From assembly GCF_921293095.1 (NCBI RefSeq), contig NW_025791669.1, positions 310,001-374,000 of the forward strand: a DNA stretch of 64,000 bases. Direction: 5' to 3'. This document shows positions 1 to 64,000 of this stretch, in pieces. Source of the stretch: Ischnura elegans. Taxonomy: Eukaryota > Arthropoda > Insecta > Odonata > Coenagrionidae. Under the pieces are notes generated by a model. It was given only the letters and a program-made list of their open reading frames with translations, was not told the origin of the DNA and ran no database searches. A program made the position numbers and the translations under genes. Position 1 is the first letter of the stretch; every line of letters starts with the position of its first letter.

Positions 1-166
1 TGCACATCTTCACAAATATTTTGAACTCACTCTTCTCCAGCCTTCCTCACTTTGACATATCTCATTCCTTATTCTCTTGTACCAAATCTAACTTTCCTCT
101 GTTTTTGCAGCCTTGTATTTTCTTTTTACTTCAGTGAGATGAAATACTTCCGGCTTGTTCCATGGT

Positions 167-639
167 CAGGGTTCTCACTCAACCGCGTAAACCTTAAAAC
201 CACGAATAAGCCGTGAATTTTGTCTACCGTGAAAAAACCTGGAAATAGCCGTGAATTTAGTCATAAAACCTTAAGAACCTCTTTAACTTGATTTTAGATC
301 TACGATTGATAGATCAAAAGAAAAATAGGTCAGTCACTCACAGATACTGTCCACTTCACTTCCCTGTCCCCCTCCATTTTCTCGCTCACAACCTTCAGCC
401 GGTCCTTAATTTTGCTAACGATAGGCGACATATTAAGAGCACTTTCATTGCTGCGTTTTGCATTCCCGGCGTTTATCGCGTTTGCTATATTTTTAGTTAA
501 CGTGCGGCCAGTGATTTTTAATGTGATCAATATTTCTTCCTAAAATGGCTTATCAGCAGACCATGAATTTGACGCAATTTTGACCCTGAAAACCTGGAAA
601 AACTGTGAATTTTATAATTTAGTTAGAGTGGGAACCCTG
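167..639. mobile_element. non-autonomous TIR transposon, copy A (hAT-like ends)
   Basis: The ends are inverted repeats: CAGGGTTCTCACTCAAC on the left and GTTAGAGTGGGAACCCTG on the right. The 5 bases ATGGT occur on both sides (162-166 and 640-644), and joining the flanks restores the LINE sequence seen at 20690, so the insertion is clear. The inside repeats the wording 'ccgtgaattt' near both ends and has no coding potential. The CAGGG terminus suggests hAT, but hAT normally makes 8-bp duplications, so the superfamily is uncertain. A longer copy is at 14490-15115. Confidence 0.8.
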
Positions 640-1499
640 ATGGTTTTTGTAACGAAATTTCTTGTACCAAGAACTTCCTCAGCTGCTAACTGCAGACCAC
701 TTCCAATGGTTTTCCAACTCTCTTCCTCTGATTCATTGTCATATCCTCCCCTATTCGCTTTTAAACAGCTCCTTTGAAAGCCAGTTGATTCTGAACCTCC
801 TTCAGTTTCTCAATCTGCCATATGTTTTTCATGGCTTCCTTCAATTTTTTTACTTTTAGATGGCATTTCATCTTAACTTAGTTATGGTCACTGTCATTAT
901 CTGCCCCTGGGTAGCTTTTGCATCCCTTCACCTGGTTCCTGAATCTTTATTTCACTAGAACGTTGTCGATTTGGTATATTCCAAGGTCTCCTTGCCTCTT
1001 CTATGTTTTTCTTCATTGCATAGGAATTTTGAATGCAGTGTTGGCAACCACTAGCCTATGTTCAGTGCAGAATTGAAGTAGCCTTTCTCCTCTTTCATTT
1101 TTATTTCCTATTCCCAGCTTTCACTGTCTTGATCTTTGCCATCGATGGCGTTCCAGTCACCTAAAATAATAAGACTTTCTTCCCCTCTTATGTGCTTCAT
1201 AACTTCTGTTGTATCATGATTGACCTCTTCTACTTCTTCGTCATCATAATCTGTTGTAGGCATGTTAACATGGACCACTACAGTAGCTGCAGGTTTAGTT
1301 TCTATATTCACCATTACTATCCTTTCATTAAACTGCAAATAGCTTTTAATTTGCATCCCGGCTCTCTTTCTAAGCATTATCACTACACCAGCATTACCAT
1401 AAACAAATATGGAACTCTCTCCCAGCCCAAATAAGAAGCAGTACAAATATCAATAGGTTCAAACACAGCACATATGGGTTTCTGAAGAATGCCTCCTTA

Positions 1500-1863
1500 A
1501 CCCCAAGTTAAATTTCTTTTGTTTATATTCACTTTCTTATGTTCATATTTCTTGTTTATATTCACTTTCTTATGTTCATATCTCTTGTTCATATTTCTTT
1601 TGTTTGTCACCTTAAATTTTGTAATTAGTGTGTTATATCGAAGTGCGATTTTTTATTATTATTTTTTTTTTTTCGAAAATATTGTATTGTTTCTTTCATG
1701 TACTAGGCGATATGCACTGCTCACATTTGACTGTATACGTATATATATTTATTTACTTTTTCTTTTATTTATCTATCTCAATGAGAAATGTAGAAAGATG
1801 TACTTATATTTTCTCATGGGCCCCAGTGCCTACGAAAATAAACGATGTTATTATTATTATTAA
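1500..1863 (+). mobile_element. 3' end of a LINE/SINE with (TTA)n tail, inserted in LINE A
   Basis: The insert splits the LINE endonuclease sequence. It is very T-rich, ends with a GGGCCC-containing 3' UTR-like stretch, an AATAAA (about 1839) and a (TTA)n tail at 1846-1862. A short retroposed 3' end with a simple-repeat tail is typical of LINEs and their SINEs. It is the only clearly plus-strand retroelement piece in the first 30 kb. No protein is recognisable. Confidence 0.5.
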
Positions 1864-2068
1864 TCGATTCTTTGTGTATCATTCTGTATCTTACACTCCA
1901 AAAGTCTCCTTCTTGGGGACACTTCAATTTGCGGATGCCTAATACATCAAGGTTCATTCTTTGCATCTCCACCTTCAAGTTTATGCAGATACCACATTGT
2001 TCACCACTATAAATTTTTCTTTTTAATCCCTGCAATTTTTGCCAAGAATCATAGGTTCCTGAGAGAAA

Positions 2069-2330
2069 GGTCAGAAAGTTTTCTTTGTTTGATAAGATAT
2101 TAATAATCCTTATTTAAGCCAAGCGCTACCAGCTAGCAGGGTACTCTGCTACCTGCTAGCATCCTGCATCGTATCAGTGCTCAAAGCCTTGCCCCAAGGT
2201 CACCTCACTTGCGGCAGCAGGAACCAGAACGATGTCAGACGGAGTTTTCACAGCATTCATACTTAGCCGTCGCGTTTTCACGCGCTGGAAAATTTTAACT
2301 TTTCATTTAATGGCAAAAAAGAGAGGGAAA
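2069..2330. repeat. dispersed repeat R1, copy 1
   Basis: It shares a ~250-bp body with 3229-3590 and 19308-19640. Landmarks are TTAATAATCCTTATTTAAGC, a GCTAGCAGG motif, a CCCCAAGGTCACCTC-like stretch, GGAACCAGAACGA and TTTTCATTTAAT. It shows no coding potential. It could be a SINE or the end of a longer transposon; this copy is shorter at its right end than the other two. Confidence 0.65.
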
Positions 2331-2459
2331 CATTATCTACATTATCTATATTATTTGAGAGAAAGTTTACTTTTGATCAATTTCTGATGATATCATTTGT
2401 CACGTGGGACAAAATATTAACAAGCTGTGGTTTAGCATCAGTTCACATTGCAAAGGGAC

Positions 2460-2960
2460 TGATTAGTAAGGGTTTCTCCCTTACTGATTTGACTTGTCCA
2501 TATGATCCTCATCATTCATCTGTAGCACCAGATTTTGATTGCCTCTATCCTTGATTTCTATGCCAGTTTTTGCTTACCTATTTCTGTGTTTGTCTCCACT
2601 TTTCTTCTGCTGCTTACTTATACATTGGTTACATTTCTGTTTGTTTGCAGCTGATAGTATCCTTGACCGTACCCATATTAATCAGAATGTTTTTCAAATC
2701 TTTTCCTGTCTTTGCTATGATGGCCATGTCAGCAGCAAATCTTAGCATGCTAATTTTTTCTCCATGGTTATTCACTTCCAAGGCCTATTCCTGGTTTTCA
2801 TAAACGGTTTTCTTGATGTAAACGTTGAAAGTTACGTGTGACAAAGCACATCTTTGTCTCACTCCTTTCCTAATTCTTGCTTCTTCACTGCTAGACCCAG
2901 ATGTTATCACCGCTGTTAGGGTAGTTTCCTTCATCAAAGAAAACGAAAGGCATTGATTGC
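2460..2960 (-). mobile_element. RTE-like LINE fragment, reverse transcriptase palm
   Basis: The minus-strand translation contains VRQRCALSHVTFNVYI followed by GEKISMLRFAADMAIIA, the LINE reverse transcriptase segment normally written GVRQGCxLSPxLFNxYI ... RFADDxAIIA. The catalytic FADD has decayed to FAAD and stop codons are present, so it is inactive. The fragment is nearly the same as 18545-19030 and shares the same right junction with non-LINE sequence, so the two copies are parts of one larger duplicated unit. Confidence 0.8.
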
Positions 2961-3590
2961 GATTTGTTACCCACCATTAGTGTATTCATAATATGCAAAT
3001 TATTTGGTTTTAGAAATACCGGTTTAGACGAATAGCAATGGTCAATTTTATCCTCATTTGAAAAAGGCCATATTGGCGCCCTTGAGATGCCACTCCACGT
3101 GACGTCACAGGGACCTAGTTTCTATACGAGTAGATAGGAGTTTTACATCGTCTGAGATTACCAATGCATGCATGAGGCACAGAGCTCAGGGAAACATGTC
3201 TTAATAATTGCTTATTAAAACTGGCTTAGGTCGGAAAGTTTTCGAAAAGAAAATCGTTTGATAAGGTATTAATAATCCTTATTTAAGCCAAGCGATACTA
3301 GCTAGCAGGGTGCTCTGCAATTCTGCGTCGTATCAGCGCTTAAAGCCTCGCCCCAATGTCACCTCAATAGCGGCAGCGGGAACCAGAACGACGTCACACG
3401 GAGTTTTTGCGGCATTCATACTTAGCCGTTGCGTTTTCGCGGGCTTGGAAAATCTCACTTTTCATTTAATCGCGAAAAATAGATATCGTCATTTAAAATT
3501 CTAAAAGCGTGAAATAAGTACTCCAGGAGTAATAATCTTTCCATTTAGGCAATAAAAAAATAATATGAAACCACCCAATTATTTGCACAG
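2460..3590. repeat. ~1.1-kb duplicated unit, copy 1 (RT fragment + spacer + R1)
   Basis: The run of RT fragment, a spacer with CACGTGACGTCACAGGGACC (about 3097-3116), then R1 copy 2 (3229-3590) is repeated in the same order at 18545-19640. The two differ by scattered substitutions and small indels. Either a composite element moved as one piece or a segment of DNA was duplicated about 16 kb apart. Confidence 0.75.
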
Positions 3591-3639
3591 TATTTCATGA
3601 AAGTCTTATTTAATATTTTCAAAGCACTCATAACTTACT

Positions 3640-4925
3640 TTCATGTCTGATGCAAACATTTATCTTTCGCAAATTTCACGAAATAATTTAGTTTGTATGT
3701 GTTTGGCTCTGGGGCAAATGACACTCCTTCCACTTCCTCTTCTTTGCTTGTACTGTGGCTCTGATGTTGATGGCACACCGTTTTTCTCCAATCTTCTCTG
3801 AAATTCCTTTGGCAGTGTCTCGAAAGAAAGTTCCACAGTTGTCTTGACTTCAGGGTGTATAATCCAGAAAATAACAAACAGATTAATGAGTGATGTATTC
3901 AACAAATAATAAAAAACCACCCAAAAAAGGGCCATCTCTCCTTGTATTTCTGGCGACACTATAGGTAGCGCTCATATCATATACTCTGTCGACACCACCC
4001 TTCGTTGAGTTATAAAATGAGATGAATTTTAGGTTTGGTGTCTCAGCTGTCGTCAGATCTGTGTGTGCTATGCATACTTGAAATCATTAGAATATTTTTC
4101 TTCTTTGATGAACATGTGAGGCAAGTCATATTTTTGCTCAAGGCGAAAATGCTACTGCACCCATCCCTATTATTTACATCAATAATTTCATGAGGAAGTC
4201 TTCCTACTGTGGCACACTCATGGACCATTTGTCAGCTGTGACATTCCTGAAATTGGTCCGACCATTCTTCAACAACTTCCTATGTGCTGCTGTCTAATCT
4301 AATTGGACCGTCTGGCTGGATTCCTAGATAAACCTCCAATTTTTGTGTGTTGTATGCATTAGCATCTATAAGAGAACATATTTTTATGCTGTACTTTGCT
4401 TGTTTCTTCATTCAATTTGGTGGAAAGAACATCTACCCCGAAAAGGAAGTAGTTGTTAATCCACTGTCGCAAGCTCACCGATGTTGTACAACTCCTCAAA
4501 TGTTGATTATACACAATTTTCAGTTTCTCTTCTTTTTTTCTGTCTCATGTCATCAAATGTAAGACATTGAAGCAACAATTTTAATCTCTGGTAATTCATT
4601 AATGCTCGAATATTTCCGCTCCCAAACCATCTTGATCCCGCATATCTTTGAAATTCTGGCAATCTGATTCATGTGCTCATAGATAAAAAAAAAGCAGACC
4701 AATGAGACATCTGATTTCAGATTCGTCTGATGGCGAAGCATATCTTTCTGGAGAATAATGCAGCACTTTTTCTGAAAGTTCAATTTTTGTATTATTTACT
4801 ATCATAAGGGATATGTTTTCATCAAAAATAATATCAAAGCAATCTAGTGGATATTTTATGAAATTCTTTATTCCCTTGAAGCCAAGTGCCTGCGATACGA
4901 TGGTGTACGATAGGTGTTTGAGCAT
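3640..4925 (-). mobile_element. piggyBac transposase remnant
   Basis: Minus strand. The N-terminal part (from 4925) reads FIKYPLDCFDIIFDENISLM, VNNTKIELSEKV and ESEIRCLIGLLFFYL, the start of the DDE_Tnp_1_7 (PGBD) domain. Further on (about 4220-3880) come DRVYDMSATYSVARNTRR and, just before it, FYNSTKGGVD, which is the hallmark C-terminal piggyBac motif. The tail (3870-3660) reads NGVPSTSEPQYKQRRGSGRS where the cysteine-rich finger should begin; no finger is visible. Multiple frame changes and stops break it, so it is dead. I did not find convincing TTAA-flanked inverted ends. Confidence 0.75.
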
Positions 4926-6127
4926 AACATCATGGCTCGGAAGTACTCTATTTTGTCACTTGGTCTTCACCCATCCAAAAATTTTCGTTTGACACAACTG
5001 TATACTGAAGTCTATGAATCACTTATTTGCTGCATTTGTCGTGCTCCAACTCCTGTTCTGAGGCTGAAAATAAATTTGTGTGTGTATCAAAATCTTCTTT
5101 ATCAGATAGTCCACTAGAAAGCAGAAGAGCTGTCTATATTTCCTCAAATGATCATGAATCGGTCATCTATGGTCTATTATAATTTATGGTAGTTGCGAAA
5201 GATTTTTGTGATTTCTGAAATTTCATTATACAATCAGTCAAAGTTGAAAATACATCAACACTAACTTCCCTGAAGTTATTTGTTTAATTCGTAGCCTTCT
5301 CGACAGCAAAAATTTCTGACAGAGAAGTCTTTGTGTTGGAATTGTTCCCTAAAATGATTCAGCATAATTAATATAACTGCATGTATTATTTTTCTTTGTT
5401 TTTGTATACAAAAATCTCAGCAATTGAGTGTGGAAAATAATTTTATGAAAGGAACATCGAATGACACATGTTGGTGGGATGCAACAGTCCCTTTAAATCG
5501 TAATCCATGTCTCAAAAATTTGCGACAATTCGAGGAATGGGAATAGAAATTACATAACCTGTTTATGGTTTGTAGTTGACATTGTTGCCCCAATCAGCAT
5601 CTGCATAACACTGGTCAACAAAGAAAAATTTTCTGTCCTAGACATGTTTTTGGATGATCTGAGAGGTGTTTTTCATGCTGATTCCGAATCTGGGCTCAGT
5701 TTTCTTCTATGAGTTCGGATAACTCAGGTTTCCTCATGATTCAGGTTCCGGTATTGGCAGAATGCAATGCGATTCGTTATTTCTATCATTTTGTATCCGT
5801 TGTCAAGGAAATTATTGTTAGTCTAAGTGTCTCAATTTGTAATTGTGTGGAAGAATCGTTGCTGAGTTGATATCCCAATGACGAGAGGCTTTAGCAGCTT
5901 TCACCTTTTAATTAATCCAACTGAAAGCGTCCACCACTGATAGTTTTTTCATCACTTCCGACACTGTATTTTCAGTATCTGCAGCAGCTAATATTCTGCC
6001 ATATTTCAAGAAATAGGACTCTGAAATGCATACAAACACTTGTATTTTTTTCTTCTTGTACACACTATGTTTTAGATGGAAAATTCGGGAAAACTTTAGG
6101 ATATCATCCCTATTGAAGGTGTCACAT
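4926..6127. other. no recognised gene; holds one dispersed-repeat copy
   Basis: AT-rich sequence upstream (minus sense) of the piggyBac remnant. A short minus-strand open frame at 5908-6159 (about 83 codons) has no family I recognise. A dispersed repeat lies at 5607-5725. Confidence 0.5.
5607..5725 (+). repeat. dispersed repeat R2, copy 1
   Basis: It begins AACACTGGTCAACAAAG and continues with TCTGTCCTAGACAT, a GATGATCTGAGAGGT-like stretch and AATCTGGGCTCAG. The same series occurs at 7409-7545 and, inverted, at 15859-15978. It is probably the end of a transposon I cannot name. Confidence 0.6.
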
Positions 6128-6399
6128 GGTTGATGGTCTAAAATTTTTACTTGAACCATGTATTTTCATGTAGTTTCCCTATCCACATCGTTTGACTCGC
6201 GTACAACACTGATTGCATCTTTCTCTGAACCTCTCTATCCAGCCATTTGAGGCCCTAAAATTTTATTTTCCCAAACAACCTGTTAATTCCTTTGCATTTT
6301 CTTGCAAAGTGAAGTGGAGTTTTCTTATATAGTGATCCTCTGAGCTCCCAGCCAATCAGCTGTCTTCTCCGAGTTTCTGGAATTGGGTGGTATCTTATA
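6128..6399. repeat. direct repeat R3, copy 1
   Basis: About 270 bp (TGGTTGATGGTCTAAAATTT ... TTTCTGGAATTGGGTGGT) is repeated at 6685-6968 with about ten per cent difference. Copy 1 ends where a Tigger-like element begins after a TA dinucleotide, so the Tigger piece inserted into this repeat. No coding is seen. Confidence 0.75.
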
Positions 6400-6662
6400 C
6401 AGCAGATTCCGGTGAATTGGGACATATTGGGACTTGTGCACTTTGCCCCAATTAGGTGAACTATCCTATATATGGGCATAAACAAATGTTGAAATGATAG
6501 AAAGAAGACTAAAGAATGTTTATAACACAACATAAGTTAATTAAACTATTAATTTGATTAATAAATCAGTGAGTTTAGTTAATATAGTATCATTTTTAAT
6601 AATTATAATAATTTAGTTAAAAATATTTTTTGCAGCCTCGGGCGATGCTGAATGAATCTTTT
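6400..6662 (-). mobile_element. Tigger/pogo-like MITE, truncated copy
   Basis: It starts at a TA with CAGCAGATTCCGGTGAATTG and matches the inverted right-hand half of the full copy at 13665-14260 through the landmarks TTTGCCCCAATTAG, AGAAGACTAAAGAATG and CCTCGGGC. The second terminal repeat is missing. CAG...AATTGGGAC ends with a TA target are typical of the pogo/Tigger branch of Tc1/mariner. Confidence 0.75.
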
Positions 6663-6684
6663 AATCCCTTCTCCATCTCCCTTC

Positions 6685-6968
6685 AAGATATCACATGGTT
6701 GATAGTCTTAAATTTTTACTTGAACCATGTCTTTTCACTCCTCTAGTTTCCATATCCACGTCGTTTAACTCACCTACAACACTGCTCGTCTTTCTCTGAA
6801 CCTCTCTATCCATCCATTTGAGGCCCTAAAATTTTATTTTCCCAAAAAACCTGTTAATTCCTTTGCAATTTCTTGCAAAGCGAAGCGGAGTTTACTTATA
6901 TGGTGTTCCTCTGAGCTCCCAGCCAATCAGCTGTCTTCTCCGGGTTTCTGGAATTGGGTGGTTTCTTA
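6685..6968. repeat. direct repeat R3, copy 2
   Basis: This is the second copy of the 6128-6399 repeat. It has no Tigger insertion: it passes through the insertion point and continues into unrelated DNA. Confidence 0.75.
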
Positions 6969-7760
6969 CACTACAGTTGGCTTCATTCTTGAAGTTTCCG
7001 TCCGAGCATTGTGGGGGTTTGGTGGGTAAGGGAATAAGGGATGGGTTTAGGGCAAATTTGGGAGTTGATTGTTTGGGTTTTGTTGGAATTACATTATCCC
7101 ATAGATTCTTTAGTAGGTCATTGTTAGTTTTGCCAAAGGAGCATTGAAATTTATCAACTGCAGCTTTTAAAAAGGTTAAGATGGGAGTGATTTTTAAATC
7201 TTAACTGATTTGGAGGTTGCTAATAAACCATGGGGTACCTATTATTTTTTGAATTATTTTGTTTTCACAAGTCTGGATGCATTGCACCATTGAATGAGAC
7301 AATGGAATATTCTTCGATATTGCTAACACAAACCATCCTCAAACTAATTTGTTAAATTCCCCATGTTTACAGTGTTTTTCTCTGTGAGTGTAAACTACGG
7401 CCTGAAGTAACACTGGTCAACAAAAAAAAAAACTTTTTCTCTGTCCTAGACATTGGGTGATCTTAGAGGTATTATTTTTCGAGGTGATTACGAATCTGGG
7501 CTCAGATTTTTTTTTCATTGCATCTAGTTTTATTAGGACAAGCAGATTAAATGAGGGCTGAAGGACGTCTCAGCAAATAAATAGTGATTTTTAAAAATGC
7601 GAAAAATGGGTACTTCATAGGATTTCCTCACATGTTTATCATCTGGCAAGACCCTATCATTTTCCAGCAATAGTCTGATAACATGTTGCTGAATTTTCCT
7701 TGGTGCCATTTTTGCATGTGTTCAGTATCCTGGCAGAAATGGTTACTATGTTCATCACTG
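6969..7760. other. no recognised gene; holds R2 copy 2
   Basis: Short open frames only, for example plus 6863-7147, which starts inside repeat R3 and is not credible. Copy 2 of dispersed repeat R2 is at 7409-7545. Confidence 0.5.
7409..7545 (+). repeat. dispersed repeat R2, copy 2
   Basis: It shows the landmarks AACACTGGTCAACA, CTGTCCTAGACAT, GGGTGATCTTAGAGGTATTA, AATCTGGGCTCAG and GCATCTAGTTTTATTAGGAC. Together with the inverted copy at 15859-15978 this gives the widest extent of the repeat, about 130 bp. Confidence 0.65.
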
Positions 7761-8194
7761 TTGTGATTTAATCTAATCACCTTTTAAATCAATAATAGAC
7801 TTTCAACGAAGTTCAATTCACATAGGAATTAAGGTCTCTCTTTTGAACAAAGTGGCGATGAAATGGTTCAATTACTCTCTTCAATTTTTTGCTGTCCTCA
7901 TCCAACAAATGAAGAAGTTATGTATCTCAAGACCTTCATCCCCAATGATATGAAGTAGCAGGGATACTTGCCTCTTCTCTTCTTGACCATCACACCCACT
8001 CGCTTTTAAGTAAAGTGTAAATTTTTGCTTCCACTTTATCTAATTTCGAACGATGTCACCATCAAAGGACAATTCGTGAATACCATTTAACTGCATCACG
8101 GTTTTCGCCTTTTCCACCATGGTGCAACTGACTTATTTTGCTGAATTTTCTTGTGTCATAACAAATAGTCGATCCTCATACACTTCTGACACCA

Positions 8195-8394
8195 TGTTGT
8201 GATTTAATCTAATCACCTTTTAAATCAAGACTTTCAACGAAGTTCAATTTATTGACACATAAGATGTACATACTCTGTCTTACAACGTACTGCCCGGTGA
8301 ATCAACTGATCACGGCTGACTTCTGCACAGTGCCATGTGCGCCACAGGTGCTGGTGGCAAAAAGGTGAAACACAGCTTTGAGGCACTTATAACA
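8195..8394 (-). repeat. gypsy LTR shared by two tandem fossil copies
   Basis: On the minus strand it begins TGTTATAAGTGCC and ends ATCACAACA, giving the usual TG...CA ends, about 200 bp. A TGGTGTCAGAAGTG stretch follows it directly, where a tRNA primer-binding site is expected. It lies after pol of one copy and before gag of the next, so it serves both. Confidence 0.8.
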
Positions 8395-8604
8395 TCTCCA
8401 TTTCCTTCGACATGTGATCAACTTCCACAATCAGTCGCTTAGGAGGTCTCACTACTCGCCCAGATATTGTTGTGTAATCAGTCACAGAGGGTTTGTTTAC
8501 AATAGGTACATTGACATCAGATGCATGTTCCTTCTCTGGGTGTTTAACTTATAACCTAGGTACATTTTCATTATCATGAGACCAATAATTCAAAGATGTA
8601 TTTA

Positions 8605-8836
8605 GGCCATTTTACACCGTACACGGAATTGCGCAGTCTGACGTAGGTGTGAAGGCACAATCAAAATTGCGTCGTGTAAAGCAGTGAATTGCTAGAACAC
8701 ATGCGAGAATGCCAGGATGCGGGATGGCAAAATAGCCCCTGTTCTAATTTCGTTCATGCACTTGAGCAATTCCACGCCATTTACAAAATTAATGCAGCTC
8801 TAACCCGCGCAATTCCGTGTACCGTGTAAAACGGCC
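8605..8836. mobile_element. MITE with GGCC termini (PIF/Harbinger-like) inside the gypsy fossil
   Basis: The inverted ends read GGCCATTTTACACCGTACAC on the left and, on the other strand, GGCCGTTTTACACGGTACAC on the right; each continues with GGAATTGCGC. TTTA flanks both sides. The 232-bp interior is non-coding. TTA-type targets and GGCC-starting ends suit PIF/Harbinger, though this assignment is tentative. Confidence 0.7.
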
Positions 8837-10189
8837 TTTATTCTCTTCTATATGTTGCCTGGTTCTCCTATATCTTTTCCCAAATACATCAGCAATTACA
8901 TACGATCTTGGAGAACCACTTTTCTCAACAATACGACCCCTTAGCCATCTTGAGTCGGGTGTTTTTTTAAACCGTATAGAATCACTAATCGATAATTCCT
9001 TTAAATATTTGGTATTTCTATTGTAATAATACATAGATTTTTGCGACTTAAAGTCAAGTACATCTTTCATGTTTGTAGCAACCTTAGGTTTAAGTACATG
9101 TCTGCTGCTCAGTAAGTTAGTATTTAAAGATCTTGAAAATAAAAGTTGAGCAGGTGAGGGACAATTTTCCTATACAGTATTTCTTAAATGTAACGAAGCT
9201 AAATAAGGATCCGAACCACTAACATGAGTTTTCTTAAACAATTTTTTCATGGTTTGTACTGATCTTCAGCTAATCCATTTGAACGAGGGTAATTTGGACT
9301 AAGCATTACATGTTCAAATTCATACTGGTTTGCAAAATTTTTAAATTCAAAGGAATCAAACTGTTTATCACCATCAGTAATCAATACAAGCAGAATTCCA
9401 TGACGTGCAAGTATAGATTTATAATGATCAATGACAGAACTGCTTTTCAGATAAGTCAACAAAGCTGTTTCAATGAACTTGGAGTAATAGTCAACAAGAA
9501 GTAGATAATTTCTACCTGCATAGTGAAAAATGTCTGCACCTAGTTTTTGCCAAGGAAAATCAGGTACTCCATGTGGTATCATTAGCAAGCTACTATTAGC
9601 ATTGCTAAAACTAGCACATGCTGTGCGCTGTTTGCCTTTATCCATAATTTGGGAATTTATCCCAGGCCAATGTAAAATATTTCTTACTCGATTTTTACAG
9701 TATTCTACTCCTGGGTGACCCTCATGTATTTTTGCTTACATTTCTTTGCGTAGTGCTTCTGGAACAACTACAGCTTCATTTTTAAATATTAACTCATTTA
9801 TAGTGTGCAAATCATATTGCACATTCCAAAACGGTACTACCTTAACATCCAGTGACTTTTTACAATCTGGCCACCCTTGTTGTATATATTTTTTTACAGA
9901 TCTAAGCACTACATCCTTTTCAGTTTCAGTTTGGAATTGTAACCATTTCTAATGAGAAATAGGTAACATATCAAAATTTAGCCTCACTTAAGCAACCATT
10001 TCCTCATTAAGATCATCTAAACTTAAGTCTTTTTCTTGTCAAGGACTTCTGGACAATGCATCAGCAATATGCATTTCAGATCCTGGTTTATAATGAATAT
10101 CCAAATCATATCAAAGTATTTCTAACATCATCCTCTGTAATCTGGGCGGGACTGATGCTAAAGGTTTTTTAAATATGGAAACTAGAGGT

Positions 10190-10695
10190 GAAATGAAAAT
10201 GTACAACCTTGGTATCTTTTCACAGGAAAATTTATTCGTACGACGAGTTTCGACGCTGAGGCATCATTATCAAGTACACTCTTGTAATATCTACAATCCA
10301 ATATATACCCAATTCTGGTAGGGGTGGAGGGAGAGGGTTATACAGGGGGGGGGGGAAATTGGGAAGGAGTGGGGGGGTTGGTGAGGGAATGGTTGGGAAG
10401 CGTGATTAAGCCCACGCTAGGAGAGGCAGGCCGGGGGAAAGGGTCGGTTGGGAAAGGGGTAAATTTTTGAGGTTAAGTGCAGTGGTAATGAGAGGTGAAT
10501 TTCTTAGGAAAACGATGTCATTAAGGACATGTCCCAAACCCAAATTTCTTTTTATCTCAAACTCCTCCAGGACGTCCATCTTCCTCCCCTTCTTGACTCT
10601 GTGTAAAACGTCCGGTTCGAAGTCACTATGATAAGACTACGTCGTACGAATAAATTTTCCTGTGAAAAGATACCAAGGTTGTACATTTTCATTTC
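10190..10695. mobile_element. foldback element FB1 inside the gypsy RNase H region
   Basis: Arms 10190-10245 and 10640-10695 are perfect inverted copies, 56 bp by my reading (GAAATGAAAATGTACAACC ... TTCGTACGACG). The ~395-bp middle holds G-rich stretches (about 10318-10380). Read on the minus strand beside the left arm (10267-10240) is TGATGCCTCAGCGTCGAAAC, a short hairpin followed by GAAAC that recalls the stem II and GAAAC half of a hammerhead ribozyme. Penelope-like elements carry such ribozymes in their terminal repeats and often leave inverted copies, so FB1 may be a Penelope-derived remnant. Confidence 0.6.
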
Positions 10696-11125
10696 AACAT
10701 GGATTTTCACAAAGTTAAAGCCGAATCAATTGAATTCACGAGACTAGAGTTGGTATGATTCCACTGTAACCCTCTTTCCATAAATGTGCTGTCTGAATCG
10801 ACAACATGCAAATACTATGGCATACATTTCTTTCTTGATAACTGCATAGTTACATTGCGCCTCAGTTAATGACTTGGATGCATACGCTACTGGCCTTCCC
10901 TCTTGCGGTAACACTGCACCCACTCCATAAGCTGAACTTTTTACTGACAAGACAATTGGTTTGTTAATGTCAAAATATTTATGATCAGGAGCTTCACTGA
11001 TTTTATCTTTAAGCTTTTGAAAAGCTACATCATGAATTGAATCCCAGATCCATAAGGAGTTAACTTTTAAGAGATGTCTCAGTGACGAAGTTAATTCAGA
11101 GTTATTAGCAATGAATTTGGACAAA

Positions 11126-11280
11126 TACCGTATTTGTCCAAAAATAGTCCTCCTCTGAATATAGTCCTAATTTTGAGGCTTCATTTTTGGGAGAAGTTTA
11201 AAAAATGAGTTGGAATATAGTCTTTACTTTTACCAGAGGCATATTTGGAAAAAAAGGACTATATTCAAACATATATGGTA
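11126..11280. mobile_element. small TA-flanked MITE inside the gypsy fossil
   Basis: Imperfect inverted ends: CCGTATTTGTCCAAAAATAG on the left and, on the other strand, CCATATATGTTTGAATATAG on the right. TA occurs at both borders. About 150 bp and non-coding, with a Tc1/mariner-type target. Confidence 0.6.
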
Positions 11281-11742
11281 ATTTTTTATGCCTAGAAATC
11301 TGTGTAACTCTTTTTTATTCTGAGGTTTATCCATTTTTTGATTAGCTTAAACTTTATTCTCATCAGGACTAATTCCTTCATATGGCATCCTGTGTCTTAA
11401 AAACTTGATTTCTTTCACACCAAACGAGCATTTGTCCAAATTGAATTTCATCCCATTTTGTCTGGCTACATGCAAAAAAATTCCTCAGTCACGTATCATG
11501 CTTTTGCTTAGATTTTCCCCACACATATATATAATAATAATATTTATCACGGGCAAAGGCCCATTTTACAAAATTGCACAAAATTAAGATAAATATATGA
11601 ACATAAAGTAATTACTTCTTATTTCTTCATAAAGTAATAAATTCTTACATTAATATTTCCGTACGATTAATTGTAAAAAACAGTACATATAATGGTATCA
11701 TTGTATGTCACCATTCAAATATATAAACATATAGCAGGTATT

Positions 11743-11943
11743 GGTAAACTTTTCTCAGGATTCCCACCGGGTTAATGTTTTTATATCAGCCAACGTTTCA
11801 AGTACCATCTCGGCACTCATCACCAGGGATGAATATTGATTTATTTTAAATATTCAGCCCTGATGATGAGTGCCGAGACGGTACTTTAAACGTTGGCCGA
11901 TATAAAAACATTAACCCAGTGGGAATCCCGAGAAAAGTTTACC
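11743..11943. mobile_element. foldback element FB2 with hammerhead-like cores
   Basis: Arms 11743-11828 and 11857-11943 are inverted copies with few mismatches around a 28-bp AT-rich loop. The right arm reads CTGATGA (11860-11866), then a hairpin (AGTGCCG, loop AGA, CGGTACT), then TAAAC (11887-11891). The left arm, read on the minus strand, has CTGGTGA, the same hairpin and GAAAC. Each arm keeps the half of the hammerhead core (CUGAUGA ... GAAAC) that the other has lost. One extra base sits between CTGATGA and the stem, so the fit is good but not exact. Confidence 0.65.
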
Positions 11944-12368
11944 CACATTATTCGCCGGGAAAGCATAAAATCATATTCCATATAGCAGGTACATTGGTTC
12001 ATTCTAACTGTAATATTTCCTACACCTCATTCATAAAAACAGTAACGGTATGTTTGTCAACATTCAAATATATAACAATACCATCTATATAACATTCTAC
12101 TCCTTCCATTCCTTCAAATAATTGTGTTATCACTCGACTCAATAATTCAGGAGCACAAGTTAGTCCCATTGCCAACCTCAAAAATCTGTCTCTCCCAAAA
12201 GGAGTTGCAAATGTACTGAGTTTGGAACTTTTCTCACCCAACTGCACCATATAGAATCCTGAACTTGCATCCAATAAAGAATAATAGCATGAACCACTTA
12301 GCTTTGCTGAAATTTCTTCTAATGTGGGAAATTTATATCGTGGTCTTAAAATTGCCCTATTTAAATGT

Positions 12369-12425
12369 CTTGGATCTAAACATATTTAGAATATATATTA
12401 TATTCTAAATATGTTTAGATCCAAG
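12369..12425. repeat. 57-bp palindrome at the break inside the gypsy fossil
   Basis: The 27-bp arms CTTGGATCTAAACATATT... (12369-12395) and their inverse (12399-12425) flank a 3-base centre. The palindrome marks the point where reverse transcriptase sequence stops and gag-start sequence begins, so it probably formed during the deletion that joined them. Confidence 0.75.
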
Positions 12426-12572
12426 TTCCATGCCCATGCCCATTTGCCCATAGGTGAATACCATTTAACTGTATCACAGTTTTCGCCTTTTCCACCATGG
12501 TGCAACTGACTTAATTTCCTGATTTCTTTCGTGTCATCACTAATAGTCGATCCTCGTACACTTCTCACACCA

Positions 12573-12772
12573 TGTTGTGATTTAATCTAATCACCTTTTA
12601 AATCAATAGCAGACTTTCAACTAAGTTAAATTTATTGGCACATAAGACCTACATACTCAGTCTTACAACATACTGCCCGCTGAATCAACTGATCACGGCT
12701 AACTTCTGCACAGTGCCATGTGTGCCACTGGCGCTGGTGACAAATAGGTGAAACACAGCTTTGAGGCACTCA
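12573..12772 (-). repeat. gypsy 5' LTR
   Basis: About 200 bp, matching 8195-8394 with roughly 7 per cent substitutions plus a 5-base indel by hand alignment. The gag start lies on its low-coordinate side, so on the minus strand it is the 5' LTR. The outer end blurs after 12770, and I saw no clear target duplication. Confidence 0.75.
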
Positions 12773-12775
12773 ATG

Positions 12776-13662
12776 CAATCACCAACAGTGCCGAATTTTG
12801 GTGAAAAAAGTTAAAGGTTTGAGTTGGGAGATGGAATTTTTAAATTCATTTGGCAGCCCATTTTTTTGGTACGATTTAAATAGATAAGCCACCGGATCGC
12901 TAAAACTTTCATCCATGATATTTCCCAGAAAATTTTGAAAAACATTTTAAGAATGGGTTCCACATGTTGTTTTCGATTGACTTCAATTACTTTTGAAATG
13001 CCAAGTACTTCAGCAATGCCCTATTCTATGACCCAATACACATTCCTCCTTTGATCTTTGCCTCTCTGACTTAAGGGAATTTTTGTTTCAAGTAATTAAA
13101 ACCTGCACCATTTAAGTCCATGGATTTCACAATATTTTAAAAAGTCATCATTTACTCTGTGGAGGTGGCAAAAGAATATTTTTCGGATTGACAAAAAGGA
13201 CACTTCTGGATCCAGAAAGAATTGCATTATGTTTCAACCATTTTTTTTTTTTTCAAGAAATCTTTGTCTCTGCTGTCCCACTCTCGGATGAAGCAACAAT
13301 ATATCATGTGGCCTAGCTGTGAGCCCATTAAAATTGCTATTACTTGTGTGTCACCACAGATCTTCCACTTAAATATTTGGTAGAGAAATTTTTCTATTAT
13401 TTACCACAAATTCTCGTAAGATATTTTATGGCAGTTCCATGAGCTATCATTATTGATGGGAGCACTTTGCCATTATGTAAGAGAATAGCATTTAAAACAC
13501 CCTTGGAGGAATCAAGTAGCAAACGCCAATCATCTGTGTTGAATTCAAAATTAAAGTATCCATAACAGAGAGAACATCAAAGTTGCAAAAATTAAAGTTG
13601 TTTTCTTGAGGAAGAAACTTATTTAAGTCTGCCATGGAAAGATCGATGGATAGAAATTTTCG
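12776..13662. other. no recognised gene
   Basis: AT-rich unique-looking DNA between the gypsy 5' LTR and the Tigger-like MITE. Minus-strand fragments look coding-like in places (about 12960-12790) but match no family I know. Confidence 0.4.
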
Positions 13663-13664
13663 TA

Positions 13665-14260
13665 CAGTAGATTCCGTGTAATGGGTCCACCGGTTACTTG
13701 GGGCAGCCGTTTAATTGGGGCAGATCTTGAAGATCAGAACCCAATAGAGGAATATCCCAGAGTATTCTCCACTTAATTGGGACTGCATGCCGCTTTATTG
13801 GGCCATTAGTCGGCGACAATGACTCTATACTCATGACGAAATTAAATTTTTTTGTTTTCAGAATACTATTTTTTTATATTTTCCTCCTTCGATTTACTCT
13901 TATTTTTCACAAATGCTCCTATTCTTGCCCTATTTTGAAAGCTCTTGTTGTTATATTATCCTCAAGAGGATAGGACTTTTCTTTAATAGGACTTAGTAAA
14001 AGACATTCATTCAGCGTTGCCCGAGGCAGTGAAAAATATTTTTAACTAAAGTGTTATAATTTAAAAAAATTATCATAATTAACTAAACTCTCTGATTTCT
14101 TAATCAAATTAATAGTTTAATAAACTTATATTGCATTGTAAACATTCTTTAGTCTTCTTTCTATCATTTTAACGTTTGTTTATGGCTATATACAAGATAG
14201 TTCGCCTAATTGGGGCAAAGTGCAGAAGTCCGATGTGTCCCAATTTACCGGAATCTACTG
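13665..14260. mobile_element. Tigger/pogo-like MITE, full-length copy
   Basis: The inverted ends are CAGTAGATTCCGTGTAATGG and, on the other strand, CAGTAGATTCCGGTAAATTG. TA dinucleotides flank it at 13663-13664 and 14261-14262. Both ends continue with tandem 'TTGGGGC' wording. The interior (596 bp in all) has no transposase, so it depended on an autonomous pogo/Tigger relative. A truncated relative lies at 6400-6662. Confidence 0.85.
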
Positions 14261-14489
14261 TACTTGGATCCAGCAATTACCAGCCCTTTAATTGTTATCC
14301 TAATATTTCACCCTGCTTTTTGGATTAAATCAAATCGTGCACTAGATCATTTAAATCCTCTCGCATTTTAAAATTATGTCCGCCAGGTAAACTGGGTCAA
14401 AAATTTGAGTCCTTGGCCATAAATGTTCATTCTTACATTTTTGATAACTTCTGAATCTTCGATAAGAATAACATAATCCATTGGTTCCA

Positions 14490-15115
14490 CAGGGTTCCCA
14501 CTCAACAGTGAAAACCTTAAAACCGTGAATAAGCCGTGAATTTTGTCTACCGCGAGAAAACCTGGAAATAGCCGTGAATTTCGGCTTAAAACCTTAGAAA
14601 TCTCTCAAACTTGATTGTAGATCTACGATAGACAGATTAAAAGAAAAATCGATGTTTCCATCACGTTTCAAGGTCGAGTCACATGCAGATACTGTCCACG
14701 CATTTATCAGCGCACGTGTATTCGAAGCGCAATTATTAATTGGTCCATGTGCAAGGACAGCACATTGACCTTAAGCCTGCGATTGGAAGACGTTAACCCT
14801 GGCAAAAAATCAGGCACTTCTTCACCTCCCTGCCACCCTGCTCTCTCCATTTTCCCACTCACACCCTTTAGCTGGACATGAATTTTGCTTAATATAGGTG
14901 AAGTAATTAGAGATAGCACTGTCATTGCTGCATTTGCATTCAGGGTATCTGTCGTGTTTGTTACATTGTTAGTTAATGTGCAGCCGATGATTGTTACGTG
15001 ATCAATATTTCTGGCTAAAATGCCTTATCTATAAACCGTGAATTTGATGATACTCAGACCGTGAAAACCTGGAAAAAACAGTGAATTTTATAATGTAGTT
15101 AGAGTGGGAACCCTG
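14490..15115. mobile_element. non-autonomous TIR transposon, copy B (hAT-like ends)
   Basis: This is the longer relative of 167-639. It begins CAGGGTTCCCACTCAAC and ends GTTAGAGTGGGAACCCTG, with CCGTGAATTTTGTCTACCG and TAAAACCTT shared inside. At about 626 bp it holds an extra ~150 bp that copy A lacks, so copy A is an internal-deletion derivative. No matching target duplication is seen here. Confidence 0.8.
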
Positions 15116-16689
15116 GGAACAAACTTCTAAATTTTCAGAGTGAGGGATCACTAGTGTCGCAGATTCCAAGTTATTTGGTTATTTTGCTGTTTGTTTTGAC
15201 TTTATGGTATTTCCTTTCATTTTTCTAACAAAAATAACAACCCGAACAGTGGTCCTAAGGGTCCCATGAAGTCATGGGGATGGTAAAATTCTTATGAAAT
15301 TCTACCACAGTTCAATCAGTGAGGGGCCTTATACAGGTGCTAAACATCACAAATGGGAGCCCATCTTTTATCTTGGTAGACCAACAGAGAGTCAAAATAA
15401 AGCTTATAGCACTGTCTCAAAAAGAGAGTATGTAATATTCTTTTGCGCCTTAATGGTAATTTCACCACACATAACCAAAAACCTTCGGGATGGTTCACGC
15501 ACTACGTAGGCGTGGTGAATGGTAGCCACTTCTCAGAGATTACATACTATGCAATAAGCTGTAATTTCCTGCCGACAACAAAATTCTCAAACCATCTTCA
15601 GAGAAAAAAGAAACGTCTTCACGCCCCCTCAGTTAATCACATACTGATGTAAAATGGCAGCTGATTCAGTATTGATTTGAATTAAATGAAATGATAGGTG
15701 CAAGTTTAAACATGTTTTGACAGGATAGGAAGGCATAACAATTTAGTACAACATAATTTGGCAGGAAAGTTTTATTTTCACCTGCTCATGCTATCAAAAT
15801 ACTTAAATTAATTGAAGTACATATAACTTACGTGGAAGAAAAATCATACAGTGAGCCGTCCCAAGGAAACTAGATGCGATAGAAAGAATCTAAGCACAGA
15901 TTTGCAATCAGGTCAAATAATACATCTAAGATCACCCAATAATGTTCTTAGGACAAAATGTATGTCAACCAGTGTTATCAGTCATTCCTATATTATCTTT
16001 ACAATGAAATAAAGGAATGAGGTACCCTTCTAACACCCAATTGCTGTATTTGGTTGAATTACATTGCTCTGTCATATAATTCGTATGAAAAGGGCTTAGT
16101 CAGGCCATGTGCAGATTGCTAGGTGCGAAAGCAATTGAAGTAATTCCTGAAGGAAGTGCCACTTGATAACAATCCAATTTGCTTGGTTAGGTGTCCTTTA
16201 TGTCAGCTTGTATGTTAAATCTTCAAAAATGTTCAACATGTGATGAAAACATTTCCTTTGAGTTGTTTAAATTCCAGTATTTAATTTGAAATATCAAGAC
16301 TACAATTGTTCATCAATTCCCAGGTCATGCATATTGGGGTCACTCAACAATTCTCTATACACAAAGGAATACTTTAGTTTCACCAAACTGATTATGTACA
16401 CAAGGTTTGCAATCCGGTTGACTGAAATGCAAGACTTAAAAGGGATAGAATTTTTCATAGTAAGCTTGTTTTAGACCATGCAATGCTTTCTTAAGCTAGC
16501 AAACTCTGTCATCGTGTCCTATGTTGACAAAAGCTATAAGCTGTGTCTTACAAGTGTCTCTAAGAACTACTCTACGTTTAAGGTAAAAGTTTTAACTGCT
16601 AAATGATAAGTTCTTGGGTTGAAATCAGCTGCAAGAGCAAACATCATTGTAATGGTTTTATGTGCAATAATTTGAGATAAAGTCACCCA
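15116..16689. other. no recognised gene; holds R2 copy 3
   Basis: Only short open frames without recognisable domains (15294-15509, 15443-15652, 16286-16474 on plus). The inverted R2 copy is at 15859-15978. Confidence 0.45.
15859..15978 (-). repeat. dispersed repeat R2, copy 3 (inverted)
   Basis: On the minus strand it reads AACACTGGTTGACATA, then TTTTGTCCTAAGAAC, GGGTGATCTTAGATGTATTA and GCATCTAGTTTCCTTGGGAC, parallel to 7409-7545. Confidence 0.6.
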
Positions 16690-17060
16690 TGTCATCATCT
16701 TGTGGTGTTCTGCCCGTCGGCAGGTCCCCCGTGCCAATGGTGTCTCCATTCCCTCCTGTCTCCGGCCACCTCCTTGAAGTCTCCATATCTTCCAATTTTT
16801 ATGTTGTCAAAGAACTTCAGCCTTCTCCTTCCCCTTCTTCTGACCCTTCCACCGTTCCCTCCGAAGCTACTTTCAAAATTCCATTCCCTCTAATCAAATG
16901 TCCCAGCCAGCTGCCCTTCGATTTGTTTTATCCATCAACATTCATTTCTCCTCTATCCTATTTAACACTTGCGCATTCCTAACTCTACCCATCCACCGTA
17001 TTTCCATGCAATGCACACCATTTCTTAGAAAACATCCTTTGGCGTCAAGTGTTACTTGAA
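16690..17060 (-). mobile_element. RTE-like LINE fragment, C-terminal end of ORF2
   Basis: Minus-strand pieces read GTFD/GNG then RRRLKFFDNIKIGRYGDF, KEVAGDRREWRHHWHGG and a tail resembling ...RAEHH. This is the C-terminus of RTE/BovB-like LINE proteins, where a GHLIRGNG...GRRR..L.D.I...Y...K..A.DR..WR pattern is usual. Frames are broken. The upstream reverse transcriptase is not attached, so this is a separate fragment or the displaced tail of copy B. Confidence 0.7.
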
Positions 17061-18399
17061 ATGTGTGAGTATGGCCTCGAAGGCCTAATTGTACCACACC
17101 ATTTACATTCTAGTAGTTTTTTAACCTAATTCGAAATTACTAATTCCCATGAATTGTTCTCTACAAGGTATCAGTATGTTTGATTTTTCTTCACTAGCCA
17201 TGGATTTGTTTTTACTAAGTGGCTAAATGCAACTTTGTCCTACTATTTGGATAACCTTGTCTTGAAATTCCGTGGGTCATCTGTTTCTTACTGGAAACCG
17301 TTGAAATATGCCCGCATAATTTCTCATTTACTGAATTTTCTGCAGTATTAGTATCCTGCTATGGTGCTTTTGTTTCTTTATCTACTGTGGATCTATCAAG
17401 CAGAAAGTGGTATTTATTATTGATTCTGAACTACCAAGTACGTGCTGGAGTACATTGACCTTATTTCTTTCATTTATCATTTCCATTATTGACCTGTGGA
17501 CTTTCCAATTAATGTGAAAACATGTTTGGCTCATTGATGGCACCCTTATATTAAATTGGTAATGGTTTTTCGATACATTAACAGGAAATGTAACAACGTA
17601 TGCTTTTGCAATCTCCCTAGGATTAACAAATTTGAATCTAAGGTGTAATTACATTATCCATTGACTTTTAATTTAATCAGGCCTTCTTTTCTCTGGACCA
17701 CTTCTTGTCAGGCAACTGTCTCAGAAGTGCTTATGAAGTAGTGCTGAGATACTCAGCAGTTTCATTGCCTCAGTCCAATACCATTTGTTTAACCCTGGGG
17801 GTCCAGTAGACCCCAACAAATTTATATTTTGCTGTTACTTGTTGAAAAAGTGAGTTGTGGGTAGCTCACCCCCACGTAAATTCCTTTTCATGTTTTTAGA
17901 AGCAAAAAATGTGACGGGTGCAGCCATTAACATGCTTTGTGTAATACAAAAGAAATATTAAAAATGATTGGGTCGCGTAAGTGCTTGTGAAGGAGCCCTA
18001 GTTTCAAGGTACTCGGCAGTTATCATTGCCTCAGTCCAATATCATTTGTTTAAATCAGTGCCATACACCAGAACCAGACTTTGCTGCCTTTAGGAATAGA
18101 TTTATTAGTGCGTTTCACTAACCCGTTTTCAACTGGAGTTAAGGCGACTGTGGTTTCTTCAATTAACCATATCAAAGCGTAACAAAAAATTGTCTCCGTG
18201 AAATCATCAAGAAAGGAAGTTATTCTCAAAGAGCCATAAAATACAGCTTCCTAAATTGTACCACATAAGTTTGAGTGTACTTAACTATTTTATTCTTAGG
18301 CTGCACAAATGTAGGTGATATTTAGCATGTTTACCCCAAGTACAGGTTATATGTTTGTCTTTGGATCAGTTTTGAAATGACTCCCAGAAGCTATGGATG
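17061..18399. other. no recognised gene; one imperfect tandem duplication
   Basis: The stretch around 17722-17795 (AAGTGCTTATGAAG ... TCATTGCCTCAGTCCAATA) recurs at 17976-18050, period about 254 bp. Between them sits GGGGGTCCAGTAGACCCC, a short hairpin. No coding is seen. Confidence 0.5.
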
Positions 18400-21030
18400 C
18401 TCTCACAAGATTTATGCTTCCTTTTCAATTCTTGCCATCCACTAGTCCCATGAATATTGTCTTCATCAGGTCATCATGTCTCAAGATGTGGGCTATATGG
18501 TTGTTCTGTCTTCTCATTAAGGTTTTAATGAGGCTTCTCTCCTAGACATCTTAGGATTCTCCCTTACTAATTTGATTTGTCCATATGATCCTCATCATTC
18601 ATCTGTAGCACCAGATCTTGATGGCCTCTATCCTTGCTTTCTACGTGATTTTTTGCTTACCTATTTTTGTGTTTGTCTCCACTTTTCTTCTGCTGCATAC
18701 TAATACATTGGTTACATTTGTGTTTGTTTGCAGCTGATAGTATCCTTGACTGTACCCATATTAATCAGAATGTTTTTCGAAACCTTTTGTGTCTTTGCTA
18801 TGATGGCCATGTCAGCAGCAAATGTTAGCATGCTAATTTTTTCTCCATGGTTATTCACTTCCGAGGCCTATTCCTGGATTTCATGAATGGTTTTTTTGAT
18901 GTAAACGTTGAAAGTTACGGGTGACAAAAAACAACCTTGTCTCACTCTATTCATTATTCTTGCTTCTTCACAGCTAGGCCCTGATGTTATCACCACTGTT
19001 AGAGTAGTTTCCTTCATCAAAGAAAACAAAAGGCATTAATTGCAATTCATTACCCACCATTAGTAATATACAAATTATTTGGTTTTAGAAATCCCAGTTA
19101 TGGTGAAGGTTAATGGTCAATTTTAACCTCATTTGGAAAAGGCTTGAATGGTACCCATGCGATGCCACTCCACGTGACGTCACAGGGACCAAGTTTCTAT
19201 ACAAGTAGATAGGAGTTTTACATCGTCTGAGATTACCAGTGTACGTATGAGGCACGGAACTCAGGGAAACATCTCTTAATAATAACCTATTAATATTGCC
19301 TATCTTCAGAAGTTTGCTTTGTTTATAGGGTATTAATAATCCTTATTTAAGCCAAGCGCTACCTGCTAGCAGGTTGCATTGCAGTGGCACTCCTATCGCC
19401 ACCCCAAGGTCACCTCCCACGGTGGCAGCAGGAACCAGAATGACGTCACACGGGCTTTTCCCACCATTCATACTTAGCTGTCGCGTTTTCGTGGGCTTGA
19501 AATTTTTCACTTCTCATTTAATCACGAAAAATAGATAATGTCATTTAAAATTCTATAAGCGTGAAATGCCTATTCCAGTAGTAATAATATTTCAATTTAT
19601 GCAATATAGAAGTAATAGGAAACCACCCTATTGGTTTTTGTAGAAACCGCGTTTTCTTTTTCCGTTTTCTTCTGTCATTGTAGAGAACTCCCAATTTCAT
19701 TTAGGAATCCCAACATTGTGTTCCAATCCGCATTGTTTTATTTTTTTAGTTTAATAAATAGATACACATACAGCAATACTGCCAATTTAAAGTGCACTTA
19801 TAACAACAAATATTAAATAATTAAAGAATAATTATTTGTTACAAATTTAAATAGAATAAAAAAGAAAGACAAACATTGTCAAACGCCTTCTCTAATTCCA
19901 CGAAAGCAACAAACGTTGGCTTGTTCCTTTCCATTCCCATATCTGTGAGCAGCCCAAGGCCCAAATAATGCATCCCTTGTGCATGTGGTTTATCTGAATC
20001 CAAATTGCTCATCATGGGAATAGTCCTCGGCTCTTCTTTCTATTCTTCAAGAGGTTGTCCTTGTCAGTATATACAATGCATGTGTATTCAGGCTTATGGT
20101 CCTTATATTTTTGCAGTTATCCACTCTCTTCATCTTAGGAATTGATTATAATGTTTCTCTCGAAGTTCTGTGATATCCCATATGTCGAATACATTTCAGT
20201 AATGATTGTGTAAAACTGGTTCAATGTTTTTTCTCCTGCATTTTAAATTTGCACTGGCAGAATATCAGCAATTGCAGATGCTTTATTTATCCGGAGGTCT
20301 CTTAGAGCCTTAGTGAAATGCTGTTAAGGCGTGTGGCTTCCATGTCATCTATGTTCACATCTTCCAGGTAGTCTTTCCATGTCTTCACTTTGCCTTCGTT
20401 TTCAATAAGTACTTTTCCATTTTAGTCCCTTGGGGTATTACATTTTGTGCTCCTATACTGAAAGTGGTTACTCACTATATATTGTATAGGCGGCCTCCAC
20501 TTTCCCATGTGGAAGATTGTTTTTTTTCTGCATCTTGACAGATGTTTTAATCCATGCTTCTGTAGTCTTCATTGCTGTACAGCATATCTCATTCCATCTT
20601 CTCTTGAAGAAAATACCACCCTTTCTGTGTTTTCTCAGCCTTTTTTTATCTTTTTAATTCAATGAGATCTTAATCCTGTCTGATCCATGGTTTTTTTCAT
20701 AAAGACTTCTATTTTACGAAGACCTTCTTCAGCTGCTGCCTGCAGACCACTTCTAATGATTATCCAGCTCCCTTGCACTGAAATATTGGTTATATCCTCC
20801 CCCGTTTTTTCTGCAGTTTTATGTAAAAGGCAGTTCTTTCTCAGCCTCCTGTAATGTGTCGAACTGCTGTATGTTTTTCATGGTTTTCTTCAAATGATCG
20901 AATTGTAGGTGGTATTTCATCATGAACAAGTCATGGCAACTGTTGATTTCTGCCCCTGGGTAACATTTGTTGTCCTCTACTTTGTTACTTAATTGTTGTT
21001 TCACTAGATTAAGAAGATATGGAATTCATA
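18400..21030 (-). mobile_element. RTE-like LINE fragment B (linker, RT and tail), interrupted
   Basis: Minus strand. From 21030 downward come the linker (FDHLKKTMKNIQQFD), RT fingers (about 19930-19870, PTFVAFVELEKAFDNV) and, beyond an insert at about 19030-19860, the RT palm (18545-19030, with a decayed RFAADMAIIA). At 18540-18400 follows IAHILRHDDLMKTIFMG, the post-RT segment. The insert carries the spacer and R1 copy 3. Stops and shifts show it is dead. With fragment A it covers most of one LINE family. Confidence 0.8.
19308..19640. repeat. dispersed repeat R1, copy 3
   Basis: It matches 3229-3590 through the right end (GGAAACCACCC). It is part of the second copy of the ~1.1-kb duplicated unit, 18545-19640. 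Confidence 0.65.
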
Positions 21031-22199
21031 TCTTATATTCTGAGGTTCATTTTTAGCATGTCCCCACCCTCAAGTTTTCTTACCTACTTCTGTTCAGGAA
21101 CGATTTAACATTCCATGTTCCCCTCCTTAGAAGTCCTAGGGCATTTGACCGATGTACCCTCTCGAGTAGTCCCTATGTGGAGATTTGAATTGGGAACTAG
21201 TAAATCATCAAAATATTACACTTGAGAGAATTCCATCATGTCATGATATAAATGTAATGGAGTAGCTGCGGCCTGTCAGGATGGTGATTTTTATTTTTAT
21301 CTTTATAACTCCATTCCTGTAAGATGAAAAGTCGTGATTTTTTTTCTAAAGCCAAGTGGTCCATAATGATCCCACGATTGTCATTGATTATTAACTGCGT
21401 GAGGTAATGCAGCTGCAAAAAAATAAAGTTTACAAAAAAGTCTCGCTTGTAACACTTTTCATTGTCAGCATCCACAGGGGAAGGCCATGCGAATACAGAC
21501 TCATGGTTCATTTTAAAGTAATCATCAATATATGAGCAAAGATCCTGATGAAAATCATTGTGAGTCTGACGTTCCTTTTAGTTTAAAAAAACCTTCATTC
21601 ATGGTGACGACAAAAAAATACTCTTTTTCGAGGCACATAGAAATGACACAATTTATAGGAGATATAAGCTTATGTTCATGATTAAACAATAATAGAGCAT
21701 GCATTATCTCACTATAACGTATGCTACTGGCGCTGAGAGTAGGAAACACATACGCAATCATGTGAATGTACTCCACCATGTACTACTAATTTAATGCTAT
21801 CTGAACTATTCGAGCAAAGGAAGTTTTAATTAAAAAAAACTGCATGATCCATGGTACACTATCACATTCTACATTCCTTTTAACCTGTGTCCAAAGACCA
21901 GGTACATTTCATATCCAGATGTATTGACATCGCAGGAATGTACATTATCAAATGTCAAAGGGAACCGTCGTCAAGTCATTTGAATTGACAAATTTCTGCG
22001 GTACTTCACCCTTTCAAAGTTTCATGTAGTCATTCTATATAATTGGAAATTTAAAAACAGTAAAATTACATTTTCAACATTACCAATTGATTTGAAAGTG
22101 AGCCTCTTTTTAACTGGCTGACCACATTCTAAGATGTCTCATTGATTTTCAAGAAGTCTAAAAATCTTTTTTGATTGTTGGCCACTTCCTCCCTCAAGA
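21031..22199. other. no recognised gene
   Basis: Two minus-strand open frames (21236-21511 and 21555-21779) have no domain I recognise. They may be the eroded upstream or downstream part of the neighbouring multicopy gene. Confidence 0.4.
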
Positions 22200-23660
22200 A
22201 GTAGTATGACCTCCCAGAGCTTCATGGTTGAGAGCGTCCACTAGTCCAATGTTCCACACTGTTTGCTGTAAATACAGGCCGCACATGAACCAACAGCCAA
22301 ATTATCTGGGAATTCCAGTTTCAGAACAAAAATCATATATAATGCTGTACTCATCATCCAAGCCAGTGAACTTTGCAGCGACTTCTGTATTTGATAAAGG
22401 CACAAAATCAGGAAAGTTTCTTCTTCTGGAATTGTTTTTGCCTTGGTGGATCTTTCAAGAAGTTGACTACATGACCAAGCCACATCACTGGACTTAATGT
22501 AATGGATGTTGATGTTTTTCATATTCTCTCTACAAAATCCATACATCCCGCCACTGTTTGTCATTTGCTGTGCCATTCTTTTAATGTTACCACCTATACC
22601 ATCACAGGAGGACTTTCCATGGCTTGTGGAAAAAAAGACCAGGTTGCATTCATTCCATAGTCATTATAATGATGGCACAAATTTATAAAAGACTTGTAGT
22701 TTTTATATTGTCCAGCACATCCATCTGTGAAGTACTGAACGTCTTGGATCATAGGCGAAGTTCTCTTTAAATATTCTATCAGGTGAAGTTGCACTTCCAT
22801 AACAAAGGCCACATCATGGTTAAGGTCATCAGATATGAAGCAATGAGATGAGGTAGTGAGAGTGCCATCTTTCTTCAGGTAAAACAAGCAAGGGTGTATG
22901 GTGCATGATAGATTGGTCTAGTGATAACTTTAAACTTCATCCTGAATTAAAAATGAAAAGTTTTCACTAAAATTCATAACGAAAACTGTCTTTTAATGAC
23001 TGAGGGTTTCTTTGCTTCTTTTGAAAAACTATGATTGTTCTTTACGTAATAATGTGTAATAGTGAAGTAATAATGTGGTGTCAGTTTATTCATTTTGAGG
23101 CACAGAATGTCCAAGAGTTCATCAATGGATGATGTAAATTGAGATGTTTCAGCACTGAAGTTCTGTTCTGTCATAGGAAACCCACTGCCTATATTTCACT
23201 GTGCCGGTGGGGGCATATTCGCAAAATTTAGAAATTATATCCTTGAGCCTGGAAGGATCTTCATAGGAAGAACATTTTCGATGCATACAATCTGCATTGT
23301 TTTTCTCAGAGATGATGATATCCATCAACTCCTTTTATGTTTCCTTCAATTGCAAGGCACTAATTAGCAGTTACACATTTTGATATATGACACAAACACA
23401 AAATGAATGAGTCCCAGATGCACTAACCATCACACACCATTTTGGCTGAAGGGAACAAAATTATGAAGAACCCAATTTTTCCTTGTGGATATTGCTCTTT
23501 CAAGAGCACATAAAGTTCCTTGAGGCTATATGAAATCAGCCTCTTCTGCATGTACTCATTCTTACCCACATTGACTTCATCTTTGGCTCCAGGAATCTGT
23601 ATAGAATTGTTGTCAAGCTCATAAAAAATTTTCACCAGCTCTACTGTGGAGTTTGGAAGT
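22200..23660 (-). pseudogene. degraded copy of an uncharacterised multicopy arthropod gene (DGxxxQYKN family)
   Basis: Minus strand. In order it reads QIPGAKDEVNVGKNEY and QKRLISYSLKELYVLLKEQY, GKIGFF, ASGTHSFCVCVISKCV (about 23430-23380), FSENFSFLIQDEV (about 22960), IMHHTLACF-like, SHCFISDDLNHD, VQYFTDGCAGQYKNYKSF, and TSHGKSSCDGIGGNIKRMAQ (about 22620-22560). I know this series from many near-identical but unnamed arthropod proteins whose copy number suggests a transposon; the DG...QYKN and SHGK..CDG boxes are their most constant parts. The frame is broken several times, so this copy is not functional. I do not assign a reaction; a DDE-type transposase or captured nuclease are both possible. 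Confidence 0.6.
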
Positions 23661-23764
23661 TTCCCAGCACATGGTGATCAGGTACTCCCTTCTTATCAAA
23701 TAACCTTTTTGCGTGTCTCACAGTCTGAAACATGAAACTCACTCATAATCATTTACCTAGAACA

Positions 23765-25090
23765 AGATAAAGGGGCTTTGGTCAACATTTGAATTTTACC
23801 CTGCCAGCTAACTGTTGGCAATTTATTCTTAATTTTCTGAATTCGTATCGGGTTGCTTCCTAAAAATGCCATAGTCTTTGTTTTGGTTTTAGAAATTCTC
23901 AGGTTGTATAGTTAGCTCAACTGGTGTAGTATGTGTCCTGCCATCTGGAGTTTGTCCTCTTTATCTTGTATTATAACGTGATCGTCAGCAAACAGCATTG
24001 TATTTAAGTATTGAGATGGTCCTAATTCTATGCCTGGTGATACATTATTTTCTTTCCACATTCTCAGAATGTCATGTATGTATAGAGTAAACATAGGCTG
24101 CAACCCTGTCTAACTCCTTGGTTAATGACAATTTCTTGGGTGATTTTTCCCTGTGTCAATTACAATTCTGGTGTATCTGTATATACTCTGGGAAGCTTTA
24201 ATAAGATGTATAGGGAACCCTCTTTTCTTCAAAACTGACCATAACATTTCTCTATTTACACGATCGAATGCCTTTACAAAACCTATAAATGCAAGATGCG
24301 TTTCTAGATTGAACTCTCTTCGTTTTCGAAAGATTTGTTTTAATGTAAAAACATTGTCAATGCAAGATCTTCCCTTCCTAAAGCCCGCTTGCTCTTCTAA
24401 TAAAATGGTATTAGAGATAGATTGTAGTGTAGTATTTATTATTCTACTGTATATTTTATATGCAGTATTTAGTAGACTTATAAATCTGTAATTGTCTGGG
24501 TTATTCCTTTGTCCCTTTTTAAACAACGAAACAGCCTTAGCCACATTCCAATCCTAAGGGATTTGAAGCTTTTTCCAACACATGTATAGATGCAGGATTC
24601 TTCTTTGTGGGGATGTACCTCCATATTTTATCAGCTCTGATTCAATTCCATCTATGCCTGCAGCTTTCCTATTTTTTGTCTTATTCAGAGCATATTCTAG
24701 TTATTTCAAGTCAATAGCGTCTACTCCTATTGTTTCCTCTGGAGTGTTGATCGTATCATCTAATGTAGGATCATACCATAATCTCCTATAGTGTTCTATC
24801 CATTCTTCCTTCGCTATAGCATTTAGTTGAGCAGTATCTTTCTCTGCTTTGTTGAGATGTTTCATCAGTTTATATACTATTTCTTGCCTACCATGAATAT
24901 CATCCTCTACTCCACTTATAGATCTATCCCATGATAGCATATGTGCCTTCCTTGTGATTGCTTTCGTGCGGTTTCTAACGCTGTGATATTTTTCTTTTGT
25001 TTCCTTTGTTTTTCTCTGTATGTATTCTCTGTATGCTTTGTTTTTATTTTCGATGGCCTGTGGTACCTCTTCGTTCTAGATTTTTAAACG
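23765..25090 (-). mobile_element. LINE reverse transcriptase remnant C
   Basis: Minus strand. It starts with an upstream helical segment (KLMKHLNKAEKDTAQLNAIAK, WIEHYRRLWYD), then RT proper: NPDNYRFISLLNTAYKIYS, LLEEQAGFRKGRSCID, HLAFIGFVKAFDRVNRE, then LNTMLFADDHVIIQDKEDKL (catalytic FADD kept) and KTMAFLGSNPIRIQK. The order is that of a LINE RT. It differs clearly from fragments A and B, so it is a second LINE family. At least one frame break lies between the fingers and palm. The endonuclease is absent, so it is 5'-truncated. Confidence 0.85.
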
Positions 25091-26760
25091 TGCATTTTCA
25101 TACGGAAAGCCATCTAACTCTGCTAATTGCTGTGGAGAAAGGAACACATGTTTGTCCCAATGACTTTCTAAAGTTTAATTAATTCAAATTCAAATGAATG
25201 TACATACTCTAGTATGGTTCGATTTGTGCTTGTTGTTCGATGTCTGTGTCGGTGCTTGAGAGGAACCATATGGATACTCTACATGAACCCTTATATGTGC
25301 TTCTTTGTATATGCAGCAACTGTTATTCGCATTGCAATAGCAAATGAGAAAATTATTATTGTTTTTATCTTCATGATGGGACGTATATTTGTCATCATTA
25401 TGTATCCCAGCAATGAGGCTATAGGCAAGGAGTAATACTGTGCCTTGTTGATGCATTCTTCAGTCAACCTCTCCTTAGTTATGAGAACCAATTCTTTATA
25501 TCATAAGGATTCTCTACCAACTCTCGGCCCTCATTATCTGCGGATGCTGTAATGCTGCAGAGTTTGTGTTGTAACATAATTGGTGTCGATTATGTCATCA
25601 CTTTCACAGAGTCAATGCATGAAAACAATTCGATCATCGAATATTTGAGTAAATATATACAACAAAGCAGAAGAAGAGCAGAGATTGCGTGAATACGTCT
25701 AACATGGCATTCATACAATTTTGTACAATAAGTTCTTAAACAGCATATCAGGAAATTTTTGGATCATGTGAATATGAAAATCCATAAACTTCATGCATAT
25801 TGCAGCAGGTAATTCTTGTCTTTCTTTCTGCACCAGATGTGCAACATGCACCTGTTAAAAGTTACTTTTCTGTAACTCCCTTTTCTGAACTTCATTCACT
25901 GCCCACCTCTTAATTGTTCGATAAAGTCTCTGGCTTACTCAGAGGTATTAATGGTGGCACAGTATCCATGGCTAGTATATTTTACCCATAGTTGTTTCCT
26001 TCAAATGAAATAAATTTTCCTCAAACATTGCATTTCTGAAGGAAATGGAATGGTTGTTATTCAATCCTATGCATTATGCAGTATCCTAGCATTATGCACT
26101 CATTGATCTAATTTATCCTTCCCAGTATTCTCATAATAAGCTGAGGCCTAACAAGCAATATTCCTCATAAGGGCTCAGCTGTAGCGTACTTAGCTGAAGT
26201 CAGCAACTGTTTGTTCAATGTACACAATTTCCAATGAGCAATGCAACCTAAGCAAAGGAAATTAATGGGAAACTACATCAATTGATGGAAAATGTTAAAA
26301 GAAATCCCCCCCCCTCCCCCATTGTAAGAATGAAATGATTATTTTTTGGTGAAGTGTCTCAAATGTTATAAATATTACAAACATTAATACTTCACTCTTT
26401 TTTGTTGGTACTTCAATGTAGTAACCAAAGTCATCATTGAAGCTTTTGAAATATATATCTGCAATCTTGGTCTCAGGTTTTACCTGACATCCATGGTAGT
26501 GTACACTATATAGTGCACTATGAGACATCTCATTCCTCTCTGAAATTTCACTTAATTTCATTGCTATGGTACCCACACCCTTTACTTTGCAAATCACTTG
26601 CCTCTTTTGTACTTCCACTGCTCTCAGCAAGTTTTAATTGATGTCCTTCAGCAGCTCATGGTATGTGGTGATGTGACCGTTGCAAACAACAGTCCAGTGT
26701 TCACCTTTTGTTGTCAAAAGTGCTCTGATCATGACCCTCATTTCCTTTCTTCACTTGCTA
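25091..26760. other. no recognised gene
   Basis: Short frames only. The minus frame 26295-26630 (about 111 codons) is open but matches nothing I know. A poly-C patch lies at about 26307-26320. Confidence 0.4.
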
Positions 26761-26766
26761 GGCTCT

Positions 26767-27388
26767 GTGCTTGAACTTCATTTCTCCAGTTACCAACTGT
26801 TTGAGTTATTTCCATTCTATTTTATGAATATTTCCCATGTTCATCTTAGGCGTTGAGCAACTGCTTTGCTGTCGCATACCCATTCAGAAATTCTGCTTTA
26901 ATTCGCTTAGGAAAATTATTGGAAGGATGATGCCTGAAATGCACAATCGTGCATTTATTTCCCTGAAATATATATTCTGTTGCTTTTGATGCAATGCCGT
27001 GGTATTCGACAGAAGAACGTATGCACGCAAGGCAGGATTTGTTTCCGCCACTGACAATTACCCAAGAATTTTTTTCTGTGCTTGAACTTCATTTCTCCAG
27101 TTACCAACTGTTTGAGTTTTTTCCATTCTACTTTATGAATATTTTCCATGTTCATCTTAGGCGTTGAACAACTGCTTTGCTGTCGCTGACCCATTCAGAA
27201 ATTCTGCTTTATTTCGCTTAGGAAAATTATTGGAAGGATGATGCCTGAAATGCACAATCGTGCAACTTTTCCTTGAAATTTATATTCTGTTGCTTTTGAT
27301 GCAATGCTGTGGTATTCGACAGAAGGACGTATGCACGCTAGGCAGGATTTGTTTCCACTACTGACAATTACCCAATAATTTTTTGCTC
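26767..27388. repeat. 311-bp tandem duplication
   Basis: GTGCTTGAACTTCATTTCTC at 26767 recurs at 27078. The two units run in parallel through TTAGGCGTTGA, GGAAGGATGATGCCTGAAAT and GGCAGGATTTGTTTCC with a few per cent difference. A minus frame (26955-27194) crosses the junction and is not credible as a gene. Confidence 0.85.
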
Positions 27389-28137
27389 CATCATATGTTC
27401 ACAAGTAGACTTACTGGGTCTTGATGAAATGTAATGTGATAAATCTTCCCCAGTGATAGGGGAATGTTTCTGAGATACCTGAATCAAAGCTTGTTCTTTT
27501 CATTGTAATGTGTTAATTATTGTATGCGGAACTGGATAATTGGAGATAGGGAAGTATATTCAGGTTTTCGTCACAAATTCTCATTGATGTTGGATGCATA
27601 CAGTGATGAGAATGTTGCTAAGATCTATGTCTTGCTTATGAATTGCTGCCATTGGTTCACGCTTTTTCCCTCAATGCACATTTTTTATGCTTCAATGACA
27701 CAAGCTGCCGTGGAAATATGATGTAGTGGTCAGTCTTCCACTGTTTGCAAGCATGTTTGGGTGTATGGTGCAAACATGAATCAGATCTTCCTAGGGCAAA
27801 CTGCCATGAATTTTGTGAGGTTCTGTGCATTGATGTTCTTCCTTTTTCTTTGCGTTTTTGTATCCATGTCTGGGATGAATTGCATCACACCCTCTTATCT
27901 AGTGTCACACCATTTGAGGTAGATTCTCATTACCGATCTGTGTATGTTCATAGTTTGTAATGAGGGGTCCATGGGCAGGAAAATGCTTCAGTAGTAATTA
28001 ATCCCTGAATCAGATTTTATGACAAATAATAGGCCACGCTGTGGGCCCGTAAACTGTTATAAGATATGCATATGCGTCAATCCCAGCCAGTTTGTAATCA
28101 TATTGGTAAATATTTGTTAAGGAAAATATTCAATAAC
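27389..28137. other. no recognised gene
   Basis: Short plus frames (27524-27721, 27745-27960) show no recognised domain. Confidence 0.4.
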
Positions 28138-28830
28138 TTAATAATAATAATAATAATAATTTTTTTATTCACCGAACTGGCAATATACATTGCATGGTTT
28201 CGTCACAAAAGTCACTATGATACAAAATTACATAAATACAATAATACAATTTACATAGAATCATCTAAATAATCGCTAATATCATAATAGGCTTTACCTG
28301 CTAAAAAATTACATAATGGAGTGTGGTGAGGTCCCGTGATAGCTAGAGATAGATGGTGACTTTTGAGGTGAACGTCACATTTTGAGCGAGTGTGGTAGTC
28401 ATGCCATTCATGGTTCCTTGGAAAATGCTCAGGATGCATTTTAAGAAAAGTGGCACAATTCAAGATAAAAATGGAGGGAAGTGTTAATATTTTTAGGTCC
28501 AAAAAGATTGGTTTACCAGGAGTCCACTTAGGCACTTGAACCATAGCTTTCAATGCTTGCTTCTGTAGAGAAAGTAATATTTTTGCATGCAATTTTTTTG
28601 CAACAACTTGATTCTTGTTTAAAGCAATTGAAAGAAAGTGAAAGCATTGTGTAGTGGTGAATTCAAATACTAAGCGCAGGGTATGACTGAAAGGCAATGG
28701 CAATGAAAGGGGCAATAGTTGCTGTAGGGTATTTTGTTTTTTTAACGCTGTCGGAAAAGGTATGGGTCGGTTGCAGAGGATGTAAAATAGCAAGGAAGAC
28801 AACGAATTAATATTAAACAAAAATTAATCA
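28138..28830 (-). mobile_element. 5'-truncated LINE 3' end (second or third LINE family)
   Basis: A 189-codon minus frame (28251-28820) is open. Its last third reads HDYHTRSKCDVHLKSHHLSL, then CNFLAGKAYYDISDYLDDSM at the stop. The H.Y.TR ... C-terminal YY....YLDD pattern is what ends many L2/CR1-type LINE proteins. Downstream on the minus strand comes a ~90-bp 3' UTR and a (TTA)n tail at 28140-28160. Since the frame is open to the 5' edge, this is one of the younger insertions here. Confidence 0.7.
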
Positions 28831-31800
28831 GCGATGAAGGATATAATGGAGATATTATATGCTTTTAGTTTTTGTGTGATTTGGTATGGTATTGTCATCT
28901 TTTTTTGAAATGAATTGCATTTTATTATACTGATGGCCATTTTTTATAAGTTTACGAAGCGAGATGGAATTCGTTGTGTTTTACGTATAACTTGATTTGT
29001 GTGCGACGCGTCTGTCCCCGATATTTCATCTTTAGTGCAGAGTGATTGCTGGCATGTAGGATAGCAGTAATTCCTTATTCCATAATTTCTTTTAATGATG
29101 TTGTAAAGTATGTCCAAGGAACATTGGAATAATATGTGTAGTTTCTGTAGTAGAATTAGTTATATGTCTTTGCATTTCTGAGCAGCAGTGTATTGCTCCA
29201 ACATAGTGAGTTCCCCTTTGATACTTAATGCTTTCCTTCACGTGTGTCTGCACTTGGAAATCAATGTTTTTGATATCATTCATGGAATTTGTGACCTCAT
29301 ATGGGAGTAATCGTTGAGTAGTCTCACTCGCGGCTTACCTCTTACCAAAAAATTATCGTATTCCTTGATAAGTTTCAACAATATTCAGTCTTCACCTTTA
29401 AGGCATTATTTTAATGTTGGAAGGGGTCCCATATTTTCATCTTTATGATAATGTGTATAGTATTTGAGGTAGATCCTTTTTTTAGTGTTGTACTTACTTT
29501 CTAATGAACAATGATTGGTTTGCTGGTGTTTAGTATTCCGTTTGATATTCTCTGTCTTAATCATTTTTAACACGAGGTGAACCATTACAGTGGTGAAAGT
29601 CGACCCCTCTGACTTATAAACAGGTGTCTTCTTATGTGTCATTCTAAAGGATTCTATACGTTGCAGAGGGATATCGGTTGTTGTCGTGTTTTCTTGGAGT
29701 GTTAGGGATGTATTTGTGAAGTATGTCTGCTGTATATATCCTGTCATCTGTTTGTGATATAAAATCCAAAACAGGCATAACCTGTGCACAATCGTGAAAG
29801 GCCTATGTTGTGAAGTAATTATTTGTGAAGGTAAAGGTTTTTAGTGTAGGCAATACATAAATCATCTAAATTTATGAATAAGCGAGAAGTTAGCCTTAGC
29901 ACATAACAGAAATTACGATTTTGTAGTTGAATGTCTATTGATGGGCTTTTATTAAGATCATAGGATGGTTTTTATGAGGTAAAGCTGCTTAGTTGGTTCT
30001 TTATGTTGTTTTTGTCAGGTATAACTCTTTGTTGGTGATGGCAACACTGGTTTTGTATTTGTATTCATTGGAGATGTAAATGCAATGATGTCATCCAGGA
30101 CAATGATATTATATTGGAAGCAATGCTTAATTTCTACCCTTAGCTTCGTGTCACCATTGTCTCCTCTAAATTTTAATGCCCTAATGTTGGAGTTATAGTG
30201 TATCTCAGCCTTATGGACATTTGTTTAAGTGAAAGCATAGTTTGCATGTAGTATTTTTGAAGTAAGTAGGTGAAGAGATGAAGGGTTATTAGGAAGTATT
30301 CTTCTTTGCAGTTAGTGAATTAGAGATCCTTCCACGCAGTTTTTTAGAAAGTATTTGCATGAATGGAGAGGCTGCAGTTTTCTGTCAGTTGTGATAGTTT
30401 ATAAATACTATAGCAGCAGTCGAAGGAATAACAGAATGTTTGGGTGTCATGATGAGTTTATATCTTCATAACTTCAGTCCACAGTTTAAGTATTCTTTAA
30501 CTCAATTATGTCTAGGGGACCAAGCTGTATCTGGCATAATAGTGTGTAATACTTCAAGGTGCAATTCCTTGTGATGAAATTATCATCATATGGAAGTGCT
30601 TTATTTCCTTGGTCCAAGTTTGGCTAATACGTTATGGAAACTCAATTGGTTCAAAAAGTATTGACACGTTAAGCAATTAAAAAATTAACCGGTGCTACTA
30701 TTTTGGTATTGCAATTTGGGATAGTAGCAGTAAATATAGTTAAATAATGAGGCTCTTGAATGTACATAGAAGTCATACATTAATCACTACATAGACTTAT
30801 GATATTGTTGCTATTAAATGCAATTAGCATAAAAATATCTTTACAACATTGTCGTCAGTATTTAAAACATAATTCTACATAGGAATGAAATAATGTCAGT
30901 GGTAACATAGTTCATAGAATGGAAATGTGTTGAATGAACACAAGGAAGCATTGCAAGTAGTCACTGCATGTACAACATGAAGTGTTTGTTGCATTGTTTT
31001 TGATGAAATTATTAATTAATGTATGACATTCACATTCCACAAAGGTCATGTGAGGGTATTGGCTACTTGAATTTCTAAGGATGAAAACTGTCGATGAAAT
31101 AGTTATTAAATCTTCCTTCTTCTGAAGCTGTTACCTCACTTCAGTGTTTTGTGTGCTTACCTATCTGACCAGGGTGTATCATTTTTATTCTACTGTGATT
31201 GTCTTTATTTAAAGCCAATACTATTGGTATGCCTGTCAACTCCTCAAGAAGGCCTTAGCATTTTTAATTTCTGGGCAGCACAAAGGTGCTGCTGTGAATT
31301 TTGTTTCGGTCGAGGATAACGCTGAAAATTTTTTTTGTTAACGCTTAAGGATTAGTGAACCACTAGGGGGAATCATATTTGTAGTACCCTATGTTGTAGA
31401 CAGATTTTCTGCGAAGTCTGTGTCAGTGTATCAATTACTGAGTTGTAACAACACGTATCCAAAAAATAGCAACTTTTCAAGGTAGCAGAAAACGTTTTAT
31501 ATTACATTTTATGTAATTGTTATTGAAGTTAAAAACCAGATATACATAAACAGAAAAATAAGCATAAGTTTGCAAGCCAAGAGTAATTTTTTTGCTTGAA
31601 TTTAATTTTTTTAGTATTGGCAGTGTAACCTTAGACTGGCTTTTTTTAGATAAGTGTTGTCATAACTTAGAGAGTGGTATGCTGTGTTTCCTCTCTGCAA
31701 TAGCATCTTCACATATCTCACATTTCAGTGAAGCCTAGACTAGCCCCTTGTCTGAAATATCCGTGAATATGGTCTTAATATTTTTTGGGAAATGCTAGGT

Positions 31801-33682
31801 GTGTTTTAGTTTGACATTGCGTAACAACCACCAAATGATTCTTGTTACGGAAAGATGAACCTTTCTTGTATGGTGAGCAGTTTTAATTGTCCAAGGTTCA
31901 TTGGCATGAATAGAGTGTCAACATAGTTTTTAGAATAGCATTGCAATGCCAGTGTATGTTGTGATTATAATTTCATCATAGTTAACAGGAAGGCTCTTTT
32001 GACATCTTGGTTTATGCATTGATAACCTTTTTAGTGAATCTTTTGATCTCTTGTGAAATTATGTTTTCGTTTTCTCAACCATGTTGCTAGAGCTTGTGTC
32101 AGCTGATAGTCAGTAGTTCCTTTTTCAGTGAGCACACATAATTGTTGCTCTTTTCTTCATAGCCTTTAGAGACTTCTTATCTCTAGAGACTTAAGATCTC
32201 TTCATGTAGTTGTACATAAGAAAAGGCATTTTGCATCTTGTAGAGAACCTAAATGTCTAGATGTACACGTTCTTTCTAATTGCTACAGGTAGTGAAATTG
32301 TGTTACTTTTGGTATCCATGACTGCACTGAAATTGTACATAAAACTGCTTTTCCTTTCCTCAATTGGCATGCCCCTAAACACCAGCATTCCACTGGAGGA
32401 GCAGTCATATTTTCTTTGGAATACTCCGTTGTTTGTCGAAATGTGTATATGCTGATCTTTCCTTTTCCATAGTCTTCTAGGGATTGTAAATAAGTGGTGA
32501 TTGTTTTTGTCGGTTTTAAATTAGATGTGGCTGAATGCCCAGCTTCATAAGTTACTTCAGGTTCATTCCAGTCATTATATTGTAACATGTTTCTCATAAT
32601 GATTTCATAGACCTAAGTAGTGAAATTCATTTCTTCACTGCGGGTAGTTCTTGAATAAAATTCATATTGGGTATGAAAGATTGAATAATAATGAATGATT
32701 GAATAATTGGGTATAAAGATTGAATATGGGTTGAGGGCTCCATGTTAGCAATAGAAGACATGTGGTTACTTGCACAGTATTAGTAAAAAAAAATTTGATT
32801 GGTTTAGCTGTTGCACCATAGCAAAGTACGTAATGCATATGAATGTAATGAATGTACTTGATAATAGTGTAACAGTGGAAATCAGTCGAAATGTTTTGAA
32901 ATGTATTGAGGAAGTAACAAAGTGTCTGATGTTGGACCTTTATCCTTGTCTGTCCTTTTCGGTGCGATTACAATTTTATTATCTTAATATTCAGGAATTG
33001 TTTTAACTTCCTTGACGTTTTAATATGGTTGGGGATGCAAGAGAAATCACATTTCTGTATGAAGGAGTTGCCTTTGTTCTCTCTGCATGAAGTTTGCATT
33101 TTCGGTTTAGCAACGAAGGTACATCTCTTGATATATTGTCCATATCTTGGAAGGAGTTGGCTATGTAACTAATCTTTGAATCCCTTCAGAGTTTGTTAGC
33201 TTCTGATTCTGAGTTCTTTTGGTGTACTGATTGCAAAAGTACTTAGACTTTTTTTAATGTATGCTTTAGTTAAAATGGCAGCTCCCCACAATTATAGGTT
33301 TGAAGTTTTGCTACAAGTAATAATGAAGTAGCTTTTAAGAAGAGTACAATTAAATCTGTGTACTTACCATGTAGTTGAGGAGTGTAGGACACAGTTTTAC
33401 TTGCCTCAATACTGTTGTTTCAGTGCCTGCTTCTAAAGCGAAAGTAATGCACCCTCTTTTATTGTCATGTCGTATTACATTAACCTTGATGTGGAATAGA
33501 TTTTTTGCAGAGTTAAGCAACAGCTTCAGACATAGTCACTTTACTCTTGTATGTAATAATGAAAGCGGTAGGAAAATGTAAGAAATGAAGTGTGATAGAC
33601 ATGTAGTATGTTTTACAGATGTGAGTGTCTCAAAGGAAATGTGAACGTAACTTAGTGTTATTTAGAGGTATGTATTCTCTCT
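28831..33682. other. 4.9 kb without recognisable genes
   Basis: AT-rich. Short frames have no recognisable domains (for example minus 29406-29789). Plus-strand G outnumbers C strongly in places: in 30241-30300 I count 18 G to 1 C. Confidence 0.5.
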
Positions 33683-33920
33683 CATGTTGAATAAAAACTT
33701 GGGCCATGTCAGTTCTTGGGTGGAGCCAACATTTAAACACTGTTGATGGTTGCTTTCTGAAGTGATTCTGCTTCATTCTGTATGAAGTTCTAAAAATGAA
33801 TTCTCAAGGGAATCTGCATTGACAGAATCCCATGAGGAAGCAACAGGCATTGGGCGGGAAATGTTGGGGCCTCCCAAGAATTGATGCGCTGACATAGCCC
33901 AAAAGTTTTTATTCAACATG
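33683..33920. mobile_element. foldback element FB3
   Basis: Arm CATGTTGAATAAAAACTT (from 33683) and its inverse (ending 33920) continue inward with GGGCCATGTCAG / GGGCTATGTCAG and TTCTTGGG, then CCAACATTT. At the inner edge of the right arm is GGGAAATGTTGG, like the GAAACGTTGG of FB2, preceded by CCATGAGGA. The topology matches FB1 and FB2, with a more decayed core. Confidence 0.6.
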
Positions 33921-34165
33921 ACAAGTACCCACAAAAGTTTCAACTAAGTTTTTTCTCTTATTCTTTCAGTTTTGAAAGGGAACACGTTAGTTAAGCTTGG
34001 TAGGGAACAGAACAGAAATTATTCACGTATGCACTTCAGTTTGTAATCAACATGACGAGTACCTGCGAAAGTTTAAACCAAGTATTTAACTCACTCTTTC
34101 AGTTTTAAAAGGGAAGACATTAGTTAAGCATGCAAGGAAACATAACAGTAATTAATCATACATGC
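33913..34165. repeat. 134-bp tandem duplication beside FB3
   Basis: TCAACATGACAAGTACC at 33913 recurs as TCAACATGACGAGTACC at 34047, followed by CTCTTTCAGTTTT and TAGTTAAGC in each. It starts inside the right arm of FB3, so part of the foldback was duplicated with its flank. Confidence 0.75.
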
Positions 34166-34967
34166 ACTCTGAATGTATATATTTTTTCTGAAGGTTATTA
34201 AGTTAATGTAGCCATGTTTTCAATATATAGTTCCATAAATGAGTGCAGTGCATTGCTGTGACTGACCTTGTGTTTTAGTGGAAGTTGCGAAGAATTTAAC
34301 TGTTGTGAGACCACATTTTCCTTTTTAATTTTTTTATTTAATAAATAAATGAATGAAATTGTGGTCTCACAACTGTTGTGTTCTTAGGTATATCCAATAC
34401 AACTTGAGATCCAACCCCAAAGACACAAGGTCAGTCAAAGCAATCCACTGCACTGAATAACGGCACAAAATATTGAATGAAAGTAATAAATGGTACAAAA
34501 TTTATATGAACGTAGTCATTATAATTTTACTATAAATTCAGCAGTAACGCTTTTAAGGAGAAGCCCTTTATGTCTGCACTCAACGTATTTAAAGTTCTTT
34601 GTCTTTGTTGTAGCTTTCAACATTGTACTCGAAGTTATTTATAGTCAGTAATATGAATGTCAGTATTTCAATGGGTGCACTATTCCCCATGAGTGTATTA
34701 GGGTGGTAATATGCATTAAGTGAGGCAGCAGGTAATTTATGCCATGTTGAGCACGCGTCATGTAAAACCTTACAATCATACTAATGGTAGATATCTTGCT
34801 GATGTAAATATTCGATATTGTGGTAATAGAATCAGAGATAAATATGTGGCACTGCCATTTTTGGGTAGGCGTTTATTTCTCATTTCACCACTCACAGTGA
34901 AAGTGATGCGTTCCATGCAAAATTCATTAAGTGGATGATGTTGTGGCATAGAGGTTATCAATTCACA

Positions 34968-35053
34968 AATGTAGATCAAATGTAGAGAATTCGGTAGTAG
35001 GAGGTGGAAAAATGTAGATCAAATGTAGAGAATTCGGTAGTAGGAGGTGGAAT
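34968..35053. repeat. 43-bp perfect tandem duplication
   Basis: AATGTAGATCAAATGTAGAG and the bases that follow repeat once without a visible difference (starts 34968 and 35011), so this is recent. Confidence 0.9.
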
Positions 35054-36060
35054 TGGAATGGAGTAAGCAATATATGTTATTGCCATGCGGAGTGTGTGGA
35101 AGCACTTAAATATTTTCGTTATGAGTGTTATACTTTTCCCCATATGATGTTTTTTTTTCAATGTAGGAAGTAGAGTAGCACCTATTCTCGCACAATCTTA
35201 TTTTTTGTCAACTGAAATGTTACACATGAAATTGAATGTAACAGCAAACCTAAGGTAATACTATGATAATATGCATGGGAAGGAAACATAAAGATGTGAT
35301 CACGCCCATGAATTGGTATTCATAATAGTATTGGCATTAGTTTTAACAATGTGTCCAATGCATTACATGGTATTTGTGTGAGATATGTTTATAGAATGCC
35401 GAGTTAGGACAATCATTGCAGCCTGCACTGTGGCAATGGAGGCCTTCTGTTAGTGTTAGCATAGGATGGATGGAATGTTAGTTGGTTTTCATGTACATAC
35501 AAATACAATATGCGTGTCTTAATTTTTGTTTGGGGAGTAGTTGCAGGGTTAACAGGGAATGGGTAAATTTATTCTAAATAGGAGATTATTTCTTGTGGCA
35601 GGAAAAGAAAACTCCTGTGTAAGCAGTTAGCAATGTTCCTTGTGCAGGTAGCAATGAAACTGCAAATTGTACTATGTAGTATTGTGTTGCATAGCTTCAG
35701 TTTTCTATTATAGTATTTGTTTTTCCTACATAAGTTACTGCTGTGAAGAATTGAATGTGTGGCTTAGTGTTAAAAGATCCAAGGGAATACGTTACACTTT
35801 TGTTATTGTATCTTTGGAGCAGTGGCAAGCATGGGAACCAACAAGTAATAAAATGATATTGAATGTACCTTAAAAACTTCGTAAGGCTCTCAAGAGAAGT
35901 TAGGTAAAATCAGTATTGGCCCTTTAAGCACGAAGCCACAATTTCAATTGGTAAATGCATTATTTCCCATAGTGGATAAATAGTACTAGTGTGTTTATAT
36001 CTCATGAAGTTGTATTGGATTCAGACTTTGTTAAGTTACCTTTGCCGTAGCATAAAGAAA
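35054..36060. other. no recognised gene
   Basis: Continued G-over-C skew on the plus strand: 17 G to 3 C in 35521-35580. A 68-codon plus frame (35667-35873) is unremarkable. Confidence 0.5.
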
Positions 36061-36364
36061 AGTGTGGAAAGGGTATGACATTCGTCGCTCCGCCAAATAA
36101 GTGTTACGTGGGCAGCTGTGAATGGTTGCAGTGTGAAGTTGGCAGATTGTTGAGTCGTGTTGCCGGGGGCAGGGAAATGAAGTTAGGCGGGTCACATCTT
36201 GGATGCGGTTTGGGGCAAAAATGGGTAGGGCATTGCGAAGAGGGTGTGGGGAATACTGCCATGCGGGTTGCGTGCGTGCAGGAAGCTGTAATGCGGAATG
36301 CAGGGACATTGGGACAGGATAGCAGGTGTATAGGAGATTGTCGTGCTGGTTGCATGGGTACGTA

Positions 36365-36556
36365 GGATGGAAGGATATTGTGAAGCGGGTTGCAGGGGTA
36401 CCCTGGATGTCGTGGTGCGGGTTGCATAGGATGGAAGGCTATTGTGAAGCTGGTTGCCGGGGTACTAAGGATGCCCTCGTGCGGGTCGCATAGGATGGAG
36501 GGTTATTGCGAAGCGGGTTGCAGGGGTACCCAGGATGTCGTGGTGCGGGTGGCATG
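36365..36556. repeat. 64-bp minisatellite, three units
   Basis: Units start at 36365, 36429 and 36493. Each reads GGATGGA(A/G)GG...TATTG, GAAGC(G/T)GGTTGC, GGGGTAC and GTGCGGGT. The flanks (36090-36364 and 36557-36700) contain worn relatives of the same words, so this is the eroded edge of the G-rich field. Confidence 0.9.
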
Positions 36557-36714
36557 GGTATGCAGGATAATGTCTTGTGTGGTGCGCAGGTATTGCGTTG
36601 CTGGTTGCGAGGTGTTTCAGGATGTTGTAGTGCTGGTTGAGGCGTATGCAGGATACTGTTGTGCGGGTTTCATGGTTGACAACAGGGTATGCTTTTTCAG
36701 CTTGTGGCGCGGAG

Positions 36715-39700
36715 GTTAGTGCCGCGGGGGGAAGCGGGTTCTACCGGGGGGGAGCTCGGGGGGGTTTCTGCCGTGGGGGGCGGTGCAACCCGGGGGGGGG
36801 GGAACCAGTGCCGTGGGGGGGGGGGGGGGGCTGGTGCCGCGGGGGCCATCTGGTGCCACCGTGGGGGGGGGCCGGTGCCGCGGGGGGCATCTGGTGCCAC
36901 CGTGGGGGGGAGCCGGTTCGAGGGGGGGCGCCGGTGCTAATGGGGGGGGGGAGCCGCCGGTGCGTGGGGGGAGCCGGTGCCAATGGGGGGGGGGGGGAGC
37001 CGCCGGTGCGTGGGGGGAGCCGGTGCATGGGGGGGAGCAGCTGGTGGGGGGAGCCGGTGCGTGGGGGGGGGAGCAGCTGGTGGGGGGAGCCGGTGCGTGG
37101 GGGGGGAGCTGGTGCGTGGGGGGGGGTGCAGCTGGCGCCGGGGGGTTGCAGCTGGCGGGGGGGGGAGCAGGCGGTGCGTGTGGGGGGGGGGGAGCCGGTG
37201 CTGCCGTGGTGGGGGGGGGAGCCGGTGCTGCCCGGGGGGGGAGCCGGTGCTGCCGTGGGGGGGGGGGAGCCGGTGCTGCCCGGGGGGGGGAGCCGGTGCT
37301 GCCCGGGGGGGGGGAGCCGGTGCGTGGGGGGGGAGCCGGTGCGTGGGGGGGGAGCAGCTGGTGGGGGGGGGAGCAGCTGGTGCAGTGGGGGGGGAGCAGC
37401 TGGTGGGGGGGAGCCGGTGCGTGGGGTGGAGCAGCTGGTGGGGGGGGAGCAGCTGGTGGGGGGGGAGCAGCTGGTGCAGTGGGGGGGAGCAGCTGGTGGG
37501 GGGGGGAGCAGCCGGTGGGGGGGGGAGCCGGTGCGTGGGGGGGGGAGAAGCTGGTGCAGTGGGGGGGGAGCAGCTGGTGCAGTGGGGGGGAGCAGCCGGT
37601 GCGTGGGGGGGGGGGGAGCCGGTGCTTGGGGGGGGGGGGGGGGAGCAGCTGGTGCAGTGGGGGGGGAGCAGCCGGGTGCGGGGGGGAGCCGGTGCTTGGG
37701 GGGGGGGGGAGCCGGTGCGTGTGGGGGGGGGGGGGAGCCGGGGCGGGTGGGGGGGGGGGGGGGGAGCCGGTGCGTGTGGTGGGGTAGCAGCTGCTGCCGA
37801 GGGGGGGAGCAGCCGGTGCGTGGGGGGGGGAGCCGGTGCTTGGGGGGGGGGGAGCCGGTGCGTGTGGTGGGGTAGCAGCTGCTGCCGAGGGGGGGAGCAG
37901 CCGGTGCGTGTGGTGGGGTAGCAGCTGCTGCCGAGGGGGGAGCAGCCGGTGCGTGTGGGGGGGGGGGGGAGCCGGTGCGTGTGGGGGGGGGGGGGGGGGA
38001 GCCGGTGCGTGTGGTGGGGTAGCAGCTGCTGCCGAGGGGGGAGCAGCCGGTGCGGTGTGGTGGGGTAGCAGCTGCTGCCGAGGGGGGAGCAGCCGGTGCG
38101 TGTGGGGGGGGGGGGGAGCCGGTGCGTGTGGGGGGGGGGGGGGGGGAGCCGGTGCGTGTGGTGGGGTAGCAGCTGCTGCCGAGGGGGGGAGCAGCCGGTG
38201 CGTGGGGGGGGGGAGCCGGTGCTTGGGGGGGGGAGCCGGTGCGTGTGGTGGGGTAGCAGCTGCTGCCGAGGGGGGGGAGCAGCCGGTGCGTGTGGTGGGG
38301 TAGCAGCTGCTGCCGAGGGGGGGAGCAGCCGGTGCGTGGGGGGGGGAGCCGGTGCGTGGGGGGGGGGAGCCGGTGCGTGGGGAGGGTGGGGTAGCAGCTG
38401 CTGCCGAGGGGGGGAGCAGCCGGGGCGTGGGGGGGGGAGCGCGGTGCGTGGGGGGGGAGCCGGTGCGTGGGGGGGGAGCCGGTGCGTGGGGGGGGAGCCG
38501 GTGCGTGGGGGGGAAGTCGGTGCGTGGGGGGGAGCCGGTGCGTGGGGGGGGGAGCCGGTGCGTGGGGGGGGAGCCGGTGCGTGGGGGGGGGAGCCGGTGC
38601 GTGGGGGGGAAGTCGGTGCGTGGGGGGGAAGTCGGTGCGTGGGGGGGAGCCGGTGCGTGGGGGGGGGAGCCGGTGCGTGTGGTGGGGTAGCAGCTGCTGC
38701 CGAGGGGGGGAGCAGCCGGTGCGTGGGGGGGGGGAGCCGGTGCTTGGGGGGGGGGAGCCGGTGCGTGTGGTGGGGTAGCATCTGCTGCCGAGGGGGGGAG
38801 CAGCCGGTGCGTGGGGGGGGGGAGCCGGTGCGTGTGGTGGGGTAGCAGCTGCTGCCGAGGGGGGGAGCAGCCGGTGCGTGGGGGGGGGGAGCCGGTGCGT
38901 GGGGGGGGAGCCGGTGCGTGGGGGGGGGGAGCCGGTGCGTGGGGGGGGAGCCGGTGCGTGGGGGGGAAGTCGGTGCGTGGGGGGGAGCCGGTGCGTGGGG
39001 GGGGGGAGCCGGTGCGTGTGGTGGGGGTAGCAGCTGCTGCCGAGGGGGGGAGCAGCCGGTGCGTGGGGGGGGGAGCCGGTGCGTGTGGTGGGGTAGCAGC
39101 TGCTGCCGAGGGGGGGAGCAGCCGGTGCGTGGGGGGGGGGGGAGCCGGTGCTTGGGGGGGGGGGAGCCGGTGCGTGTGGTGGGGTAGCATCTGCTGCCGA
39201 GGGGGGGAGCAGCCGGTGCGTGGGGGGGGGGGAGCCGGTGCGTGGGGGGGTGGAGCCGGTGCGTGGGAGGGGAGCCGGTGCGTGGGGGGGGAGCCGGTGC
39301 GTGGTGGGGAAGCCGGTGCGTGGGGGGGAGCCGGTGCGTGGGGGGGAGCAGCTGATGGGGGGGTGCAGTGGGGGGGAAGCCGGTGCGTGGGGGGGAGCCG
39401 GTGCGTGGGGGGGAGCAGCTGATGGGTGAAGCTGGTGCTGCCGTGGGGGGGAGCAGCTGGTGTGTTAATGGGTGAGCCGATGCGTTGGGGGGGAGCAGCT
39501 GGCGGGGGGGGGGAGCCGATGCTTGGGGGGGGGGAGCGGCTGGTTGGGTGGGGTAGCCGGTGTCGTCGTGGGGGGGGGGGATGGAGACCGGTGGTGCCTT
39601 TGGGGGTAACTGGTGCCGTTTGGGGGAGCTGGTGCTGTCGTGGAAGAGTAGTTGCTGCCGGGGGGTAGCAGTTGCTGCCGGGGGGAGCGGTACCAGGGGA

Positions 39701-39720
39701 GGAGGTAGTGTAGGCAATGG
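36715..39720 (+). repeat. 3-kb G-run minisatellite array
   Basis: G runs of about 6 to 17 alternate with short spacers. The commonest unit is GAGCCGGTGCGTG plus a G run (~20 bp). A second is GAGCAGCTGGTG(CAGTG) plus a G run, mostly at 37030-37680. A third, TGTGGTGGGGTAGCAGCTGC plus TGCCGAGGGG, recurs many times from 37770 to 39200. Together they form higher-order blocks. Unit types differ by region: left (CCATCTGGTGCCACCG), middle and right. Glycine-rich plus frames and proline-rich minus frames up to ~900 codons stay open only because the repeat lacks stops. Confidence 0.95.
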
Positions 39721-41360
39721 GGGAGAGGCGATGCTGCCTTTTGGGGGGTCATGTGGCGGTCGGGGAGCTGATGCTGCGTGTGCGGCATCCGGTGCTGCCG
39801 GGAGGAGCTGGTTTTGCTGTGGGGGGATCGATGTCGGGGGCCGTTGCTGTACTGAGGGGGAGCGTTGCAGCTGTTGGGGGGAGGCGCTGGTGGATGGGTA
39901 CGTGCGCCTGGGGGCGTCACCGCTGCAGGGGGTAAGCTGGGTAGTTCGCTGTTAAGGGGTCGGTGTTGTAGTGGAGTAGGGTAGCTGTGGTGCTGCAGGG
40001 ATGGTTGGGGGGGAGATGGATGTTACAGATATGGTGGACGGTGGGGATGGACGGCATTGAGGGGGAAGGCTGTATGGATTTAGAGAAATGAGTTGAAGAT
40101 AGGGTGGTGGTGATTGTGTGCGCGGGAGACTTGTGTTCCCAGTTCACGGTGGAACAGGTAATGGAATAGATGGAAATGGTGTTTGGAACATGTGGTGGAA
40201 AATGCGATTGGTGCGTTACATGATTAGTCTTGCGTGGGAAAGAAATAGTGTGTTATACCGTAGGAAAGTACTCTTTCAATAAATAATATTTTTCAAAAAT
40301 CACATGTCAACATTGCCTAGACCGGAATGATATCAATGTTGAAAACGTTGCCGAGTCATCTTAGTAAGGCTTCACTTGGAATATGTGGAGAAGACAGCGA
40401 TATGTATGTAGTAGATAGTAAATTGTAATTGTTTTTGAGGTTTAAAGTCGTGACAAGGAGCCAGTCTTTTGGGTGAATCTGTAAATGGGTGAATGTGAGG
40501 TATGTTGGGCACTGGTGGTTGGCGTCATATGTCATTGTGTGTAGTAGGCATTTTAGGGTGGGACTTATAAGCGGTTTTGTCATTGTTACGGTCTTGTGTT
40601 CCTATGTTGCCGCGGTAGCAATCTGCTCATAGAAGTGGAGTGCTCATAAGCACATAGAGTGGAAGAGAAGAATATGACGGTTTCACTTTGCAGCGCGTAG
40701 TTTTAGATAAGGCTGGGCTACAGGCAAAGTTCAGTGTCCAACGTGGTAATACCTGCTAAGAGAATGAAGAGGGGACATTCATCGCAACTGAGAATAGTGT
40801 AGATGGCTGTAACACATGTCGTACAGTGTCATTGAAGGGAGCGTTCTGTCGTTGTGGATGGAAATACCGTTAAACGATGGCTGGAAAGTCATATGTGAAT
40901 GTTTTGAGTTGTAATGTGGGGATTGAGGAATATTTTTGGCGAAGGTGTTGACATTAATAAATGTTATTCATTGACGATACAAGGTGCGCGCGCATATTTA
41001 GTAGTGATTGTAATTACGGCATATTCTGCTGGGGAAAGCACTGCTTTGTCTCACGTTGATTTGTAATTATGTGGATAACTATTACATTCAAATCGTGGAT
41101 GTTGGCTATCGCACCTAGTCTGTTTTGTTACACGCAACGGCAACGTTGGCGCTCGGGGACGTTAACTCGACGTCAATGATTCCTCTACGTACGTAAAGGG
41201 TGCTATGATTTATGTTAACCTTGTATGTTAAGTGCTGCAAAGGCTCGTGTATTGGATATGTTGTAAAGATTGGGTTTTGGAAGGCTTTAAAATATTCTTA
41301 GTCAACTTTGAAATGATTTTAGTCATCTGTAAAATGTTTCTAGTCACATGTAAAAGTTTT
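39721..41360. other. decayed G-rich flank, then sequence without a recognised gene
   Basis: Up to about 40,100 the sequence still carries GGGG-rich words. Beyond that there is no gene, but the skew goes on (22 G to 4 C in 40141-40200) to about 41 kb. Confidence 0.5.
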
Positions 41361-41371
41361 TATGTCACGAG

Positions 41372-41853
41372 AGCCGTTCGTTGTGTTCGCGGTGTCCCTT
41401 TCCGATGGCATCCACGGTTGGGCACTCCACCGATGGCGACGTCTGCCAACTCGAGAAACCGCCTCGGCGAAAATTCAGCGAACACGTTACATTTTTGAAC
41501 GATGACTTCATTCCTTAGGACAAGTGCTGGCTGCACTTCACTTTGCTACGCTATAGTTCTTCTGCAATTTATGAATTTGTGGACAATGTCAGTGGTGTAG
41601 GCCTGCTCCGCTGCGCTCCGCAGGCCTATACGACTACAGTGTCCAGAAAGTCAAAACTTGCAGAAGAACTATAGCGTAGCAAAGTGAAGTGCAGCCAGCA
41701 CTTGTCCTAAGGAATGAAGTCATCGTTCAAAAATGTAACGTGTTCGCTGAATTTTCGCCGAGGCGGTTTCTCGAGTTGGCAGACGTCGCCATCGGTGGAG
41801 TGCCCAACCGTGGATGCCATCGGAAAGGGACACCGTGAACACAACGAACGGCT
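41372..41853. repeat. 482-bp palindrome next to histone H1
   Basis: Arms 41372-41567 and 41658-41853 are each 196 bp and differ by one base on my reading (TTCGCGG versus TTCACGG). The 90-bp centre has its own hairpin: TAGGCCTGC (41599-41607) against GCAGGCCTA (41620-41628), with a looser outer pairing GGACA...TGTCC. Both arms encode the same open frame, ending PPRRKFSEHVTFLNDDFIP then TAG; on the left arm the Met is at 41405 and the stop at 41516-41518. Such symmetry means the event is recent. A foldback transposon or a break-repair inverted duplication would both fit. Confidence 0.9.
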
Positions 41854-41929
41854 TTTGGTCGGGTTGGGGGTATAAATCTTAAGTGAAGTGTTCAATGAAA
41901 TATCCTGTTCGCAGTAACGTGGCTGGTGG

Positions 41930-42295
41930 TCAGCTGAAGGACCCCGACGCTCCCTTGCCCTTGGTCTGTACGAGTGTGCCGGAGGTGACGGCGGACTTGA
42001 GGTACTTCTTGATGAAGGGGGAGATCTTCTCGGCGTCGACCTTGTAGGAGGCGGCGATGTACTTCTTGATGGCCTGGAGGGAGGAGCCGCCGCGTTCCTT
42101 GAGGCTCTTGACGGCGTTGTTGACCATCTCGGAGGTCGGTGGATGCGAGGGCTTTGCGCGGGCCTTCTTGGAGGCGGCGCCCTTGCTGGCCTTCTTGGAT
42201 GCTGCGGAGGCGGCGGGCAGGGGCTTGACGGCTGCGGTGCCGGACGGCTGGGCCGCCGGGGGCGCTGCTGCGGCTGCTGCGGTAGCGTCTGCCAT
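41930..42295 (-). CDS. H1: histone H1, truncated after the globular domain
   Basis: A 121-codon frame starting [13 protein letters not shown] (ATG at 42295). Residues 1-50 are an Ala/Pro/Lys tail ([16 protein letters not shown]). Residues about 51-121 are a complete winged-helix linker-histone domain: [67 protein letters not shown]1 normally continues Phe-Lys-Leu and a ~100-residue Lys-rich tail. Here TTC AGC TGA ends the protein, just what losing one A from TTC AAG CTG would give. What follows is not Lys-rich, and the palindrome starts 77 bp on. No histone stem-loop is seen downstream. H1 binds linker DNA mainly through the missing tail, so this is a truncated copy or pseudogene, although the domain itself is undamaged. 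Confidence 0.85.
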
Positions 42296-42299
42296 GGTC

Positions 42300-43260
42300 T
42301 CGGACGAGAGGTATGAAGCGATGAAATTTTCGCGTTTCCCACCTTCGAGATATCGTACCATTTCGGAGCGCGTTCGCCGCTGTCGAACTTGTCGTCGGCG
42401 TTCTCCTTCGAATCTTTGTACTCGACTTCGTCTCGCACTTTATCGTTTCGGACGGCGCCGGCGGCTCCGACGTCGGCGTCCGATCTCGACGCGCGAGGCG
42501 ACAGTCCCGGCCGCGCGCGGGCGGCCCGCCGTCGGCGACCGGAACGTCGCGGGCGCCGCGGCGCCCGAGCGAAATACGGCATGTCACCGGCGCGCCTTCC
42601 GACCCGATAATTAAAGTGTCGCCGTGGCGTCGCGGGTTCGCGTGGTCGATCGGCGACCTGCCTCGCCGTTTCTCTGAACCTTCCTGCGTGTGCCGGCACG
42701 CCGGCGCCGGTCTGGACGGCGCCCCGCGGACGGAGAACGATGGTCGGAAGATGTGCCTGTCGGACGGATCGGCGTCGTGTCGCGACGACTCGATCCGCGG
42801 TTGTGCATTCGTCTGTTGCACTTTTCGATCCGAGTTTGCGGCGATTTCGATCGACGATCGAGACGCCACTTCGGCGTCGCCGAAACGCGACTGTTTCCCT
42901 CGATCTCGCCTTTTCGCGACGCCGAAATCACTCTTTCCGCGTGCGACTGCGATCGTTCGCGCTGCCGCGAACCCGCGATCCCCGGGAGAAGCGGACGAAT
43001 GTCCATAATTTTTGTTCTCGTGCCGTTATTCCGCAAACGGCGGCACTCGATTATCGTTTCCCCTTTCCGGCGGGGGCTGAATGTCGCGAGAGTGCTCCGA
43101 TTGCGCCGCGAATCGTGATATTCGAAGGAAATGGAATGACTCCGTTTGACGCTCCTACGGTTTTCGGTTCGCCCCGTTCGTTTCACTCCGTGCGCTTTCT
43201 GTGCCTATTCTGGGGGGAATGTGGTGAATTTGATTCCTGGGCAGGGATTGCGAAAGGTTG
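42300..43260. promoter_or_regulatory. CpG-rich region upstream of histone H1
   Basis: This kilobase is dense in CpG, unlike the surrounding AT-rich DNA. It includes GGGCGCCGCGGCGCCC at about 42551. Several long overlapping frames on both strands are open here because of the composition. It lies on the promoter side of H1 (minus strand). No TATA box at a convincing distance is visible. Confidence 0.5.
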
Positions 43261-44025
43261 GTGAAAAAAAAATTACGCCTCGACGGGAGGGATTGTCGAG
43301 TGAGACTGGCTTTTCCATACTCGAGTCGCAGGATATTTCTGGTCTTGCGTGCGATTCTGGAAATTGATGACTGCGATTTTCTGTGTGTGAGAAGGCTGAT
43401 TTTGAATGACTTTTGTGAAAATGAATTACCGTTCCCTACAACATTGTGACGACGTGGCGCGTTACACGTATTACTTAAATTACCACACGCCACTTCGGGA
43501 TTGGAAATGATGTGTCTTTCCCGCAGGAAACGTGTATTCGTGAATACGGACGTGCAAGGGAAAAGATGTACTCTTCACATCGCCGATCGATAACTTTCCC
43601 TTTGTTCGTTTTTCGTACATTGTTCTGTGGATTAATTCCACTCTCTACGGTAATGTCCAAGTTTGAAACCTAACTTTGCTATTTCCTGAAACGTGGTATT
43701 TGTTGTTTCGGCATTCTTACAATTACCTCTTTTGGCAAATCAATTTTCCTTTGAGTTACTTCGTTTGTCAATATTTCCGATGCATTTCACTGTCTGAATG
43801 CGGAATTACGAAGGAAAAGAGCGAGTACGACTTCGGAGTTATTCCTTTCGAACTTCACATATCCCTATTGCAATGCATGAAGTGACAATCTGCATGTTAT
43901 GACGAAATGTCACACGCCTACGACGAATACATCGTGCGCTGTCGCAGTAGCCACGTATGTGGCATTAACGTAGCTATTATTCTGTCGAACTTTGTCTCCA
44001 AATAATTAATTGTGTCATTTTTCTG
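43261..44025. other. no recognised gene
   Basis: Short frames only. The satellite begins at about 44,026, possibly with a worn half unit before it. Confidence 0.5.
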
Positions 44026-47000
44026 CACGTTTTAAAACGTGCCTCGTGAAAATCCGACCGGAAGTGTGGTTTCCACGCTCACCTGTTGAGTTTAAACGGA
44101 CACTTTGCAATGTGACGGGCACAGAGCATGGAACATTGTTGAAATTTTCAATTCCGTCGCACTGAAGGTCCACGATAATGTTTGTTTCAATTTATATTCA
44201 CGTTCTAAAACGTCTCCCGTCCAAATCCCTCGGTAATTATTGCTTTTTATGAATAATTTGGAGTATGGCATTGGAAATTTGTTTTTGTCAGCAACGGATT
44301 ACAATATATTTCTTAAACCATGGAATCAGTCGCACTGACACTAGTCACGAATAATTGCCTTAATTTCCTTGTCGTTTTAAAACCGGTCCCATCAAAATTC
44401 ACTGGTTTTTACTGTTCATATGACATAACGTTGATATTGAAAAATCAGCATTTGCTGTCAGACACATAATATGGGATATTTTTCAAAGTATTCATTCTGT
44501 GGCTACGGAACTCCGCAATAATGTTCTTTTTGAATACACCTAAGTTTTGAAACGTCTCCCGTCCAAATCCCACGGTATTTATGGTTTTTAGAAATAATTT
44601 TGAGTATGAAAATGGAAATTTGATTAACTCATTAGCAACTGTAACACATTTTTAAAACTATTTACTCCGTTGCACTGACACTTGTCACGAATATTTGTCT
44701 TAATTTTCTTGTCTTCGCTTACTTACAACCCAAAAAATGGCGTATTTTGAAAGTATTCATTCAGAGACTATGATACTACTCAATAATGTTTGTTTTCACT
44801 TTAAGAACGTTTTAAAACGTCTCCCATCAAAATCCCTCGGTAACTATGGTTTTTATAAATGATATTGAGTTTGATTCTAGGAATTTCATGTTGTCAGCCT
44901 GAGATTGAAAAATATTAATTCAACCATTAATTCAATCGCTCTGACACTCGTCACCGACAATTGCCTTATTTCTCCTATTGTTTTAAAACTTGTCCCACCA
45001 AAATCCGCTGGTTTTCACTGTTTATAGGACATAATGTTGTTACTCAATATATAGCCTCTGCAATATTTCAGTCACTTCAACTGGAATATTTTTTAAACTA
45101 ATTATTCTAACGATACGAAACTCGACACTAATGTATGTTTTACTATTGTTAACGTTTTAGAACGCATCCCGTCAAAATCCCTCGGTAATTATGGTTTTTA
45201 TGAATAATTTTGAGTGTGACACATTTAATGTCATTTTGTCATACACACATTGTAACATATTAATTAAACCATTGATTCAATCGCACTGACACTCTTCACC
45301 AACAATTGCCTTATTTCTCCTATTGTTTTTAAATTTGTCCCACTGAAATCCGCTGGTTTTCACTGTTTATAGGACATAATGTTGTTATTCAATATTTAGC
45401 CTCTGCAATATTTCAGTCACTTCAACTGGAATATTTTTTAAACTAATTATTCTAACGATACGAAACTCGACACTAATGTATGTTTTACTATTGTTAACGT
45501 TTTAAAACGTATCCCGTCGAAATCCCTCGGTAACTATGGTTTTTATAAATGATATTGAGTTTGACCCTAGGAATTTCATGTCGACAGCCAGGGAGTGTAA
45601 CATATTAATTAAACCATTAATTCAATCGCACTGACACTCTTCACCAACAATTGCCTTATTTCTCCTATTGTTCTAAAACTTGTCCCACCAGAATCCGCTG
45701 GTTTTCACTGTTTATAGGACATAATGTTGTTATTGAATATTTAGCCTCCGCAATATTTCAGGCACTTCTACTGGAATATTTTTTAAACTAATTATTCTAA
45801 CGATACGAAACTCGACACTAACGTATGTTTTGCTATTGTTAACGTTTTAAAACGCATCCCGTCAAAATCCCTCGGTAATTATGGTTTTTATGAATAATTT
45901 TGAGTGTGACACATTTAATGTCATTTTGTCATACACACATTGTAACATATTAATTAAACCATTGATTCAATCGCACTGACACTCTTCACCAACAATTGCC
46001 TTATTTCTCCTATTGTTTTTAAATTTGTCCCACTGAAATCCGCTGGTTTTCACTGTTTATAGGACATAATGTTGTTATTCAATATTTAGCCTCTGCAATA
46101 TTTCAGTCACTTCAACTGGAATATTTTTTAAACTAATTATTCTAACGATACGAAACTCGACACTAATGTATGTTTTACTATTGTTAACGTTTTAAAACGT
46201 ATCCCGTCGAAATCCCTCGGTAACTATGGTTTTTATAAATGATATTGAGTTTGACCCTAGGAATTTCATGTCGACAGCCAGGGAGTGTAACATATTAATT
46301 AAACCATTAATTCAATCGCACTGACACTCTTCACCAACAATTGCCTTATTTCTCCTATTGTTCTAAAACTTGTCCCACCAGAATCCGCTGGTTTTCACTG
46401 TTTATAGGACATAATGTTGTTATTGAATATTTAGCCTCCGCAATATTTCAGGCACTTCTACTGGAATATTTTTTAAACTAATTATTCTAACGATACGAAA
46501 CTCGACACTAACGTATGTTTTGCTATTGTTAACGTTTTAAAACGCATCCCGTCAAAATCCCTCGGTAATTATGGTTTTTATGAATAATTTTGAGTGTGAC
46601 ACATTTAATGTCATTTTGTCATACACACATTGTAACATATTAATTAAACCATTGATTCAATCGCACTGACACTCTTCACCAACAATTGCCTTATTTCTCC
46701 TATTGTTTTTAAATTTGTCCCACTGAAATCCGCTGGTTTTCACTGTTTATAGGACATAATGTTGTTATTCAATATTTAGCCTCTGCAATATTTCAGTCAC
46801 TTCAACTGGAATATTTTTTAAACTAATTATTCTAACGAGTACGTTTTACTATTGTTAACGTTTTAAAAACGCATCCCGTCAAAATCCCTCGGTAATTATG
46901 GTTTTTATGAATAATTTTGAGTATGACACATTTAATGTCATTTTGTCATACACACATTGTAACATATTAATTAAACCATTGACTCAATCGCACTGACACT

Positions 47001-50000
47001 CGTCACCGACAATTGCCTTATTTCTCCTATTGTTTTTAAATTTGTCCCACCAAAATCCGCTGGTTTTCACTGTTTATAGGACATAATGTTGTTATTCAAT
47101 ATTTAGCCTCTGCAATATTTCAGTCACTTCAACTGGAATATTTTTTAAACTAATTATTCTAACGATACGAAACTCGACACTAATGTATGTTTTACTGTTG
47201 TTAACGTTTTAAAAGGTATCCCGTCAAAATCCCTCGGTAATTATGGTTTTTATAAATAATATTGAGTTTGACCCTAGGAATTTCATGTCGACAGCCAGGG
47301 AGTGTAACATATTAATTAAACCATTAATTCAATCGCACTGACACTCTTCACCAACAATTGCCTTATTTCTCCTATTGTTCTAAAACTTGTCCCACCAAAA
47401 TCCGCTGGTTTTCACTGTTTATAGGACATAATGTTGTAATTCAATATTTAGCCTCTGCAATATTTCGGTCACTTCTACTGGAATATTTTTAAAACTAATT
47501 ATTCTAACGATACGAAACTCGACAGTAACGTATCGTTTTACTATTGTTAACGTTTTAAAACGCAATCCCGTCAAATCCCTCGGTAAATACGGTTTTTATG
47601 AATAATTTTGAGTGTGACACATTTAATGTCATTTTGTCATCTCACACATTGTAACATATTCATTAAACCATTGATTCAATCGCACTGACACTCGTCACCA
47701 ACAATTGCCTTATTTCTCCTATTGTTTTAAAACTTGTCCCACTAAAATCCGCTGGTTTTCACTGTTTATAGGACATAATGTTGTTATTCAATATTTAGCC
47801 TCTGCAATATTTCAGTCACTTCAACTTGAATATTTTTTAAACTAATTATTCTAACGCTACGAAACTCGATACTAACGTATGTTTTATTATTGTTAACGTT
47901 TTAAAACGCATCCCGTCAAAATCCCTCGGTAATTATGGTTTTTATGAATAATTTTGAGTGTGACACATTTAATGTCATTTTATCATTCACACATTGTAAC
48001 ATATTAATTAAACCATTGATTCAATCGCACTGACACTCGTCACCAACAATTGCCTTATTTCTCCTATCGTTTTAAAACTTGTCCCACCAAAATCCGCTGG
48101 TTTTCACTGTTTATAGGACATAATGTTGTTACTCAATATATAGCCTCTGCAATATTTCAGTCACTTCAACTGGAATATTTTTTAAACTAATTATTCTAAC
48201 GATACGAAACTCGACACTAATGTATGTTTTACTATTGTTAACGTTTTAGAACGCATCCCGTCAAAATCCCTCGGTAATTATGGTTTTTATGAATAATTTT
48301 GAGTGTGACACATTTAATGTCATTTGTCATACACACATTGTAACATATTAATTACACCATTAATTCAATCGCACTGACACTCGTCACCAACAATTGCCTT
48401 ATTTCTCCTATTGTTTTAAAAACTTGTCCCACCAAAATCCGCTGGTTTTCACTGTTTATAGGACATAACGTTGTTATTGAATATTTAGCCTCTGCAATAT
48501 TTCAGTCACTTCAACTGGAATATTTTTCAAACTAATTATTCTAACGCTCTACGAAACTCGACACTAACGTATGTTTTATTATTGTTAACGTTTTAAAAAC
48601 GCATCCCGTCAAAATCCCTCGGTAATTATGGTTTTTATGAATAATTTTGAGTGTGACACATTTAATGTCATTTTGTCATTCACACATTGTAACATATCAA
48701 TTAAACCATTGACTCAATCGCACTGACACTCGTCACCAACAATTGCCTTATTTCTCCCCATTGTTTTAAAACTTGTCCCACCAAAATCCGCTGGTTTTCA
48801 CTGTTTATAGGACATAATGTTGTTATTCAATATTTAGCCTCTGCAATATTTCAGTCACTTCAACTGGAATATTTTTCAAACTAATTATTCTAACGCTACG
48901 AAACTCGACACTAACGTATGTTTTATTATTGTTAACGTTTTAAAACGCATCCCGTCAAAATCCCTCGGTAATTATGGTTTTTATGAATAATTTTGAGTGT
49001 GACACATTTAATGTCATTTTGTCATTCACACATTGTAACATATCAATTAAACCATTGACTCAATCGCACTGACACTCGTCACCAACAATTGCCTTATTTC
49101 TGCTATTGTTTTAAAACTTGTCCCACCAAAATCCGCTGGTTTTCACTGTTTATAGGACATAATGTTGTTATTCAATATTTAGCCTCTGCAATATTTCAGT
49201 CACTTCAACTGGAATATTTTTCAAACTAATTATTCTAACGCTACGAAACTCGACACTAACGTATGTTTCATTATTGTTAACGTTTTAAAACGCATCCCGT
49301 CAAAATCCCTCGGTAATTATGGTTTTTATGAAAAATTTTGAGTTTGACACATTTAATGTCATTTTGTCATTCACACATTGTAACATATCAATTAAACCAT
49401 TGACTCAATCGCACTGACACTCGTCACCAACAATTGCCTTATTTCTCCTATTGTTTTAAAAACTTGTCCCACCAAAATCCGCTGGTTTTCACTGTTTATA
49501 GGACATAATGTTGTAATTCAATATTTAGCCTCTGCAATATTTCAGGCACTTCTACTGGAATATTTTTAAAACTAATTATTCTAACGATACGAAACTCGAC
49601 AGTAACGTATGTTTTACTAATGTTAACGTTTTAAAAACGCATCCCGTCCAAAATCCCTCGGTAAATACGGTTTTTATGAATAATTTTGAGTGTGACACAT
49701 TTAATGTCATTTTGTCATTCACACATTGTAACATATTCATTAAACCATTGATTCAATCGCACTGACACTCGTCACCAACAATTGCCTTATTTCTCCTATT
49801 GTTTTAAAACTTGTCCCACTAAAATCCGCTGGTTTTCACTGTTTATTAGGACATAATGTTGTTATTCAATATTTAGCCTCTGCAATATTTCAGTCACTTC
49901 AACTTGAATATTTTTTAAACTAATTATTCTAACGCTACGAAACTCGATACTAACGTATGTTTTATTATTGTTAACGTTTTAAAACGCATCCCGTCAAAAT

Positions 50001-50760
50001 CCCTCGGTAATTATGGTTTTTATGAATAATTTTGAGTGTGACACATTTAATGTCATTTTGTCATTCACACATTGTAACATATTAATTAAACCATTGATTC
50101 AATCGCACTGACACTCGTCACCAACAATTGCCTTATTTCTCCTATCGTTTTAAAACCTGTCCCATCAAAATCCGATGCTTCTAACGGTTTATGAGATATA
50201 ATGTGTATATTGGAAATTCATCCCTTGCAATATATCAGGCACTTGAAATGGGATATTTTTGAAATTACTAACTCTAGGGCTATGAAACTCTACACTTATG
50301 AATGCTTCAATATTATCTACGATTATAAACGTCTCCCAACATAATCCCTCGGTAATTAAGATTTTTATAAATAATTTTGTGTATGGCAATTGAAATTGCA
50401 TTTTGTCAGCTCCTGGGCTTCACATATTTTTTAAAGCTATTAAATCCGTCGCACTGAAATTCGTCACGAATAATTGCCTTCATTTTCCTGTCGTTTTAAA
50501 GTAGCCCCATGGAAATCCGCTGGTTTTTACGGTTTATAGGACATAATGTTGATATTGAAAGTTGAGGTTTAGCAAACGGTCAGGCACAAAATAGGATATT
50601 ATTGATACTATTAACTCTAAGGCTATGAAACTCCACACTAACGTATGTTTTAATTTTAAGAACGTTTTAAAACGTCTCCCGTCAAAATCCCTCGGTAATT
50701 ATGGTTTTTATGAATAATTTTGAATATCACAATTGGAATTTCATTTACTCAGCCACACAA
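44026..50760 (+). repeat. 345-bp satellite array built of ~172-bp half units
   Basis: The word AACGTTTTAAAACG recurs at 44806, 45151, 45496, 45841, 46186, 46531, 46857, 47203, 47549, 47895, 48240, 48587, 48934, 49279, 49625 and 49973, a spacing of 345-348 bp with one 326. Each unit has two related halves: TTTTAAAACGCATCCCGTC...AAATCCCTCGG and, about 171-174 bp later, TTTTAAAACTTGTCCCACC...AAATCCGCTGG. Two unit types (GTGTGACACATTTAATG and GTTTGACCCTAGGAATTTC) alternate at 45151-46530, giving a 690-bp dimer present twice almost unchanged. Units near both ends (44026-44800, 50200-50760) are much more diverged. There are about 19-20 units in all. Confidence 0.95.
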
Positions 50761-51830
50761 ATGTCTGCCGTTCCCTTATCAAAAATATGTTTTTTCACGG
50801 ATTAACACCAGTTCACTTTTAAAACGAAGGAAGATTTAATGCACGTATTCCTGACGAGTTTCATTGCACGACTCATTACAATTTCATTTATATCACATAT
50901 TATGTAATCTCCAAGCCCTGATGCCACAACTGCACATATCAACATTCCCCCAATCATCATTCTATTCCCAAACTATCCCCATAGACTAACGCTTCCATTG
51001 ATACACTTCCTAAAACGCATACTCCAGTCAAGTTTTACAATTTCCGAACATCAAATACCAATGTTATTCTGCATAATGCCCCGACAATTAAGACTTGTTT
51101 TCAAATTGCAAACTTCACCTATCATGATATCTCTCCTTGGGTATCGATTTCCATCACATAAACTTTTCAAATGCTAAGAAAGGTAAACCACTTATTCCTG
51201 ATCTGTTTAATTGCATAAAACAAACTAATTTCCATAATGACACAGTTTGTGTACTCTCGAAGCGTTGACAACATAACAGCTCATTCCAACATTTAAACCA
51301 TGAAAATTATATTTCCCTAACGACGCCCAGCCTTTAACTAATAACATGATCAGTAATTTATCGAAAGAATTAATGTATGAATTCACTGCATTACGGGCCC
51401 ACATTTCCCTATCGTTTGCCTTTCTTATCAGCAAACTCCTACACATCGGCCAACTTCAGCCTGAACAAACAAATGATGTATTGGTTGTATTTGCAATGCA
51501 ACGACATAATTACCACATTCACATGAAAGTATGCACTTCCAATATCTTCGCGTTAACACATTTTCTCACTCACACGCAATAACGGATTTTTTTTCCGAAT
51601 TTTTCCTCTGTCGCCTTCCAACACTTCACTTTGCGCCGCCTTTCTTCTACCATACATTTCACAAACACGGGGACAACATCGACACGGGGACTTCACTTGC
51701 ACATTAGGGAACACTTGTCACAGTGTTTGCGACGAGTACCACTTCCAAATTGCGTTTTAATACCTAAAATTTTTACTCAAATTCCGTGAGGTTCTTGTGT
51801 GATGCAAGAATCCTAGCCGATAGTTCCGCA
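50761..51830. other. no recognised gene
   Basis: AT-rich, with short frames only (51225-51446 minus, 51346-51582 plus). No repeat beyond the satellite edge is evident. Confidence 0.5.
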
Positions 51831-51833
51831 ACT

Positions 51834-51849
51834 GCCACTAGGGCGCACC
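51834..51849 (+). promoter_or_regulatory. CTCF-like motif, variant, opposite orientation
   Basis: GCCACTAGGGCGCACC resembles the animal CTCF core (CCASYAGRKGGCR), one base short in the G stretch. It points the other way from the four motifs further right. Confidence 0.35.
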
Positions 51850-52499
51850 ACCTCCCGAGACACGGTTCCGTGAAACGGCAGGCGATGAGTCCAGCATACG
51901 ATACAATGTATTATACCATCCGAGAATGCCACGTTTAACCAAGAAATGTAACTAATTCCACGTCAATGAGTGCTGCGCTGTCATTACCCGTACGCCTGTG
52001 TTGTTGATTCTCGTCTTGCCTCGTTGCCAAGGTAATGGCGTATTGTTGATCGAGCATCGAAATTTCGTGCTTTCGCGAAAACGTACCGTGGGATGGTTAG
52101 GGAGATGTACCGTTGAACATCGATGGTATGATAACAATCTTCAAACCTTATCTTTTCTGAAAATGACCGTTATTAATTACTTGGGTAGTTTAAACTATTT
52201 TTAATAATTCAATGAAAAACCCTCTGCACGCCATCTCCCAATGGACACCGGGAAGCGGAAGCCGATTTCCATGCCTTTAGAGTATGTAATCCCGCTGTGA
52301 TAACCGAGGATCGAAGGAAAGTGTCGCGTGGCATGCAAATTAAAAATTATTCCCAAACCTATTTCTCTCATTCACCACATATCGGAATCAACGAAACTCT
52401 CGCATTAGGGAATAAATTCCGAGGAAGTGATTGCAGTAATGACTGAAAATGGATTTTTCCCAAAGCCTTTCCTCTCCAACGCTACATTAATGTCACTCT

Positions 52500-53220
52500 T
52501 GAAAACACGCGAATAAAATATGTAGAAAATATTTCACATAGTGACATTTCTTTCTCAAAAGAAATTTTCGCGGCATATTCCGGCTCTGCATTGCTCGCGG
52601 TAGGTGATTGAAAATATTTTTTTTAAACAAGTTGAAGAATAAAAGTAATGCCAACAGCACCCGGTATTCCCAGGCGGTCACCCGTCCAAGTACTATCCGG
52701 GCCCTACGTAGTTTAACTTCGGTGATCGAACGAGAACCGGTGAATTGTACGTGGTGTGGCCGTTGGCGAGTACATGACCGAATCCTCAAAAAGTTATCAT
52801 GACTTGAGAATCGAAGGAAGATCTGGTTTCTTCGCGGTTGTATCTGCTTTTGTTTCTGTTGAATAGTTACCATTTCCAGACAACAGTCCCTTGATGCTTA
52901 AGCAATTCTCAATTCCGTTATATCTTTTGGTCCATCTTTGAAAATGTGTTTATGAAAAATGTCTTTCGTAACGGTGTGCTTGTTGGTGTAATGGCGATTC
53001 GTTTCAGCTTTAATCCATTGGTAAATGTCGCCTGTTGTTGTTTCGACTGTTTAATGATCGATGTAACGCAAGGGATGCATTTACTTCTTCAAAGAAATTT
53101 TCTGGCAAAAGATGATTATGTAATGCGTAACGAGGGAATTAATTTGAGAAAGATAATTCTTGTCGTTCCAATTTCTTCATCTACATTTTCCGGACTTGAC
53201 GGTGTTATGCTCTTTGTTGG
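52500..53220. repeat. segmental duplication D1, copy 1
   Basis: It parallels 61250-61850 through GAAAATATTTCACA, TTCGCGGCATATTCCGGC / TCTCGGCATTTTCTGGC, AAAATGTGTTT(A/C)TGAAAAATG, GGTGTGCTTGTT and AATGTCGCCTGTTGTTG. A 5S rRNA sequence sits inside this copy but not at the matching place in the other. No gene is recognised. Confidence 0.8.
52650..52767 (-). rRNA. 5S rRNA copy 1 (diverged)
   Basis: 118 bp on the minus strand: GCCAACGGCCACACCACG ... CACCGGTTCTCGTTCGATC, ATCACCGAAGTTAAAC, AGTACTTGGACGGGTGACC, GGGTGCTGTTGGC. The A-box, intermediate element and C-box order of a pol III 5S gene is kept, and a TTTT run follows the 3' end. It differs from the arthropod consensus and from copy 2 at about ten sites (for example CGTACAATTC for CGTTGAATAC), so it is probably a pseudogene or minor variant. 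5S-derived SINEs also look like this, but no SINE body follows. Confidence 0.75.
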
Positions 53221-54880
53221 TTAAGCAATGTGTAAAAAATCGTTTTCACCATTCTTGGAACAAAATGTTTTTCCCTACATTCATACATTTTTCTTTATGT
53301 CATTTATCTATCTCCCAATGCCAACACACTGCCACGGAGACAGGAATTCGTGGTTTTACTCCGAGTTATATTACGGAATAGGAAATTATTATCCTTCCTC
53401 GCTTATCGCGCTTCACTCTTTTTTCCCAATTGCGATTATGAGGTGGCATTACTGCCCCTGTGATGCGAACCGATTTCGTAACATTTACGTGGAGGAATGA
53501 CGAACGATAGTGCGCCCCTTCAAAAAAACTGTCCGTTGGCAGGGAGCCGACCTCGATTCAAAGTTCTCCCCTACCGACAGTTGCTTACGTCACACGCTGC
53601 CGCTTCTCGGTCGGGGAGACGTACCTTCCCCCACCACCATTTCCGACCGTGGGAACAAGAGTCCCCTTCAATGTTCCCATACAGGCGGGCGACTGGCATT
53701 TGCTTTCGTGAAACGTATGCCCGACGGAAATATTTCCAACCCTAAAATTTCACTTGCGCTATGGAAACACTTCATTGGACGTGTACACCGATCATTGATT
53801 GATAAATTCCTCGACATGGACTATTGCGTGAAAGTAATGAAAGTGTACTGTTGACGAAGGAACGGTATACATTGAGCGTTTTTTCTTTTTTTCAAGTATT
53901 ACACGTTATCTCGAAGCCTTGCAAAACCCTACTTCCATTAATGGCAGTCGATTACCTTTCCAACATTTTTAATGGTGCTATGCCATGAAAGTATGTGTTG
54001 CTGTCATTGGAGTGATTATCCTCGCCTGCAAGTCTTTCGATACGGCAGGTATTGAATGATGCCATGAATAGAAAACACTTACTCACTTTTTACGTCGACG
54101 GGAAACAAACGAAGGAGGCCATTGCGTCTTTTGAAAAATTCGCCCGTTGGAACTTCTTTTTTTCTTCCCGGCGTCCCCTGCCCCACTCGCTGCGTTTAGG
54201 TTCGTGGTGGGGGAACCCGTCCCCCACCACCGGATCAAGCGTGGGAACTACCCCACACACCGGGTTCCCAGGAAAGTTGTCTTCGTTGACCCCAAGAATT
54301 TCCCCACCCCCGGATTCTTTCCACGTGGCGGTACTTCGCACGAAGAGAGAGTGCGTTACAAAAAATTTGTGGACGAATAAAACTTTGAAACGGTATGGAG
54401 GGAAATGTTTATAACTGACTGCACGAAATGGATTACGTCGCACTGGTTTTTTCTGAAACAGTCTTCATCAATGAATTAGAGAATGAGGGATACAAATACA
54501 TCTTCCACTAAGGACGCTGAATAATCTGATTCGCCAAGTAATACTTTCCAACTGCAACGAAAGAAAATGCTCGTGACGAGGGAGCATAATTTTAGACGAT
54601 TCCGGCATTTAACGCGACTCCGGTGTGTATGGAAAAGGTGTTTGCGATATTCCGTGTCCACCACGGCTAAAAATTTATTTCAAAGTCACGGGGGACTGCA
54701 TTGGGAATGATGCATCACATTTTAGAATTTTCTTTCATTCCCGTGATTTAATGAAGGGGAAAATAGGCGCTCTGGGATTTTCTCACCCGCGCGGTTACCC
54801 GAAGGAATGTTTCTTATTTCAGTAGCCGCCTTTCCGTCGGCCGATGTGCGCAGAGAAAGAGTCTGTGAATCGCCGGGAGA
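53221..54880. other. no recognised gene; two related GC-richer patches
   Basis: Patches at about 53510-53700 and 54120-54300 share CCCGTTGG / TCCGTTGG, CCCCCACCACC, GCGTGGGAAC-like and GGTTCCCA words, so this is another worn duplication, ~0.6 kb apart. Frames across them are short and unlike any family I know. Confidence 0.4.
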
Positions 54881-54888
54881 AGCACGCC

Positions 54889-54905
54889 CGCACCATCTAG
54901 CGGCG
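54889..54905 (-). promoter_or_regulatory. CTCF-like motif, unit 1
   Basis: CGCACCATCTAGCGGC on plus; the minus strand reads GCCGCTAGATGGTGCG, close to the animal CTCF core CCASYAGRKGGCR. It is one of four near-identical sites. Confidence 0.5.
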
Positions 54906-56689
54906 GCGGCGGAACCATACTCGGACAGTTCGCAGCCAAGTGCGAAATAGGCGACCAGCTTGTTATTAGTTAATTTATGGTATATTAATACGAGACGCAG
55001 TCATTCACTAGTAACCGAAGAAGGGGAGAATATCAATAACATTCTCGCTTTTTCTGCATTTCCCTTGCAAACCATTCCTAATTAACATGCTGAAGTAACA
55101 CAATGGCAAGAATGGTTTCCAATGCGGTGCACGAAAAAAAATTATGTTAGAATTATGGAGTTATGACTAAATTTATCAAAGTTTTCGGTTCACGAGGGAC
55201 ATCAAAATATTTGGTAGAAATCAGCAAAGGATTTGGGTAAAGTGTATGAAATTGGATTGCTATTTGTCAACTTACAGGCCACAGAATTTTTTTTCCCGTG
55301 TCTTATATGTCTTCGGGAGGCAATTTATATTAAGCAGACAACATTCCCCTATTAATAAAAATTAGCAGTACTTGCAAGAAGTGGCATTTTTGATAAGCGA
55401 ATTCCATGATTTTCCACCGTTGGTTGCTATGTTACGTCGCACGTAACGTTGAAAGAATTAGCGATGCAAAGTTTCCATTATTTGCTGTACTCGCGTTACG
55501 TCTTGCATTGAAATGTTTATGTGTAGCAAACAGCCAACAGGAAACCAAATAACTTCGTTACTAAGGGTAAACTATATCGTTCAGCGCTCAAGCGAAACTG
55601 CTCAATGTCACGAAAAGCTTTCCAAATAATTGAGTTATGCTTTGAAAATCATTGTGGAAGAGACGAGTGTGTTCATTAACATATACTCAAGGCAGAAGGC
55701 ACGGAAATTTATTGCTACGGATTAAGTCGTTCCGTGCGTTTTAATACAGTGTAGAGAAATGTGGATTGCCTACTCATAAGATATTAATTAATCGGTTCTC
55801 TCCCTTTACTGACTAAATGTACGGCTATACTCCGAAACTCTGCGAACTTTTCTCGTGTACTGCGAATATGTACAACTATGGGAGTTCGGTTTAAGGATAA
55901 GTCGTTGACACTGGCAGACAGTGACGATATCACTTATTGAGAAGAGGAAGGATATTTGACGTATGTAGGGTGCAATCGAGGAAGGAAAGTAGACCTGACT
56001 ACTCACGAGGAATAATTAATTCGCATAAGGAAATTCTTCGATCGCTCGCGAAAGGATGTAATTTCCGCTTCACTCCGATGGCAAAGAGACTGGAGAACGA
56101 TTGTCATTCACCGTGGCATGCAAAAATGTAGTAAGAACTTACGGTACCGTTAGGGAAAATGTAAAATTGAATCGTGGACAACTGCGGGGCAGCAACTCGG
56201 GCACGAAACATTTTCAGAGTAGGAAGGAACGGTGACAAACAGTTAAATCGCTCACTGCATTCGTCGCGGAATCGATATGCTAATGAAATGGTCCGGTATT
56301 TACGGCTAATCAATGAATCACTTCTAATCACCTAACCTAAGGTATAACCGAGCCGAGTTCTTTCCCCGCTTATCCGTGTTATCGCGACGAGCACCTACGT
56401 CCGAGATGTTCTCTGCCTCGCGGCCCCCCTGCCCTGCACCCGCGATGCCGAGAATCGTCAGCCGCACGGAGTGTATTCCTGCCTGGAGTCGAAGCGGTCC
56501 GCTCCCTCCGAACGCCGAAATGAAATGCAAATCGCGGGCGGAGGAAAGACACCGCTTGACAGTCGTCACTTCACTGGCAGATGATCATTTACGAGGCGGT
56601 CGTGTTCCGATCATGTACGTTTAAACGATACTGTGTTTGATGAATGGATTATTTACATATATTCCGTGCTTCGCGTCGTTGGAATACAG

Positions 56690-58030
56690 TGCGGTGTTTC
56701 ATTGTTGTAAATGACAACATTTGTTTTTTCCGCATTTCACGACAATTGACCGCGGATGAGTCGATAAATCATTCATCGTGGCTAGCGTTCGCATACTTGC
56801 GCCGAGTCGCAATCCGGGATAGAAATCCCACCGAGAGACGATATTTCAAATTCCGCTCTGGACGTCCACGGCGAGCGACTGCGAAAAGGCCTCCCGCGCC
56901 ATCTGTCGGCGGATTCTGAATTACTACTCGATCAGCGGTAGCTGTCGTGAGAAGACGACGCGAATAATTATTATCAGTTATAATTAGTCCATGTTTATCA
57001 GCGGTTACTCACATAACGCCGGTTATGTAGTGTTCTTTGTGACGCACAGCAAACGCGAGGAAATGAGTGAAAGTGTCTGTGTCGATGGATGTATAGGAAA
57101 AGTGAGTGAAATGCACGAGAATCAATAGTGTGATGAAAACAGCGATTCTGATAGCCGTGCAGGTGAATACTGTGATCCACAACCAGCGAGCCGAGTAAGT
57201 ACGCTATTACTTATTTAAACACTTTTCACGCTCGTATTCGTTGACTGTGTTGTTCCTTGCGTTTCTCTTTCGTGTGGAAAAGTAAACTGTGTAGTGATTA
57301 ATTCACTGTTTGACGATGATGACGGTTGATTGATCCCAACGTGTAATTGTGTATCCTAAGAAAACCGAAATTATTCGTGGCGTCCTTAATTGTTACAAGT
57401 TGAGTGAATCGTGGCTTAATTTAAAACTGTTTGCCTTTTCTGTGCTAAGGCGTTGATGGTTATCCCTTGCACTTTGTATGTTAGGCACTGTGCACTGTTT
57501 GAAATGTTGACGAAAGAGTGGAAGGAAGAATATTTTTCGCTAATTTCTTCCTTAGCAACGGATTGCTGGTTTCACATTAGTGAACTACGGAATAATTAAA
57601 TGGAAGTGTTTAGCGTGTTATATCGTCGTCCTTAAATTTGCATGAGTGAAGTGATTTTAATTGGCAGATCTTGATTAGTAATACGTGTCAATGCTAAGTC
57701 TAGCAAGTGCAATGAAAGAACAATTAACGATGTTGACGATTACACGTCCCATTCCTACCGTCAGGCGTCGTTGGTTATTCTTAACGTTCCTTTCGTGGGA
57801 ATGTAATTCCTTTTGTGCTATTTCATTTTTTTCTTGGCAGCGGAATAACGTAAATAATTAGGGCAGGGATATTGTAACGTAAATAATTTGGGCAGTTTTA
57901 TGGTAAGCTGTGATAACTTAACATGTGATTTTAAAAGCGAACTGTTAGCATAACGGAGCCCAAGGAATGTTATCGGACGTAGTAGAGGAATTACTTTTCA
58001 AACGTCAAAGGCAAACTCACAAACATTTCC
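56690..58030 (+). repeat. paralogous unit U2 with conserved splice-donor-like site
   Basis: It aligns with 58310-59585 along ~1.3 kb. Shared in order are ACGACAATTGAC, the CTCF-like motif, GAGAAGACG, CATAACGCCGGTT, GTAGTGTTCTTTGTGACGC, GAAAGTGTCTGTGTCG, GAGCCGAGTAAGTACGCT (GT at 57195), GACGATGATGACGGTTGATT, CTTAGCAACGGATTG (57551) and AACGTCAAA. No long conserved reading frame runs through it. CGAGTAAGTA is a strong 5' splice site shape, so the ~300 bp before it could be exon 1 of a non-coding transcript on the plus strand. Confidence 0.6.
56895..56912 (-). promoter_or_regulatory. CTCF-like motif, unit 2
   Basis: CGCGCCATCTGTCGGC on plus; GCCGACAGATGGCGCG on minus. This is the closest of the four to the vertebrate consensus in its GGCGC end. 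Same orientation as its paralogues. Confidence 0.55.
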
Positions 58031-58309
58031 CATATTGTACTGCCTCTTTCAGTAATTCCTGATTGCTACATCATTTCCTTCGCCATACGAATGTTAACAG
58101 TGACATCCGTACTTGATATATTGGTTTGAAAATCGCTTGGAAATCGTCGAAAACCACGTAAGACTCTGCATCATGCGGTACGTTTTGGTGGATATTTTGA
58201 GGTACAAGAGTACTCTATATTCCAATTATGCAAATGTTCACCACATTGCGCTTGAATCTTGGCTTAATTTACGATATTATATGCGACTTTAAGGCGGGGA
58301 TTTGGTCGT

Positions 58310-59585
58310 TCGATGTGCCATTGTTGTGGAGAACATTAATAGTTCACGACAATTGACAATCGATGGTTCATTAGGTATGGCAAGGATTCGCATATTGCCG
58401 CTGCGTTGCGAATAATTATCCCAATTGCTTTCCCACGCGCGATTCCTAATTCCCAACAGCGATGCGCGCAGTGGACTGCTGGAGGTTCCCCCCGCACCAT
58501 CTAGCGGCCGAATCTGTATTACCACTCGATCGCTCTTGCTGCGGCAGCTGTGGTGAGAAGACGTCGCGAGTAACTAATATCAGTGATAATTGTATAATGT
58601 TTATCAGCTGTAACTGACATAACGCCGGTTCTGTAGTGTTCTTTGTGACGCTTGGCAATCGTGAGGAAAGGATTGAAAGTGTCTGTGTCGCTGGATGCAT
58701 AGGAAAAGTTAGTGAAATGTACGGGAATGAAGTGTGTTGACAACAGCGATTGTGATCTACAGCCGAAGAGCCGAGTAAGTACGCTGTTACTTATTTTTCC
58801 ACTTTTTACATTCATAATCGTTGTCTGTGTTATTCCTTGGCTTTCTCTTTTGTGTAGAAAGTGAACTGTGATGTGATTAATACACTGTTTGACGATGATG
58901 ACGGTTGATTGATCCCAGCGTTTAATTGTGCATCGTAAGAAAACATAAATTACTCGTGGCGTCCTTAATTGTTTCAAGTTGAGTGAATCGTGGCATAATT
59001 TAAAAGTGTTTGCCTTTGAATGTGCTAAGACGTTGATGGTTTTCCCTTGCACTTTGTATCTTAGGCACTGTGCACTGTTTGAAATGTTGACGAAGGAGTT
59101 GAAGGAAGAACATTTTTCGCGAATTCCTTAGCAACGGATTGTTTGGTTTCACAAAATTTATTACGGAATATTTTAATGGAAGTGTTTACGGTGTTACATC
59201 GTGGTCGTATACTCTGTATGTGTGAAGTTATGTGCATTGGCAGATCCGGATTAATAATAAGTGTAATGCTATGGTATTTGGACTGCTGTTATGAAAGCAG
59301 TCAGCGATGTCGAATAGTGCACACCCGCATTTCCACTGTCAGCCGGCGTTGATTATTGTTAACGTGCCTTTCGTCCGAATATAATTCCTTGTGTGATATT
59401 TCATAACTTCTTCGCAGTGGAACTACATAATTAATTAGGGCAACGATAACATTCCATGGTAATGCTGTGTTAAGTTGACATGTGACTTGAAAAGCGTAGT
59501 GTTAGCATCACGGAGGCCAAAAGAATTTTATCGGATATGGAAAAGGAATTAATTGTAAAACGTCAAATCACAAACGTTTCCTCAG
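58310..59585 (+). repeat. paralogous unit U3 with conserved splice-donor-like site
   Basis: This is the second well-preserved copy. Its CTCF-like motif is at 58493, the GT of GAGTAAGTA at 58775 (282 bp later, against 300 in U2) and CCTTAGCAACGG at 59126. By eye it matches U2 at roughly four of five positions, so the duplication is old, yet the motif and donor have stayed almost unchanged. Confidence 0.6.
58493..58510 (-). promoter_or_regulatory. CTCF-like motif, unit 3
   Basis: CGCACCATCTAGCGGC on plus, identical to units 1 and 4 in this core. Before it, GGACTGCTGGAGG parallels GGACTGCGGAGTGG of unit 4. Confidence 0.5.
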
Positions 59586-60400
59586 ACTCGTGAAATTGGA
59601 GACCAGCAAAACGCCATTGTCATATGATTGAATGGAAACCGTGAAATGTTGTAAGTAGCGGCACTCATACGCAAGTTTATTTGTGATTTTGCAAAATTAT
59701 GTTCATCGTTGGTTATCGGAAATGTGGGAACGCATTGTGCAAAGCGTCGAAGACTATTTTAAGTCCTCGACACTCATTTTCGCACACCGCATGTGTTATG
59801 ATTTTCGGGAAAAAATGTAAACTGTGCTCTTTCAATGCGTTACTGATTGTTACGAGGTAACCGTAGGGGCTCGAAATTTCAAAAGGTTTCGCCATGGGTG
59901 ATAATTACTCGATGTCATTACATCAAACTTTATAATCGCTGGTCTTTCCCGGGGAAGGGAATGAGAAATGTGATTGTTGACGTGCTAATTATCCTTAGCA
60001 ACCGGGTGTTTGCTGGTTTCATTGCAGTTGTTTTCAATTGTTTGAACAAGTACTGACGCTGAAGTTGTTGCACCGATTTGCGTGTGGGAAGTGTACCACT
60101 ACTAATTGCTTGCATTGAAAAATTCTTATTGTTGCGAATTAAGTATCGATAGTAAGTATCGTACGTTTGCGTTTCATTGTCTTTGATAGGCCGTCGAAAT
60201 TGTGCTTCGTAGGACGTCGTGCGTTTGATGAGTAACTGTTACAATAAATCTGTAATGGAATTGATGTAATGAATCGTTCACGAAACAACTCCGCGATTAA
60301 TGTATTTCTCGAATGCATCTGCAAGCTTTTTTTTTCGTTTAACCGATTGCAGGCGTGCCATTACAACGTAAACGAGACATAATGAAAGAAAGAAATTGCG
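59586..60400. other. no recognised gene; part of a third worn relative of U2/U3
   Basis: CCTTAGCAACCGG at 59993 with GTTTGCTGGTTTCATTG after it parallels the downstream part of U2 and U3. Frames are short. Confidence 0.4.
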
Positions 60401-61250
60401 TCCTTCATGTTCCGGGAGCACAATTTTATCCATCGCATGACAACGCAAGTTCGGACGACAGCATTTTGTTTTGCTTTTCTCCAGGCTCGACACCCCCGAT
60501 ACCGGCTGCCTAGTCAGTGTGCGTGTCGAGACTTGCAGGAACTCAATTCGTATGGGAGTGGAAGTGGTCCGCTAGTTTTGAACGCGAAAATAAAATGCGA
60601 TACGCCGAGCGACGCTCGGTGGTCGGCAGTTAATAGCATTGCCCGGATTTAATTTCCTTCAGTCAAAATTAACATTCACCAACGATGAGAAATGTGCAGG
60701 TTTACAATGATGTGTTCATAGATTGAATTTATAAGTGGTTTTACGTGCGAAACGGACGCAAGCTTTGCGTCTTCGGACGAAAAGGCTATGTGCCATTGCT
60801 GTCATTAATAGTAATTGTTCGAGACAGTCAAGATCCGAGGACTCGACAGCGTATGCATTGGCATTGTTGACCTCGGTCGTAAACAATAGCCCGGGTGCGC
60901 TCTCCCTCGGGGGATCGAACGTTCAAACTTGTGTTTGCACGCGCCCGGCGAGGCAGGCACCGGACTGCGGAGTGGCCTCCGTCGCACCATCTAGCGGCAG
61001 CGCGTGTTACTTTTTGAGCACTCACGATGCAATACTTGTCCCGGGATGCGGATGACGAGATTAATTATTACATTGTTGCAAGTTTGTCAGTGACACCTGA
61101 CATTACGTCGTTTGTATCTTCCACCTTTTGACGCAACACACGTGTAAGAAAAGGAATGATGAATGATCAATAGCCGATCCGGTTAATGAAGGGAATCGCA
61201 CGTAGCAGGGTTTTAATTATTACGCTATGAATTAATTTTCGTTTCCAGAA
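60400..61250 (+). repeat. paralogous unit U4 (worn)
   Basis: It contains GTGGTCCGCTAGTTTTGAAC, like the CGGTCCGCTCCCTCCGAAC at about 56498, then the CTCF-like motif (60983), then GATGACGAGATTAATTATTAC, like GACGACGCGAATAATTATTA of U2. No donor-like GTAAGT is kept at the matching place. Confidence 0.5.
60983..61000 (-). promoter_or_regulatory. CTCF-like motif, unit 4
   Basis: CGCACCATCTAGCGGCAG on plus; the minus strand reads CTGCCGCTAGATGGTGCG. Same core and orientation as units 1 and 3. Confidence 0.5.
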
Positions 61251-61850
61251 AATCTTAAAGGAGAATACTAATCGTTGAAAGCATTTCACAAATTGACCTT
61301 CGTCTTCTTTTTTTAAAGAATTTTTCTCGGCATTTTCTGGCAATGCATAGCTCGTGGTAGCTGAGTTAAAATATTTTTTTAAGTTTAATAGTTGCCAGTT
61401 TCCCGCAGTAGTTGGATGTGCTTTAGTGTCTCTCAATTCCGTTATTTCATGTACTCGATATTTGAAAATGTGTTTCTGAAAAATGTCTGTAGCAACGGTG
61501 TGCTTGTTACTGTAATGGCGATTTCTTTCAGCTCCCATCGCTTAGTGAATGTCGCCTGTTGTTGTGTCAACTGTTTCATGATCGAAATTATTTTGGGTAT
61601 GCATTTCATTTTAAAAATGGATTCGCAGGAAATGGAGCATTATGGAATGCAGACAGGAAAAGCAGTTCTCTCAAGGAATAATTTCGAGAAGTACATTGTT
61701 CGGCGTTACATTACTTTATGTAAATTTTCCGGGCTTGACTGTTTTAAGCGCGGTTTCTCTACGAATGACAACGAATGTATCAACCTAGGAACAGAAATAT
61801 ATTATCCAAGAGTGGTGAATAAAAAAGTTATATCGATCGTTCGTGGAACA
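61250..61850. repeat. segmental duplication D1, copy 2
   Basis: Relative of 52500-53220, about 8.5 kb away. It carries a 154-codon plus frame (61392-61856) whose homologous stretch in copy 1 is split between frames, so I do not call it a gene. Confidence 0.8.
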
Positions 61851-62181
61851 ATATAATTTTCGCTGTAATCACCGACGTTTCCTTCATGAGATGTCATTTA
61901 CTATACTTACGGAATTTACTCGAGCGAAATGATTTTTTTCAGTATGTACGATGTAAGTAACTTACGTGTAGAATACGGAAGGAATGGTATGGGCCTAAGA
62001 AATGGCATGGACTGCACAAAGGCAGCGTTCTGCGCGATAAGGAAAAGTTAACTGGGAAAACTGAAGTGGCGTGTTTCAATCGTTTCACTTGAAGGAAGTG
62101 GGAGTACTGCCATTTCACGTAAAAGAAAATGCAATGCACATCCTTCAACGCATGCATGTGGTGAATAACTTGTAATTAGTT

Positions 62182-62212
62182 CTCATAAGGATAGGGGAAA
62201 AAAATAAAAAGT
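62182..62212 (-). terminator. pol III T-run after 5S copy 2
   Basis: On the minus strand the 5S sequence is followed within a few bases by CACTTTTTATTTTTTTCCCC, which holds two T runs of the kind that stop RNA polymerase III. Confidence 0.6.
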
Positions 62213-62215
62213 GAT

Positions 62216-62333
62216 ACCAACAGCAACCCGGTGTTCCAGGCGGTCACCCATCCAAGTACTATCCGGGCCCGACGTTGCTTAACTTCGGTGATCGGACGAG
62301 AACCGGTGTATTCAACGTGGTATGGCCGTTGGC
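62216..62333 (-). rRNA. 5S rRNA copy 2
   Basis: 118 bp on the minus strand: GCCAACGGCCATACCACGTT, GAATACACCGGTTCTCGTCC, GATCACCGAAGTTAAGCAAC, GGATAGTACTTGGATGGGTG, ACCGCCTGG. It fits the arthropod 5S consensus well through the internal A box, intermediate element and C box, which bind TFIIIA/TFIIIC. Near the 3' end it lacks one G (CTGGAACACC for CTGGGAACACC) and has one extra T, so helix I may be slightly altered. TTTTTATTTTTTT follows as a pol III terminator. Single, not in a visible tandem array. It could be functional or a recent pseudogene. Confidence 0.85.
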
Positions 62334-63230
62334 GAAGATATGTATGGCTTTTGAAGAATGTTATACTCATTCGGTGATTAGATTCGATAGTTCACTATCT
62401 GACTTTGTAACAATTTGGAGTTAAATGTCATACAGGAATGAAATTGAGCATCAACGGCGCATAAATTCCATTTCAAAAGTATCAGTTTCGGAAATGGATC
62501 TGTAAGAGTTAGTTTTCATAAATGTTGCGGAAAGGAAGACAGCTGAAGCGCGGACCTCCCGTGACAAAGTAGAGGCTTTCGAAGATGGATTACAATGGGC
62601 TGCCAACGTGGAATATGGAGTGAACTGAAAATGATGGAATAACGGACAAACGGTTTGACGTAAGAGAAACTGTCCCACCAGTTTTCTGAGTAACAAAGTG
62701 CCTTTTGTTGTCATAACAAGGAAATAACATTAACGATCGTCTCGTGCGGCTGCAAGTAGACAAAATTTGAACGCACTGGACGGATTGTCATGCAACGAGG
62801 AACTGTGGAGACGTTACGGAGGACTTTACATATAGCGATAGTAGAAATTCATGTACGCGATAGAGGGAAGGAAAAACATCTGCCATGAAGATAAGGAAAG
62901 AGAAAATAATGTTGCATAAATTATTAATTTGTGGGAACATTGTATCTGTTACGCTCGTGGAAAAACGACTTTTGAACTTGAACATTTGAGAGAGCCCGGA
63001 GACACCGTCACACTTCGCTTTGACAATGCGACGGCAACAATCACAGACTGTTGGAATGAAATAACTGATGAATGATCAACAATCTGTTGCTATGGCAACC
63101 AAGGATTAATCATAAAAAATTAGGACCTTCTGAGCACTAAAAATGAGATATGGACTACCGTTGTGAATTTTAAAGTGGAACTTCGTTTTTGTCGTTGAAG
63201 TAAGCAATGGAAACATCACACTGAATGATG
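62334..63230. other. no recognised gene; one RFX-type X-box
   Basis: Short frames only. GTTGCTATGGCAAC at 63086-63099 is a near-perfect palindromic X-box of the RFX type, about 540 bp beyond the H2B start in the downstream direction of that gene. Confidence 0.45.
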
Positions 63231-63233
63231 TAG

Positions 63234-63249
63234 GGCCCTAAAAAGGGCC
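63234..63249 (-). terminator. histone mRNA 3' stem-loop of H2B
   Basis: The minus strand reads GGCCCTTTTTAGGGCC: a six-base stem (GGCCCT/AGGGCC) with a TTTT loop, exactly the histone stem-loop pattern bound by SLBP. It lies about 20 bp after the H2B stop. A clear U7-type downstream element is not obvious. Confidence 0.92.
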
Positions 63250-63270
63250 GTTGGGGCGCTACCAAGTAAT

Positions 63271-63642
63271 TTACTTGGAGCTGGTGTACTTGGTCACAGC
63301 CTTGGTGCCCTCAGACACGGCGTGCTTGGCCAGTTCACCGGGGAGCAGGAGCCTGACGGCGGTCTGCACCTCCCTGGAGGTGATGGTGGAGCGCTTGTTG
63401 TAGTGAGCGAGACGGGAAGCCTCGGCGGCGATCCTCTCGAAGATGTCGTTGACGAAGGAGTTCATGATGTTCATGGCCTTGGAGGAGATACCGGTGTCAG
63501 GGTGGACCTGCTTCAACACCTTGTAGATGTAGATTGCGTAGCTCTCCTTCCTCCTGCGCTTCTTCTTCTTGTCTCCCTTGGAGATGTTCTTCTGGGCCTT
63601 GCCGGCCTTCTTGGCAGCCTTTCCGCTAGTCTTGGGTGGCAT
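63271..63642 (-). CDS. H2B: histone H2B
   Basis: A complete 123-codon frame, the usual insect H2B length. The N-terminal tail [20 protein letters not shown] and [14 protein letters not shown] carry the acetylated lysines. The fold follows: [19 protein letters not shown] (alpha 1), [20 protein letters not shown] (alpha 2), [20 protein letters not shown] (alpha 3), then [20 protein letters not shown] (alpha C with the ubiquitinated lysine near the end). It pairs with H2A in the nucleosome core. No stop or shift is present, there is no intron in the coding part, and a stem-loop follows, so it is very likely a working replication-dependent gene. The usual divergent H2A partner is not found in the 350 bp left in the window upstream. 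Confidence 0.97.
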
Positions 63643-63748
63643 GTTGGTATCAACGTTGCGTAGCAGCGAGATGTATCTGAAAAGTTCAGTTCAACAATGT
63701 TTATTGCACGAGAATAACAATACATAAAATATGACAGCAACAATAACA

Positions 63749-63756
63749 ATATATAC
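63749..63756 (-). promoter_or_regulatory. possible TATA box of H2B
   Basis: The minus strand reads GTATATATTG about 107 bp before the ATG. With a start ~30 bp downstream, the leader would be near 75 bases, acceptable for a histone gene. It sits within a stretch whose ends TGCACGAGAAT (about 63705) and ATTCTCGTGCA (about 63761) are inverted copies, so it may also belong to an inserted element. Confidence 0.3.
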
Positions 63757-63774
63757 AAAAATTCTCGTGCAGCC

Positions 63775-64000
63775 GTTTAGACTTTCGTCTCTTCAGCACT
63801 ACTGGGGTTGAACACTGGTACGGGAGTGGTATAGGCCCGGCATTTGCCCTAAGGACGGCGGGAAACCCGTAAAACCGCCGTCAGGCCACCACGGTACAAT
63901 AAACTATGAAGTATCAACGTGCCAAGGATAAAATACGTTAATATGATAACAGAAATATATATATATATATAATTAACAAATATAGTCTTTTCTCTGAATT
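63775..64000. other. repeat-like sequence and (AT)n upstream of H2B
   Basis: GGCGGGAAACCCGTAAAACC and GCCGTCAGGCC wording (about 63858-63886) looks like a dispersed element I cannot name. (AT)n runs at about 63954-63972. The expected H2A gene is not here. Confidence 0.4.

What the first reader, a model, noticed from the sequence alone, without database searches (positions are those of the whole stretch)
54880..61010. Family of paralogous segments each headed by the same CTCF-like motif, two with a conserved splice donor
Seen: CGC(A/G)CCATCT(A/G)GCGGC-type sites at 54889, 56895, 58493 and 60983, all in one orientation, each in a segment related to the others. In the two best units the distance from motif to a GAGTAAGTA donor is 300 and 282 bp, while the sequence between has changed at many positions. 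Known: CTCF binds CCASYAGRKGGCR-type sites and marks insulators and alternative promoters, as in protocadherin clusters. Inference: this could be an insulator-linked family of non-coding first exons, amplified between satellite and histone/5S genes. I know of no such described unit.
Basis: partly seen in the sequence, partly recalled or inferred. Interest (0 to 1): 0.72.

Follow-up and report, generated by a model that had tools for sequence, protein, structure and literature searches.

The report
CTCF-like sites in histone-5S repeats
Each copy of a large repeated block of histone and 5S rRNA genes in this animal genome carries four same-facing DNA words that resemble landing sites for the genome-insulating protein CTCF, kept while the DNA around them drifted; whether they act as insulators is untested.

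Summary
The four motifs are real, same-facing and beyond chance. Three host segments (U2, U3, U4) are true paralogues; U1 shares nothing detectable beyond the motif. They fill the spacer between two 5S rRNA genes in a giant tandem repeat (30.9 and 41.5 kb in the two contigs measured) that also holds all five histone genes and a 345-bp satellite. The window shows the left edge of that array. A diverged spacer type keeps three of three motifs found; U1, U3 and U4 sites are nearly invariant across sampled copies while U2 drifts. The motif is the most conserved window of the segment heads (1 of 20000 column shuffles reaches it). Similar words are enriched genome-wide, and one CTCF-like exon is encoded, though other CTCF probes failed. 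Best reading: a CTCF-type insulator cluster repeated once per histone/5S unit. The first-exon idea is not supported: the putative exon is no more constrained than the putative intron, and no donor was seen in U4. A new variant of CTCF-bearing macrosatellites; binding and transcription are untested.

The parts
54889..54904 (+). U1 motif CGCACCATCTAGCGGC; CTCF-core reading CCGCTAGATGGTG is on the - strand (54891-54903)
56895..56910 (+). U2 motif CGCGCCATCTGTCGGC (variant; drifts between array copies)
58493..58508 (+). U3 motif CGCACCATCTAGCGGC
60983..60998 (+). U4 motif CGCACCATCTAGCGGC
56605..58030 (+). Segment U2, paralogous to U3 (73.7% over 1450 aligned columns)
   Evidence: strong core 56890-58030, 78%
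58220..59581 (+). Segment U3, paralogous to U2 and, in its head, to U4
60555..61159 (+). Head of segment U4 (matches U2 at 56485-56535 and 56877-57070, U3 at 58313-58676)
57193..57201 (+). GAGTAAGTA donor-like word in U2 (function unsupported)
58773..58781 (+). GAGTAAGTA donor-like word in U3 (function unsupported)
52649..52767 (-). 5S rRNA gene (5S-prime) at the left end of the spacer
   Evidence: Rfam RF00001, 101 bits
62215..62333 (-). 5S rRNA gene at the right end of the spacer
   Evidence: Rfam RF00001, 108.7 bits
52849..53210 (+). Segment repeated at 61374-61749 (70.7%), beside each 5S gene
61374..61749 (+). Segment repeated at 52849-53210 (70.7%)
51835..51847 (+). CCACTAGGGCGCA, 12 of 13 to the human CTCF consensus, facing the other way; present in the three other fetched repeats that cover it
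44105..50756 (.). 345-bp satellite array (tandem rows 44806-50723)
41930..42361 (-). Histone H1, cut short (143 aa against 262 aa in C82) at the array edge near 41918
63271..63642 (-). Histone H2B of the next part of the repeat
   Evidence: Pfam PF00125

Best explanation
The spacer between the two 5S rRNA genes of a giant histone/5S tandem repeat carries a cluster of four same-facing CTCF-type sites, one at the head of each of four segments, at least three of which arose by tandem duplication. Shown: the sites, their repeat context, the paralogy of U2/U3/U4, the retention of the motif while flanks diverged, the genome-wide enrichment of the word and one CTCF-like exon. Inferred: CTCF (or its arthropod form) binds them and makes an architectural insulator or barrier in every repeat, separating the RNA-polymerase-II histone genes from the polymerase-III 5S genes and the neighbouring satellite, and possibly spacing repeats from one another. 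The 5S genes may also help the spacer move as a cassette, since an isolated copy in C13 starts and ends inside 5S sequence.
For: Four sites beyond chance. Macro-repeat with U1-U2-U3-U4, 5S, H2B, H2A, H4, H3, H1, satellite, 5S-prime in two independent contigs, C82 and C46. Motif is the best-conserved 13-column window of a seven-row head alignment, 10 of 13 columns invariant, 1 of 20000 column shuffles as good. Type-B spacer keeps it: B-U2 16/16, B-U3 all 13 core bases at 66% flank identity, B-U4 15/16 at 77%. In sampled copies the core ACCATCTAGCGGC is kept in 19 of 19 U1-type, 13 of 13 U3 and 6 of 7 U4 rows, the seventh (type B) with one A-to-G. U1 keeps 16/16 with U3 and U4 although nothing else is shared. 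Word family enriched genome-wide: CRCCATCTRGYGGC 436 against 9 reversed, and words that avoid CATCT 175 against 41 and 207 against 60. Sites score 11 of 13 to the human consensus; the G at position 3 also occurs in the chicken beta-globin FII site CCGCTAGGGGGCAG (PMC6746451, one passage). Spacer CpG observed/expected 1.33 against 0.48 in the 36 kb to the left of the array.
Against: No binding, Hi-C, methylation or RNA data. By consensus alone the sites are unremarkable: 17 places in the window, these four included, reach 11 of 13 or more, two of the others 12. Several pairwise comparisons show no special retention (windows at least as conserved: U2-U3 224 of 393, U4-BU4 55 of 473, U2-BU2 38 of 388; and pairs where the alignment did not superpose the motif, such as U2-U4 312 of 407, U1-BU3 211 of 448). 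The heads were cut around the motif, which favours it in alignment. U2 differs in the sampled copies (six words in 15 rows). Array copies are homogenised, so their agreement is weak evidence. Three other CTCF probes found no CTCF exon: 283 aa (137 of 2093 candidates scored), ZF7-10 (150 of 2722) and one back-translated word (0 matches); against all PDB chains ZNF568 chains outrank CTCF by whole-sequence score. Much of the 436 comes from this array, an interspersed repeat and an LTR-like element. In Drosophila, CTCF and CP190 gave no meaningful signal over the histone array (PMC10515271, passages).
Confidence: 0.5

Rival explanations
1. The motif is a selected binding site, but for another factor: another C2H2 zinc-finger protein of the very large set in this genome, or YY1/Pho through CCAT. 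The spacer may then be a promoter or enhancer for histone/5S transcription rather than an insulator.
For: Motif retention does not name the protein. The genome holds very many C2H2 genes (2093 to 3753 candidate places, most listed ones on C13-C17). The core contains CCAT (recalled YY1 core).
Against: The enrichment extends to words that follow the CTCF consensus without CATCT (175 against 41, 207 against 60), and A/G and C/T exchanges in the kept sites fall at positions where the CTCF consensus is degenerate.
Confidence: 0.2
2. Promoters and non-coding first exons: each segment starts a plus-strand transcript, spliced at GAGTAAGTA in U2 and U3.
For: The donor words exist at 300 and 282 bp in the two most alike units and are identical. 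DXZ4, a CTCF-bearing repeat, also keeps a promoter beside its CTCF site (PMC3218863, abstract and passages).
Against: Exon side 0.839 and intron side 0.812 identical, p 0.37; no donor word in U4 or U1; similarity of type-B U3 ends at 58653, before the donor. GTAAGT occurs 19 times in 67.7 kb on both strands.
Confidence: 0.12
3. No function: the spacer is a by-product of array turnover; the motif is kept by homogenisation, by recombination at the shared word, or by chance, or came with a transposon.
For: Copies are 95-100% alike in the best 40 of 138 candidates. In C60 and C74 U4 and U1 are joined close to the motif. An interspersed repeat (27 of 42 sampled sites) and an LTR-like element carry the same core.
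Against: U1, which shows no kinship in its flanks, shares 16/16 with U3 and U4; type-B copies diverged by 23-34% keep the core; the repeats that carry the core share only 15 bp with the array (LTR element), and five unique sites share at most 30 bp.
Confidence: 0.15

Closest known systems
Human/mouse tRNA tandem repeat at 1q23.3 (PMC4041453; abstract and outline seen)
   Same: Multi-kb tandem unit with polymerase-III genes and a CTCF site; there the tRNA genes and a 24-bp CTCF site are what human and mouse share.
   Different: There CTCF binding was measured; here it is inferred. Here the unit is 30.9-41.5 kb, has 5S instead of tRNA genes, all five histone genes, and four sites.
DXZ4 macrosatellite (PMC3218863; abstract and passages)
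   Same: Tandem repeat in which a CTCF site is retained while the rest of the unit diverges.
   Different: DXZ4 is X-linked, 3-kb units, non-coding; here units carry housekeeping genes and the organism is an invertebrate.
Sea urchin sns5 insulator in the early histone repeat (PMC3784565; passages)
   Same: An insulator inside each unit of a tandem histone cluster.
   Different: [quoted passage not shown] here the sites lie outside the histone genes, between two 5S genes.
Drosophila histone array (PMC10515271; passages)
   Same: Arthropod tandem histone quintet.
   Different: About 5-kb array with no meaningful CTCF or CP190 signal; no 5S or CTCF-type spacer described in the passages seen.
CTCF sites carried by mammalian SINEs (PMC3368268; passages)
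   Same: A repeat that multiplies copies of a CTCF word.
   Different: There dispersed retroelements; here a tandem array (though an interspersed repeat in this genome does carry the core).

Membership tests
CTCF binding site | Match to the consensus CCASYAGRKGGCRS | tested here: inconclusive
   11 of 13 for each of the four sites (0.14% of random 16-mers do as well), but 17 places in the window reach 11 or more
CTCF binding site | Genome encodes CTCF | tested here: met
   One exon, 37 of 46 identical to human CTCF ZF3-5; three other probes found none, so the rest of the gene was not seen
CTCF binding site | Word retained under divergence of flanks | tested here: met
   not met in every pair
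CTCF binding site | Occupied in vivo | not testable with these tools
   needs ChIP or CUT&RUN
CTCF-bearing macrosatellite | Multi-kb tandem unit with a site in every unit | tested here: met
   C82 and C46 repeats, and 7.7-kb tandem units with four motifs each in C60 and C74
CTCF-bearing macrosatellite | Boundary or looping function | not testable with these tools
   needs Hi-C or an enhancer-blocking assay
Protocadherin-type alternative promoter array | Each unit has a motif plus a first exon with a donor, spliced to a shared downstream exon | tested here: not met
   donor word only in U2 and U3; no exon constraint; no shared downstream exon was sought by RNA
Transposon copies | Dispersed copies on chromosomes | tested here: not met
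   U2/U3 head word: 116 places, 100 listed, all on C13 or C27 and higher-numbered contigs, none on C1-C12; 16 places not listed. Best 40 of 138 candidates of the U2 head also none on C1-C12

The most novel reading that the evidence does not exclude
An arthropod histone/5S locus in which every repeat is bounded by its own oriented CTCF cluster, with a further opposite-facing CTCF-like site at 51835 next to the 5S-prime gene, so that each unit could form a loop or barrier of its own; CTCF would then insulate co-resident polymerase-II and polymerase-III arrays, which Drosophila does not appear to do.
Probability: 0.25. Interest if true: 0.75.

Novelty: new variant of a known kind. Interest (0 to 1): 0.5.

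Why it matters
How tandem histone and 5S arrays are kept active and apart from neighbouring heterochromatin is open, and the insulators known there (sea urchin sns5) are not of the CTCF type, while Drosophila shows no CTCF on its array. A natural histone/5S unit with four oriented CTCF-type sites, present in dozens of copies, would let one ask directly whether CTCF separates polymerase-II and polymerase-III units in an arthropod. My ten paper searches listed no such locus; they cover only open-licence papers.

Tried and rejected
Rfam at relaxed threshold on 54800-61300 gave only two sub-threshold snoRNA matches (58708-58757, 20.7 bits against a cut-off of 39; 56278-56336, 22.2 against 50), not taken as real. 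tRNA scan: none in the window. Origin of the segments from the LTR-like element or from the five unique chromosomal sites: rejected, 15 to 30 bp shared at most. The site on C4 (L068) shares 21 bp with the array. A protein-coding reading: two spacer ORFs gave no Pfam match. I did not identify the species; 'arthropod' is inferred from H2B (best full-length PDB matches include 2pyo and 2nqb, which I recall as Drosophila) and from genome size.

In one search the 42 sites were 5 loci and 37 of the 38 short stretches fetched, which I picked from the first 100 of 436 places, leaving out the 4.65-kb pairs; so 27 of 42 is not a random sample.
Full report
Observation. The two GAGTAAGTA words are at 57193 and 58773. 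Outside the motif, U2, U3 and U4 are related on both sides (each of six comparisons 0 of 300 shuffles), but U1 is not. So three segments are paralogues and the fourth shares the motif alone.

Context. The window is C27:310001-374000 of a 1.72-Gb genome, and C27 ends at 377681. The exact 16-mer occurs 105+81 times against 1+0 for the reversed pattern. On C82 the whole arrangement recurs at 30,884 bp, on C46 at 41,454 bp. Read in window direction each repeat is U1-U2-U3-U4, 5S, H2B, H2A, H4, H3, H1, 345-bp satellite, 5S-prime. Similarity to the repeat begins in the window at 41918, inside H1, whose product is 143 aa against 262 aa in C82; I read this as the left edge of the array. The U2-specific word GTCGGC was counted 39 times and ATCGGC 19 times; other U2 words exist, so these are lower bounds for the number of spacers.

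Other spacer forms. C60 (four successive units) and C74 carry 7.7-kb tandem units with U1, a shortened U2, U3 and a U4/U1 fusion; no histone or 5S match lies within the C60 units. C13 holds one spacer whose ends fall inside 5S sequence. C60:29.5-37 kb and C57 (L069) hold a diverged type-B spacer; the two are 98.4% alike over L069.

Retention of the motif. Type-B keeps U2 16/16, U3 14/16 with the 13-bp core intact at 65.8% flank identity, and U4 15/16 at 76.9%. In a seven-row alignment of heads the motif window has 10 of 13 invariant columns (27 of 168 gap-free columns invariant overall); 1 of 20000 column shuffles does as well. The heads were cut around the motif, which helps it. Pairwise, the motif is among the best 2 to 6 of 409 to 448 windows in U1-U3, U1-U4, U3-U4, U3-BU3 and U4-BU3, but not in others, for instance U2-U3 (224 of 393 at least as good) or U4-BU4 (55 of 473), and in pairs such as U2-U4, U1-BU3, BU3-BU4 and BU3-BU2 the alignment did not superpose it well. 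Across fetched copies the core is in 19 of 19 U1-type rows, 13 of 13 U3 rows and 6 of 7 U4 rows, while 15 U2 rows show six words. Array homogenisation makes these counts weak evidence; the type-B and U1 comparisons are the stronger ones.

Is it CTCF? The human consensus is CCASYAGRKGGCRS and the chicken FII site CCGCTAGGGGGCAG (PMC6746451, one passage). The four sites score 11 of 13; so do or exceed 13 other places in the window. CRCCATCTRGYGGC occurs 436 times against 9 reversed; of 42 places sampled outside the array (not at random), 27 belong to one interspersed repeat and 15 have unrelated flanks. In addition eight pairs about 4.65 kb apart among the first 100 places suggest an LTR-like element, seen directly in two. 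Consensus-like words without CATCT are still enriched, 175 against 41 and 207 against 60. A CTCF-like exon lies at C5:45197822-45198007 (83.1 bits against 60.4 for the next; 150 of 3753 candidates scored), 37 of 46 identical to a typed human stretch. Three other CTCF probes found nothing recognisable as CTCF, and against the PDB, CTCF chains rank below two or three multi-finger ZNF568 chains by whole-sequence score. CTCF was reported from nearly all arthropod transcript sets screened (PMC5094011, passages). So CTCF is the best candidate, not a proven one.

First exons. Identity of U2 and U3 is 234/279 before and 651/802 after the donor (p 0.37), so nothing marks an exon. The donor is absent from the aligned U4 and U1, and type-B U3 similarity stops at 58653.

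Composition. CpG observed/expected is 0.48 in window 1-36000 and 1.33 in 52.7-62.2 kb; in C82 bins covering spacer and satellite are 1.06-1.54 and the bins from H2A to H2B 0.61-0.87. This would fit a spacer spared from germline methylation, but the pooled flanks of chromosomal sites are also high (1.18), so the genome background is not established.

Mechanism. I infer a CTCF-type barrier in each repeat between the polymerase-II histone genes and the polymerase-III 5S genes and satellite. All four sites face one way; a 12-of-13 consensus match at 51835 faces the other way and is present in the three other fetched repeats that cover it, so a convergent pair around 5S-prime is possible; this is speculation. 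Precedents for insulators in repeated gene units: sns5 in sea urchin histone repeats, not CTCF-like (PMC3784565, passages), and CTCF in a human tRNA tandem repeat (PMC4041453, abstract). In Drosophila CTCF and CP190 gave no meaningful signal on the histone array (PMC10515271, passages), which counts against a general arthropod role.

Noticed in passing
C1, C2, C3 and others; L031-L064: An interspersed repeat carries CGCCATCTAGCGGC with shared flanks (27 of 42 sampled sites): a possible spreader of CTCF-type sites in this genome.
   Followed up: partly
L029:529-5439, L030:466-5369: An LTR-like element of 4.9 kb with 256-257-bp end repeats, each holding CACCATCTAGCGGC; eight pairs 4.63-4.66 kb apart among the first 100 places. 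Its proteins were not looked for.
   Followed up: partly
C13, C14, C16, C17: Very many C2H2 zinc-finger genes on a few mid-sized contigs, with 2093 to 3753 candidate places for CTCF-type queries.
   Followed up: no
window 41918-42361: The histone array starts inside H1, leaving a 143-aa H1 without its lysine-rich tail.
   Followed up: partly
window about 40000-42000; C82 repeat: CpG observed/expected jumps from 0.2-0.7 to above 1 near the array edge and falls to 0.61-0.87 between H2A and H2B in C82.
   Followed up: partly
C60:37971-66921, C74:1-20000: 7.7-kb tandem units made of the spacer segments alone, with a U4/U1 fusion joined close to the motif.
   Followed up: partly
C13:7174739-7184539 (L019-L020): A single spacer whose two ends lie inside 5S gene sequence, as if cut out between the two 5S copies.
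   Followed up: partly
window 36363-39635: G-rich minisatellite tract (GGTGCGTGGGGGG-type units) just outside the array edge.
   Followed up: no
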